From NCBI GenBank assembly GCA_001606155.1, contig LODT01000028.1, forward strand, positions 1,650,735 to 1,714,734: DNA of 64,000 bases. Reading direction: 5' to 3'. Below the pieces are notes generated by a model that was not told where the DNA came from, ran no database searches, and saw only the letters and a list, made by a program, of their open reading frames with translations. This stretch comes from Tieghemostelium lacteum (lineage: Eukaryota; Evosea; Eumycetozoa; Dictyosteliales; Raperosteliaceae). The position numbers were made by a program, and so were the translations under genes. Positions 1 to 64,000 of the stretch are shown here, piece by piece. Each line of letters starts with the position of its first letter. Positions within the stretch are counted from its first letter, which is position 1.

Positions 1-1224
1 AAGGTCAATGAGGGATGGGATATGTCGATTGGAGGTGGATTTCCACTGATAAGCTCGCTATTTGGGGATGATGGGTCAGGTGGATTCCATAGATACTGTA
101 TCTTGTGTAGAGGGGTGTTTAGGAAATCAATATCCCATGCATTGTGTGAGGAATCTGTAGAGATGCCAACTGAATTTATACCATATCTCGTGAAAATGGC
201 ATGATTGGAACGTGGCATTGATAATGCGCTGTTCCACATGAACACTAGTAGTCCATAGAGAGATCCTTCTACAGGTTCTCTAGGTAGATGGGTATTGATA
301 CCCGCTGGAATATCATTGAGAAAACATGTTGTTGTAATGACATTGACTATATCCAAATTTGAAAGTGAACCTTCTAACCCCTCAGGATAGACAACTAATT
401 TCTTCATATTACTATTACCAACTCTATCCAATGCAATCGCACCATAGATTTGACCGGCTCTTAAAAATCTTCTAGTCTGGTCACACCAGCCTACCATCTC
501 ATCTGGCATTGCATGATAGTCATGTAGCCATACTGAAATACCTGATATATCCATAAAAGTACCTCCATTGACTTCGCCACCCTCTTGTGTAAAAACCAAA
601 ATTATATCTCTAGCTTGCCAAGTTGACTTTTTTATATAGTCTGCAAATGCCAGTAGAAAGCCTACGCTTCCTGCGCTGTGCCATTGGTCATAGGCAGTTG
701 TCAATACAAAACTTTCTGTACCCTGTGATCTTACTGCTCTATTCAATCCAATTACATTTAAACCTGTCCTCTTATCACTTGAATTAAAGTAATGTAGTTG
801 ACTTTCAATTCCACTCTGTTCCAATTGATCTCTAATCCATTTTGCTGTATCTATTGATTCCGTACTACCAATAGATCTTTTAGGAAACTATTATTCATAA
901 CCAACCCAATTAGTTTTCCAAACACACATACTTGAGGAAATTTAAAAAAAAAACACTTACATTATTTTGAAATGTTTTTGCATATTCTATGGCTAGTTCA
1001 CTGAAGTTACTAGTGATAAACGGAATGACAGTACACTGTAAATTCTTTTCTGAAACATAGGTTTGTGACCCCAGATTTGGTAGAAAGAATATTAAAAATA
1101 CAGCAGCAAAGTGTACAATTATCGACAGTCCAATGATTAATTTAACATTTTTAAAAAGTTTAATGAGTATATTATATATATTATTTGCAATTATCTCCGA
1201 TTCCTTAATGATAGATTCCATCAT
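1..1224 (-). CDS. GPI transamidase subunit GAA1/GPAA1 (partial, 3' end outside window)
   Basis: Gaa1 is a subunit of the ER GPI-transamidase complex, which attaches GPI anchors to proteins. Exon 1 (1224..961) gives 88 residues with a hydrophobic segment at about residues 26-50, followed by the family's lumenal start 'FLPNLGSQTYVSEKNL'. A 73-nt intron (888..960, GTAAGT...TAG, phase 0) separates it from exon 2 (887..1), which is open to the window edge. Exon 2 has the M28-peptidase-like fold typical of Gaa1: 'TAYDQWHSAGSVGFLLAF', then 'WQARDIILVFTQEGG', 'WLHDYHAMPDEM' and 'EGSLSNLDIVNVITTTCF'. About 383 residues are visible; the C-terminal membrane part lies off the left edge. Start chosen as ATG ATG at 1224, the only in-frame ATG before the membrane segment. 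Family assignment rests on residue-pattern similarity to human GPAA1 recalled from memory; the exact intron is inferred. Confidence 0.85.
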
Positions 1225-2041
1225 CTTTACTATATATCGATATGTATATTATCAACTGAATCCGATGATGTTGGTGATGGTATTGCAATTTGATAAAAAT
1301 TCTATTTTCTAGATTTCTTTTATCAACAACAACATTGGACACCAGTAAATGATTGTCAAAAAAGGGTAAATGATGAAAATGAATTTAAAAAAAAAAAATT
1401 TTTTATTTTACTACAAACGAATGTTAGTTCACAGAGTGTTGAATGAAAATTCATAATGTCACTCAATTTTATATAATTCATATATTTTTGAGTACTAAAA
1501 TAGTTTCAAATGAACATTTTTATGACAATTGTTTGTGCATTGAAAATGTATTTTTTTTTTCCAAATTCATTATAATTAAATCAATAGATTGTATTTAAAG
1601 ATATAATTATATTGGGTAGTTTAAGATTGTAATTAAATTGATCAATCTTAAAAATTTCGAATATCTTTTTTTGTGATTTGGAATTGTTAGTTGATAAAGC
1701 ACTGATTCAAATAAAATTGAAAAAAAAAAAAAAAATAAAAAAAGTTTATTGATTTTTTAGTGGATTGATTCATAAACACTACTCTGCACTGAGATAGGTT
1801 TTATACTCAAAAAAAAAAGGGGATAGATAATTATATAATTATAACAGTTAGGGAGTTATATAATTATCATAAAAAAAAACAACACATACACCCTCCACAA
1901 AAAATAGAATCTTTTTGGATTTATCAAAAATAGAGTTTTGTTTTAAACAATAACACAAAAACAATAATAATAATAATACAATACATTGAAAATCTTTAAT
2001 TAATAATTACAGATAATATAGAAAAATATAAAAATTAAAAA
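1225..2041. other. Divergent intergenic region
   Basis: This 817-nt gap lies between the starts of the GAA1 gene (minus) and the RhoGEF gene (plus), so it should hold both promoters. It is AT-rich with several long A and T runs (for example near 1390, 1550 and 1720). I see no coding pattern, RNA gene or repeat in it. Confidence 0.5.
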
Positions 2042-3823
2042 ATGAAAGATCCCAATGAAATAGAGGTAATATTATTATTTTTATATTTGACAATATTCCC
2101 ATACATTGTAGTGACATGTTTTTAAATACTATTTTCCAATGCTTGAATTCCTATTTCTTAGTATGCTCATTTTCATTCTAATTTATTACATTTACAAAAC
2201 TAAACAGAGAGAGAAAGCAGCTTTAATTATACAATGTTGTTATAGAGGATGGGTAGTACGAAGAGCACATAAAGATTTTTGTAGGTTACATCATTATACA
2301 TTATTAGTTTTGAATATTGGTCACAATTACTTATTCCATTTCCTATGTTATGACAGTCCGAAAGATACATTACAGAAAATTTATAATCAAAGAAATTATA
2401 TCATTTGAGAAACAATATATGGAGAAAATCAATTCTATACTTGTAAATGTTAAACAGCCATTGATTACAGATATAGATAGATACAAAAAGTTCCTTACAG
2501 TTGAAAAAGTAAATCTGATATTTTCTAATCTTGATGAGATTTTGGGTCTACATCAAGATATATTCGAAGTGTTAACAACATCAAATACAGCAATTTCCAT
2601 TGGTAGAATTTATTTAGAAATGGTATGTGGTGGGTTATTTAGTAGGTCATGGCTGATTAAAGTACTAATTTAGTGTACCTATGTATAAATAGTTACCAAA
2701 ATTTAAAATTTATTTAGACTATGTTAAGAATTATAATTTGGCATTTAAGATTTATGCCAAATTGGAAAATTATATAGATTTTAGTTCATTTATGGAGGGA
2801 TTATATCTACCAAGTTATTTGATCTCACCTATACAGCATACACCTAGATATGTACTTTTATTTGCAGATTTAACTAAAAATACCAATCCACAGAATGAGG
2901 ATTATACACGTCTTCAGCAGTTGGTGGATGTAGCTAGAAAGACGGCATCTGAGATTAATCAATCCATTACAGCATCACCTCCTGATCAGTCAGAGGAAGA
3001 GGAATCAGAGGAAGAGATTGAGGAGGTGGAAGTCCCACAAGCTCAAGTTGGTAAAGGTAAACATTCAACTGTTAAACATCTCAGCCCTAATACCAGTCAA
3101 AACAGTGGTAACAGTCCATTTAAAAGACCAGCTTCAGCATCTAGTAAACGTAAACCTAGAAACTCAATTATTATGCACAAGAATGCTATTGATAAGGTTT
3201 TGTCAGATTCTGAAAATCATCTGTCGACACCATACACTTCACAGGATTTCTCTCATTTGCCATCTTACTTAAGACCTACACAAGCATCTTTAGCATGGTC
3301 CAAGAACAAAGTAGAGTTACCCTCTATTCCAAAAATGAGAATTTCAACTAACAGTCAAGACAAAATCGATAATCCTTATGTCTACAGTCACTTACCACCT
3401 TCAAAAGCACCTCCATCCGAGTTATTCATTGATCGTTCAACACCAAAAAACAAACCAGAATGGAAATCAGCAACTAAAACGCCAACTACAGACTACACCA
3501 AAATTACAAAAAAAATAATTAGACCCACTTCACCACTTCCAAAACCAAATTTTTATTCACCAACCCTCACATCCACCAAAACCAACAGTTCTCCAACTCT
3601 TTTGGATTTCTCTTCATCTTTACCAACCAGTTCAAAACCACCAATATTTAATAACAACAATAATAATAACAATAGTAATAGTAACAATAACAATAGTAAT
3701 TTTAAATTAAGTTCTTCAAAAAAATCTTTATCTTCCAATTCACTATTAAGTAGTTCATCATCTGATGGAAACAATAGTGAACCAAAATCAACTTCAGTTT
3801 CAGTAACAGTTTCTTCTACTTAA
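2042..3823 (+). CDS. RhoGEF (DH domain) with N-terminal IQ motif, no PH domain seen
   Basis: Likely guanine-nucleotide exchange factor for a Rac/Rho GTPase. Best model is join(2042..2065, 2208..2280, 2357..2641, 2718..3823), 495 residues with all phases consistent. Exon 1 is a micro-exon (MKDPNEIE). Exon 2 carries a calmodulin-binding IQ motif, 'ALIIQCCYRGWVVRR'. The DH domain follows: 'IIKEIISFEKQYMEKI', 'SIGRIYLEM', 'YVKNYNLA', then the hallmark 'SPIQHTPRYVLLFADL'. Donors at 2281 and 2642 are GTAGGT; an alternative GTTACA donor at 2285 with acceptor at 2375 would also keep frame, so the residues between IQ and DH are uncertain. After the DH domain the protein turns into an acidic stretch and Ser/Pro/Asn-rich disordered sequence with an Asn run. 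A PH domain, usual in Dbl-family GEFs, is not visible. The 73-285-nt exons would be missed by a simple open-frame search. Confidence 0.8.
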
Positions 3824-3945
3824 AATGATAAGGATGATATTGAAAAACAACAAATACTATATATTTATATAAAATAGAAAGTGTACATTTATACCCCCTC
3901 TTTACTATTATTTAAAAAGAAAAGAGAGAAAATGATTTTATTTGT

Positions 3946-6034
3946 TTATGCTTGTGGTATGTTATCTGGTGATTTTAATTGTTGGTTCCAGAGATTTGCA
4001 TATTCGCCTTGAATTGATAAAAGTTGATTGTGAGTTCCTCTTTCTGCAATGATTCCATTTTTCAAAACTAGAATTTCATCACAGTGAATGATCGTTGATA
4101 ATCTATGTGCAATAATGAGTGTGGTTCTTCCTTTGGAGACTTCATTGAGTGATTGTTGAATTTTCTTTTCAGTTAGACTGTCTAGAGCGCTAGTGGCTTC
4201 ATCAAGAATCAAAATTGGTGGATTCTTTAATAAAGTTCTGGCAATTGCAACTCTTTGTTTTTCACCACCTGATAAACGTAATCCTCTTTCACCAACAAGT
4301 GTTAAGAAACCATCTGGACTTGATTCAATGAATGGAAGAATCTGAGCTCTTCTTGCAGCATCAATCAACTCTTCATCAGTTGCTTCACGTTTTCCAAATC
4401 CAATGTTATAAGCAATGGTATCATTGAAAAGAACTGTATCTTGAGGTACAACACCAATTGCTTGTCTGAGACTTAGTTGTGTTATATTTTTAATATTCTG
4501 ATTTTCTACTAAAACCTCACCATCATCTACATCGTAGAATCTGCAGAGTAATCTGAAAACTGTTGATTTTCCAGCACCTGTTGGTCCAACCAATGCAACA
4601 CTCTTTCCAGGTTCAACTCTAAATGATACACCATCAAGAATCTTTACAGTTGCAGTTTTAGTCTTATATGAAAAGGATACGTTATTAAATTCAATAGATG
4701 GTAGAATGTGGTGACCTGGGTTCTTTCTATCTACCAAATCTAATTCTGCAGCACCTGGTTGATCATATACATCTGATTTAGTTCTAAGAAGATCCATTAA
4801 GTTTTCCATATCAGTAAATGACTGTAAAATCATTCTATAACTTGACCCTAACCATGACAATGGTGAAAATATCTGTGCAATAAATGTATTGATAGCTACT
4901 ATATCACCAATTGTGAATACACCTTTAGTAGCTCTCCAAGTAGCGAATGCCAATCCAATAGTACTACCTAATACAATAATAATGCTCTGACCAAAATTCA
5001 AAGTAAAGAATGTAATCTTTGATTTCATATTCACTCTAAAATACTCTAAAATTGCATTATCATATCTCTTTCTTTCATATGACTCTGCAGTGAAATATTT
5101 GACAGTTTCAAAATTTGAAAAACTGTCTACCTTAATATCTGAAGCTTCATTTTCTTTTTTGTTTGCTAATCTTCTATATTGTGTTCTCCACTAATAGTGT
5201 GTTTGTTCATTAATTAGAATAAATTGAAAAAAATAAATATAAGGTTTTATAAAACAAACTTACCTCTGTAACAGATAAAGTAAAAGTAATATAAATAATA
5301 CAACTGAAAAGATTAATAAATGCAAATGTATATCCATAGGAGAACAATAGGAAGAAAGATACAAGGAGGATTTCAACCAAAGTTGGAAAGATATTAAATA
5401 GTAATAAAGAAAGTAGATGGACAACAGCATTGCTACCTCTTTCTACAATCTTTATAAGACTACCAGTTCTCTTACTGAGATGATAACTCAGTGACATTGA
5501 ATGTAAATGATCAAAAGTCTCTAGATTGATATTTTTAGTGGCACTATCAGTGACCGATTGAAATATAATATCTCTAAAATCCCAAATGGACTTTTGTATC
5601 AGAGATAAGACACCATAGAGTACCAACCAATGCCAAGGCACAGTGTTTGGTAGTTCATTAATAATATTCTTAAAGAGTAAAGGTACCCATAAATTTATAA
5701 ATTTAGAAATGAATATAATAGACAGTGAAACAAGTACACGTAATTTTATAGACCAACTGTTTTTTGACCAATAGTATGGAATCAATGACCTTATCATTGA
5801 AGTTGCCATATCCCAACTAGGTCTCTTTAGTGAAAATTCCTCTTCTTTTGTCATACGAGAACTTATCGACAGTTGTGCTAGAGGTACTGTTCTCTGTGGT
5901 ATATTTATATCAATTTTTTTTTGTTCTTGTAATTTTAATTGTTGTTGCTGTGAAGGTGTCAAGAGTTCCATATCAATGGTCTCTGATTCTGCCTGTTTCA
6001 CAGCCCTATATGAAACACCTCCAAATTTTCCCAT
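3946..6034 (-). CDS. ABC half-transporter, ABCB6/HMT1-like (copy 1)
   Basis: Half-size ABC exporter of the B subfamily. Exons 6034..5264 and 5190..3946 with a 73-nt intron (GTAAGT...TTAG, phase 0) give 671 residues, normal for a half transporter. An N-terminal Gln-rich tail precedes the six-helix membrane domain. The conserved 'VTEWRTQYRR' spans the splice site, followed by 'SFSNFETVKYFTAES', typical of the HMT1/ABCB6/Atm1 group that moves heavy metals, porphyrins or glutathione conjugates in vacuoles or mitochondria; the substrate here is unknown. The ATPase domain is complete: Walker A GPTGAGKST near residue 460, Q-loop 'GVVPQDT', signature LSGGEKQR near 565, Walker B ILILDEATSA near 585, and H-loop 'IIAHRL'. 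The last ~710 nt are almost identical to the second copy at 19117..21093, while the membrane halves differ clearly, which suggests gene conversion. Confidence 0.88.
3981..4690. repeat. Near-identical ABC nucleotide-binding block (member 1 of a pair)
   Basis: This stretch encodes the ATPase domain of ABC copy 1 and matches 19164..19873 in the same orientation about 15.2 kb away. By eye the first ~460 nt (3981-4440) are identical, and only about four single-base differences appear up to about 4650. Identity falls away sharply towards the membrane-domain coding part at about 4690 and just before the stop codons. Confidence 0.9.
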
Positions 6035-6247
6035 ATTTCTTATGTTCTAATGTTTTATAAAATAAATAAAAATAACTATTTAATCTTTAAATTGATTTTT
6101 TTAAGTATGAAAAAAAAAATGCTTCCATGGAATCTGTGACATAAATTATGACATTTTTAAAATTCATCAATATTTAAATTAAAATTCAATTTTTTAAAAA
6201 TCTAAAATTACTTCGGCATATCAATATCTGAAAATAAGATAAAGATA

Positions 6248-6366
6248 AAGTAGTGTTTGAGGTAAAGTTTGATGGTCTATGGGAAATTGGGTGACAATTT
6301 TACTGAAAATGCAAATTATATCTTCAGGTTTTGATACTTAAAGATTGGTGTAGAGTTCATATGTGT
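6248..6366 (-). pseudogene. Eroded relic of the local F-box/leucine-rich gene family (relic 1)
   Basis: Hidden in the 626-nt gap between ABC copy 1 and F-box copy A. About 76 nt here align without gaps to copy A around 9090-9165 (shared 'caggttttgat' and 'tggtgtagaattcat'-like stretches), and similarity continues upstream with small gaps. I estimate 75-80% identity. On the minus strand it corresponds to the copy A segment reading 'YEFYTTLLASKPGYTIS', but the frame contains a stop, so it is not coding. The rest of the gap (6035..6247 and 6367..6660) is AT-rich with nothing I can name. Confidence 0.7.
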
Positions 6367-6660
6367 TTAAAATTTAAATTATCGATTAGAAATTCTAACA
6401 ATATAACCATATACTTAGACAATTGTCATAGTAACCATATATATCTTTAACTTTGGCAAAAATAATTGTATATCTCTTGTAGACAGGCACTGACAAATTT
6501 ACTGTTAATCAGTATGATTAATAAATATGGATATTGAACTTAAATCTAGATATTAAGCTATTGCATTTGATGAATTAAATTTAAAGGCGGTAATTTGGTT
6601 TATATTTATCAAATTTTACCAAAATATATATTCTTTTATATAACATTATTTATTTATTGA

Positions 6661-9600
6661 TCAATATTTAATAAAATGATTTGTATTTATGGAATAAAAT
6701 TCACCTAAATTCAGTTGTTGCACATCAGTGGTAAATGGTAATTTATAAATATGAGTACTGCATCGAATTCCTTTAAATATTTTGAGTGACTTGATGCTCT
6801 GGTTTTGGTTGGCAACTGATAAAATAGAATCAATGGATTGTTTTGGTACTTGTGATAAAATAATATTAACTTTTTTAAGATTAGGTTTCATTAATAGCTC
6901 CATCTCTTGAGGAGTATGATGAGGACCAAAAATAGTTAATGATTCTAATTTAATTTCAGGTGACATTATAAAATCTATAACCTGTCTATTCAATGGACGT
7001 GTATTGTCAACTTGGATGAAAATGGATTGTAGGTTCAAGAATAAATTTGGTTTCAGTGGTTGATTAAAAAAAAAATTTTCTAAAATCAAATGAGTGCATG
7101 AGGTTGAGGTGGGACTAACGATTCTATCGAGACTTGGAAAACAATAACTTGGGTAGTTATCTTTAAGTGTTAATGCGATTTGATATTTGAATGTTGTGGG
7201 GTGTGATATTTGGTGGATTATGATATGATCAATGATGGATTGTATTGATTCAATGCATTCGGCAATATTGGTAGCTGGATATCCAAAATAGAGTTTATCC
7301 AATGTAGAGGTGTTGTTTAAAATCAATTTTTTAAAAATTGCACCAATCTGTGATATTCTGTTGGAATTGAGTTCAATGATGAATGAAAATTTAACTGATT
7401 GAAGTTTAAAACAATGATTCATCATTTGTAAGATACAACTGAGTGACATATCATTTCTGATTTCAATATCTAAATGTGTGAGATTAGACATTTCTCTGTT
7501 AACTAAATATATCATTGGTTTATGGATTGTCAGTGATGATAGTTGATAGAATATATCTTCAACATCTTGATAATGGAATCTTTCAAGATCTTTATAGTTG
7601 AGATGATAACATCCGAATGACATGAATGACCATTTTCTTCGAGATAGTTGGTATTTATCTGGTAGTTTCTGTTTTAGTTGTATTTTATAGTGTTGAAATG
7701 TGAGACAAACACTTTTAAAGAACAATTTAGACACCAATGAAAGTGAGAGAATATCAGATGATTTGGTTGATTTATCACGAGTGATAAATTCAACAAATTT
7801 TTGAATGATGAGATTCTGAATGTATGGTGTTTGATTGTTGAGATTTTGTTCAATTTTGTTGTGATTAAAGGTTAAACCAGTCAAAGTGAAAACAATGAGA
7901 TATTCTAAAACCAGAATATCATTTTCTTTGATGTATTGTAAAATTCTTTTTTTAGAGACAATACTAAATGATTTAAATTGTTTCAAGAGGTTATCTTGAA
8001 GTGATGAATCTAGTGAGATTAAGGGTTTGAAATACATGAGTATCATGTTAATGGAGTGCATTGAAAGTTCAACTAAATTCAATTTGTTGATGATACCACT
8101 GACAAGTTGATTGTGAATTCTGATGATATCTTGTTGAGGAATATCAATGAGGTTGCTTTTGTTGTTGAATATCAGTTGATGAACTGAATCAAATACTTTG
8201 AGATCTTCCTCAAAAAGGGGGTTTATCGTTTTATGTGGAGTTGTATTGGTATCATCTGTTGTATAATCAACAGATAAAAAAGTTTCAACAAATCTTTCAT
8301 ATCCATTTGAGATATCCTGTAGATTTCTCAATAGTTTGAATGTCATCATGGGTTGTATATATGAATTGAACTTTAAATTTGGTACAGTTTGGAAATATCT
8401 ATTCATTAGTTTGGTAATTTGTGTATCCAAGTTGACGAATCTACTCAATCCATCTAGAATACCCAAAATTCTGAATTTTTGATCCTTATTGGTGGATTTA
8501 AATTCCATATCAATCATTGAATCTAAATTCTCTTGAATGAATTTTTCACCAATCTGATCCAAATCAATGAAATGTTTGAAAATCTCAATGAATTGGTCAG
8601 AGTCATTCAAGAGTTCTTTGCTTTGTTTGAAGAGATAGTTAATCTCTTTGATATCAGTTAGATATGGGTATATAACATCAAACTTAACCATTGAGCTTTT
8701 GTTATCACTTCCAAGAGTCTTAATGAATGATCGAATGGTTTTTTCAAACAGTTGTTTGGCTTCTTTTGGATTCTTTTGTTTGATGATACTATAGAATCTC
8801 AAAATTGGATCAAAGAAAGATTCATCTCTAACTAACCATTTCTTGTTACTGTTTATAGCACCAATAAATTGAGGTATCATCTTGGTATATTCTGAAACCT
8901 TTTCATATTCCATGAAAAACTCCAACAAATAACAGAAATCCTCTGGTGACCTTGACCCAACTTTTTTTATATCATCATAAAGTTTGGTGGAGTTTTGGTT
9001 GGTTTTAATGGAGTGAATAATAGATGGTTTCAGAAGTAGTTGGTTGAGATAAACAATGAAGTTACATGGTTTGTTGGTAAAATTAGTGACAATGCCTTTG
9101 AAATTGGAAATTGTGTATCCAGGTTTTGATGCTAAAAGAGTGGTGTAGAATTCATAGAGTGTGGGGTGCTGTGAATTTTGGTCTTTGTTCTTAATTTTAC
9201 AATTTTTAGAGAGATATTTAATGAGATTGTTAAAGTGTTTTGGTTGAACGATACCATAACGTTCAATGTAGAGTCCCCAAACACTCAGAAAATAAACATA
9301 GTTATTTTTCGAACTATCAATAGCATCCCAAAAGTAATTGTATAGATCTTGTAAATGATCTCTGATGAAGCTACTTTCTATCATGTATTCAGCAAATGTG
9401 AAGAGAGTAGTATTGTATCTCTGTTGTTTAGGTTTAGATTTCCAATTCGAATAGAAATTCATAGATTCTTTTTCAATGATTTCAATTCCATAGTAGTGAA
9501 TCAAATAGTGTAGGTAGTTGGGTTGTTGAGACCGTTCCCTACTATTGAAGCTTCTGGCAAAAGATTCATTCGTTTGATTTCTTGGTATTCTATAGGTAAA

Positions 9601-10447
9601 TACACCATCCCTCGAGTAGTATGGTAATCTTGAAGATGCACTATATTGGTATATAAATGGAATCAATTGAATATAGTCATCTTTGAGTTCAAGAATATCC
9701 TCTTTTGTTAGATTCTGAAATGTCAGAATACAAAGATAGAATAACAAAATTTCTGAATTGTGACTAATACCACGAATAACATGTTTTTCACCTTTTAAAA
9801 ACACCTGTATTACCTCTCTGATAGTTTGAAGAGAGAATTTCTCTTTTCTAATCAAATCATCTCTATTTATAAAATTCTTTTCTACTTCTTGTCTATTTAC
9901 ACTTGATCCATCTGGGAAATATATTTGATTGATGAATGCGCATGCCATAAAATACCAATTGTGAGTAACATCTTCATACTCTGATGCCTATATATAATCA
10001 AAATGATTAATAAGTGAATATTGATGGGGTTTTATTTTTAATTAAACTTACATCTAGAAATAAAGATAATGGTAGTGAGCATTCATTTAAATTTTGTTGT
10101 AGGCTACTACCATATGTTCGTGTTCGTAATAGAGCATTAATGATTGTTGGGTCTTTTGATTCCAATAATTTACGATAAATTGATTTCCTGTAGAGTGTTA
10201 TCATATCGTTGTAATAATATAATAGCATAGATGTTTTATAGTGTTGTTCGTTGTGGCAGTTTGGTTGATATTCATCAAACCACTTCAAGAGTTTCGACAT
10301 AAAGATATAATCATGTCTCACCATATCAACAATATTTGAAAAATTATCCCTTTCACTCTGGGTAAAGGTAACTTTAATTTTCTCTATAAATTCATTAACT
10401 TCTTCTGAGTAAATAATAATATCATCAGGAGGTGATTGTGAGTTCAT
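6661..10447 (-). CDS. F-box-like/leucine-rich paralogue A
   Basis: One gene of two exons: 10447..10052 and 9987..6661, with a 64-nt intron (GTAAGT...ATAG, phase 0), giving 1240 residues. The two open frames join as '...LSLFLD' + 'ASEYEDVTHNWYF'. The ATG at 9948 is an internal Met, not the start. Residues ~1-850 look all-helical with no family I recognise. A degenerate F-box ('ILSLSLVSKLFFKSVCLTF') lies roughly two-thirds of the way along. The C-terminal third has leucine-rich segments such as 'NLTHLDIEI' and 'KLESLTIF'. If the F-box reading is right the protein would recruit targets to an SCF ubiquitin ligase, with the leucine-rich end as the binding face; that is inference. Copies B and C are about 90% identical overall, differing mainly in a linker and in C-terminal loops. 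Confidence 0.8.
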
Positions 10448-10570
10448 TAAAAAATATTTAGTTAAAAAATATTATTTTATATATTAGTAAATGTTATTAA
10501 TATTATTATTGAAAAGGTATTTATAATTATTAATGGGATGATAATAATGGAACATTTTTCAAGAAATGAA
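10448..10570. repeat. Duplicated upstream region shared by F-box copies A and C
   Basis: The DNA just upstream of copy A resembles that upstream of copy C (18920..19040). Both have 'attaaaaaatatttag' at the start codon, then 'agtaaatgttattaatatta' and 'ttaatgggatgataat' in the same order. Copy B keeps only the first ~42 nt (14530-14570) before the sequence switches to an ABC-gene relic. The shared blocks are probably the family promoter. The remainder up to 10741 holds nothing I recognise. Confidence 0.65.
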
Positions 10571-10741
10571 TTATTTTTTTGATACTTAGAAATTTTGGTT
10601 TAAATTAACATTTTTAAAACAGGAATTCCTAAAAATAACCATTTTGTTCTTTATAAAAAAAAAGTGTGGTTGGGGGTTTTTAATTTACAAATTTTATCAT
10701 ATATATATTGGCTTCTGGAATGGTATTAAATTATTTATTGA

Positions 10742-13700
10742 TTAATATTTAATAAAATGATTTGTATTTATGGAATGAAATACACCTAAATTAAGTATAC
10801 GCACATCAGTGGTAAATGGTAATTTATAAATATAGTTGTAATTACATTGGGAGGGAATATTAATACTGTCATTAACTCCTTTAAATATTTTGAGTGACTT
10901 GATGCTCTGATTTCGGTTGGCAACTGATAAGATAGAATTAATGTATTCTGGTGTTGATAATATAAAATTAACTTTTTTAAGATTAGGTTTCATTAATAAC
11001 CTATTTTGAAGTATATGCTGAAAACCAAAAATAGTTAATGATTCCAATTTAATTTCTGGTGACATTATAAAGTCTATAACCTCTCTATACAATCGACATA
11101 CACCGTTAACTTTAATGGAAATGGATTGTAGGTTCAAGAATAGATTTGGTTTCAGTGGTTGACTAAAATCTTCTAAAATCAAATGAGTGCATGTTGAGAT
11201 GAGACTAACGATTCTATCGCGATTTGGAAGTCTACTCCTCTCATAGTTATCTGTAAATGTTAATGCGATTTGATATTTGAATGTTGTGGGGTGTGATTTT
11301 TGGTGGTTTATGATATGATCAATGATAGATTGTATTGATTCAATGCATTCAGTGATATAGGTATCTGGATATCCAAAATAGAGTTTATCCAATGTAGAGG
11401 TGTTGTTTAAAATCAATTTTTTAAAAATTGCACCAATCTGTGATATTCTGTTGAAATTGAGTTCAATGATGAATGAAAATTTAACTGATTGAAGTTTAAA
11501 ACAATGATTCATCATTTGTAAGATACAACTGAGTGACATATCATTTCTGATTTCAATATCTAAATGTGTGAGATTAGACATTTCTCTGTTAACTAAATAT
11601 ATCATTGGTTTATGGATTGTCAGTGATGATAGTTGATAGAATATATCTTCAACATCTTGATAATGGAATCTTTCAAGATCTTTATAGTTGAGATGATAAC
11701 ATCCGAATGACATGAATGACCATTTTCTTCGAGATAGTTGGTATTTATCTGGTAGTTTCTGTTTTAGTTGTATTTTATAGTGTTGAAATGTGAGACAAAC
11801 ACTTTTAAAGAACAATTTAGATACCAATGAAAGTGAGAGAATATCTGATGGTTTGGTTGATTTATCACGAGTGATAAATTCAACAAATTTTTGAATGATG
11901 AGATTCTGAATGTATGGTGTTTGATTGTTGAGATTTTGTTCAATTTTGTTGTGATTAAAGGTGAAACCAGTCAGAGTGAAATCATTGAGATATTCTAAAA
12001 CCAGAATATCATTTTCTTTGATGTATTGTAAAATTCTCTTTTTAGAGACAATACTAAATGATTTAAATTGTTTCAAGAGGTTATCTTGAAGTGATGAATC
12101 TAGTGAGATTAAGGGTTTGAAATACATGAGTATCATGTTAATGGAGTGCATTGAAAGATCAACTAAATTCAATTTGTTGATGATACCACTGACAAGTTGA
12201 TTGTGAATTCTGATGATATCTTGTTGAGGAATATCAATGTGGTTGCTTTTGTTGTTGAATATCAGTTGATGAACTGAATCAAATACTTTGAGAGGATAAA
12301 TTTCCTTATTATATGCTATTGCATTGGTATCAACTGTTATATAATCAACAGATAAAAAAGATTCCACAAATCTTTCATATCCATTTGAGATATCCAGTAG
12401 ATTTCTCAATAGTTTGAATGTCATCAAGGTTTGTATATATGAATGGACAATAAAGTTTGGTACAGTTTGGAAATATCTATTCATTAGTTTGGTTATTTGT
12501 GTATCCAAGTTGACGAATCTACTCATTCCATCTAGAATACCCAAAATTCTGAATTTTTGATTCTTATTGGTGGATTTAAATTCCATATCAATCATTGAAT
12601 CTAAAATCTCTTGAATGAATTTTTCACCAATCTGATCCAAATCAATGAAATGTTTGAAAATCTCAATGAATTGGTCAGAGTCATTCAAGAGTTCTTTGCT
12701 TTGTTTGAAGAGATAGTTAATCTCTTTGATATCAGTTAGATATGGGTATATAACATCAAACTTAACCATTGAACTTTTGTTATCACTTTCAAGAGTCTTA
12801 ATGAATAATAGAATGGTTCTTTCAAACAGTTGTTTGGCTTCTTTTGGGTTCTTTTGTTTGATGATACTATAGAATCTCAAAATTGGATCAAAGAAAGATT
12901 CATCTCTAACCAACCATTTCTTGTTACTGTTTATAGCACCAATAAATTGAGGTATCATCTTGGTATATTCTGAAACCTTTTCATATTCCATGAAAAACTC
13001 CAACAAATAACAGAAATCCTCTGGTGACCTTGACCCAACTTTTTTTATATCATCATAAAGTTTGGTGAAGTTTTTGTTGGTTTTAATGGAGTGAATAATA
13101 GATGGTTTCAGAAGTAGTTTGTTGAGATAAACAATGAAGTTACATGGTTTGTTGGTAAAATTAGTGACAATGCCTTTGAAATTGGAAATTGTATATTCAG
13201 GGTTCGATGCTAAAAGAGTGGTGTAGAATTCATAGAGTGTGGGGTGCTGTGAATTTTGATCTTTGTTCATAATTTTACAATTATTTGAGAGATATTTAAT
13301 GAGATTGTTAAAGTGTTTTGGTTGAACGATACCATAACGTTCAATGTAGAGTCCCCAAACACTCAAAAAATAAACATAGTTATTTATCGTACTATCAATA
13401 GCATCCCAAAAGTAATTGTATAGATCTTGTAAATGATCTCTGATGAAGATACTTTCTATCATGTATTCAGCAAATGTGAAGAGAGTATTATTATTTCTCT
13501 GTTCTATAGGTTTAGATTTCCAATTCGAATAGAAATTCAGAGATTCTTTTTCAATGATTTCAATTCCATAGTAGTGAATCAAATAGTGTAGGTAGTTGGG
13601 TTGTTGAGACCGTTCCCTATTGTTGAAGCTTCTGGCAAAAGATTCATTCGTTTCATTTCTTGGCATGACATAGGTAAATACACCATCCCTCGAGTAGTAT

Positions 13701-14529
13701 GGTAATCTTGAAGATGCACTATATTGGTATATAAATGGAATCAATTGAATATAGTCATCTTTGAGTTCAAGAATATCCTCTTTTGTTAGATTCTGAAATG
13801 TCAGAATACAAAGATAGAATAACAAATTTTCTGAAAAACTTGAAATATTTTGTAAAACATGTTTTTCACCTTTTAAAAACACCTGTATTACCTCTTTGAT
13901 GGTTTGAAGAGAGAATTTCTTTTTTCTAATCAATTCATCTCTATTTATAAAATTCTTTTCTACTTCTTGTCTATTTATACTTGATCCATCTGGGAAATAT
14001 ATTTGATAGACGAATGTGAATGCCATTATATACCAATTGTGTGTAACTTTTGCATACTCTGATGCCTATATAATTAATATGATTAATAAGTGAATATTGA
14101 TGAGGTTTTATGTTTAATTGAACTTACATCTAGAAATAAAGATAATGATAGTGAGCACTCATTTAAATTTTCTTGATAAAGGCTAATATTTAAGGTTGGT
14201 TTAAGAAATAGAGACCTAATGATTGTTGAGTCTTTTGATTCCAATAATTTACGATAAATTGATTTCCTGTAGAGTGTTATCATATCGTTGTAATAATCTA
14301 ATAGCATAACTGTTTTATAGTGTTGTTCGTTGTGGCAATTTGGCTGATATTCATCAAACCACTTTAAGAGTTTCGACATAAACATATAGTCATGTCTCAC
14401 TATATCAACTATAGTTGAAAAACTATCCCTTTCACTCTGTGTCAAGGTATCTTTAATTTTCTCTATAAATTCATTAACTTTTTCTGAGTAAATAATAATA
14501 TCAGGAGGGGGTGGTGATTGTGAGTTCAT
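10742..14529 (-). CDS. F-box-like/leucine-rich paralogue B
   Basis: Two exons, 14529..14128 and 14065..10742, with a 62-nt intron (GTAAGT...ATAG, phase 0) at exactly the position used in copies A and C; 1241 residues. Architecture as in copy A: helical N-terminal part, degenerate F-box-like 'LSLVSKLFFKSV', leucine-rich C-terminus ending 'SINTNHFIKY'. Differences from A and C gather in two places: a linker near 'VDYITVDTNAIAY', where B lacks the Glu-Glu-Asp segment, and the C-terminal third, where loops differ in length by whole codons while framework segments such as 'LKPNLFLNLQSI' stay fixed. All three copies are open over their whole length, which suggests selection to keep them. Function in the cell is unknown. 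Confidence 0.8.
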
Positions 14530-14570
14530 TAAAAAATATTTAGTTTAAAAATAAATATTATTTTATGCTT

Positions 14571-14663
14571 TTGGAAATTGAAACTCTTTGTTTTTCACCA
14601 CCTTATAAACGTAATCCTCTTTCACCAACAAATGTTGAGAAACCATCTAGACTTGATTCAATT
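14571..14663 (-). pseudogene. Relic of an ABC-transporter ATPase domain
   Basis: About 93 nt between F-box copies B and C match ABC copy 1 at about 4238..4330 and the equivalent part of ABC copy 2, with about seven mismatches (roughly 92% identity by eye). The matched part encodes the LSGGEKQR signature and the residues just before it. The serine of the signature is replaced by a stop and the rest of the gene is missing, so this is a leftover of a third ABC copy. It starts only ~42 nt upstream of the copy B start codon, marking a rearrangement breakpoint. Confidence 0.85.
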
Positions 14664-14734
14664 ATTTCAGTATTATATAATATTATATTACTGTAATCTT
14701 TTTTTTCAAAATAGATTTAATTCAGTTTTGAAGA

Positions 14735-14815
14735 ATAGTTTTAAGGTAACTAGTTGGAAGTTAGACCAATTTTACTGAATTTGGATATATTCAGGTTTTA
14801 ATTGTAGTTTTATAT
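14735..14815 (-). pseudogene. Weaker F-box family relic (relic 2)
   Basis: This stretch shares 'caattttactgaa' and 'ttcaggtttt', in the same order and spacing within a few bases, with relic 1 (6291-6335). Upstream 'tagttttaaggtaa' parallels 'tagtgtttgaggtaa' of relic 1. It resembles relic 1 more than the live copies, so both relics may come from one older copy. Homology is visible over only ~80 nt and is tentative. The remaining DNA up to 15098 is AT-rich without other recognisable content. Confidence 0.45.
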
Positions 14816-15098
14816 TGCAAAATAAAGGGATATTAATATATATATGCTATTATTCTGTAACTATTACTTCAATACTTTATAGGGTTTATTTAATATTTTT
14901 ATTTTTTAAAACATTTTAATTTCTGAGTGTGTTGAATTTGTTACAACGGGTGTTAGTTGACACCATACTATCATATAATATGTAGAATAACTATTATTAC
15001 TTCACATCATAGTTACACCCATCCTAAATACTTGTTTATAAATATAAAAGCATAATTTTAAAAAAACATGTTCAAAAATATATAAAAATATTTATTGA

Positions 15099-18000
15099 TC
15101 AATATTTAATAAAATGATTTGTATTTATGGAATGAAATTCACCTAAATTCAGTTGTTTCACATCAGTGGTATATGGTAATTTATAAATTTGGCCGGGAAT
15201 ATTAGAACTGTATCTATCCCCGTTAAATAATTTGAGTGACTTGATGCTCTGGTTTTGGTTGACAAGTGATATGATAGAATTAATGTATTGTTCTGGTAGT
15301 TCTGATGGTAATATAAAATTAACTTTTTTAAGATTAGGTTTTTTTAATAGCTCCATTTCTTTAAATGTATGATGTGTTTTAGGACCTAAAATAGTTAATG
15401 ATTCCAATTTAATTTCTGGTGACATTATAAAATCTAGAACCTCTCTATAAAATTGATATATTTTGTCAACTTGGATGAAAATGGATTGTAGGTTCAAGAA
15501 TAGATTTGGTTTCAGTTGACCTTCGATTTTATTAAAATTTTCTAAAATCAAATGAGTGCATGTTGAGATGAGACTAACTATTCTATCGAGATTTGGAATA
15601 CTATCCCTATCATAGGTATCTTTAAATGTTAATGCGATTTGATATTTGAATGTTGTGGGGTGTGATATTTGGTAGTCTATGATATGATCAATGATAGATT
15701 GTATTGATTCAATGCATTCAGTAATATTGGTAGCTGGATATCCAAAATAGAGTTTATCCAATGTAGAGGTGTTGTTTAAAATCAATTTTTTAAAAATTGC
15801 ATCAATCTGTAATATTCTTTTGGAATTGAGTTGATTGATGAATGAAAATTTAACCGATTGAAGTTTAAAACAATGATTCATCATTTGTAAGATACAACTG
15901 AGTGACATATCATTTCTGATTTCAATATCTAAATGTGTGAGATTAGACATTTCTCTGTTAACTAAATATATCATTGGTTTATGGATTGTCAGTGATGATA
16001 GTTGATAGAATATATCTTCAACATCTTGATAATGGAATCTTTCAAGATCTTTATAGTTGAGATGATAACATCCTAATGACATGAATGACCATTTTCTTCG
16101 AGATAGTTGGTATTTATCTGGTAGTTTCTGTTTTAGTTGTATTTTATATTGTTGAAATGTGAGACAAACACTTTTAAAGAACAATTTAGACACCAATGAA
16201 AGTGAGAGAATATCTGATGGTTTGGTTGATTTATCACGAGTGATAAATTCAACAAATTTTTGAATGATGAGATTCTGAATGTATGGTGTTTGATTGTTGA
16301 GATTTTGTTCAATTTTGTTGTGATTAAAGGTTAAACCAGTCAAAGTGAAATCATTGAGATATTCTAAAACCAGAATATCATTTTCTTTGATGTATTGTAA
16401 AATTCTTTTTTTAGAGACAACATCAAATGATTTGAATTGTTTCAAGAGGTTATCTTGAAGTGATGAATCTAGTGAGATTAAGGGTTTGAAATACATGAGT
16501 ATCATGTTAATGGAGTGCATTGAAAGATCAACTAAATTCAATTTGTTGATGATACCACTGACAAGTTGATTGTGAATTCTGATGATATCTTGTTGAGGAA
16601 TATCAATGTGGTTGCTTTTGTTGTTGAATATCAGTTGATGAACTGAATCAAATACTTTGAGATCTTCCTCAAAAAAGAGGTTTATCGTTTTATATGGATT
16701 TTTATTGGTATCAACTGTTGTATAATCAACAGATAAAAAAGATTCCACAAATCTTTCATATCCATTTGAGATATCCAGTAGATTTCTCAATAGTTTGAAT
16801 GTCATCTGACATATCATGGATTGTGTATATAAATGGAAATTTAAGTTTGGTACAGTTTGGAAATATCTATTCATTAGTTTGGTTATTTGTGTATCCAAGT
16901 TGACGAATCTACTCATTCCATCTAGAATACCCAAAATTCTGAATTTTTGATTCTTATTGGTGGATTTAAATTCCATATCAATCATTGAATCTAAAATCTC
17001 TTGAATGAATTTTTCACCAATCTGATCCAAATCAATGAAATGTTTGAAAATCTCAATGAATTGGTCAGAGTCATTCAAGAGTTCTTTGCTTTGTTTGAAG
17101 AGATAGTTAATCTCTTTGATATCTGATAGATATGGGTATATAACATCAAACTTAACCATTGAGCTTTTGTTATCACTTTCAAGAGTCTTAATGAATGATC
17201 GAATGGTTTTTTCAAACAGTTGTTTGGCTTCTTTTGGATTCTTTTGCTTGATGATACTATAGAATCTCAAAATTGGATCAAAGAAAGATTCATCTCTAAC
17301 CAACCATTTCTTGTTACTGTTTATAGCACCAATAAATTGAGGTATCATCTTGGTATATTCTGAAACCTTTTCATATTCCATGAAAAACTCCAACAAATAA
17401 CAGAAATCCTCTGGTGACCTTGACCCAACTCTTTTTATAACATTGTAAAGTTTAGTGAAGTTTTTATTGGTTTTAATGGAGTGAATAATAGATGGTTTCA
17501 GCAGTAGTTGGTTGAGATAAATAATGAAGTTACATGGTTTGTTGGTAAAATTAGTGACAATGCCTTTGAAATTGGAAATTGTGTATCCAGGTTTTGATGC
17601 TAAAAGAGTGGTGTAGAATTCATAGAGTGTGGGGTGCTGTGAATTTTGGTCTTTGTTCTTAATTTTACAATTTTTAGAGAGATATTTAATGAGATTGTTA
17701 AAGTGTTTTGGTTGAACAAAACCATAACGTTCAATGTAGAGTCCCCAAACACTCAGAAAATAAACATAGTTATTTTTCGAACTATCAATAGCATCCCAGA
17801 AGTAATCGTATAGATCTTGTAAATGATCTCTGATGAAGATACTTTCTATCATGTATTCAGCAAATGTGAAGAGAGTAGTATTGTATCTCTGTTGTTTAGG
17901 TTTAGATTTCCAATTCGAATAGAAATTCAGAGATTCTTTTTCAATGATTTCAATTCCATAGTAGTGAATCAAATAGTGTAGGTAGTTGGGTTGTTGAGAC

Positions 18001-18919
18001 CGTTCCCTATTGTTGAAGCTTCTGGCAAAAGATTCATGGGTTTGATTTCTTGGTATTCTATAGGTAAATACACCATCCCTCGAGTAGTATGGTAATCTTG
18101 AAGATGCACTGTGTTGGTATATAAATGGAATCAATTGAATATAGTCATCTTTGAGTTCAAGAATATCCTCTTTTGTTAGATTCTGAAATGTCAGAATACA
18201 GAGATAGAATAACAAATTTTCTGAATTGTGACTAATACCACGAATAACATGTTTTTCACCTTTTAAAAACACCTGTATTACCTCTTTGATGGTTTGAAGA
18301 GAGAATTTCTCTTTTCTAATCAATTCATCTCTATTTATAAAATTCTTTTCTACTTCTTGTCTATTTACACTTGATCCATCTGGGAAATATATTTGATTGA
18401 TGAATGCGCATGCCATAAAATACCAATTGTGAGTAACATCTTCATATTCTGATATCTATATAATCAATATGATTAATAAGTGAATATTGATGAGGTTTTA
18501 TGTTTAATTGAACTTACATCTAGAAATAAAGATAATGGTAGTGAGCATTCATTTAAATTTTGTTGTAGGTTATAATGTAAAGTTGTTGGTTTATGTAATA
18601 GAGTGTTAATGATTGTTGGGTCTTTTGATTCCAATAATTTACGATAAATTGATTTCCTGTAGAGTGTTGTCATATCGTTGTAATAATCTAATAGCATAAC
18701 TGTTTTATAGTGTTGTTCGTTGTGGCAATTTGGTTGATATTCATCAAACCACTTCAAGAATTTCGACATAAACATATAGTCATGTCTCACCATATCAACA
18801 ATAGTTGAAAAAATATCCCTTTCACTCTGTGTCAAGGGATCTTTAATTCTCTCTATAAATTCATTAACTTCTTCTGAGTAAATAATAATATCATCAGGAG
18901 GGGGTAATTGTGAGTTCAT
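15099..18919 (-). CDS. F-box-like/leucine-rich paralogue C
   Basis: Two exons, 18919..18518 and 18455..15099, with a 62-nt intron (GTAAGT...ATAG, phase 0); 1252 residues, the longest of the three. Exon 2 opens with Ile ('ISEYEDVTHNWYF') where A and B have Ala. The domain order matches A and B. C carries its own small insertions in the leucine-rich part, for example 'NFNKIEGQLKPN' and 'PSELPEQYINSI', each a whole number of codons. Its upstream region is shared with copy A. It is followed on the upstream side by ABC copy 2, about 200 nt away, in the same orientation. Function unknown beyond the family inference given for copy A. Confidence 0.8.
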
Positions 18920-19116
18920 TAAAAAATATTTAGCAAAAATAAATATTATTTTATATATTTTATTATAATATATATTTAGTAAATGTTATTAATATTATTT
19001 TTTTATGTATTGGATAGCTATTAATGGGATGATAATTTTGTTTTATTTTATTTTATGTAAAAAAAAATTTGGTTAATATGTGTTAATTAAAATTCTTAGA
19101 ATTTGTAAAGAAATAT

Positions 19117-21093
19117 TTATTCATCATCTTCTTCTTTGTTTATGTTATCTGGTGAATTAAGTTGTTGGTTCCAGAGATTTGCATATTCGCCTTGAATTGA
19201 TAAAAGTTGATTGTGAGTTCCTCTTTCTGCAATGATTCCATTTTTCAAAACTAGAATTTCATCACAGTGAATGATCGTTGATAATCTATGTGCAATAATG
19301 AGTGTGGTTCTTCCTTTGGAGACTTCATTGAGTGATTGTTGAATTTTCTTTTCAGTTAGACTGTCTAGAGCGCTAGTGGCTTCATCAAGAATCAAAATTG
19401 GTGGATTCTTTAATAAAGTTCTGGCAATTGCAACTCTTTGTTTTTCACCACCTGATAAACGTAATCCTCTTTCACCAACAAGTGTTAAGAAACCATCTGG
19501 ACTTGATTCAATGAATGGAAGAATCTGAGCTCTTCTTGCAGCATCAATCAACTCTTCATCAGTTGCTTCACGTTTTCCAAATCCAATGTTATAAGCAATG
19601 GTATCATTGAAAAGAACTGTATCTTGAGGTACGACACCAATTGCTTGTCTGAGACTTAGTTGTGTTATATTTTTAATATTCTGATTTTCGACTAAAACCT
19701 CACCATCATCTACATCGTAGAATCTGCAGAGTAATCTGAACACTGTTGATTTTCCAGCACCTGTTGGTCCGACCAATGCAACACTCTTTCCAGGTTCAAC
19801 TCTAAATGATACACCATCAAGAATCTTTACAGTTGCTGTCTCAGTCTTATATGAAAAGGATACGTTATTAAAATGAATGGAAGGTAGGATTGTATCTCCA
19901 TTGGAATCTGATAAATCTAAATCTTGAGCATCAGGTATATCTGAAATCTCAGGTTTCAAGTTCAACAAATCTACTAGATTCTCCATATCTGTAAACTGTT
20001 TCATTATCATTCTATAGCTTGACCCTATCCATTGTAAAGGTTCAAAAACCTGCATTATCAAAGTATTGATTGCAACTAGGTCACCTATAGAGAACTGATT
20101 ATTTCCTGTAGCTTTCCAAGTTGCAAAAGTCAGTGCAACTACAGTTCCAACAGCTGCAATAGAAGCCTGTCCCATACTAGCTAGTATATAAGTCCATTTA
20201 GCCTTCATGTTAGTACTGTAGTAGTCCAGTAATGCAATATCATATCTATGTCTTTCAAAAGACTCTGCAGTGAAATATTTCAAAGTTTCAAAATTTGTGA
20301 AACTATCCGATCGAATATCAGTAGATTGACCTTCTTTGTAATTTGCTATTCTTCTAAATTGATTTCTCCACTCTGTTATCATAAATGTAAAAACACTATA
20401 CACCAAAACTGAAAACACATTTATACATGCAAATGTGTATCCATAAGAACACCAAAGAAACACAGTAACCATTATAATCTCTATAAAAGTTGGAAGTGTA
20501 TCAAACAGTATGACATGCATAAGATCGACCACTGCATAACTCCCTTTTTCAGTAGTCTTTAATAAACTACCAGATTTCTTACTGAGATGGTAACTTAACC
20601 CTAGTGAATGTACCTTATCAAATGTCTCCAAATTCACATTTCTCAAAGCATTGTCTGTAACAGGTTGATACACAATATCTCTAAAGTCCCATATATTCTT
20701 TTGAACCAGTACTAATACACCATAACACAGTAACCACTGCCAAGGCATTGAATTTGGTAATTGGTCTATGATGTTCTTATAAATCACAGGTACTAATAAA
20801 TTTAACAATTTCCATAGAAATACTGAGGAAATAGATAAAATAACTCTGATTTTAATAGAATTACTGTTCTTTGACCACAAGTACGGAAAAAGTGTCCTCC
20901 ACAGAGACGTTATCATTTCCCAACTAGGTCTCTTTAAATGTAACTCCTCTTTTTTTGTTAATGTTTTTGCACTACTGCTAAAAAGTGCTAATGGTGTAGT
21001 GCTACCATATACATTTCCTTTAATACTATTTATTTGTGATTCTTTTATTTGTTTTTTTGAATCGGGTAAAATAACCCTTTGTTTTACTTCCAT
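19117..21093 (-). CDS. ABC half-transporter, ABCB6/HMT1-like (copy 2, intronless)
   Basis: A single open frame of 658 residues starting at ATG 21093. It has a six-helix membrane domain with the group signature 'FMITEWRNQFRR' and 'SFTNFETLKYFTAES', then a complete ATPase domain (Walker A GPTGAGKST, Q-loop 'VVPQDT', signature LSGGEKQR, Walker B ILILDEATSA, H-loop 'IIAHRL') and a short acidic tail ending EEDDE. It lacks the intron that splits 'VTE|WRTQ' in copy 1, at the homologous site. The membrane half differs from copy 1 at roughly half of its residues by eye, yet the ATPase half is essentially identical in protein and DNA. Probably an organellar or vacuolar exporter; the substrate cannot be read from sequence. 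Confidence 0.88.
   Translation of the reverse strand: MEVKQRVILPDSKKQIKESQINSIKGNVYGSTTPLALFSSSAKTLTKKEELHLKRPSWEMITSLWRTLFPYLWSKNSNSIKIRVILSISSVFLWKLLNLLVPVIYKNIIDQLPNSMPWQWLLCYGVLVLVQKNIWDFRDIVYQPVTDNALRNVNLETFDKVHSLGLSYHLSKKSGSLLKTTEKGSYAVVDLMHVILFDTLPTFIEIIMVTVFLWCSYGYTFACINVFSVLVYSVFTFMITEWRNQFRRIANYKEGQSTDIRSDSFTNFETLKYFTAESFERHRYDIALLDYYSTNMKAKWTYILASMGQASIAAVGTVVALTFATWKATGNNQFSIGDLVAINTLIMQVFEPLQWIGSSYRMIMKQFTDMENLVDLLNLKPEISDIPDAQDLDLSDSNGDTILPSIHFNNVSFSYKTETATVKILDGVSFRVEPGKSVALVGPTGAGKSTVFRLLCRFYDVDDGEVLVENQNIKNITQLSLRQAIGVVPQDTVLFNDTIAYNIGFGKREATDEELIDAARRAQILPFIESSPDGFLTLVGERGLRLSGGEKQRVAIARTLLKNPPILILDEATSALDSLTEKKIQQSLNEVSKGRTTLIIAHRLSTIIHCDEILVLKNGIIAERGTHNQLLSIQGEYANLWNQQLNSPDNINKEEDDE
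19164..19873. repeat. Near-identical ABC nucleotide-binding block (member 2 of a pair)
   Basis: Partner of 3981..4690. The differences I can see are isolated single bases, for example at the codons around 19633, 19689, 19741 and 19771; everything between about 19164 and 19630 looks identical to copy 1. Confidence 0.9.
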
Positions 21094-21374
21094 TTATATA
21101 TGTATATTCAAAGAAATGTTATCAAACTAGTCATTTAAATAGGAAGAAATTTAATTCACCCATTTTATAGGAATTTTATAAGTTTAAAAATAATAACTAA
21201 GCTAACTTGGGAAATAAAGAAAGTTGTAAATTATTTTAAAATAAGCAAAATCATTGATAGTTATAATTTTGAATACAAAAAAACTATACCATAATGATTA
21301 CTTTTTTGAAAAATGATTTTCATTTCGATTTATTCGTTTTTTTTAGAATTTAATCTACCCGTTTCGAAGAGGCT

Positions 21375-21431
21375 GGATGGTTCTCTATCAGTCTAAGCCT
21401 TCAAAAAATATTTGGGTACAAAGAACCATCC
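21375..21431. repeat. Perfect 10-bp inverted repeat (hairpin, 37-nt loop)
   Basis: GGATGGTTCT at 21375..21384 is exactly complementary to AGAACCATCC at 21422..21431. Half of the stem bases are G or C in an AT-rich gap, which makes chance less likely. The length (57 nt end to end) would suit a small structured RNA. The CCTTACAGCAA motif of dictyostelid class I RNAs is absent, so I do not assign it to that family. Confidence 0.5.
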
Positions 21432-21532
21432 TGAGAATTCTTTGATATCTGTTTTATTTGATGTTGATTTGTAGATGTGATGTACATACCCTTATCTCTT
21501 TATTATAAAATTAAAATGAAAAATCTGATATA

Positions 21533-21651
21533 GATAAACCCCTCCTTTGTCTTAATCTATTGATTACTTTTACCAGAGAGCTTATTACAATTGATCTGTT
21601 ATAACTAATCGATAATATTTGAATGTGATGGAATAAGGGAGGTGGTTTATC
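21533..21651. repeat. Imperfect inverted repeat, about 119 nt across
   Basis: 'gataaacccctcctt' (21533..21547) pairs with 'aagggaggtggtttatc' (21635..21651), allowing two single-base bulges. Another short AT-rich inverted pair lies near 21829-21890. The rest of 21094..22030 shows no coding pattern. Confidence 0.4.
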
Positions 21652-22030
21652 AAATTAAGTTAAAAGTAATGAATTCAAATTAAATAATCAAATCTTTTAC
21701 ATATTTACTCATTACTCTTTTTAACTGACATGCACTTGATCTATCAACCACCATTTTAAAAGAAATATTCACCACATTTGTGTTGTTTTTTCCAAATAAT
21801 TATAAAATAATAGGGGAAACAGGGTTAAGAATAATATCAAATTTGAAAAATGACAAATTTGGTATGGTTTGGATATTATTTCTATTAATACGTGATTCAT
21901 TTAGATTTGATACATTGGTAATAAGATCATAGAAAAGTTCCTCTTATTTAAACAATTCAAAAAATAGATATTTCAAGTCATTAAAAATATTAATTAAATA
22001 TTAAATACCCAAATAAATTATTAAAAAGAA

Positions 22031-22288
22031 ATGTTATATAGTAAGTTAGTTTAAGGATATATATCAAAAAGTCAAAATATTTATCTATTAAATTCTTAAA
22101 TAGAAAATCTTTCAAAACTATCTAAACCATTGGAGATCAACCAATCCCATTCATCTATTTCTAGTTCCAGTCAATCTCTTCAGATTGGACAAGGAGAAAA
22201 TAAACAAGCATTTTTCTGGTTACTATTTATCCCAATGGCTGGTATTTTTGCCAGAGGTGCTTTAGATCTTGCTACTGAATTAAATTAA
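22031..22288 (+). CDS. Small single-pass membrane protein (64 residues)
   Basis: A two-exon mini-gene: 22031..22040 (ATG plus seven bases), a 63-nt intron (GTAAGT...AATAG, phase 1) and 22104..22288. The protein begins MLYKNLSKLSKPLEINQ, has a Ser-rich middle, then a single hydrophobic segment 'AFFWLLFIPMAGIFARGALD' close to the C-terminus, ending ELN. There is no signal peptide, so a tail-anchored type of membrane protein of mitochondria or ER is possible; I do not recognise a family. Support comes from consistent phase, consensus splice signals, and GC content and codon choice that rise sharply above the flanking DNA in exon 2. An A-rich leader precedes the ATG, as usual in dictyostelids. 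Confidence 0.65.
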
Positions 22289-22598
22289 TATCAGTTTTTA
22301 GAAACAAGTAAATGTAAATAAATTTTGATCAAAAAAATTCATAAATAACTTAAAAATAAAGGTGTCATAATAAATGCTTTAATTTTATCTCAACTTTATT
22401 AGATGATTGGCAACTCATTCTATGTATGGATTAAAGATTACAGTAAGATTTTATCGTTCATTTTTATTAGGTGATTGAAATCGTTTTTTACTACTTAGTT
22501 TATTTTGTCTATTTCATATGAAACTATATTTTGAATTAAATAAATCTAGATTTGTAAAAATTCAGGGCAAATCTGCTTTACATTTAATTTTTTCAAAC
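22289..22598. other. Intergenic gap
   Basis: About 310 nt of AT-rich DNA between two plus-strand genes. An in-frame ATG at 22518 could extend the next gene by 27 residues, but it lacks the A-rich leader seen before the ATG at 22599. Confidence 0.4.
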
Positions 22599-24892
22599 AT
22601 GAATAAAGATAATACACAACCAACAAATTTTAATGATATTGATATACCAAAAGAACATTGGAACAATGAATCAGTTCAAAAATGGTGTAAGGTAATAGGA
22701 ATACCTGAATCTGATATTAAACATATTCGTGATAATAATATTAAAGGGAGATGGTTAGTTCTAAAAAAAGACAATTTAGAGAAAGAGTTAAAAGAAATTC
22801 AAGTTTCTGCTAATTCAGCTTTTGAAATATATTTAAAGTTCAACCCAACCACTAGTGGTATGTAAAATAAACAGCTACCACTAATCTAAACACCTTTTGT
22901 TCATTTATACTAATATATTTTGTAACATAAACATCAACACAATTTAAACAATGTTGACATTCAACTACACAAGGACATCAAGTTGAGGAAGGTATGTAGA
23001 TTTTTTTGAATAGTATAAAGCAGATAGTATTAATAAATTGAAATAATTAGATTACAGTGATATATTAAAACATTTAGTAGATAAATGTGATCAAAACTTC
23101 TTTAAATCACATAATGTAAATATTTTGTTTGTACCAGGAAATTCAACACAATAATAACCTATCTTTATAGATAATAGCCACCTATGGAAAAGATTTTCCT
23201 CTTGAGGGAAGAAAAGAAACAATGGATATATTATGTCAAGAAACTGAAAAAAGATTTAAAAATAGATCAGAAACAGATCAGAAAATTCATCCTATATTAG
23301 TAGCTACCGGATCCCCAGGTATTGGAAAAACCAGAGTTTTAGTTGAATATCCTAAAATTTTAGAATCAAAAAAGATTGGATACCCGAACTATAAAGAGCT
23401 ATATGTATCGTATGGCAATGGTACACCATTCCAAGAATCGGATGAATTAAGAATAGGAATAGTTACATCATTTTGTTTGAGGATCATTGCCTATCACAAT
23501 AAATTAACTGCACCATGGGATTACCTATTACGTGTATATAAAAAGAAATATCCCTCACGACAACTGAATTTGCTTGAGGTATTAGAACACATACAGGTCG
23601 AAGTAGGAAAACCAACAACTTTTCTATTGTCAGTTGACGAATTCCAAAAGATGCTGGTTACTAGAAACACCCCTCAGGAATCTAGAGCTTATCTAAAAGA
23701 AATTGTTACTAGAATTGGGGGTCTCCTCTGCAATAATCATTCTAATATATTTTTAGTAGCTGTCTTTGGTGGAATTTTATTAACACCACTCTCTCAAGTT
23801 ATTTTCACTTCGGGTCACCATTGCAAAGCACTTCCTATACCAATCTTGTCTTTAGATCAAATGTTGAATATTGCTAAAGGTATTGATACTATTCGTCCAC
23901 ATGTAGAAGAGCAGAGATTTAAATACTGCCTTTATTTAATAGGTGGTTGGCCAAGAATATTAGAGCAGTTTTTATTAGCAGTTGATAACCTTTTGGTAAA
24001 TAGTAATGGGACTGAAGAATACTATACTGATGCAATTGGAACAGCAGAACAATACCTGGACAATATCTATCGTGCTCAAATAACTCATGAAGACCAAATA
24101 AAAATTCAAACTCTCTTGGCTTATAGTTTCACTGGTATACCTGTAACAAGTTGGTCCGCTGAATACCCAAAAGGTTTGGGACAAACATTTGAAGAATTGG
24201 AGTTTTTGGGATTAATTACCAAATATAAAGTATCCAATGCAACCTTAGTTGCCATTCCACCTATTGCAGTAAATTTGTGCAAAGATGACCACTTTAACTC
24301 TATCCGAGCTATAAAGAATATTCTGAAGTATCAATCTCACTGGCAGGGTTGGGAAAAATTCTGTGCACAATTACTCGTAGTAAAACTATCAATGTTTCAC
24401 TACCTTGATGTAAATAGTATTACAATGACTGAATTATTAGGTCAAGATGCTATTAATTCACCATCATCAAATAATAAACTCATTGACATTTCGGATCCAG
24501 GGCCAAAATATGAAATATTAGAACACCAATATCCTACATATAGAAAAGAGAATATTGATAGAAAAAAAGTCTATTTAAATGCTACTGGGGCTGCATTTGA
24601 TTTGTTTATATTCAATGGAAATGTTATGATTGCTGGTCAAGCAAAATCGAAAGTTAAAGGAAAATTAACAGAAAATTTAGGTATGATAGAATATGATAAG
24701 ACTACAAAGGCTATCAAAAATGGGATAAATTTAGGTGTAATTTCTGATTTGCTCCTTGAAAATGTTTTCTTAGTAATTTTTGCCAACATGGATTCAGGAA
24801 TAGTCAAAGAAGATCTCTACGAATCTGTGGTGGTTGTTGACCATACTACCCACCAATTCTTTGGCCCCAATATGAGACTACTATTGCATTAA
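22599..24892 (+). CDS. SAM domain + P-loop NTPase + REase-like nuclease (Crinkler/RHS-type architecture)
   Basis: Best model join(22599..22857, 22974..22991, 23051..23115, 23171..24892), 687 residues, phases consistent, with an 18-nt micro-exon. Residues ~10-85 form a SAM domain ('HWNNESVQKWC', 'IKGRWLVLKKDNLEKEL'). The NTPase starts at 'ATYGKDFPLEGRKET', with Walker A GSPGIGKTR and Walker B-like 'TFLLSVDEFQKM'. The C-terminal part, from 'WEKFCAQLL', has 'GAAFDLFIF...AGQAKSK', fitting the D...QxK core of a restriction-endonuclease fold. An NTPase followed by such a nuclease is the arrangement described for Crinkler and trypanosomatid RHS proteins; here the header is a SAM domain. The gene looks whole. 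Role unknown: effector, genome-defence or inter-element conflict protein are all open. The exact splicing of exons 2-3 is inferred. Confidence 0.65.
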
Positions 24893-25252
24893 TACTAAAC
24901 TAAAATTAAAAAATCTTGCAAAAAATTTGTTCAAATTGACTAAATTTAAAGGAGTTGAGAAATATTTTTAATAACTCTGTTCAGTTTATTAAATGCATTA
25001 TTATAATGATTAGCAGTGCTTTCACTAATATTAAAGATTATTGATATTAATTAAAATAGAAACAGAATTTAATGAAAAATAAAGTGTTTCAAAAAAATAA
25101 AAATATTGAAAATGATTTTAAATTTAAATCTGTATCTTGTGGCAGAATGCCTATAATTATGTTTCTTTACATTTAGGACAAACTTAATGATATTAATTGG
25201 AATTAGAATTGATTAACACTCATTTACTCAATATATAGATACTGAAAATTCA
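24893..25252. other. Intergenic gap
   Basis: 360 nt of AT-rich sequence after the NTPase/nuclease gene. I see no gene, repeat or RNA structure here. Confidence 0.4.
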
Positions 25253-25690
25253 ATGGTATCAACTTACGAATATTATGATCCAACACTTAACACTGGATCC
25301 AAACAGTACTACCATTTCACAACGTTCAGTAATCTAAAAGGAATTTTTTATCACATTAATAATTCTCTAGAGGTACCTGAATCACCAGGGTATAACGAAC
25401 CGATAACAGGTAATTTAGAGACAAATTTTACCTCACTGTATTTTACATCACTAAAGAGTACATCACCATACACTCTTTTTACACAGTATCTGAAAGGAAA
25501 CCAAATTCAATCTACAAGTCAAATATCTTATACACCTACAGGTATGTAATACTACCCCTAATTCAACTTACTAAACTCATCTAACTATTGAATAATATTA
25601 GTTATTACAAATAGAGCTATAAATCTAAATATTGGCCAAGTTATAACAACTGCAATTGATATTGAAATTACTATGACTATAAGCATCTGA
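25253..25690 (+). CDS. Short hypothetical protein, possibly the start of a decayed gene
   Basis: Two exons, 25253..25541 and 25602..25690, with a 60-nt intron (GTATGT...TTAG, phase 1), would give 125 residues beginning MVSTYEYYDPTLNTG. There is no signal peptide and no known domain. The composition (Thr, Ser, Tyr, Asn; beta-strand-like) resembles extracellular or surface proteins of dictyostelids. Beyond the stop, other frames carry protein-like stretches such as 'SDDNGII' and 'LDLVSGTFQNCTFEQVV' up to about 25810, which suggests a once longer gene that has lost its frame. I cannot tell whether the short version is still made. Confidence 0.4.
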
Positions 25691-26316
25691 TGATAATGGT
25701 ATTATATTACTGTAAATTCACAGATGTTGACTAAACTTGATCTTGTCAGTGGAACCTTTCAAAATTGTACATTTGAACAAGTTGTAAATATTACCTACAA
25801 AAAAAAATAGTATAAATGAGAAATGTTAAACTATATGATTGTAATGTAACCTTGAAAACTATGATAATGTTTATGGTAGTAATTTTAAAGAGATTCCATC
25901 ATCTGCTTCATTTTTACCATAATATGGCAGTATGTATATCTGGTGTTAAAACCTTCACTAATTAATATTCTAATATTTATATTTTTAATTTTATTTTTTA
26001 ATTTACACAGATTTTATGTGGCATTTTGCTTTTTTTCGAAATTTACCACCAGTTTGAAAATAAAAAACTCTTTCATATGTTTTTGGAAATTTTAACACCA
26101 CCATTAGTATCTCTAGAGTTATTTTTTAATTTAATTACTTGTTGGGGTGTAGTTGTAAATTGAAGTGTTTTAAAAAAAAAAATAACAATCATTATTACAA
26201 TCCCCATTCTTTCACAACAATAACGACAACCTATTTAAAAATTTAGAATAGTTGTTTATATTAATAGAAAGGATTGTCTTTTAGAATATTTTTAATACTT
26301 TCTATATTGATATTTA
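25691..26316. other. Gap with probable coding remnants, then cytochrome b5 promoter
   Basis: 25691-25930 keeps protein-like patches in shifting frames (see the preceding entry). 25931-26316 is AT-rich non-coding DNA leading to the cytochrome b5 start. Confidence 0.4.
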
Positions 26317-26729
26317 ATGGCTGGAAACATACTAGAGTACAGCGATACATCAAGTCATTTTAATAATATCAGAACTAAACCAGACCAAGCTCACAACAAT
26401 AACAATGCTGATACATATTATACCAAAGAAGAAGTGGCAAAACACAATACCAAATCTGACCTGTGGATGATTATAAACAATGATGTATATGATTTCACAT
26501 TGTTTTTTAATTTACATCCTGGTGGCTCTATCATGTTGGTATGTAGACTCTAATACAACACTGTTTATTTGTATATACTAACTAACTCATAACTATTTTT
26601 TGAAACAAAATGGTATAGGAAGGAGCTGGTAAAGATGCAACTTATTTATTTGAAGATATAGGACATAGTTATGAGGCAGTTAGTCTCATGTCTAAATATA
26701 AAATAGGAAAATTGTCTATGAAAATATGA
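26317..26729 (+). CDS. Cytochrome b5 domain protein, soluble type
   Basis: Exons 26317..26538 and 26619..26729, with an 80-nt intron (GTATGT...ATAG, phase 0), give 110 residues. Cytochrome b5 is a haem-binding electron carrier serving desaturases, hydroxylases and reductases. The family core is clear: '[10 protein letters not shown]', '[16 protein letters not shown]', then HPGG with axial haem ligand His67, the intron, '[16 protein letters not shown]' with the second ligand His90, and 'IGKLSM' at the end. A ~34-residue Asn-containing N-terminal tail precedes the domain. There is no C-terminal membrane helix, unlike ER cytochrome b5, so the protein is probably soluble. The intron sits just after HPGGSIML, within the haem-binding core. 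Confidence 0.88.
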
Positions 26730-26822
26730 TGATAATAGAAGTAGAACAATATTGTAGTTTATTACATTGTATAGATCAAATTTGAAATAACAAACACACA
26801 CTCACTCTACAAATAGAATGAT

Positions 26823-27779
26823 TTATTTATGAATAAAGATTAATGTTCTTATGATTTCACATAAATCATATCTATAATTTAATAATTTATAACCAAAACT
26901 ATTCATTAGAGATGTTATTTTATCGTGTTGATCTTTTCCAATTTCTAGAAAGATGTAACCATTAGGTTTCAATAGTGAAAGAGATTTAATGAGGTTACCT
27001 ATCGATTGGTAATCTTGATAACCATTATCATTAGCAACTAATGCTGATTTGGGTTCATAGTATTTAAGTGAAGGTGATAGAGTTTGGTAATCACTATCAG
27101 AGATATACGGAGGATTACTAATGATAATATCAAATTTCATATCTTTTCTGAAGGTATTTGGTTGATTCCAATCCGCTTGAATGAATTGACATCTTGTTGA
27201 TTGTATTTCTAATGATTTTGCATTATCTTTAGCAACGTTTATAGCATCTATAGATTGATCTACACCCACACCTTTTGCATTTGGAATCTCTTTTAATAGT
27301 GTGAGTAATAGACATCCTGTACCAGTACCTAAATCTAGTATTTCCAAAGTATCTTTATTCTCAATTCCAGAGTATACATCTAACACTGCTTCAATTAGAG
27401 TTTCACTATCAGGTCTTGGAATAAGGGTTGATGTATTACACTTGAATTTGTATTTCCAAAAGTGTTTATAACCAACAATATAACTTATTGGTTCGTTTTT
27501 AAGTCTACGTTCAATTGATTTTCTCAATTGTTGGTATTTATCGAGAGGAATTTGATAGTCACTCTTAAATTTTGTATATAGGTCATTGTGATTATCTACT
27601 CCTAGTGAATGTGAAAGAAGTATTTTACTTTCTAGTTCACAACCTTCACTAATTTCTACATTCTCACTTTGTTTTAAAAGGTTTATACTCTCTGATAACA
27701 CTGATCTAATTGAAAAATGATTATTATTTACAAGAGTTGAAAAATTTCTTTTAAATAGTGTTTGAACAAGAGTTTTCAT
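26823..27779 (-). CDS. HemK/PrmC-type glutamine methyltransferase, probably mitochondrial
   Basis: Single exon, 318 residues. The family methylates the glutamine of the GGQ motif in peptide-chain release factors using S-adenosylmethionine. Visible hallmarks: the N-terminal helical domain leading to 'LKNEPISYIVGYKHFW', 'LIPRPDSETLIEAVL', SAM-binding 'ILDLGTGTGCLLLTLL', 'GVGVDQSIDAINVAKDN', the catalytic NPPY in 'DIIISNPPYI', and 'GYIFLEIGKDQ'. The basic, hydroxylated N-terminus (MKTLVQTLFKRNFSTL) looks like a mitochondrial presequence, matching HEMK1 of other eukaryotes. It is convergent with the cytochrome b5 gene, with about 95 nt between stops. Confidence 0.9.
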   Translation of the reverse strand: MKTLVQTLFKRNFSTLVNNNHFSIRSVLSESINLLKQSENVEISEGCELESKILLSHSLGVDNHNDLYTKFKSDYQIPLDKYQQLRKSIERRLKNEPISYIVGYKHFWKYKFKCNTSTLIPRPDSETLIEAVLDVYSGIENKDTLEILDLGTGTGCLLLTLLKEIPNAKGVGVDQSIDAINVAKDNAKSLEIQSTRCQFIQADWNQPNTFRKDMKFDIIISNPPYISDSDYQTLSPSLKYYEPKSALVANDNGYQDYQSIGNLIKSLSLLKPNGYIFLEIGKDQHDKITSLMNSFGYKLLNYRYDLCEIIRTLIFIHK

Positions 27780-27849
27780 ACTCAGTCAAACCCAGTTAGT
27801 TAATTAGATAAAAAAATAAAAAAAAATTACAATTTAATTCATATATTCA

Positions 27850-28571
27850 CTATATATAATCATTGGTTTTTAAATTTGGGTAAAGTTCAATAGTACAGTT
27901 TTGTTGGATTGCGATTGGGATTGGAGTTGGTTTTTGATTTTTTGATATTTGGAAATAGATTTTCATATATTGGAGTGTTGGATGAACATTAAACATATTA
28001 AGAATACCTAAAGAGATTGGAGAATATTTATATCTGATTTCCAAAGATTCTAAATGATGATTTTCCAAAATGGATTGAGTTGGAAAGCCATCATCTTGTA
28101 CTGTTACTGTGAATTTTATTGATTTTTATTTGACTTGGGTAATTTGAACTCTTCATATATAGGAATGTAATTTAGGAATATATTGATAGATTGGAAATTT
28201 TCAGAATTAATCCGATGTTTATTTCATTAATTATAAACTAGGGATTTACTTACTTGACAACTCAACTTGATCTCTGATAATTTCAAGTGGATATCTAGTG
28301 TTATAGTGAGTTTAGTATATTTTCTGAAGAATATTCAGCAAAATATACAGAGAGTTGCTTATCTTTCTCTATGTTGCTCATATCTTTAAAATTTCTAAAC
28401 CATTGTAATTGTATATTCCACACTTTCGTCTAAATCACAATTCTATTCAATGAGATCATCATTACATAGAAAACAACATAGAGTATTTAGAATCTCTGGT
28501 TGTAGCTTAAAGTTTGAATAAATCCTACAATAAAATAAACCTTTTTGAAAAGCAAGAACATCTTTCATTTT
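27850..28571 (-). pseudogene. Broken leucine-rich, F-box-like host gene
   Basis: Minus-strand protein-like pieces lie in order but in different frames. They are 'MKDVLAFQKGLFY' near the start, 'WFRNFKDMSNIEKDKQLSVY', 'TLDIHLKLSEIKLSCQ' followed by a GTAAGT-like donor, and 'LESLEIRYKYSPISLGI' near the end. The last open frame (28068..27850, 72 residues) is leucine-rich. At least two frame breaks are needed to connect the pieces, more than introns easily explain. It is not clearly a member of the A/B/C family at 6.6-18.9 kb. A gene with several small introns cannot be excluded. Confidence 0.4.
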
Positions 28572-28621
28572 GAATCAGTTTAATTTTTTAAAAGTTGGGT
28601 TAGAAATATGATAATATTTTA

Positions 28622-31543
28622 TTAAGAATAAATAACAGATATAATAACAGATATAAATAACCAATAGGAAATGTATGGTAATTGATTTGAAGAACTTGGA
28701 TCATCACTGATTGAGGAATCACCAGTTGTTGGTCTCAATTTAGAACAATCATCACCCATAAATTCATCAGTACATTCACACAAACCAGTTGCAGAACTAC
28801 ATTTACCTTGATTAAGACACTCCTTTTTACAAGTTTTCTCGTAGATTAAAAGTGATTGGTCACCACCTTCAATAGAGTCTACAGTGATTTTGATGAGTAC
28901 TGGATTTTCAACTGAATCTGGGTCAATCTTGGGAGTGAGAGAACAAACAATTTGACTATCGGTAATGTTCTGTACTAGACATTCTTCAGTTGCCACCAAT
29001 ACCGACATTGAAACATTAGCAAAGTTTCTTCCAGACATTGTGAAAATCACTGCATTACCAAATGTATAAATATTTGGCTCAACTTTGGTTACAATAGGAC
29101 CATGGTAATTGGATTGGAAATTTGGTGATTGTAACTGAGCTGTATCAGGTTGATCGGAAACCGAATAGATTTCAAATCTACCAGTACCATTAACAAATGT
29201 ACATATGGTACTACCATTAGGGTAATTAAGTTCTGAACTTGTACATGGTAATGTAGAGGTTTCATTATTTCTCTTTAAGTATATAGTAGAATTAGCAAGA
29301 TATTCACCAATAATGGTTATATTTGAATTTTTTGTATCTGGAAGTGGTTTGACTTCAGTAATCTTTGGTTTCAAGTTGATATTGGTACTAGCAAATTTAC
29401 TTAAGATTTCAACTGATAGATTACCAGGTTGTGCATTGGGGTGCAGAGCTATATTCATAATTTCATGATCAGCTGAATTTACAGTACAAGCTAGACCATT
29501 AATAGTTACATGTACCAATTGGAATTTACTACCAAAATTTGATCCAAAAACATTTAAACTGTTACTTGGTTTCTCTAATTGTTCAACCTTGTCAATCTGA
29601 GGTGCAACATAGGTGTAATTTAGTGAATTGGATTGTCCAGCTGTAGTCTTTACACTCAATTGCAATGTTGGATTCAAGACATTCAATGTAGTGTATATAA
29701 CCATATCACTAAGAACATTTCCACCTGTTACTACAGTACTATTACCACCTTCAATTACAGTCACTGATGTGGCACCAGCAACAGATTTAAAGTATTTTCC
29801 AAATATAGTTACAGTCATTGGTTTTGTAGTAAATGTTGTAGTTGAAAGTGCATCTAAAAATGGTGCAATAGCCTGTGCTTGACTGTAGATTATATTAGGT
29901 GTTGGTGAATTGGTATCTGTAAGCTTTAGAACAAGACCACTGGAAATTTCGTCTGGTAACTGACATGTAATTAATTTAGAATCAAAATTACATTTTGAGG
30001 TCAAATCCTCATTACCAAGCTTAAGAACCATTTTGGAGGAATCATAGAAATTGTCACCTTGGATAGACAACTGATCTTTACCTTGACTGACTTTGGTAAC
30101 AGTTGGTGACTTTAGTTTAAAGAGCTTAACACCAGATGCAACAAGTCCATCAAAAATCAATGATATATCATAACTTTGGTATGGGTCTAGATCAGAACCT
30201 TCAACTTGTAATTTACATGAAATGGAAGTAGCTGAGATTAACTTAAGATCAGTACATTCACTATTAGCAATGGATATAGTGTAATTGGTAGATAGATAGA
30301 ATCCAGTACCTTTAATAGTCACTGATTCACCAAGTGCTGATTGATATCCAATTCCAGATACACTTGTAATGGTTGGTGTAGCTTTTGAGCAATCTTCAGT
30401 ACCATAACCATTATTACATTGACATACAAGATTCACACAGGTACCATGACTTGAACAGTTATTTGGACATGTTTTGGAATATGAAAACACTGCAATTTCA
30501 TTTTGAGTTACAATGTATACACGTTGATCATCTACCATTAAACTATGTGAACTTGGGTTTACATCACCAGCTTGGTAGCCTTCAAGCCAATCAACTTTAC
30601 TTATTAAACCTTGTTCCTTTACATAGACAACACCGAGTTGACCACTATTAGATTTCACAGTAAAGAATATGAGTCCTGATGATGGTTCATAAGCAGCATT
30701 TAGACATCTTCCAGAGGTTACACTATCATCAATGAGAACAGGTGAAACCAGTGCATCAAAAGTACCAGAACTCTGGTATGGTAGTACTTCTAAATAGATT
30801 CCGTTAGAGTCTCCAGAACATATATACATCTTGTTGTTTCCACCTAGAACTGCGGTATAACGAGTCAATAGATTCTGGTTACTTTTACTATCAACATTTA
30901 CAGCAATATTCTTTATAGAAACAATTTCATCTTGATTAGAGAGTATCAGTAACTTATTAGAATCATCCCAAAGCATTATAGAGACATCATCCATTAAACT
31001 GTCATAGGTTGTTGGTTGACCTGTTATACCATTAACCAAATCAACATTGTACAAATTCAACATCATATTACCATCAAAAGAAGTTGACAGAATCTTTTGA
31101 TCATTTGCAAACCATTTAACAAAATTCCAAAGACCTTGACCAACAGGTGTATAAACTGTAGCTGATAACAATGATTCTTGGTCACTTAGTGATACCTTAT
31201 TGTTAGATAACGCAACTGCACGTTTTAAAGGACCTGAACCAATGGCTAGAATCTCAGTCATACCATTAAATAGTATAGTAGAATCAACCTTGGATGGTGT
31301 AATAGGTGTTGTAAGTGATTTTATAGATCCTATATCAATAGTATAGAGAATATTGGTACTTGTTGATAATGTCAGTGTATCAGATCCAAATTCAGATCTA
31401 ACAATGGTATCAATGAAAGCATCACCATCTTTTTTTAGAATTTTTAGTGATACTTTGGAAGAGAGTTTAGATTCAACTATCCAATGTTGATTTACTATTA
31501 AAAATATTAAAAAAATTATTAAAAAATTAATTTTAATTAACAT
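28622..31543 (-). CDS. TIG/EGF-repeat cell-surface protein with signal peptide and hydrophobic C-tail
   Basis: Single exon, 973 residues. An N-terminal signal peptide (hydrophobic residues ~5-20, 'FLIIFLIFLIVNQ') is followed by a ~330-residue beta-rich part that reads like a propeller. Next comes an EGF-like module 'CPNNCSSHGTCVNLVCQC', several IPT/TIG immunoglobulin-like repeats ('PTITSVSGIGYQSALGESVT', 'PTVTKVSQGKDQLSIQG' and others), and a second EGF module 'CKKECLNQGKCSS'. A Ser/Asp-rich spacer and a C-terminal hydrophobic stretch 'YISYWLFISVIISVIYS' reach the very end. With no cytoplasmic residues after it, this end fits a GPI-anchor signal better than a transmembrane segment. The mix of TIG and EGF modules recalls Dictyostelium adhesion and recognition proteins, but direct orthology to Tgr proteins is not claimed. 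Confidence 0.8.
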   Translation of the reverse strand: MLIKINFLIIFLIFLIVNQHWIVESKLSSKVSLKILKKDGDAFIDTIVRSEFGSDTLTLSTSTNILYTIDIGSIKSLTTPITPSKVDSTILFNGMTEILAIGSGPLKRAVALSNNKVSLSDQESLLSATVYTPVGQGLWNFVKWFANDQKILSTSFDGNMMLNLYNVDLVNGITGQPTTYDSLMDDVSIMLWDDSNKLLILSNQDEIVSIKNIAVNVDSKSNQNLLTRYTAVLGGNNKMYICSGDSNGIYLEVLPYQSSGTFDALVSPVLIDDSVTSGRCLNAAYEPSSGLIFFTVKSNSGQLGVVYVKEQGLISKVDWLEGYQAGDVNPSSHSLMVDDQRVYIVTQNEIAVFSYSKTCPNNCSSHGTCVNLVCQCNNGYGTEDCSKATPTITSVSGIGYQSALGESVTIKGTGFYLSTNYTISIANSECTDLKLISATSISCKLQVEGSDLDPYQSYDISLIFDGLVASGVKLFKLKSPTVTKVSQGKDQLSIQGDNFYDSSKMVLKLGNEDLTSKCNFDSKLITCQLPDEISSGLVLKLTDTNSPTPNIIYSQAQAIAPFLDALSTTTFTTKPMTVTIFGKYFKSVAGATSVTVIEGGNSTVVTGGNVLSDMVIYTTLNVLNPTLQLSVKTTAGQSNSLNYTYVAPQIDKVEQLEKPSNSLNVFGSNFGSKFQLVHVTINGLACTVNSADHEIMNIALHPNAQPGNLSVEILSKFASTNINLKPKITEVKPLPDTKNSNITIIGEYLANSTIYLKRNNETSTLPCTSSELNYPNGSTICTFVNGTGRFEIYSVSDQPDTAQLQSPNFQSNYHGPIVTKVEPNIYTFGNAVIFTMSGRNFANVSMSVLVATEECLVQNITDSQIVCSLTPKIDPDSVENPVLIKITVDSIEGGDQSLLIYEKTCKKECLNQGKCSSATGLCECTDEFMGDDCSKLRPTTGDSSISDDPSSSNQLPYISYWLFISVIISVIYS

Positions 31544-31923
31544 ATTTATATAAATCTAATAGATATAGATTTAATTTAAATTATTAGTGATGAGTATATA
31601 AAAATAAATTAACAAAACACTAGTGATTGCAATAACTTAAATTAAAAGTACTGTTTTAATATATTTTCAAATTATTTGAAATCAAAATGTGTTTTAACAA
31701 GTGGGGGTTTAGTTGGAGGTTATTGGTTGATTTATATTATTCACTGTATAAACTGTCAAAAATAACAACTTTTTGAAAATTTATATGTTTATTGGGGTGA
31801 ATGTGTGTACATTTTCAATAAATGATCACTAACACCCCCCAAAGTGGGATTTTTAAATTTGAATTTAAAAATATTATTAAAACACACACACGCACCTTAT
31901 ATATAGAGAGATAACAATGTTTT
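31544..31923. promoter_or_regulatory. Upstream region of the TIG/EGF gene with GT/CA-rich motifs
   Basis: This 380-nt gap holds G- and GT-rich strings unusual for the window: 'gtgggggttt' near 31700, 'ggggtgaatgtgtgtac' near 31794, 'ccccccaaagtggga' near 31835 and 'cacacacacgcacc' near 31883. Similar G-boxes bind the developmental factor GBF in D. discoideum. The link here is a guess from composition only. Confidence 0.3.
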
Positions 31924-34636
31924 CTAACCAACTTTATTTTTCTTTCTTTCATGAAATTCACCAATATCCAGAAATTCATTTGAGGACTCTGAATCACTTG
32001 AATTTCTTTTAGTTTTTTTAGAAGAGGAATTTGGTTTTTTAGAAGAAGATGCAGAAAATGAAGATCTAATTTTCTCTCTTTGTTGATCAGTATGTTGAGG
32101 ACATTTTAAAGTTTTTGTACACATTTTACCAGTGTTATTTGAAATGACACCACAATATCTATTGAAAAGAGATTGAACCTTGTCAATAGAGAGTGATCGT
32201 AAGGAATCCATGGAGTAACTCTTGGGTTTTGGTTTTCTTTTGTTGTTGCTTTTTGATTTGTGAGGGTCATAATCGTCATCTGAATCCTCTTGATCATCAG
32301 AATCACCACCTATGGAAGATCCACAACTACTTCCACCAGATGTACCTCCATTACCACCACCAATGCCACCAAGTGACGATTGAGATCCAATTCCATTTAA
32401 AGTGAGATTCTGAAGGAATATATCAGAATTGAGATTCTTTCTTGACTGTCTAGTTGTTCTACCAATATCCATACATTTTTCTAAATGTGGAGCATATCTA
32501 GAACTACTGACAGTCCCCAAACATTTTATACACTCAATATTGTCAGATTGATTCTTTGTCATCTGACCAAATATATCTAAACCTGGTTTCTTTACAATAT
32601 CAGGTTCGGTCTGATACTCAGATGCTATTCTACCAAAATGATGATTCTTATGTTGTTCAAATAGAACATCCATTAGAATCTCTTCATAAATGTCATTGTA
32701 AATCTCCAATACCATTTCATCCTCAAATGTCTTTGTCTCCAAATCACTTAAATCTTGATAGTCATCACCACTATTTACACCACCAGACTTTGTAGGTGTA
32801 TTATGAACTGACATTGGAGGTGTAAAAGGTGTACCAGATTGACCAGGTGTAGAAGGTTCATTCATACCCATATCTTTTTCATTTTCATTTTTTATAGTAT
32901 TTACAGTATTTTGTTGTTGAGTGGTTAATTTTGAATTTTTTGAATTTTGTTTTACCATTACTTTCTTTGATAAAGCTTGTTTCTTTATATTGTCTCCCAA
33001 TGGTTTTTTAATATTATTATTATTACTACCATTGGATGGATTGGTTGGTGTTGTAGTTGTAGTTGATAATGTTGTTGAATCAGATGATTTTAATGTAGGT
33101 TTTGATTTTGATTTTCTATTCTTTTTCTGTTGTTGTTGCTGTTGTTTTGAAGGTTTCTTTTCATCAGAAGATTCATCAGAATTATAAGATTCATTAGATG
33201 ACCCATATTCAGAATCAGAATCATCAGAATATTTATTATCGTCATCTGATTGACTTGAATTTGAACTTTCAGAATCAGAATCATAACTATCATCACTATC
33301 ATGTCTCTTTTTACTGTTTTCTATTGATGTTGATTTATTCATATTGGATGTATTTGATGATGACTGTGTAGATGATAATGAAGATGGCTTATTTCCATTA
33401 TTACTACTACTACTATTTGTATTGCTGCTACTACCACTACTATTATTATTATTACTAGTATTACTAGATTTTGATGGATAAGAACTACTATTACTACTTG
33501 CATGTTTTGAATTTGAACTTGAATGCGATGATCCACCATGTGAAGTAGATGATGAAGATGATTTTCTATTACTATTATTACTACTACTACTATTTAAAGA
33601 TGACCTACTACTTTCATTGTTATTATATGATGATGATGATTTAGAATGAGAACTTGATGAATGTGAACTATTTGTATTATGTGAAGAAGAAGATGATGAT
33701 TTTGAAGAAATTTTGTCATTTGACAATGAAGATGAAGATGATGTAAGAGACGGTATTTGAGATGTTGAAGTTGAAGAAGAAGGTGGAGGTGATAAAACTG
33801 GTGATAGATTTGGTTTGTTACTACTACCACTACCTTGGGAAAATGATGTTGGAGAGGATCTATTAACTTTATCTTTTCTACGATCACTTGAACGATCTCT
33901 TGAACGATCTCTAGAACGATTTCTAGAACGATCTCTAGAACGATCTCTATCTTTTGAATGAGGTCTTCTATCTTTATAATGTCTATCTCTGGATCTGTCT
34001 CTTGATCTATCTCTTGACCTCTCTCTACGATGATCTTTATAATATCTATCTTTATAGTAACTGTCTCTACGATCTCTAGAACTATCTCTACGGTCTCTAG
34101 ACCTATCTCTACGGTCTCTAGATCTATCTCTAGACCGAGATCTCTTTCTTTCTCTATTATCACCTCTATATGAAGATGAACTTGTATCCATTGGTTTATG
34201 TTTAGGTGACCTATCTCTGGACCTATCCCTACCTCTGTCTCTCCTACTACTACTACTACTACTTTCTTTATAATCTCTAGAATCTCTAGAACTATATTTA
34301 TCTTTTGGTACATTTGAACTAATACTACTTGATCCTCTATCCCTTTTACTATCGTGTGATTTTGATGGTTTATGATACCCACCTCCTCTATCACTGTTTT
34401 TATATTCATCCTCTTTATTCCCATTACCATTTGAAGTAGAGGATACTATTGCATTTTCCATTACAACTATTCACAAAAAGAGTTTTAATATTTTTCAAAA
34501 TTTCTCCTTTTTCTCGGAACTTTGTTAACAAATAGTTACCATCACAGTGTTGATGTTGTCCACTGTTACCATTTAAATTTGGAGATTGTATGTGTTGATC
34601 ATTATTTGAATAAGGTGGACTATTACTTGATGACAT
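31924..34636 (-). CDS. SAGA deubiquitinase-module subunit, Sgf11/ATXN7L3-like, with SCA7 and RS domains
   Basis: Exons 34636..34540 and 34466..31924, with a 73-nt intron (GTAACT...ATAG, phase 1), give 879 residues starting MSSSNSPPYSNN. A large Arg-Ser/Arg-Asp domain (about residues 90-240, many 'RDRSRD' units) and long Ser/Asn/Thr-rich tracts come first. Then comes the ATXN7L3/Sgf11 pattern: helix 'EIYNDIYEEILMDVLFEQH' near 620, 'KPGLDIFGQ', and the zinc finger 'CIKCLGTVSSSRYAPHLEKC' near 680. The SCA7 module 'RYCGVISNNTGKMCTKTLKC' with a following HT follows near 800. Sgf11 anchors the Ubp8/USP22 enzyme that removes ubiquitin from histone H2B, and SCA7 modules bind nucleosomes. The RS-rich N-terminus is unusual for this family and hints at a link to splicing factors. 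Confidence 0.85.
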
Positions 34637-34875
34637 AAACTAAAATCTATTTTTTAGAAAAATGAAAAAAAATAATTTATTACAAATTTGAATTTACTGT
34701 GCAAAAATGTGGTTGGAAGTGTGAAAAGTCACGTTTCAATCCAATATGGAAAGTTGGAGAGTTTGTAAAAAAAAGCTTTACTTAAATTTATTTATAAATA
34801 AAAAGTAGAGGGAGTTTATATCTTCGAATGGTCTCTCAAAATATTACAAATTTATATTACATTTTGGCGCCAGAA

Positions 34876-36105
34876 TTAACCAGAGAGCACAACAGCTAAA
34901 ACTCCTAGACCCACCATAGCAGCACCATTTGCAGTTCTTTGTCTTTTATTTAGTTTTCTTTTGAGGTAACCATTTACAAGTCTATATTTTGGATGACAAA
35001 TTTTGGTATTGTATGGTCCTAATGGTGTGTTTTTGGGTAAATGTTTGGAGACTGATCTAGCAAAGTTATGGTCGATAGGTTTAAGTATTTGCTCTCTCCA
35101 ATGTGTGTAGTCTAATGGGTAGGTAGGAGGTGCATTAATGATACCAAAGTTCTGTGCGGTAAGTCCAATTTGGATGGTACCGTGTTTGGCATAGGAGAGT
35201 TTCTCAGTTGTTATGACTTCTATGCCCATTGGTAAGAGGCTGAGGTCTATACCTACATATCCTAGAAGATCGTCATTACCGACTTCGTCTTCATCGTAGA
35301 CATCGAATATCAGTAACTCATTCGATGATTTTACAGAAACCTGTGTAGTCACATTCCAATCTGGGTTCAGATTTTGTTGTATAGTTGGTGTAACTCGAAT
35401 AGAATCAAATGAAGAATTCTTTAGTTTTATATAAGGATCTGATTTCCCACTTATATCTGCTGCCATTAGATCTCTACCATTTAATAATCTAACTGTAATT
35501 ACATAATCAAGACCTGGGGTGGGCACCATTAATGATGATCCTAAAGGTGCTTTCAAACATCCATCTACAATCATCTGTGAGATATGTTGAACTGGTACCA
35601 CTGTTGCAACCTGATGCACTATAGGTGACTGTGGTACAAATCCATAGGGATTCTGTCCAACTGGTGGAACTGAATGGTTTAAAGGTGGATACATTTGTGG
35701 ATGTTGTTGTGGTGGATATCCCCCACTTCCAGCCATAGGCTTAGGTCCATACATCTGTGGTTGTGGAGGTGGTGGATAATACCCCTGCTGAGGTGGGTAT
35801 CCTCCTTGTTGAGGAGGTTGTGGAGGTGGTGGGTAATACCCCTGTTGAGGTGGATACCCCCCTTGTGGAGGAGGTGGGTAATACCCTTGCTGTTGCTGTG
35901 GAGGTGGATACATTTGAGGTTGTGGTTGTGGAGGTGCTTGTTGATTTATAAGAGGTGCGGTTGGAGTTGGGGTATAAGGTACACTTGCATTTCCAGTTCT
36001 AGGAGGTACAGTAGGTAAACTACCAGTTGATCTATTAGTTAATGCTGGTGATTTATATGGACCATTATTAGGTTTATTTAAATTTGGTGTTGACCAATTC
36101 GACAT
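34876..36105 (-). CDS. C2-domain protein with Pro/Gln/Tyr repeats and C-terminal membrane segment
   Basis: Single exon, 409 residues. Residues ~55-150 are a Pro/Gln/Gly/Tyr-rich repeat built on 'PPQQGYYPPPPQ', a kind of sequence seen in annexins and penta-EF-hand proteins. A C2 domain spans about residues 195-320: 'YVITVRLLNGRDLMAADISG', 'KSDPYIKL', 'NPDWNV' and 'VYDEDEVGNDDLLG'. The aspartates expected to bind calcium (in KSDPY, DVYDEDE) are present. A conserved-looking tail ('YPLDYTHWREQILKP') and a basic stretch precede a short hydrophobic end 'AAMVGLGVLAVVLSG', probably a membrane anchor. Likely a calcium-dependent membrane-binding protein; the partner is unknown. Confidence 0.82.
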   Translation of the reverse strand: MSNWSTPNLNKPNNGPYKSPALTNRSTGSLPTVPPRTGNASVPYTPTPTAPLINQQAPPQPQPQMYPPPQQQQGYYPPPPQGGYPPQQGYYPPPPQPPQQGGYPPQQGYYPPPPQPQMYGPKPMAGSGGYPPQQHPQMYPPLNHSVPPVGQNPYGFVPQSPIVHQVATVVPVQHISQMIVDGCLKAPLGSSLMVPTPGLDYVITVRLLNGRDLMAADISGKSDPYIKLKNSSFDSIRVTPTIQQNLNPDWNVTTQVSVKSSNELLIFDVYDEDEVGNDDLLGYVGIDLSLLPMGIEVITTEKLSYAKHGTIQIGLTAQNFGIINAPPTYPLDYTHWREQILKPIDHNFARSVSKHLPKNTPLGPYNTKICHPKYRLVNGYLKRKLNKRQRTANGAAMVGLGVLAVVLSG

Positions 36106-36576
36106 GTGATGTTTTTGGTGCTGGAGTGAGGGTTGATGGGTTATAATAATACAAAATGGGAGTTACAATTAGATATAATGTTATAGAAAATAAAAAAAAA
36201 AAAAAAAAAGAAATCTTACTTCGATTCCACCATCAAAAAATACAAAACACAAAGAATTTCAAATATTGAATCAATCTTGTGCAAATGCAATAAAAATCTA
36301 ATTTTTAGTTTTAGGGATTTTCCAAAATATCTCGACATTAACACATCATCCAAAGTGTCAAATACATTTTTCTATAAGTTTTTTTTTGCATTTGATCAAA
36401 TTTAATATAATGAATTAATTTTTTTTTTCAGTGATTTTGGTGGGTTTGATTAGTTAATTTTCAAATAATTGAACAACTTGAAAAATAAAATTAAATTTTT
36501 TTTTCTATTTATAATAATTAAAAAGACATCTATTTTTTTATATATACTCAATAGGAAGGATTAATAAGTTAATGGG
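36106..36576. other. Divergent promoter region with minimal uORF
   Basis: The 471-nt gap separates the C2 gene (minus) and the C2/GRAM gene (plus). It holds poly-A and poly-T runs and no coding pattern. At 36572..36580 lies ATG GGA TGA, a two-codon upstream reading frame overlapping the main ATG at 36577 in another frame. Confidence 0.45.
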
Positions 36577-39500
36577 ATGAAAGAAAAACTTTTAGTCTCA
36601 GTTATAGGAGGAAGTGGATTAAAAAAAAAGAAAACATGGATATTTGTAAAGTTTCAATTACATTCAGATAAATATAAGACAAAATATGTGAATGGAGGTG
36701 ATAATATTAAATTTCAAAAAGAGACTTTTATATTTGAAGTCAATGAGGATGTTTATCCAGCTGGCATATTGGATTTGACTGTAAAAACATGGGAAATGCT
36801 TTCAAGTGGAGAATCATTTGCTTTTGGATCAGTACCCTTGTCACCAATATGTAAAGAGATTAGGGATACTGGATACACCTCTTCAAATGCCCTTCAGAAA
36901 AAAGTGTTTCTAAAGGGTAAGGAGAAGATAAAAGTTGTAACTTCCTCTCAGGATGATAATAGTAGTATAAATGGTGATGATATGTCGGCGTCATCGTCAT
37001 GGTTGATATTATCATTTGAATTAGTACCTGAAGTTGACAGTACAACAATGAAATCTATCCCACTACTTTTTAGATGGTTTCCTGAATTACCTCACACTGA
37101 GATGATCATTTCGGAATTCTATTGTAATAAGCAGGCAGGATCAGCAGTGGGATTATCACACTCTGGGACCATGTACATCTCACAGAATTACATTTGTTTT
37201 AGATCACCATCACATTTGGCAAAAAACAAAAAATTCTTGATTCCATTTAAAGAGATTATTTCCATTAAAAAAAAGATTGGATCTTTTTATCTACCAAATG
37301 CCATTCAAATACGAACTGCTTCTAAAAAATATGTATTTGCATCTTTTATACATCGTAAAAAGGCATATAAAGTAATGACATCACAATGGTCTCTTTTAGG
37401 TGGTCATAACGATATGGATCTAAAAGAAGAAGATGATGATCAGGATGAAGAAGACGATAAAGATGATGTTGATGATGATGAAGTTATCAAAATCAATCAA
37501 AAGAATCATCTTGGTTTAACAACCTCTATAATGAAACCTCTATCACCAACAACTAAATCAAATTCATTTGACCTTAAAAATAATAATAATAATAGTAATA
37601 GTAATAATCAAACTAATAATAGTAATAATAGTAGTAGTAGTACACAAACACAATCAAATCAAATTCAGTTAATGATTGATATTGATAATTTTGAAAAATT
37701 AGGATTAACATTTAATTTGTATCAATTGAATCAAATTGATCCTGATAAGACTACAATTCAGGAGATTTTGGAGAAAATTAAAGGAAAGATACCAAGTGGT
37801 TCTAGTTCATTGATGGAGGGTTATCAGTTATTTAAATCAAAGAATAAGAAGACAAAAGGACATGCAAATAGATCTAGTAGAAATCTATTGAATTTTATGT
37901 TACCTTCACATGAATATCAGTATATTCATACCAATAGTATAGATTTACATCATAGGAATCCAAAGAGTAGTTCTTCAATGATTGAAAAGAAGTTCTATCC
38001 ATTGGAAGAGAGTAAACTACTCAATTGTTATTTATCATCTACTCAACAAGAGAATATACTGTACTTTAAGAAATGGGAGCCTATACAAGATATTCAAGTA
38101 CAATTTGAAGTATATGCAGATGATGAGAGTCAACGTGACAATCTATCTAAATCCATAAGTTTACTGGTTAATGTTATTGCTCCTATTGAACAATTGTTCA
38201 AAGAGATTTCCAGATTCTTTACTTCTACAACCAAGAGATTGACATTGACCTCCAGTGACTACTATTTCTATCAACCAAAGAACTCTGAACGTGGTATAAT
38301 ACTAGATAACCAAAAGTCTTTGAGAGACTATAAGATCACACACTCTAATGTTACAATACAAGTTAAAAGGTTCCCTACATTCAAGACATTTTCAGAAAAG
38401 TTTAAAGTAGATGACAAGAAAAGAGCAGGATCAGCATTATGGGAGAACTATTTGTTCTTGGAATTGGTTCAATCGTGTTTTCACAATCCTTTACCTTGGA
38501 TGAAAATGAGTTTCCAAAATACTCAATTATTATTGGATAAACTACAAGAGCTTTGTAAGGTTGATTATGTGGATATGAAAACGATATCTCAAAATCTACA
38601 TTTACAATCAGCTTATAAAGATGAATCTATACTTGTAGAGTTAAAGTCCAAATTACAGAATCTAGAGAGCGATTTCTACTATCAGGAACAGAATTTTTTC
38701 ACCTCTTTAGAATACCAACAATGGAGACAGCATCAACAACATAATATAATTCATTTGATGAGATCTATCATTTTCAAACCTGATGGATTTACAAGTGCCA
38801 TATTTATTGAGATTAAAGAACTTGAAATTAAACCACTTGGTAATGGTAAACCTTTGAATCCATACATCATCTTATCATACAACAACGGTGAAAAGTCTAT
38901 TAAAACCTCTACCTTTCATAATCACACTGGAGACGAGCCTCTATATATTGGTGAGTATTTCCGTTTGATTAACACTAAGGCTAGAGGTAAACTATTGGAG
39001 ATTATAGTCATGAACTCTACTAGCAACAGTGGTTTGAATGATCAAATACTTGATAAAATTGAATTGCCAATGAAGGAATTTGAAAACTCTGAAAAACAAG
39101 AGAAATATTTTCATTTACCTAATAGTTTAGATGGTAAACTATTATTGTCAATTCAATTACAATATCAATATCAAGAGTATAATCATTATATTCTACAGGT
39201 TAGAGATGGGCAATTGGATTTGGAGAATGAAGATCCAAATTCACCATTTAAAGATCCCGTTTTTAGACAGGTTAATCAGGTTGAAAACTTTAAAAAACTT
39301 TTCAAGTTTTTATTGGAGAATCAAGATCAACAGTTTCTAAGAGAACTAGATCAACAAGATGAAGACGATGACAATGATGATCAAGAAGTTAGTGAAGCTA
39401 ATAGTCAAGTAAATGATAAACAATGGATAAATAACTCTAGTAGAATTCTATTGAATCAGTATAGTGCTAGATTCTGTATATCAAAATCCACTTGGTTAAT

Positions 39501-42056
39501 ATGTCAATTGGAGTTAATGGTAAATCATTTTGATTTAAAAAGTGGATTCATTTCAGAAATGGAAGAATTACTACAACAAGTACTCTCAATCTACAAAACT
39601 AATAATAATAATAATATAAAAATCAGTTCCAATATGGATAGTCTTGTTCTTGTCAAACAAGAAGTAGAGTCATTACTTCAATGTCTTGATAAATTATCAA
39701 TCAAAATTAAATCAGTTATTGGTAATTATTATGAATCTTTTCCAAATGTATGTATATAATATAAAAGAAATCTAAAAATTTAAAATATTAATACCTTAGA
39801 AAAAAGAATAAACCAAGAAATATGTTAAAAAGTTTAGTTCAATCCTATAGATTGATTTTAGAGATTCAAAGATTTAATCAGATAAATCATGGTGATTTTG
39901 AATCTATTTTAGTAGAATGTATAAAAAGTGAAAGTAAAAAGAAATTTGATGATAATTTACAGGCGATGGGTATAATGGCACTGACATTAGAGGAAAAGGT
40001 ATTGAATGTAAAACAGATAACGACAATGTTAATTGAATTGGTTCAGATTATACAAAAGGAGATAAATGGAACTATGGTATATGAACCTGCATTTCCAAAA
40101 CAGGTAAAAATAACATGTGAAGTTATAGAATCGTGGGGAAATTGTATAGCATCTCTGATACAGGATTATTGTTCATGGGCACCATATGAATATCAATTGA
40201 CTTTAGATTTACTAAAGACTCTACTGGACTATTATAATTTTACAAAGGGATTGGCTGGTGATAGATTTAAACCATTACCTTTAAATCAGTTATTTGTGAC
40301 TTATGTATACAAGTTACTTAAAGAGATTAAGACTAATTTACATAGGACATCTGAAGAGTCACTAAAGAAAGATGATAAGAGAACTGTAGTCTCTATCACT
40401 AATAGTTATTCTAGTAGCTATGTGGAATTCACTCAAGCTTGTGATCAGAGTTTAAAGGACTTTGAATCGTTGTTATGGTTGCCTGACAGTTTTAGTTATG
40501 TTCAGTTACTGGAGGTAATGTCAAGTGAGGTTATCTATTTCCTCCGAAAGACAGTTGAAGAGATTCAGCATTTTATAAGCCATACTGAAATTGAAGAGTC
40601 TGATGATAAACCAACTATATTCACATTGAATGTAGAGCCTTGTATTCTAATGACAAACATTGAATTTACAAAAATTAAATTTGACCAGATAACTGCTAAA
40701 ATTCAGAAATCTCTTAACCATAATCTCCAGAATAGCTCAAAAGAGGATATAAATGAAACTGCAAAACAATGTGTAGAGACATCATTTCAAATGTGTCTGA
40801 CAGATAGTAATAAGACCATTACTGATCTCATAGAGGAAACGGATCAGTTCATTATCAGTCGTATAAATGATTTCATTTTTTACCAATTCTATAATCAATT
40901 GTTCCAACCAGAGTTATCTGCAAAGAATATACATCATATAGAGGTAGATGATGAAGAGACTTCATTAACTGCAACTGAACCTACAGCTAACGATACTTCA
41001 GATCAAATCAAGACATCATTAGCATCCTCGTCATCTTCATCTAGATCAATATCACCTCAAAAAGAAATCAACAGTAACCAACAATATCTTCAATATGTAA
41101 AAACCATTCTCACACCAATCAAAGAATTTCTGTCACCAAAAATTGAGGAAATCTATGGAAAGAGAAAAGAAACATCTTTTAAACTCTTTATTAAAAAGGC
41201 ATGGATAGAGTTAATGTCTGATCTTAGATTCCTATTTATATACCCTCCATCTCCATCTCCTACTCCCAACACCTTCAATGGTAATCATAGTCTACCAACT
41301 ACTGTATCTACTATACCAAAGAAATCTTATAGATCAAGTAAAAAGATTCTATTGAATGATGATCAATTTTCAATATTCAAACTTGCATTGAAGGAATTGA
41401 TGAATATCTATCATAGAAATGGATCAGGTTGTGCAACTCCAATTCTAGAGGAAAAATATCAACCATTGAAACAACTGCTGACTCTATCCGAATTGGATAC
41501 AACTTCGTTAATTGATTATCACAATGGTAGAAAGTCTTCAACTGGTATGAGAACCTCCAATTTCCAGCCTAGTAAAGATAATTTGGTTGCCATTTTGACA
41601 ACTAGAGTAGACTTTGATAAAGAAGCTAGAAAGTTTATAAACAAATTAAATGGTGTTGTAGAACAGGTACCTGCAACCAGTAGTGTACCAGCAGTGGTTT
41701 TAGAAGAGATACCTAATGTCTTACCAAGCAGTGAATTCATTATAGACAAATACCATTGTTCTCATAATAGTCAATTAGGACTATTAATAATCTCCAGTAG
41801 ATATCTAGCATTTCATAATATTCTAAAAGAAGTTGGTATCACATTAGGTAATAAGATTATCATTCCCCTCGGTAACATCTCTGAAATTAAAAAAATCAAA
41901 GTGGCACTCATATTTAATGCTCTTCAAATTAAAACTAGAGATCAAAAAACCTATACATTTTCAAATTTCTTTGACAGAGATTCAGTATATAGAGATATCA
42001 CTGCTCAAATGAAACAAGTTCAAAAGAATCTCTCAAAAATACAAGTTTCCAAATAA
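36577..42056 (+). CDS. Large C2/GRAM-domain protein, two exons (about 1806 residues)
   Basis: I join 36577..39747 and 39807..42056 through a 59-nt intron (GTATGT...AAAAG, phase 0). The two frames are only 62 nt apart stop to ATG, and the first ends at a consensus donor. Domains: C2 at ~1-110 ('KLLVSVIGGSGLKKKKTWIF'), GRAM at ~165-270 ('LYIPF'-type core: 'GTMYISQNYICFRSP', 'KKFLIPFKEIISIKKK'), an acidic and Asn-rich linker, and a second C2-like part near 740 ('ALFIEIKELEIKP'-like). A long helical region resembles Munc13-homology sequence, and a second GRAM domain lies near 1700 ('SSRYLAFHNILKEVG', 'IIPLGNISEIKK'). Such proteins act in membrane tethering or lipid transfer. If the intron is not used, two proteins of 1060 and 744 residues result. 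The first AG after the branch region (39799) gives the wrong phase, so the acceptor is uncertain. Confidence 0.72.
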
Positions 42057-42380
42057 ATTTTTAAATTTCAAAATAACAATTATTGTTGAAAATTGAAAAC
42101 AGAGCTCGAGTTGAAGTTCAATCCACAAAATTTTAATTAATTTTTATTTGAATTTTTTTTCTATCACCCACAATCTCAAACAAATATTTTCTAGAACTTT
42201 ATTTGTATATATAGAGTTATTCACAGAAATGTGAAATAACAAAAACTAACAGTTTTTTTAATTTCTTTTTACTTCTTTATCTTTCTTTTATTAATTAAAT
42301 CTATTAAAAAGGCGGGCATATTAAATTATTAGAAATTCTTTAAACCTCATCATATCCTTCTGTAGATAACGGATTTAAAA
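42057..42380. other. Intergenic gap
   Basis: 324 nt of AT-rich DNA between two plus-strand genes. 'aggcgggcat' near 42309 is a small GC patch upstream of the next start. Nothing else seen. Confidence 0.4.
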
Positions 42381-44096
42381 ATGTACTTATTCAATAAGAA
42401 TAGTTCTCTTGGTACATTCGCAAATGTTATTGGTATGGTTTGTAGAAATGGCGCTCGTAATATCATTCCCATTCAAGTAGCCGACAATCTAGAATCTAAA
42501 AATATATTGCTTGAGGATATGGTAGTGTCTCTTCAAAAAGATCTAGACACACATTCCGAAAAATATTCTAAAGAAAGAAAAGATTATCTTAATCTTATCG
42601 ATAAAATAGAAAAAGAAAAAAAAGTAAAAGTTGGTATCATCGAGAGTCTAAAGTCCAACAAAACAAAAGAGTATCACGATCTAAAGTTCCAATTTCAGAA
42701 AAAGATCCTGGACCTTGAACACCAAGTTCAAAAACAAAAGAATGTAATCTCAGCTAAAGACTCTGAAATCAGTAAGCTATTGGTTTCCATTCAAACTGAA
42801 GTAGCAGAACACACACTACTTCATAAAAGTTTACAAAAAAAAATTAGTGAGCTGGAACAGCAAGTTCAAGATCAACAAAATGTGATAGCGGCTCAAGAAT
42901 TTGAATTTAGAAATCTTTCTAATTCAATTAAAAAAGAAGAATCGGCTACAGGGTCTGGAAGAACAGAGTCCAAAAAGAAAAGAAACTCTGGTAGCAAGAA
43001 AGGCTCTGCTGACACCACTCAAATACACTCTGGTGCATCTCAAATTGGTGTTGAGTTGGTTAGTGAAGTCTCTTCAACCCAACCAAATAATAATTCACTA
43101 CAACATCAACAATCAGAAGAAGAGAAACCAATTTTTGAATCAGTCAACAACTCTTCTGAAATTTTTGATTTGGTTGGTAATGAAGAAACCATTCAACAAA
43201 CCAACAATAATAACAATAATACTCGCAACAACAATAGATGTGAAGAATTTATCATGTCAGTTAATGTTGCACTTGGATTACAAGTCGAGAAGACTAAGAC
43301 TCGTAAATCTATTAAGGAAATGAGTGGTGTAAACTTCTTGGAGAAGTCATTGGCTAAGAAGAGAGCCATCACCAAAAAGAGAGTAGAGATTAGAAAGAAT
43401 CGTTTGGCTGGTTACTATAAAGAACAGATGGATAGTTATTATGGTAACCCCTTTGCTGTTTTAATGGTTGACCAACAACCAATTCAATTGTCATCTCCAT
43501 CTCTCTCACCAGTCACACCTCAAGAGTCAAATAGTACTGCTGTCAATGAATTTGATCAAGCTCTAAATCAAGTTCAAACTCAACTACAGCAACTCAATAT
43601 AAATGTCAGAGTATCACATAGACAACAGGTACTACCAATGTACTATTTCCAACGTGAGCCACAACCACTACAACGTCCAGAGTATAAACCCAATCAAGAG
43701 GATGTTCAAAATTTGTTGAACTTACAACGTAGATTTGAAGAACATTATTGGGGTCTGAGACATGGTGATGATTGCCACGGTGGATATAATACCATAGTTC
43801 ACGTTCCTAGTCAAATGGCTGAGGAATTTATTGATTTCTATCTTTTGGGTGCTATGGAAAGATATAAAGTATTGGAATCTTTCAGACCCGATGAAGATAC
43901 CGAACGTGGTATGCTGAAACTCTTGAAAAATGACAGAGTTTATAAATTGTCTGACTTTAATGGAGAGTCTATTATTGCATTATTAAGAGAAGGACCAACC
44001 ATTAGAGACTTCAAATTTGGAATTGTCAGAAAAGAAATAATTGAAAGAATTAATTTTGCAATTCCAAATGTCATTGAAGGTCCTAGATTCCTCTAG
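42381..44096 (+). CDS. Coiled-coil protein of unknown function
   Basis: Single exon, 571 residues, starting at an A-preceded ATG (ttaaaaATG). Residues ~35-190 form a heptad-rich, charged coiled coil ('LESKNILLEDMVVSLQKDL' and following). A Ser/Asn/Gln-rich spacer follows, then a basic segment near 310-350 ('KKRVEIRKNRLAGYYKEQM'), which could bind nucleic acid. The compact C-terminal part (~440-571) includes 'RRFEEHYWGLRHGDDCHGGY' and 'EEFIDFYLLGAMERYK' and ends at 'GPRFL'. I do not recognise the family. Codon choice is slightly GC-richer than in neighbours. It could be a structural protein or derive from an old mobile element, but no enzyme domain supports that. Confidence 0.7.
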   Translation: MYLFNKNSSLGTFANVIGMVCRNGARNIIPIQVADNLESKNILLEDMVVSLQKDLDTHSEKYSKERKDYLNLIDKIEKEKKVKVGIIESLKSNKTKEYHDLKFQFQKKILDLEHQVQKQKNVISAKDSEISKLLVSIQTEVAEHTLLHKSLQKKISELEQQVQDQQNVIAAQEFEFRNLSNSIKKEESATGSGRTESKKKRNSGSKKGSADTTQIHSGASQIGVELVSEVSSTQPNNNSLQHQQSEEEKPIFESVNNSSEIFDLVGNEETIQQTNNNNNNTRNNNRCEEFIMSVNVALGLQVEKTKTRKSIKEMSGVNFLEKSLAKKRAITKKRVEIRKNRLAGYYKEQMDSYYGNPFAVLMVDQQPIQLSSPSLSPVTPQESNSTAVNEFDQALNQVQTQLQQLNINVRVSHRQQVLPMYYFQREPQPLQRPEYKPNQEDVQNLLNLQRRFEEHYWGLRHGDDCHGGYNTIVHVPSQMAEEFIDFYLLGAMERYKVLESFRPDEDTERGMLKLLKNDRVYKLSDFNGESIIALLREGPTIRDFKFGIVRKEIIERINFAIPNVIEGPRFL

Positions 44097-44969
44097 GATA
44101 TTCTCTGTTGGTCTCTGTAATTCAAAGCTGTAGTCCACGCCATATCTTGCCTCCCATGTTTGTATACGATTCTATTTAATCACATATTGATTAATTACTA
44201 ATATAGTTAACAATACTATTAGGACTAGTTATTGTATTATTAGATTTAGTAACATACTTTTGGATTTTAGATAGTTTAGCTTTAAAAAATCAACAACAGG
44301 TATATTAGAACAATTGAAATGAACCTTTTTGGTTTGATACTAGGATCTGAAATCAACAAATCAAGATAATCTATACAGATTCATTTTTATTGTTGTAGAT
44401 CCTTGTTAGTTTCAACCTTCTGATGTAATGTTAATTTTAGGTTAAATAATATTGTATCTGCAAACACTTCTAGAAGATTAAAAAATATTTTCGTTCAAGA
44501 GCACATGATTTGGCTTTAAACCACGTAACCATTTATAGATGGTGTGGTCCAAATGTGTGAAATTGTCTGACATATTTGTTTTTCTGTTAAGAATTGATTT
44601 AATTTTCAAGATACAGTTATTCCTTTCAAACTATCAGATCTCTCTTTGTAATATCAGATTGAACTTAATTTAAAAATATAAATCCTTTATAATGCTACTG
44701 CATTCCTTTATAAAAAATAGTTATATTTGCAATCATATTCAACCTTCAATGAAATCAATTTAATCATTATTTAAATACATATTTTACAATATTAATATTC
44801 TAAAATAAATTTATTTTATTATACTATTGCTCATGCTAAATGAGTTGTTCATATTGAACATCTGATTTTAATTTTATTTAAATGTCTCATTTCTTATTTA
44901 TAGTATAAATTTAAATTAATGGATTTAAAATGTTTTTTGATAAATTTACATGATGATAAGGTATTTTAT
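44097..44969. other. Intergenic gap, convergent
   Basis: 873 nt between two convergent genes. The first ~70 nt are GC-richer and are probably 3' UTR of the coiled-coil gene. Near 44520-44552 'ccac...aaccat' and 'atggtgtgg' could fold into a short bulged hairpin. No coding pattern seen. Confidence 0.4.
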
Positions 44970-46494
<1,525 letters not shown>

Positions 46495-47967
46495 ATGTTA
46501 AAACAAACTATCAAGAAATGGAATCAATCGATTGATTGTTACAATAGCAATCAAGTAAGTGAGGCTATTAATCTACTGACATCTGTAGATGCAACCTCAA
46601 AGATTAACTATAACATTGGAGTCATGCTTATAAAGAATCAAAACTATCAAAAAGCAGTAGACTACTTTAGTCGATCTGTAGAGCTTGACAAATATCTGAG
46701 TGTCAGTTATTTTATGCGTGGAATTGCATATCACATGTCTGGAGACACCAGTCATGCTATTGTAGACTATGATGAAGCAATTAATAAACTACGTGGTCAC
46801 GAATTTATAGATTATAAACAGTTGGGTTTGGAATCCAAATTGCTATTGGCAGAGATACTTTATAATAAAGCTTTGGCTTTGGGAAAAGCTGGAGGACCAT
46901 TAGCTCAACAGGCATTATCATGCCAGAGCCAACCATCAGATTTAAATTTCAAAGATCTCTGTAGAAAATTGTCAAATGGTGATATAGGAGGTCTACAAAT
47001 TAGACCTATACCTCTAAATCTTTTATTTAAACCACCAAAAGTCTCTGAAGACAAGAATAAATCATCACCCTCAACTTCATCACCAGTCACTTCATCACCA
47101 GTTTCATCATCACCACCAGGTAGCTATACTCTAAGAACTAAAGCAACTACACCACCTCCATCTGCATCAGCATTTTCATCAACTTCAACTACAACAACTA
47201 CAACCAGTGCATCAACACCTCCACCATTAAAACCAAAACCATCAGCAGGATCATCTATACCAAAACCACCACCACTTCCAAGTAAAAAACTACCATCACG
47301 TCCAATCAGTATGAACCAACAAGAAGAAAAAATTACATTAAAGATATTCTATACCGACAGAAGACTAATACAACTGACATATCCATATACATATCAACAA
47401 TTAAAACAAAAAATTGAATTGAAATTTGAAATATCACTACGAAATATCACGATAAAGTATCAGTCTAGTGATGAGCAATACTATCCCATTACAAATCAAG
47501 GTGATTTAGATTATGCAATCTCCTATGAAATTAATGAATTACATTTATTCGATGGAGATGAAAGTTCTAATAGAGCACCATCTCCGCCACCAGTTAGTAG
47601 TATTAAGCAAGTATCATCACCAACATTAAAATCTATGACAACAACAACTACAACTAGTTCAACACTACAGAGACCAAAGCCAACAGTACCAAAAACAACA
47701 TTTTATAATAGTGCAAGTCTAACGAGATCTGCAGCTAACAGTTTATCAAAATCAGCACAAACAACACCAGTTTCTATTCCACAGAGAAGCTATGGTAAAA
47801 CAGTAACATCTCCATTGGCTGCTTCTCTTCCAAACAAGAAATTTGGTGGAGGTGGTTCCTCTGCTGATGAAACTTCTTCAACAAAATACAAAATTTGTTT
47901 TACTCCATCTGGTGATAAATTCTATTTAAATATGGAAACTGGTGAAACACTTTGGACAACTCCATAA
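46495..47967 (+). CDS. NADPH oxidase activator, p67phox/NCF2-like (NcfA-type)
   Basis: Cytosolic activator of the superoxide-producing NADPH oxidase. From the first in-frame ATG (46495) there are 490 residues. The N-terminal TPR region matches p67phox: 'KKWNQSIDCYNSNQ', 'INYNIGVMLIKNQNYQKAVD', 'YFSRSVELDKYLSVSYF', 'FIDYKQLGLESKL', then 'PIPLNLLFKPP', the activation segment. A Pro/Ser/Thr linker leads to a PB1 domain ('KITLKIFYTDRRLIQL' ... 'NQGDLDYAISY'). The C-terminus 'FYLNMETGETLWTTP' resembles the second half of a WW domain lacking its first Trp, where mammalian p67phox has SH3. The frame is open upstream through a proline-rich 'KPSPPPLPPKPQ' (46420-46455), so an unresolved 5' exon is likely and the true N-terminus may be longer. 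Confidence 0.82.
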   Translation: MLKQTIKKWNQSIDCYNSNQVSEAINLLTSVDATSKINYNIGVMLIKNQNYQKAVDYFSRSVELDKYLSVSYFMRGIAYHMSGDTSHAIVDYDEAINKLRGHEFIDYKQLGLESKLLLAEILYNKALALGKAGGPLAQQALSCQSQPSDLNFKDLCRKLSNGDIGGLQIRPIPLNLLFKPPKVSEDKNKSSPSTSSPVTSSPVSSSPPGSYTLRTKATTPPPSASAFSSTSTTTTTTSASTPPPLKPKPSAGSSIPKPPPLPSKKLPSRPISMNQQEEKITLKIFYTDRRLIQLTYPYTYQQLKQKIELKFEISLRNITIKYQSSDEQYYPITNQGDLDYAISYEINELHLFDGDESSNRAPSPPPVSSIKQVSSPTLKSMTTTTTTSSTLQRPKPTVPKTTFYNSASLTRSAANSLSKSAQTTPVSIPQRSYGKTVTSPLAASLPNKKFGGGGSSADETSSTKYKICFTPSGDKFYLNMETGETLWTTP

Positions 47968-48261
47968 ACCTAGTTAAATTATACTAAATAATCTTAAATC
48001 TATTTATTTAATAAAATCAAAAAACACAAAAAAAAAAAACAAATAAGAGATAATTAGTGTATATACATAAATCAAAAAATATATTTATTTATATAAAATA
48101 AAAAAAATATAGAATAATAATTATATTTTTAAATCTTTAAAAAAAAAAAGATTTATTAGGTGTATGTGTATATCCTTCTTTTTTAAAGCAATTTTAACCC
48201 AAACTTTGGGAGGTTCAATTGTTTCAACTTGAAAAGATATAATTATTGATCGAGTTTAGAT

Positions 48262-49173
48262 TTAAGTTAATACATCTAAAATATAATTTTCAAATATCTC
48301 TTGATTCGTTAACCATTGAGTATGTTTGATATCGGGTAATTCATAAATAAATAATTTCTGTTGTTGATCTAGGGTTTTTAGACCAAAAGTGTCGTTAATG
48401 TATATAGGTGTTTCTGTCATGTTTAGGAGATTAAATTTATCATCAAAGAAACCAAAAAGTTCAGTGACCCAAGGTACAATAGTACCATCTTGGGGTGACC
48501 CAAATGCATAGAGTGAACCTTGAATTGATTTTATAAAATTACTCTTCATGTTAACCATTGGATTTGGTAGTTGTTGATTGATGACAGGTAAGAACTCATT
48601 ACCTAAAATATACCCATTTTGGTCCGTTGGATCATTCCACCAATTGGCAATCGAAAATAAATTCTGTAGAGTCTCTGTATAGAATATCTTTGTTAATTCA
48701 TATTCTGTGAAGTTTCCATAAGGTTGTTGAGAAAGGTCACCATATCCATAGACACCTTGGTGCATTCCAGCTAGTGATATAAAATTCTCAACTGGTAGTC
48801 CAAACATCTCAATAATTGATCTCAGTATAAGTGCACCTTGTGAATGACCAATTAAATGATACCCTTCATCAAATGTGGAATTTCCATTCGTTATAGTTAG
48901 GATTAGTTGATAGATATCATAGACTTGGGTATACATTGGTTTGGTTGAGTCCCATCCATTGTAGGCATTCAAAGCTATTGTTACTTGTCCGGGATGTGCT
49001 TGTTCTATCCAAGATACATAGTCATCCCAGTCACGATATGTTCCAATATTTTCATTGATTGCCACACCATGCATTAACAATACTGGTTTATAACTCCTAC
49101 TAACTGGTAATAACACTAGGATAAAAACACATATCGACAACAATGGTGATATTGATGTTTTCACCATCATCAT
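48262..49173 (-). CDS. Palmitoyl-protein thioesterase family, lysosomal/secreted
   Basis: Single exon, 303 residues from the first of three ATGs at 49173; a GTG at 49188 continues the frame but is not a plausible start. The signal peptide spans about residues 6-27 ('ISPLLSICVFILVLLPVS'). The mature enzyme starts 'YKPVLLMHGV', like PPT1/PPT2, with the nucleophile elbow GHSQG (Ser111), 'SLAGMHQGVYG', 'LYAFGSPQDGTIVPW' supplying the likely acid Asp, and 'IKHTQWL' with the likely catalytic His near the end. Sites for N-glycosylation (NST, NFT, NMT, NDT) fit a lumenal protein. These enzymes remove long-chain acyl groups from cysteines during protein turnover. PPT2-like rather than PPT1 is possible; I cannot separate them by eye. 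Confidence 0.88.
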   Translation of the reverse strand: MMMVKTSISPLLSICVFILVLLPVSRSYKPVLLMHGVAINENIGTYRDWDDYVSWIEQAHPGQVTIALNAYNGWDSTKPMYTQVYDIYQLILTITNGNSTFDEGYHLIGHSQGALILRSIIEMFGLPVENFISLAGMHQGVYGYGDLSQQPYGNFTEYELTKIFYTETLQNLFSIANWWNDPTDQNGYILGNEFLPVINQQLPNPMVNMKSNFIKSIQGSLYAFGSPQDGTIVPWVTELFGFFDDKFNLLNMTETPIYINDTFGLKTLDQQQKLFIYELPDIKHTQWLTNQEIFENYILDVLT

Positions 49174-50238
49174 TTTTTGAGTTTGCACCTGTACAGCAAA
49201 TCAAAAAAAAAATAAAAAAATATAGGTTCCCAAAATGTGCCATTTCGTCAGTATAAAAATGTTTTATACTAAAAATTTTTAAAAAAATAAAATTTAAAAA
49301 TTAAAAATAAAATTTTAGTTTTAGACATATGATTAATTTAAGATATAAAATAAATATTTATTTAAATACAGTTAATATTTCTAATCTTTTAAACAATTAA
49401 ATCAAATTCAAAAATAATTTTTTTTTTTTTATTTTTTTGTTTTCATTTTTGAAACTAGTTAATTTAAATTTTCTTGGATCGATTTCTAAATTTACAAACT
49501 TTATTATCAATCCTATACATTAATATATAAATTTTAAAATTCTTTATACAGCGTAAATATACCATTAATTCCAAACCAATATAATTTATATTATAACTAT
49601 AATTTTCTTTTGTAATTACAATTTTAACAATAATATTATAAATGTTATATTCCAATCAAATTATATAACATTATATAAAATTATTATAAATTCCATAAAT
49701 TTCATTATCTATTTACATTTAGATTAGTAAATGATTGTTTAATTAATATTTTATAGTGTGTTAATATGATCATAATTTGATAATATTTTTTCCAACTAAA
49801 ATAGGTAGATATTTATAAATACGTAAAATTGATATTTTTCATTAAACAATGAAATATTAAATATTTTCAATCAAATGTAATCATCTGAGTCTTTATTAAA
49901 ATGTTTTTGTTTGTATTAATAATATTTACATTTTTCATTTCTCATTGTGTTTTATTTCCATACTTCAACAAAAATCTTATAAAAAATTTTTTTATGTGTT
50001 TTTTTTATAATTTTTTCAGACTGGCATTATAAATATTTTTTTATAATTATTATTATTATTTAATTATATATATTTATTGTAATTTTTCTTTCAAAACTAG
50101 ATTATATCACTACAAAAAAAAATATAGTTGTTATAAATTAAAATCAATCTGGAAATAATTAATAATAATATTTTATTTATAATAATATATAAAAAAAAAC
50201 TAAAACCAAAAAAACATAGAGAATAATAATAATATTGA
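49174..50238. other. Long divergent AT-rich gap
   Basis: 1065 nt between the thioesterase (minus) and the JmjC gene (plus). It is one of the most AT-rich parts of the window. Open frames here are Ile/Asn/Tyr/Lys-rich noise. I see no coding pattern, RNA gene or repeat beyond poly-A and poly-T runs and TAA/TTA triplets. Confidence 0.45.
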
Positions 50239-51092
50239 ATGACAAATAAAAACAATATCAATAATAGTCAAAATGATTCAGAGCATAATAATACTAATAG
50301 TAGTCCGAAACCGGAATCCGGTAACTTAGATTCAATAAATATCAATAGAGTATCATTGGAAAATAATAAAATACTATTGAATATCACTAAAAACATCAAC
50401 ACTGGCAGTAGTAGCCCACAATCCAAGATGGATGATATCAATACTTTGGATTCCAGTAAAAATCAAAAAAATACAGTAAACACTCCAGATCGACCCACAG
50501 CAGTATCAGAAAATAAATCTCCATCTACCACCACATCTTCACCATATATTAGTAAATCATCACCAAAAACAATATCAATACCAAATCCATTATTAAATAA
50601 TAATCAAAATACTAAATCATCACCACAAACCACCACAACCAATGAGAAAACAGAGACTACAAAAAAACTAGATAACAGTATTAATGCAATTAAAATAACA
50701 ACACCCGCTACTACTAGTACTACAGATTCAAAATCTAATGGTACAAAATCACCTTTAACAGTTTCAACAACTATTCAATCATCAAATTCACCATCTTCGT
50801 CATCTGCAAAATCGGCATCTACAACAACAACAACAACAACAAATAGTAATTCACCGATAGGTACTAATAATAGTAGCAATATGATTATTAGTTCATCACC
50901 TGAAATGTCTCTTAGTCAATCACAAAAAAAATCTAAACCTTCAACATCAACAAGAAAAAAGAATATGGAATTTACAGAATATACACCTCCAGATTATAAT
51001 AAACCAAAGAAAATTTTAAATTCACAAAATACCCCACCAACATCACCACCACCAACAACTAAATCGTCAACTAATAATAATAATACTAATAC

Positions 51093-51139
<47 letters not shown>

Positions 51140-53704
51140 TTAATAATGATAGTAAATCAATAACACCTAATGTAGCTCCACAACCACAACCTCAAACACA
51201 ACCAAATACCTCATTTAAAGATGATGATGGTTCATTAATAGTTCGTGCAGAGAATGGTACACCTGTTGGTACCATTTCCAGAGATGCCAATAACACTGCA
51301 ACTTTTATACAAAAAAAACCACCACAAACCATTTCAAAATTTAGACCTAAAACATTACCAACTCCAACCACAACTACCCAACAAATTGATAATACTAGTA
51401 GGAATAATAGTAATCATGTAGAACAACAAAATAAGATGGAAATTGATAAACCATCAAATATACATTGTTATATAAATTCCGATGACGAAGGAAATGAAAA
51501 TGGTGATTCTGCTGATATAGAAATGTATCATGAAAATGGCGATAAATCTCATGTTAAAAAGATTAAAAATAATAATAGTGGTAATGGTTCAGGTACAGCT
51601 ATGGATCAAGATGATTCAGAATCTGAACCAGAAATGCAATTCTCAAATATTCAATATGAAGATGAATATTCTGAAGATATTAATAATAATAATTATAATG
51701 ATTATGGATTATCAAATATTGGTATTCAACCAAGTGGTAATACAGCATTGGATTCAAATCGTGAGAGATTGATGGCTGGTATAAAGATTACAGATCCAAT
51801 GTCAAGACCAGTAGTAACAGAGAGAAAACCAAATTCAAAGAAAGATAATTACAGTAATATTAATGGTGGTCCAATTAGAATACCAAATAGACCACCTGAT
51901 TATGTTAATATGCCATATTATAAACCAAGAATACTACCAGCACAGAATGAAAATGTATTTTCAATAAGTCGTGAAAGTACTGTACATTACGATAGTGAGA
52001 ATATGGTAAAAGTCGAAGATCTGAAGCATTTAGATTCACCATTTTATCTGTGCACTAGTATTGGAAGTCCAAGTGGTGGTAGACAGGATTCCACTAGACT
52101 TTTTTATTGTTTTTATCATTGGGGTTGCACAGAGACTTTTCAGTCTGTTAAAGATCTAGAGAATCACTTGAGATTCTATAATAGTGATAATAGTGGTATG
52201 GTTTCAAGTGGAAATGGTCCACAAACACCAATAAGAGACAGTGGTGTATTTCAAGTTCAGAAATTTCAAGATTTACCAGTGAATAGAGGTGTTGATGTTA
52301 TTCGATTAAATGAGGTTACAGATAGATTGGTTATTGAAAGGTACTCACATGGTAGTACTCCTATTGTCATTAAAGGTTTGCCAAAGAATTGGAATATCAG
52401 AGACTATTCATTAGACTATATGAACCAAAAGTTTTCATTTAACTCTGTAATGTGGGTTTCTTCAGGTCACGGTAGTGAAGAGTCTCCATTAGCTACCAAC
52501 AATAACATTCAGTTCATTGGTAATGTCTATAAATTCTATCAACAATTTGATCAGTCGTCAAAGAATAGTTACTCTTTGAAAATCAATTTTGATATACCTA
52601 ATCTTTGGGACCCATTACCATACTTTAAATCCAATTATCTTAACTATCTATCCAAAGACACTCAACCATCTTCACTTCACTCTCAAACTAGTAGTAATCT
52701 GTATTCCAATGGGAATACATCCGCTCATTCACAATCCACTTCCTCCTCTTCGACTTCTGATTTTATTCAATCTCATATTTATGTTGGTTTTAAAGGTTCA
52801 ATCATCTCTTTACATAGGGAATTCTTGGATTTATCATTTACTGTCATAAGAGGTCTAATTAGGGTAAGTTTATCTTTATTTCTTTATTTATAATTCTAAT
52901 GCTAATATATAAAAAACAAAAAAAAATTAAATTTAGGTAATATTATTCCCACCAAATAAATTAATTGAAATGGCAACATGGAACAAGAATATCTATGATA
53001 AGAGTTCAAAAATCAATAGATATATCTATTTTGAAAATCAATTGGAAGATGAAGATATAGAGATGATTAATAAGTTTAATGGAAGGGTTGTCTACATGAG
53101 CTCAGAAGATACACTGTATATACCTGCAGGTTGGTATTATCATTGTAATGTACTAAAAGACGAAACTATGGTACTGAATTACTCGATACTTAACCAATAC
53201 AATATGGAGTTTTTCATTGAAAACTATGAAAATCCAGATCTCAACAAGAGAGAGTTGTTTGAAATGATTATTCAAGAGTTTTCCAATCGTGTGAAATATT
53301 GGATAAAGAATCAGTCTCAATTGAAACTTCAAGGAATTTTCCAGAATATCTCTGATGACAATATAAGACATTTCAATGGTTTTACATCCAACTATAGTAA
53401 TCAACCACTCTATCATCAGGTTTTACAGAGTATAAATGAAGGTTACATGTTACTGGCAAGTTTTAATATACTATTCAATGTAAATATTCTTCAAGATACC
53501 ATTCCACAGAATATCGATCCTGTCAAATTATCACTCCCCACCAAACTATTGTACAATTTCAGAGTAAAAAGAATCAATAATCATCAACTTCACGGTTCAG
53601 GTCAAAATTCAACTCATTCCTATGCTCTTTTGGAACAACTAACAAAATCAATTTCTGATCTAAATGCTTTTCTAATAGCTATTTCTACTTCAAATAAATA
53701 TTAA
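50239..53704 (+). CDS. JmjC/cupin-domain protein with C2H2-like finger and Asn-rich N-terminus
   Basis: Exons 50239..52863 and 52937..53704, with a 73-nt intron (GTAAGT...TTTAG, phase 0), give 1130 residues. The first ~600 are Asn/Ser/Thr/Pro-rich disordered sequence, including a long AAT-coded Asn run near 51080-51140. A zinc-finger-like 'CFYHWGCTETFQSVKDLENH' (C-x5-C-x12-H type) lies near 630-650. The JmjC/cupin-8 fold covers about 690-960: 'GVDVIRLNEVT', 'GSIISLHREFLDLSF' with metal ligands His859 and Glu861, 'VILFPPNKL', and 'YIPAGWYYHC' with the third ligand His944. Such proteins are Fe(II)/2-oxoglutarate oxygenases that demethylate histones or hydroxylate proteins. The triad is intact, so it is probably active; the substrate is unknown. 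Confidence 0.8.
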
Positions 53705-53800
53705 AAGTTAATTATTTATAATTAATTCTGATAATCATATTAATTATTTTGTGATTAATTTAAATGTTAATCTCAAAGATTAAGTTTTTAATTTTTATTT

Positions 53801-54335
53801 CTAGAAATCAAAAGCAGTGTATAATTTAGTACTACTTTCAGATTCGGTTTCTAATTCGGAAGCAGTACCAGCATAACAAGTGGATGATTCGTAATAGTCA
53901 GTATTACCACTGAATGATGAGGTTGGTGCATAGATTACGTAGAATTGGTATTGAGATGATGTAACACCTTTGATAGTAGTCCATTGGCTGAATGCACCAT
54001 TGTTATAATAGAGAGCACCCCACCCAGTGAAAACTTGAGATGATGAGAAGGTAACATTTTGGAAGATTACAGTATTGGTACCTGCTACATAACTTGCATA
54101 TCCATAATTTGGGTCATAGTTAATGGAAGCTTGATAAACAATACCACATGGTGATTGATAAAATCTAGTCCATGATCCAGTTTGTAATTGACCAGCTATT
54201 TATTTATACATAATATAAAAATTAAATATTAACATACTTTTTTTTGTATTAAAATAAAAATTAATTATAAGAATAATATTTACCAGAAAGAGTGATAATA
54301 ACAGATAATAAGAGAGTAATGTATAAGAATTTCAT
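53801..54335 (-). CDS. Small secreted protein (148 residues), unknown family
   Basis: Two exons: 54335..54284 and 54195..53801, with an 88-nt intron (GTAAAT...AATAG, phase 1). The start MKFLYITLLLSVIITLS is a clear signal peptide, and the intron falls at its end before 'AGQLQTGSW'. The mature part is rich in Ser, Thr, Tyr, Gly and Asn with two cysteines ('YQSPCGIVY' and 'SSTCYAGTA') that could pair. It reads as beta-sheet ('NTVIFQNVTFSSSQVFTGW'). A secreted lectin, matrix or spore-coat type protein is possible, but nothing identifies it. Exon 2 is 395 nt without a stop and GC-richer than its flanks. Convergent with the JmjC gene, stops about 95 nt apart. Confidence 0.8.
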
Positions 54336-54938
54336 TTTACGATTAAATATTTCAAATTGAGCAAATTGATATTATTTAAAATGATGATGAATTAAAAAAA
54401 TCTTTGTTAATTTATATTCGATTTTTTGGTGGTTGGAATGGGATCACTCAAATATCATCATCGTTTCATACTTTTTTCCAACAAACTTACATTATTTGAA
54501 TATCCTATACCCCAACGCGCAGAGAACTTAATCTGCACGTCATTTTTTAGATGAAGGGTAATTCTTATAGTTTTTCTTAGGCAAAAAAGAAAAAATTGTA
54601 GATATTTTTTAATAATCTTAATTCTTTGATCATCTTGTCCCAATATTTTAAAAATAATTATTTTTTTATTTTTTTATTTTAAATTTTATGTGCATTTATA
54701 AAAATCCAAAATGGCCTTATTTTACCACTCAACCCACACACATTAAAATATTTGATTTACAATGAATATTCATTCAATTCAGATAAGTTTATTTTAATTC
54801 ATATTAATCATATGAAAATTAGATTTATGTAAGTTTTACAAAACATTATTTCTAAAATAGTAAAATAAAAAAAATTTTTTTTTCTTTTTATCTTTAATTT
54901 ATATGTAAACTAAAACTATTTATTTAAATAATAATAAT
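54336..54938. other. Divergent gap with one GC-rich patch
   Basis: 603 nt of mostly AT-rich promoter DNA between the secreted-protein gene (minus) and the PTEN-like gene (plus). It contains the hairpin at 54516..54539. A 61-codon minus-strand frame at 54458..54643 has random-looking composition and is not called. Confidence 0.45.
54516..54539. repeat. GC-rich hairpin, 7 of 8 bp paired, 8-nt loop
   Basis: CGCGCAGA (54516..54523) pairs with TCTGCACG (54532..54539) with one C-A mismatch around the loop GAACTTAA. It sits in the only GC-rich patch of an otherwise AT-rich gap. It could be part of a structured RNA or of a regulatory site; no family recognised. Confidence 0.45.
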
Positions 54939-56241
54939 ATGTCGGAAAGTGGGTTTGATTTATTAAGGACATTGGTGTCTGGAAAAAAGAAGAGATTTGT
55001 GCAGGATAACTATAATTTGGATTTAAGTTATATTACCGAGAAACTGATAGCGATGGCATATCCTGCTGAGAGCTCACTTCACAAAGTTTTCAGAAATGAC
55101 ATTAATGAAATTTATTCATTCTTTGAAAAGTATCACTCACAACATTGGAGAATTATAAATGTAGCTATGGAAATCAGTTATAGTAATACAAGAATGGGTG
55201 GTAATGTCTATTCTTTAGGTTTTGAAGATCATACACCTCCACCATTCCTATTGTTACTTAAAATCATTGATACTCTACATGAATGGTTAGTAATGGATCC
55301 TAAAAATGTTTGTGCAGTACATTGTAAAGTATGTTTACCTTAACCTAGTCTATTGCTGTTAGTTACTAACTATATAACTATTTAGGCTGGTAAAGGAAGA
55401 ACTGGTACTATTATAACATGTTATTTAATTTATCTTTTGAAATTGAATTGTCCAGAGTTATTTCAAACATCACCGACAATTTTAGGTGACATGTTAGGAT
55501 TCTTTAATAAAATGAGAGCTGACAATCAAGAATGTGTAACAGTTCCTTCTCAGAAGAGATATTGTGGTTACTATATTCAATTTCTAAAGAATGAAATTGA
55601 CTATTCAAAAATTATTCAACCTGTAGAATTAAAGTTATTAAATATCGAGTTTTTAGGTACATTTAATGTGAATATAAACTCAATTTGTATGTAGAATTCA
55701 GTATTACATTCAATCTATAGAGTAAATATCTATATTAACAATATTAATGTGTTCTATTATAATAGCAATATATACCAATTATAATCCATTGATAAAGGAT
55801 TTACCAATTGTGTTACATCGTAATTCAAATTCTACAGGGTTTGGTGGATATAATAGATTTGAAAGTAACAGTAGAGAGATTAGATTGAGAGGTGATACTT
55901 TGATAAAAGTATATGCAAGTGATTCGCAAAGTTGTGCATTTAGATTTGTATTTCATACCTCTTTTGTAACATTATCAATTGGTGAAGATGTTGGTTATCC
56001 AACCTTAACTCTTCAAAAGGCTATTTTAGATGGTGGAAATGCTGGTGCGTTAAATGACCATAGATTTAAACAAGATTTTCAAGTTAGAGTTAACATGGAA
56101 TCTATTGATCAGTATCAACCTCCTCCACTTTTACCTCCACCTCCAATACCATTAATCTCAACTGACAATACTATTCCACTATTAACACAACCACCACCTG
56201 TACCAGACAGAAGTAAAAAACCTCTAATTTTATCTGATTAA
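54939..56241 (+). CDS. PTEN-family phosphatase (3 exons)
   Basis: Exons 54939..55328, 55386..55686 and 55766..56241 (introns 57 and 79 nt, GTATGT donors) give 388 residues. PTEN removes the 3-phosphate of PIP3 and opposes PI3-kinase in chemotaxis. The phosphatase domain begins like PTEN ('NYNLDLSYITEKLIAMAYPA'), then 'VFRNDINEIYSFFEKYH', 'FEDHTPPPF', and the PTEN-specific P-loop HCKAGKGRTG with nucleophile Cys129 and Arg135. The first intron splits the P-loop after HCK. 'TVPSQKRYCGYY' follows, then a C2-like half ('LIKVYASDSQSCAFRFVFHT') and a proline-rich tail 'PPPLLPPPPIPL'. The two basic P-loop lysines favour inositol-lipid substrates. The N-terminal membrane-binding basic stretch (KKKRF) is present. 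The C2 half is short, so it may be a paralogue rather than the main PTEN. Confidence 0.87.
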
Positions 56242-56320
56242 ATTAAATAATATTATAAAAGTAATTATTGTAATTATAGAGTAATTTCAAATAATTTATT
56301 AATTGGTGTGAACAATGTTG

Positions 56321-56659
56321 TTACCAAAATTCAAATGGTGGGAAATGAAAGTAAATATATGGATGCTAGTATATAAATGTTTTTAGAATTAATATGTGAA
56401 TTATATATACAGTTTTATTTAAAAGAAAGATACCTGAATTGGTAATAATCCATAAATTGATCCATTATTAACAATACCTTGTGTTGAACTTTTACCTTGT
56501 GAATTTAATTGTTGACTGTCATTGGAGGTAATTGATTTACTTTGACTTTTTAATTTGGAGTATTTACCCATAGATGATATTGAGGCTTTATTTGTTTTAT
56601 ATTAATTAATAAATTGAGTTGAAAGGAAATCGAGGTATATACAAACCTAAGATTGACAT
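56321..56659 (-). CDS. hssA-like mini-gene (about 69 residues)
   Basis: Small minus-strand gene. Exon 1 is 13 nt (56659..56647, MSIL), intron 1 is 61 nt (phase 1), and exon 2 is 56585..56434. A possible third exon is 56365..56321 after a 68-nt intron (GTATCT...CTAG). The start MSILASISSMGK is the pattern of the dictyostelid hssA/2C/7E family, in which tiny Ser/Gly/Asn-rich proteins are coded with an intron just after the first few codons. The rest is Ser/Gln/Asn-rich ('SKSITSNDSQQLNSQGKSS'). If the second intron is not removed the protein ends '...GLLPIQVSFF'. Function of the family is unknown; several members are prestalk-expressed in D. discoideum. The 3' end is the uncertain part. Confidence 0.6.
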
Positions 56660-57091
56660 TTTAATTTAAAATATATAATTGGTTTGTTGAATTTAAATTT
56701 ATAAATGAACAGATTTTATAGCATTTTTTTATTGGTTTCGGAATTTCAAATAGTTAGAATATTTTCTAGGTCCTCGTACAATGAACATGTATTTCATTGA
56801 GAAATTTCTTGATTTGGTATTTTAAAATGTTATTATAAATAAAAAGTGTGTTAAAATGCCCATTAATTATTCACTTATTTGCTTAAAAAAAAAATTCTAA
56901 GAATTAAAAAGTTATTCTATTATTTGTTTATAAGAGTTTGATTTTCATACAAGGAATATTTTTTTATTTATTTAAATTAATATTTATAATGAATACATAA
57001 TATTCATCTAAATAAACAATTCTAAGAATTAATGAGAATAATTTTTGTATTCCCAATTTTTACATTTTTTATTTTAAAACCTTAAGTTTAA
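56660..57091. other. Divergent promoter gap
   Basis: 432 nt between the hssA-like gene (minus) and the MCM8 gene (plus). AT-rich, with a small GC patch 'aggtcctcgtacaatg' near 56769. 'attctaagaattaa' occurs twice (near 56896 and 57020). No coding pattern. Confidence 0.4.
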
Positions 57092-59599
57092 ATGAAAAAT
57101 ACACAAATTGTAACACAACAAAGAAATGATATAAGTGAACCACCTGTAGATCAAGATGATATTGAAATACCAGAATTAGAAAAACTACTAGCATGGGATA
57201 TTTATTTTCCCCCAAATAAACCAGCACCAAATTATAAAACTGAATTGAAAGATCTTGAGGATGCAAATTCACAAATGTCAGCTATGGATATGGACAGTGA
57301 TGGAGACGACGATAAATCTCACTCAGTGCAAAAGAAAAGATATGATTTAATTAAACAATTTATTAATCCACTTTATCACTATTATAATAATGTAAGACCT
57401 CCAATATATACAGTAAAAATTTAATATACTTATAAGATGATATCTATACAAATATAGAGGATATATGCACCAGATGATAATAATACAATAGCAATGGATT
57501 ATTTGTTATTGAAAAATGATATATTTAAAAGTTTGAGAGAATTTGATAGATGTTTGAAAAATGAACCAGAGATAGTGTTGGATTGCATAGGTGTTTGCAT
57601 GTATGAGATTATATACAGAAAGTTAAATCAAAGTAAACATCTTAGAAAGAAGATAAAGATTAGGTTATTTAATTTTGAACCTATATTACCACTGAGGAAA
57701 TTGAGAAGTAACCTCATTGGTAAATATGTATCTATTAAAGGTACTGTAATACGTGTTGGTAATGTTAAACCTATGGTAATGGAGATGCAGTTTACATGCT
57801 CAAAATGCAGAGAAGCTATTCACAAGTATTTTCCAGAAGGTAAAGTTCAATTACCTACCGAATGTGTTAAAAAGGGTTGCACCAGTCGTGTTTTTGAACC
57901 TAATAGGTCAACAGCCACCACATGTGATTGGCAAAAGATTAAATTACAAGAGGAGATAGATCAGAGGGAGTCGAGTGGTGCTCCTAGAACAGTAGATTGC
58001 GAGCTCACTGATGATCTAATTGAATTGGTTGTACCAGGAGATGTAGTGACTCTTTCTGGTGTTGTAAAAGTACTAAAATCAGAAGAAAGGGGTCAACAAC
58101 AAAATCGTACAGTTTATCTAATGTATATAGATGTGAATTCAGTGGAATCCAATAAAAAAGGGTCAACCGGGAAATTAGATACAGTAACTTATTCGTTGAA
58201 AGACATGTATGGTATCAAAGAGATTGCAGAGGATCCCAATGTCTTCCAACTTATTGTAAATAGTATATGTCCTGCAATCTATGGACATCATATGGTCAAA
58301 GCAGGTCTGACTTTGGCACTGTTTGGAGGTACTCCAAAAAATAATAGTGCACACAGTGAGAGTAAAAATCGTGTAAATATTCGGTCAGACCCACATGTTT
58401 TGATAGTGGGTGATCCGGGGTTAGGTAAATCTCAAATGTTAAAAGCGGTACAGGCATTGACACCCAGAGGTGTAATGGTATGTGGAGGACTTTCAACTAT
58501 AGCAGGTCTGACAGTTACACTACTAAAAGAACCTGGATCAGGTGACTTTGCTTTGGAGGCTGGTGCTTTAGTCCTCTCCGACCAGGGATGCTGTTTCATT
58601 GACGAATTTGATAAAATGTCAAATGAACATCCAGCACTTTTAGAAGCTATGGAACAACAAAGTGTCAGTATTGCAAAAGCTGGTATTGTTTGTAATCTTC
58701 CTGCTAGAACCTCTGTAATTGCAGCTGCAAATCCAGTTGGAGGCCACTATAATCGTGCCAAAACAGTCTCTGAAAACATTAAAATGAGTCTTCCAGTTCT
58801 ATCAAGATTTGATTTGATTTTTATTCTAATGGATAAACCAAATAGTGATATGGACCAAATTATCTCACATCATATTACTGATCTTCACTCTACTGGATAT
58901 AACGAATCTAATGGTGCAAATCAGAAAAAAAGAAAACATGGTCATCTCAACAACAATAATAATCCATCATTAGGTCAACTAACCCAAAGTGCCTATGATG
59001 ATGAAGGTAAAAGAATTCCACTTAAAGAGAGACTCATAATACGACCTGGTCAACCATTTGATGCTATTACAACCCCTCTTCTCAGAAAATATATAAGCTA
59101 TGCAAAGAAATATGTTCAACCTAGACTAACAGAAGAGGCAGCAGCTGAGATTCAAAGGTTCTATTTAGAACTTAGATCAAAATCCAATAGTTCAGATTCC
59201 ATGCCTGTTACAACTAGACAACTTGAGTCTCTTATTAGACTGTGTGAAGCTCGTGCAAAACTGGAATTAAGAGAACTGGTAACTAAAGAGGATGCCTTAG
59301 ATATCATTGAAATTATGAAAGATGCTCTATTTGATAGTTTTGAAGATGAATATGGTAATATTGATTTTCGTAGAGCAACTGGAATGTCCAAATCCAATCT
59401 GGGTACTAAATACATTTCAATACTCTCCAAAGAGGCTAAAAAGAGAAACTGTAAAGAGTTCTCCAAGGATGAGATTTTCCGTATCATTAAGGAATCAAAA
59501 TTACCTGTTGACTCTTTTGATATGATTATTGAAAATTTGAATTTTCATGGTAGAATTCTTAAAAAAGCTCATAAATATGTAATTGAGACTTTATGTTGA
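57092..59599 (+). CDS. mcm8: MCM8 helicase
   Basis: Exons 57092..57391 and 57458..59599, with a 66-nt intron (GTAAGA...ATAG, phase 0), give 813 residues. MCM8 works with MCM9 in homologous recombination and replication-fork repair. After an acidic N-terminal part comes the OB fold with zinc motif ('CSKC' ... 'CVKKGC') and the MCM8-like 'IKGTVIRVGNVKPM'. Then come the MCM8-like 'IVNSICPAIYGHHMVKAGL' and the AAA+ core: Walker A GDPGLGKS near 415, 'CGGLSTIAGLTVTL', Walker B 'CFIDEFDKMS', sensor 1 'AAANPVGGHY' and arginine finger 'LSRFDLIF'. The Walker A reads GDPGLGKS, as in MCM8 (GDPGLGKS), rather than GDPSTAKS of MCM2-7. A short Asn-rich insert follows the AAA+ core. The C-terminus is a winged-helix-like segment. 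Confidence 0.93.
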
Positions 59600-60502
59600 T
59601 ATTTTTTACCAGTTTTAAACTTCAAACTCATTGATTTCATCAGTCATCTGAGAATTTTAGTGATAATAAAAAAAACAATTAATATATCAACAAATAATAA
59701 TGTAAATAAAATAATCCATTCATTTTAAAAGAGAATTAATTTTAATATTAATTAATTTTGATTTAGATGATAACCCAGTTTTGGAGATTTATTAAATAAG
59801 GAAGAGACAATTGAAGAAATTAAAGATTTGTGAAAACATGTTATAAAGATGACAATGGAATTTTAAATCGTTTAAAGGAAGATAATTTGTGATCAATAAC
59901 CAACATTGGAGGGGAATAATACAAATGAAATGAAGAATTTCTAGTTGCTATAAAAATGTATATTATATTTATTAAATAATCCTTTTAGAGTAGCTGGGAA
60001 AACTCATTTTCAGTGATTTCCAGAATTAAATCAATTTCCAAAAAAACAATTTAAAATTTTACTGTCATTGGATATTGATTAAGCTAATTTGTAATAGTTT
60101 TAAAACTAGATGGCATCTAATATATTTTCAAAATTATAAAAATAAATATTGCTATAAATTACAGAATTTTAGATTTTAACAATATTGCAATATAAATAAA
60201 AAAAATTCTTAATTTTTAATTAGCTAAATCTAGTTGATAGTAAAAATTCCAATAGAATGTATGGAATCATAAAATTTTAATTTTCATCGGTTATATAAAT
60301 AATAAAAAATTTATCAATATACATATCAGTGTAAAAAAAAAAAATTTTCTTACATTTTCAGATTTTTATTTTCCACAATTATTTTATTACCACCCCATCC
60401 ACCTTAAATTTAGTACCAATAGTTTAGTATTATAATTTTATATTATTTAATTATATTTTTAATATATAGTATATTATATTTAAAAGTGAAGGAAGATAGA
60501 GA
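59600..60502. other. Intergenic gap, possible faint coding remnant
   Basis: 903 nt between two plus-strand genes. Around 59765-59900 the plus strand has protein-like runs ('RKRQLKKLKICENML', 'QWNFKSFKGR') interrupted by stops, perhaps a decayed gene, with nothing to identify it. The rest is AT-rich non-coding DNA with poly-A and poly-T runs. Confidence 0.35.
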
Positions 60503-61282
60503 ATGATAGAAGTAAACAATACAAAAAAACCAATTGATATAAGTAAAATACATACATTATTTTTTGATTTGGACAATACATTGTATCCTAAATCATGCGG
60601 ATTAGCTGGACAAGTTAGTAAGAGAATTACACAGTATATGGGTAATATATTACAATTACCAGAGGAACAAGTTGACAAGATCAGAAATCAGTATTATCAA
60701 ACCTATGGATTGACATTGAAAGGTCTGATGCAACATCATTCAGTTGATATTCATCACTATCTAGACTATGTCCACGGTGGACTAGAACTACAAAATTTCT
60801 TAAAGAACGATGACCGTCTTCGTGCAATTCTAGGCAGTATTAATCCACTTATTAAAAAAATCATATTCTCCAATGCCGATTTGGGTCACTGTCAGAGAGT
60901 TATGAAGGCTTTGAATATCAATGATCAATTTGATGGAATTTTGGAGTATTTAGAATTGATGGACTATTCTAAACCTCATCCAACATCCTATCAGATGGCA
61001 ATGAAAAAAGCTCAAACTACTGATCCTTCTGGTTGTGTATTCTTTGACGATGTCGTTGACAATTTAGTAGCTGCAAAAGATGCAGGTTTTATAACTGTAC
61101 TAGTAGGCAGTAGCACTGATAATGTAAATGTAGATTTCTCAATTTCTGAAATTCATGATTTAGTCACTATTTTCCCTCATCTTATTATGCCTCAACATAA
61201 TTTACAGGCTTCAACTTCGGAGATTATTAATACCGCCTCAAGCGAATCCTCAACCTTAATAACTTCAGAGGCTTCATCTTAA
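60503..61282 (+). CDS. HAD-family pyrimidine 5'-nucleotidase (SDT1/PHM8-like)
   Basis: Single exon, 259 residues. The HAD motifs are in order: motif I 'FFDLDNTLYP' with nucleophile Asp22 and acid Asp24; the helical cap 'LPEEQVDKIRNQYYQTYG' and 'YGLTLKGLMQHHSVD', typical of the yeast SDT1 and plant pyrimidine-nucleotidase group; motif II 'IIFSNADLGHC'; motif III Lys in 'DYSKPHPTSYQMAM'; and motif IV 'CVFFDDVVDNLVAAKDAG'. Members dephosphorylate UMP, CMP or lysophosphatidate; which one here is open. The Ser/Thr-rich tail after ~225 is disordered. Cytosolic, with no targeting signal seen. Confidence 0.9.
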   Translation: MIEVNNTKKPIDISKIHTLFFDLDNTLYPKSCGLAGQVSKRITQYMGNILQLPEEQVDKIRNQYYQTYGLTLKGLMQHHSVDIHHYLDYVHGGLELQNFLKNDDRLRAILGSINPLIKKIIFSNADLGHCQRVMKALNINDQFDGILEYLELMDYSKPHPTSYQMAMKKAQTTDPSGCVFFDDVVDNLVAAKDAGFITVLVGSSTDNVNVDFSISEIHDLVTIFPHLIMPQHNLQASTSEIINTASSESSTLITSEASS

Positions 61283-61403
61283 AAATAAAAGTTTGTAAAA
61301 GATCTCTTTTTATCTTAAAAAAATCTTAACTGCCATGTTTGAATTTTTTTTTTTTCATTTTCATTTTTAACAACACAATAAAAATTATAAAATACAAATA
61401 ATA

Positions 61404-62303
61404 ATGGATTTAACAGAACTGGAAAATAAAATTAAAACAGATAAAGAAGAATTACAAGAAATTGAAATACTTTTAGAAGGTGATCCATCAAATCAAGAAT
61501 TAATAACATTACAAAATGATTTGGTTGAGATTATTAAACAATCACAAGAATTATTAACAAATAAACAAAGAGAAAATGAAAATTTAAATAATAATAATAG
61601 TAATAATGAAAATAATAATAACAGTAATAATAATAATGAAAATATAAAATTAGAATCAAAACAAGAAGAAACAATTGTGCCATTAAATTATATAGAGAAT
61701 AATACAATTAAACAAAAATTAAATTCTCAAGATTCAAAATTAGTAGTTGGCTCACAATGTGAGGCACAATATACAGTAGATAATCAATGGTATAGTGCTG
61801 TAATTTCAGAAATTCATAAAGATGGTACTTATACTGTTACCTATACAGAATATGGAAATACCGAATCTCTAGGTTATGATAGAATTAGACCTGCTAATAG
61901 AAATCAGAGACTATTAGCAAATCAAAATTTAGAGGTAAAGAAATATCTTATAGCACCAGATGCAATTAAAGCCATTCCAAAGTCATTAAAGATTCTACCT
62001 GATGACAGTGAAGAGGTAAAAAAACAAAAACAAAAGAAAATTCAGAATATAAAATCTCAGAATCGTCTAAAAATGGTAGAGGAAGAGGGTAAGAAAAAGA
62101 AACAGGTATGGAAGGACTTTCAGAATAAACCTAAAAAAGCAATACCAGGTACATTTACAGATAAAAAGAAAACTAGCATGTTTTCTACAACTTTGAACAT
62201 TAATGGTAAAGTTGGTGTTATTGGTAGTGGAAAAGGAATGACTGAAAGTCAAACATTTAGTGCACTACCAAAAAAAGCTTGTTCCAATGTTACAGGAATA
62301 TAA
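61404..62303 (+). CDS. SPF30/SMNDC1-like Tudor-domain splicing factor
   Basis: Single exon, 299 residues. SPF30 is needed for spliceosome assembly (tri-snRNP joining), and its Tudor domain binds dimethyl-arginine tails of Sm proteins. Residues ~1-60 are a coiled coil ('DLTELENKIKTDKEELQEIE') with the family's 'EILLEGDPSNQELITLQNDL', followed by an Asn/Glu-rich linker. The Tudor domain lies at ~112-165 ('VGSQCEAQYTVDNQWYSAVI', then 'YTVTYTEYGNTESLGYDRIR'), including the aromatic cage residues expected (Trp, Tyr, Tyr). The basic tail ('KKKKQVWKDFQNKPKKA') and 'FSTTLNINGKVGVIGSGKGM' match the C-terminus of the human protein. Confidence 0.92.
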   Translation: MDLTELENKIKTDKEELQEIEILLEGDPSNQELITLQNDLVEIIKQSQELLTNKQRENENLNNNNSNNENNNNSNNNNENIKLESKQEETIVPLNYIENNTIKQKLNSQDSKLVVGSQCEAQYTVDNQWYSAVISEIHKDGTYTVTYTEYGNTESLGYDRIRPANRNQRLLANQNLEVKKYLIAPDAIKAIPKSLKILPDDSEEVKKQKQKKIQNIKSQNRLKMVEEEGKKKKQVWKDFQNKPKKAIPGTFTDKKKTSMFSTTLNINGKVGVIGSGKGMTESQTFSALPKKACSNVTGI

Positions 62304-62706
62304 CAGAGATCTCTTATCGTTTCACAAAAAAAAAAGGAAATTATAATTATATCCCATTCACCCAACTTCAAATAATATTAATCTATTTTTTTTTTATTAT
62401 AATTACAAAAAAAAAAAATTTAACTAGCCAATTACCGTTGTCTATATATATATATATATAAACATCACTCTAGATCACCACACCCTTCTCTCCTAAATTC
62501 ATAAGTATTGGTCCAATGAAAAATAATCATTATGTAAACAAAAATGATAACGAATATCTTTTTTTTTTTCTTTTAAATTCAGTTAATTAAAGCTAGTAGT
62601 AGGGCACAGGGATTAAAAAGAATGATAAATATAAACTATTTAATTATTAATTAGATACAGAAAAGTGTTTTTTTTTTTTTGTTATAAAAAAAGGAATGAA
62701 CATCCA
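62304..62706. other. Convergent gap with TA microsatellite
   Basis: 403 nt between convergent genes. It includes a TA run at 62443..62461 and several poly-A and poly-T tracts. The patch 'gtagtagggcacaggg' near 62597 is GC-richer. No gene seen. Confidence 0.45.
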
Positions 62707-63309
62707 TTACCACAATTGATTGATAAAATTTGAATACTCTTCAACTGTAAAATTGGTATCAGTTTTATCAACTTGTAAAAGAGCATGGTTTGGATTTTCT
62801 TTCTGTGTTATAGAGCTATCAGTGATAGTTGGAGGGTCATCTAGTGTGTTGGTGTCTGTCATAATGATCTCCACTGCTTTTAACTGTCTTTTGAAGTAGA
62901 AGTTTGATGACATCCTTGCTGAAGCCCTAATCATCTTCAAGTAGCTACGGTCTAGCGGTCGTCTTGGTATTCTTTCTTTAACTTTGCAAGTGTATCCATT
63001 ATCAATACCGTGATGATTGTATAGGTGTTTAGTCTTGTTTGTTATACCTAAAATAGTTGATGTTGTACTACGATTTATTCTTTGTCTAATTATTACCGTC
63101 TTTAGATCATTTGCTATTAAAAATTCATCATCAGTGTTTAGTTTATTTTCTGTTGAAATTTCAGATTCATCTTCCAATATTTCATAGTGACCTATTGAAA
63201 TTTCAGATTCATCTTCCAATATTTCACCACATTGACCTATTGAAATTACATATTCATATTCATCTTCCAATATTTCACCATAGTGACCATCTACAACATC
63301 ATTCATCAT
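62707..63309 (-). CDS. Hypothetical 200-residue protein with acidic tandem repeats
   Basis: Single exon from two adjacent ATGs (63309). The N-terminal ~50 residues hold three degenerate repeats around 'YGEILEDE', 'CGEILEDESEISIG' and 'HYEILEDESEISTE', very acidic. The middle is basic: 'VIIRQRINRSTTSTILGITN' and 'KERIPRRPLDRSYLKMIRAS'. The C-terminus is Thr/Asp-rich and ends 'YSNFINQLW'. I recognise no domain. It shares a 122-nt divergent gap with the RUN-domain gene, so the two may be driven from one promoter. Codon use is ordinary and the frame is long for this AT content, so a real gene is likely. Confidence 0.6.
   Translation of the reverse strand: MMNDVVDGHYGEILEDEYEYVISIGQCGEILEDESEISIGHYEILEDESEISTENKLNTDDEFLIANDLKTVIIRQRINRSTTSTILGITNKTKHLYNHHGIDNGYTCKVKERIPRRPLDRSYLKMIRASARMSSNFYFKRQLKAVEIIMTDTNTLDDPPTITDSSITQKENPNHALLQVDKTDTNFTVEEYSNFINQLW
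63154..63288. repeat. Three in-frame tandem repeats, 42 + 45 + 48 nt
   Basis: Units at 63154..63195, 63196..63240 and about 63241..63288 share 'tgaaat' and 'attcatcttccaatatttca'. All lengths are multiples of three, so the frame of the hypothetical gene is kept. Units 1 and 2 are nearly identical over their first ~30 nt, which suggests recent expansion. Confidence 0.8.
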
Positions 63310-63431
63310 TATTTATTTTTGTTTTATCACTTCTAAAAAAATTAAAAAAATTAAAAATACTTAACAAGAAAGATTTTGAGTTTTTTTTTTATGATTATTT
63401 TTGCGATACTGTAAACTTTTGATTTTATTAA

Positions 63432-64000
63432 ATGAATAATCAGAAATCTTATTGGTATCGATCAAATGGGAATCAAGCATGTATGTTTTATATTTGATTT
63501 ATTTATTTACAATGTCTTTAAAGTCTAACTAAATAAATAAAATTAATTTTCAACACTTCTCAAAAACAACCAAAATGAATGACGTCATAAAACCGAAATG
63601 ATTTATACTTCAATAATATCACAGTTGTAAATCAAATCATCTCATCAGAACAAAGAAGAGAATTGATTATCAAATTAAAATTAATTGTAAAACAGACAGT
63701 AACATGTTTCTTTAGTACAAATAAACCATTGACAACTGGAAACCCTGATTCGGAATTGGTGTTATTGGAGTTATGTAATATATTGGAATACTATATATCT
63801 CATAAAATTAAATCATCTACATGCATTTGGAATATCATACAAATGCTACCAGTGTTGGCAACGAAAATCAATCAGAATGATTCAATGATTTTTACCAAAC
63901 CAGTGCAATGGAAAGACGAATTGGATTATATCTACTCTCTCAGTGAGGTTGAATCTGAACAAGGTAGAGCAAGAGCTTTTATCCGTAGATCATTAAATGA
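63432..64000 (+). CDS. RUN-domain protein (partial, 3' end outside window)
   Basis: Exon 1 63432..63480 (MNNQKSYWYRSNGNQA), a 144-nt intron (GTATGT...CACAG, phase 1), and exon 2 63625 to the window edge; about 141 residues visible. Exon 2 has the RUN-domain pattern: 'LIVKQTVTCFFS', 'DSELVLLELCNILEYYISHK', 'STCIWNIIQMLP', and the closing 'SEQGRARAFIRRSLN', which parallels 'GRxRAWIRxALNE' of RUFY, RUNDC and related proteins. RUN domains bind small GTPases (Rab, Rap, Arl) and serve in vesicle traffic. What follows in the missing part (FYVE, PX, TBC or other) cannot be seen. Confidence 0.75.
63579..63588. promoter_or_regulatory. CRE-like palindrome inside intron
   Basis: ATGACGTCAT, the full palindromic site for CREB/ATF-type bZIP factors, lies in the first intron of the RUN-domain gene, about 150 nt from its start codon. 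A perfect 10-bp match with four G/C bases is rare in DNA this AT-rich. Binding is unproven. Confidence 0.35.

Follow-up and report, generated by a model that had tools for sequence, protein, structure and literature searches.

The window, the whole 64-kb stretch of Tieghemostelium lacteum contig LODT01000028.1 that was analysed, carries a cluster built from two gene families. Two intact genes for predicted ABC half-transporters, three intact genes of a second family (F genes A, B, and C), one ABC relic, and one F relic were confirmed, all on the minus strand (Table 1), and the order and orientation of the members agree with the original prediction. The F genes have about 1,250 codons each and introns of 62-64 bp.

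Table 1. Features of the ABC/F cluster, with positions counted from the first base of the window.
Feature	Position	Strand	Details
ABC1, intact, predicted ABCB-type half-transporter, 671 aa	3946..6034	(-)	one intron, 5191-5263
Apparent gene-conversion tract in ABC1 NBD	3958..4689	(-)	partner 19141-19872
F relic 1, remnant of F gene interior	6251..6511, core 6265-6361	(-)	blastn, profile
F gene A, 1240 aa, two exons	6661..10447	(-)	intron 9988-10051
F gene B, 1241 aa, two exons	10742..14529	(-)	intron 14066-14127
ABC relic, 94 bp of NBD	14569..14662	(-)	matches 19419-19512 (ABC2) and 4236-4329 (ABC1)
F relic 2 of the original prediction, unconfirmed	14735..14815	(-)	weak likeness to relic 1
F gene C, 1252 aa, two exons	15099..18919	(-)	intron 18456-18517
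5' flank of C common to 5' flank of A (10448-10545)	18920..19036	(-)	
ABC2 part and 3' flank recurring before the C36 F gene	19083..19703	(-)	three pieces
ABC2, predicted ABCB-type half-transporter without intron, 658 aa	19117..21093	(-)	
Apparent gene-conversion tract in ABC2	19141..19872	(-)	partner 3958-4689

The 73-bp intron of ABC1 is of the GT-AG type, and the spliced gene is open throughout. Pfam analysis of ABC2 gave ABC_tran with 111.9 bits (cut-off 25) and ABC_membrane with 92.1 (cut-off 28). For ABC1, ABC_membrane scored 37.6 in the first ORF and ABC_tran 113.5 in the second, where the remaining part of ABC_membrane scored 12.8, under the cut-off. With one ABC_membrane and one ABC_tran domain each, both proteins are predicted to be ABCB half-transporters, resembling ABCB6 and ABCB7-Atm1 in having one transmembrane domain and one NBD. 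Among the best 60 of 148 solved-structure matches of ABC2, plant ABCB25 (7n58) and ABCB6 (8yr3, 8fwk) were on top, closely followed by full-length ABCB4 and bacterial Atm1-type exporters (4mrn). The genome has a distinct relative on contig C40, at 43% to ABC2, whose N-terminus we read as probably Atm1-like.

ABC1 and ABC2 split long ago: outside the tracts of Table 1, most 50-bp blocks of these paralogues are 42-76% identical, and the dS of the transmembrane part is 1.35. Within the tract in the NBD, 722 of 732 bp are identical (98.6%), positions 3979-4449 of ABC1 differ from ABC2 at none of 471 bp, and the inner 225 codons encode 225/225 identical amino acids with a dS of 0.026 (dN/dS values by Nei-Gojobori, on small counts). 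The edges are abrupt; identity jumps at 4689/19872 and falls again past 3958/19141. The pattern, silent sites included, is that of interlocus gene conversion, by which the NBD stretch of one paralogue would have been overwritten by that of the other, in either direction, long after ABC1 and ABC2 split. A difference-free run of 471 bp is about one 454 read length or more, as it might be if reads from two similar copies had been merged into an artefact of assembly, and the T. lacteum assembly is described as built from 29-fold 454 reads and fosmids (PMC4931340). Such a merge is very unlikely, however, as ten differences persist in the tract and both of its edges are sharp. Moreover, merging requires copies that are near-identical beforehand, so some conversion would be needed even then.

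The F family is large, fast-evolving, and without a Pfam counterpart; at least 11 close copies were found in the genome together with 36 further stretches, some of which are pieces of one gene. Homology between copies ends some 10-60 bp beyond the stop codon and some 10-100 bp ahead of the ATG. In the alignment, the row C38_c2 was assembled from two loci that overlap, so that one base occurs twice, and other rows overrun the gene or begin short of it; this affects the F profile, the DNA tree, and the count of conflicting sites given below, while the codon (dS) analyses are unaffected. The dS values were 0.06-0.09 within clusters (six pairs on C23, C38, and C4) and 0.13-1.16 between clusters (four pairs). 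In the synteny comparison, those ORFs of the window that lie beyond the cluster gave no tblastn match to L031-L043 at 1e-4.

The genes had originally been called F-box genes, a label that received no Pfam support: none of ten members matched PF00646 or PF12937 at E≤10, nor did any of five isolated 57-aa segments, taken from five of the ten members, match an F-box. None of the 81 best candidate places for PF12937 in the genome falls in the listed F-family places, PDB searches with profiles of the whole F protein and of the segment returned no F-box chain, and the remote F paralogue on C9 had no Pfam F-box match. An F-box identity was established neither by Pfam nor by PDB profiles, nor by searching the genome for the F-box-like family, nor by two structure predictions. 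A Pfam match to Rota_NS6 (E 0.0011-0.024, under the cut-off) was dismissed as chance. By eye, F proteins carry an F-box-like string, LIIQKFV-FI...SDILSLSLVSKLFFKSVC, followed by a strand-helix repeat region, as F-box/LRR receptors do, and one of the ten members has a weak Pfam LRR match (E 0.028). In the predicted structures, strands and helices alternate at aa 828-1066 of the F model (mean pLDDT 41), and likewise in a 406-aa model (mean pLDDT 52). Foldseek with the low-confidence F model gave nine matches at E≤0.001, with TM (by query) of 0.28-0.42, comprising six titled NLR proteins and three mouse cytoplasmic lattice chains; unrelated folds appear from E 0.005 onward. The models may weakly resemble the LRR regions of NLRs and, lower down, the F-box/LRR proteins MAX2 and D3 (E 0.003-0.011), although they are of low confidence and, unlike in F-box/LRR receptors, Pfam sees no F-box in the ten members.

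F relic 1 proved real, being 75.5% identical in its blastn core to the interior of A, B, and C and matching the F profile with an E-value of 3e-14. The proposed ABC relic of about 93 nt was borne out by self-blastn (92.6% to both ABC genes, E 9e-33). The upstream DNA of B breaks off into this relic, as proposed; the B homology stops at 14566, three bases before the relic starts, and the relic lies 39 bp upstream of the B ATG. The proposed F relic 2 was not confirmed as an F sequence; the F profile gave no match there at E≤10. Its score against gene C was equalled in 11 of 300 shuffles and that against gene A in 67 of 300. Its cut-out scored higher against that of relic 1 than any of 300 shuffles. 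When the whole spacers around relics 1 and 2 were compared under three scorings, the scores were equalled in 16, 34, and 133 of 3000 shuffles and by 3, 0, and 3 of 198 unrelated pieces of the window.

In three places, an F gene is preceded by an ABC gene or remnant in the same orientation: ABC2 before C, the ABC relic before B, and a relic before an F gene on contig C36. In the last case, a broken ABC copy (C36:52539-52892) lies 58 bp ahead of F homology (C36:52951-56180), in the order and on the strand of ABC2 and C. The DNA there matches ABC2 in three collinear pieces, 19703-19508, 19357-19289, and 19167-19083 (E 2e-61, 4e-20, and 9e-11, respectively). Beyond the conversion tract, the C-terminal tail and 3' flank of ABC2 are present (score 97, reached in 0/1000 shuffles), and those of ABC1 were not matched (score 28, equalled in 46/1000). 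An ABC2-type junction was thus copied to C36, the ABC 3' end and the following F gene moving as one block; tree support for the position of this F gene is weak (0.599). The ABC relic in the window is 94 bp long, lies inside the conversion tract, and is tailless; it can therefore not be assigned to a lineage, nor can its junction with B be proved to derive from the one between ABC2 and C. Altogether, 3 of 11 close F copies (C, B, and the one on C36) have ABC sequence directly upstream; none was found at E≤1 upstream of A and of seven copies on C38, C4, and C15.

Among the three F genes of the cluster, self-blastn identity is 93.7% for A-C, 92.6% for B-C, and 92.1% for A-B. A and C are sisters in the DNA tree (support 1.000), with a dS of 0.063, and, as predicted, their upstream DNA is common over about 100 bp (score 95, against at most 58 in 500 shuffles). 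The derived sites shared pairwise among the three genes conflict (32 AC, 17 AB, and 17 BC; n=66), exceeding, by our estimate, the few parallel changes expected at such divergence. The conflicting sites are not significantly clustered, since 2548 of 20000 permutations had no more runs than observed and 12787 of 20000 had a run at least as long, and therefore do not demonstrate conversion inside the F genes.

The original prediction explained the cluster by the duplication of an ABC-relic-F triplet as one block (3.9-10.4 kb and 14.6-18.9 kb), after which the second ABC gene was cut to 94 bp. The two triplets do have the same order, the distance from stop codon to relic is about 300 bp for A and 284 bp for C, relics 1 and 2 are weakly similar, and A and C are sisters. 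The sameness of order and spacing holds for position only, however, because the spacers do not align. Given the sister relationship and the dS of A and C, a block that young should have spacers roughly 85-95% alike by our estimate, an age at which alignment should be easy. Instead, the downstream spacers of A and C scored 43, where shuffles averaged 29.5, and none of 200 simulated pairs scored as low at any of 0.06, 0.12, 0.18, or 0.25 substitutions per site (indel rate set by us to one fifth of the substitution rate). If homologous, the spacers differ by about 0.3 substitutions per site or more and are not as similar as the genes, as a recent tandem duplication of the triplet would have left them; the latest exchange between A and C covered only the gene and about 100 bp of 5' flank. 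Since, in addition, relic 2 is not recognised as F, we regard the triplet block as unlikely; it stays viable if it dates far back and the sequences of A and C were evened out afterwards. What stands of the claim is that a linked ABC and F unit was copied and ABC parts were lost, as the second junction on C36 shows; these particular triplets are not supported as its copies.

Alternatively, F genes could have moved singly with short flanks and come to lie beside ABC genes by chance, the fragment before B being captured at insertion. This would fit the short reach of homology past the stop codon and before the ATG, and the 8 of 11 close copies with no ABC upstream. Yet C36 repeats the ABC2-F junction including the ABC2 tail and 3' flank, and A, B, and C have kept their introns and are thus not retrogenes, which makes this history improbable. 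We rather favour, as the probable account, a tandem ABC/F array of long standing that is shaped by birth-and-death and gene conversion. In such an array, an ABC half-transporter stands immediately ahead of an F gene. Misaligned recombination among the repeated ABC and F copies, by unequal crossing-over and gene conversion, could then drive both the copying of blocks and the overwriting of the NBD. The F genes would be retained and diversifying and the ABC copies passengers; of the four ABC copies of this type, two are relics. That A, B, and C are so alike would stem from recent duplication or exchange of genes with short flanks, and not of the ABC-relic-F triplet. It is highly doubtful that ABC and F belong together in function, say as a transporter and a diversifying recognition protein with an LRR-like C-terminus, and that selection maintains their linkage and restores it time and again. 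In that case, the ABC NBD would be the recombination substrate, both keeping the transporters homogeneous and giving rise to further ABC-F units.

Birth-and-death together with concerted evolution is a general process in tandem gene families. The cluster has its features, namely tandem copies, relics, gene conversion, and greater similarity within than between clusters; it differs in that two unrelated families are co-copied, one expanding while the copies of the other decay. No description of a coupling of ABC and F-box genes in dictyostelids was found in the literature among the matches listed. The process is thus of a known kind and this cluster a new example of it. It offers a compact and datable case in which the duplication of one gene family carried an unrelated neighbour along, and a very clean apparent gene-conversion tract shared by paralogues that are otherwise deeply diverged. 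A further lesson is that members of a tandem cluster may agree in order and spacing without proving block duplication; the spacers decide.

The window lies in an assembly of 23.33 Mb in 43 contigs; the Tieghemostelium (Dictyostelium) lacteum genome is given as 23.4 Mb in 54 contigs in its published description (PMC4931340). By their ORFs and splice sites, two ABC half-transporter genes and three F genes of two exons each are intact, all on the minus strand. What looks like a break in ABC1 is an intron of 73 bp with GT-AG ends. ABC2 and a relative on contig C40 (L043) have no intron at that position, so that either ABC1 gained it or the other two lost it.

Positions of the features discussed (window coordinates unless a contig or contig piece is named)
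Feature	Position	Strand	Remark
Window	C23:1650735-1714734
ABC1	3946-6034	-	intron 5191-5263
ABC2	19117-21093	-
F gene A	6661-10447	-
F gene B	10742-14529	-
F gene C	15099-18919	-
F relic 1, core	6265-6361
ABC relic	14569-14662
Proposed F relic 2	14735-14815
ABC1/ABC2 tract	4689/19872 to 3958/19141
C36 ABC pieces	C36:52539-52892		match ABC2 19703-19508, 19357-19289, 19167-19083, in that order
C36 F homology	C36:52951-56180		same strand as ABC pieces
Degenerate F copy	L032:359-1338 (C38:106758-107737)		large internal gap; just upstream of intact F copy
Exon-1 remnant of F gene	L033:4917-5120 (C38:156916-157119)		separate
ORF pair	22518-24892	+	SAM-like ORF, then 556-aa AAA/P-loop ORF
973-aa protein	28622-31543	-	three IPT/TIG stretches, EGF-like match

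The transmembrane halves of ABC1 and ABC2 are mostly 42-76% identical per 50-bp block (235 of 417 amino acids identical, dS 1.35, dN 0.35). Across the tract 722 of 732 positions are identical, including 471 bp without a difference, and divergence resumes beyond it. All 225 of its inner 225 codons encode the same amino acid with four silent changes (dS 0.026), the remaining six differences lying at the tract edges. Plain constraint is ruled out as the cause of this identity, because the silent sites are nearly identical too; by gene conversion, this stretch of the nucleotide-binding domain (NBD) has been overwritten between the two genes.

In self-BLASTN of the window, ABC1 and ABC2 matched in two parts (85% and 69%), and the F genes at 93.7% (A-C), 92.6% (B-C) and 92.1% (A-B). 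The cluster had been proposed to arise by repeated duplication and loss, and two of its three proposed relics were recovered: the ABC relic, 92.6% identical to both ABC genes, and F relic 1, 75.5% identical to each of A, B and C. Against copies on contigs C36 and C38 relic 1 has 76-80% identity, and against the C4 copies 71%; these figures and its equidistance from A, B and C indicate that it predates their split. The proposed F relic 2 gave no match to the F genes by self-BLASTN or F profile, and its likeness to relic 1 was weak (under three scoring schemes, 16, 34 and 133 shuffles out of 3000).

Searching the genome with ABC2 DNA yielded nine matches, distributed over six places: ABC2 itself, ABC1 (two pieces), the ABC relic, C36 (three pieces), the C40 relative and one remote ABC on C4. 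The ABC relic falls inside the tract, as do two of the C36 pieces; the third and last piece lies mostly outside. It matched the ABC2 tail, stop and 3' flank with a score of 97 (1000 shuffles peaked at 52), and no match was found to the ABC1 tail region (score 28, reached by 46 of 1000 shuffles). F homology starts 58 bp after the ABC pieces. Thus, copying took an ABC2-type 3' end together with the F gene that follows it, as one linked block. In the C36 F gene about 188 internal codons are missing, yet the frame is open over 917 aa. Among 11 close F copies, an ABC or remnant stands directly upstream of three (C, B and C36), and none was detected at E ≤ 1 before A and the seven others. Before B and on C36, ABC sequence is reduced to remnants.

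Block copying was originally also predicted for two 'ABC, relic, F gene' triplets, at 3.9-10.4 and 14.6-18.9 kb, a model requiring the 3' spacers of A and C to be copies. In the DNA tree A and C are sisters (support 1.000) inside an A-B-C clade (0.999), the C36 copy being weakly placed (0.599). Whole-gene dS is 0.063 for A-C, 0.087 for A-B and 0.082 for B-C, and A and C have about 100 bp of 5' flank in common. Their 3' spacers aligned with a score of 43 (shuffle mean 29.5). None of the 200 simulated pairs per level scored as low as 43 at divergences of 0.06, 0.12, 0.18 or 0.25 substitutions per site; 9%, 51% and 88% scored that low at 0.30, 0.35 and 0.40. The two triplets therefore either do not descend from a single block, or stem from one several times older than the last A-C exchange.

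The F genes had been called F-box genes, but none of ten members matched an F-box at E ≤ 10; one gave a weak LRR match (E 0.028). AlphaFold2 gave poor models of the three window copies (mean pLDDT 41 over the entire second exon and 52 over the final 406 aa); at this low confidence they suggest helices followed by strand-helix repeats. Foldseek returned nine matches at E ≤ 0.001, six of them to NLR proteins and the other three to chains of the mouse cytoplasmic lattice; the F-box/LRR proteins MAX2 and D3 appeared at E 0.003-0.011 amid unrelated folds. 'F-box/LRR-like' should be read purely as a provisional label. Whole-gene dN/dS is 0.70 (A-B), 0.73 (A-C) and 0.76 (B-C), rising to 0.82, 0.88 and 1.64 in the C-terminal part, from alignment column 881 on; A-C reaches 1.13 in columns 561-880. 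These ratios point to relaxed or diversifying evolution. In columns 3000-3200 of the DNA alignment behind the tree, one C38 copy shares 98% identity with A, B and C (88-93% in flanking blocks), through either constraint or exchange between contigs. A degenerate F copy and a separate exon-1 remnant also lie on C38.

Elsewhere in the window, the ORF pair, with Pfam matches all below cut-off, may resemble Crinkler-type proteins, the end of its 556-aa ORF looking nuclease-like by eye, and we take the 973-aa protein to resemble dictyostelid Tgr adhesion proteins.

Overall, the cluster as first described is confirmed in part, its proposed origin is supported in part, and the process behind it is ordinary. 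The driver would be misaligned recombination within the tandem array. In one model, unequal crossing-over of an ABC with another lying downstream of it would leave a chimeric middle ABC before an extra F gene, where the 94-bp ABC relic now stands. The parts worth keeping are the ABC1/ABC2 conversion tract and the linked copy on C36.
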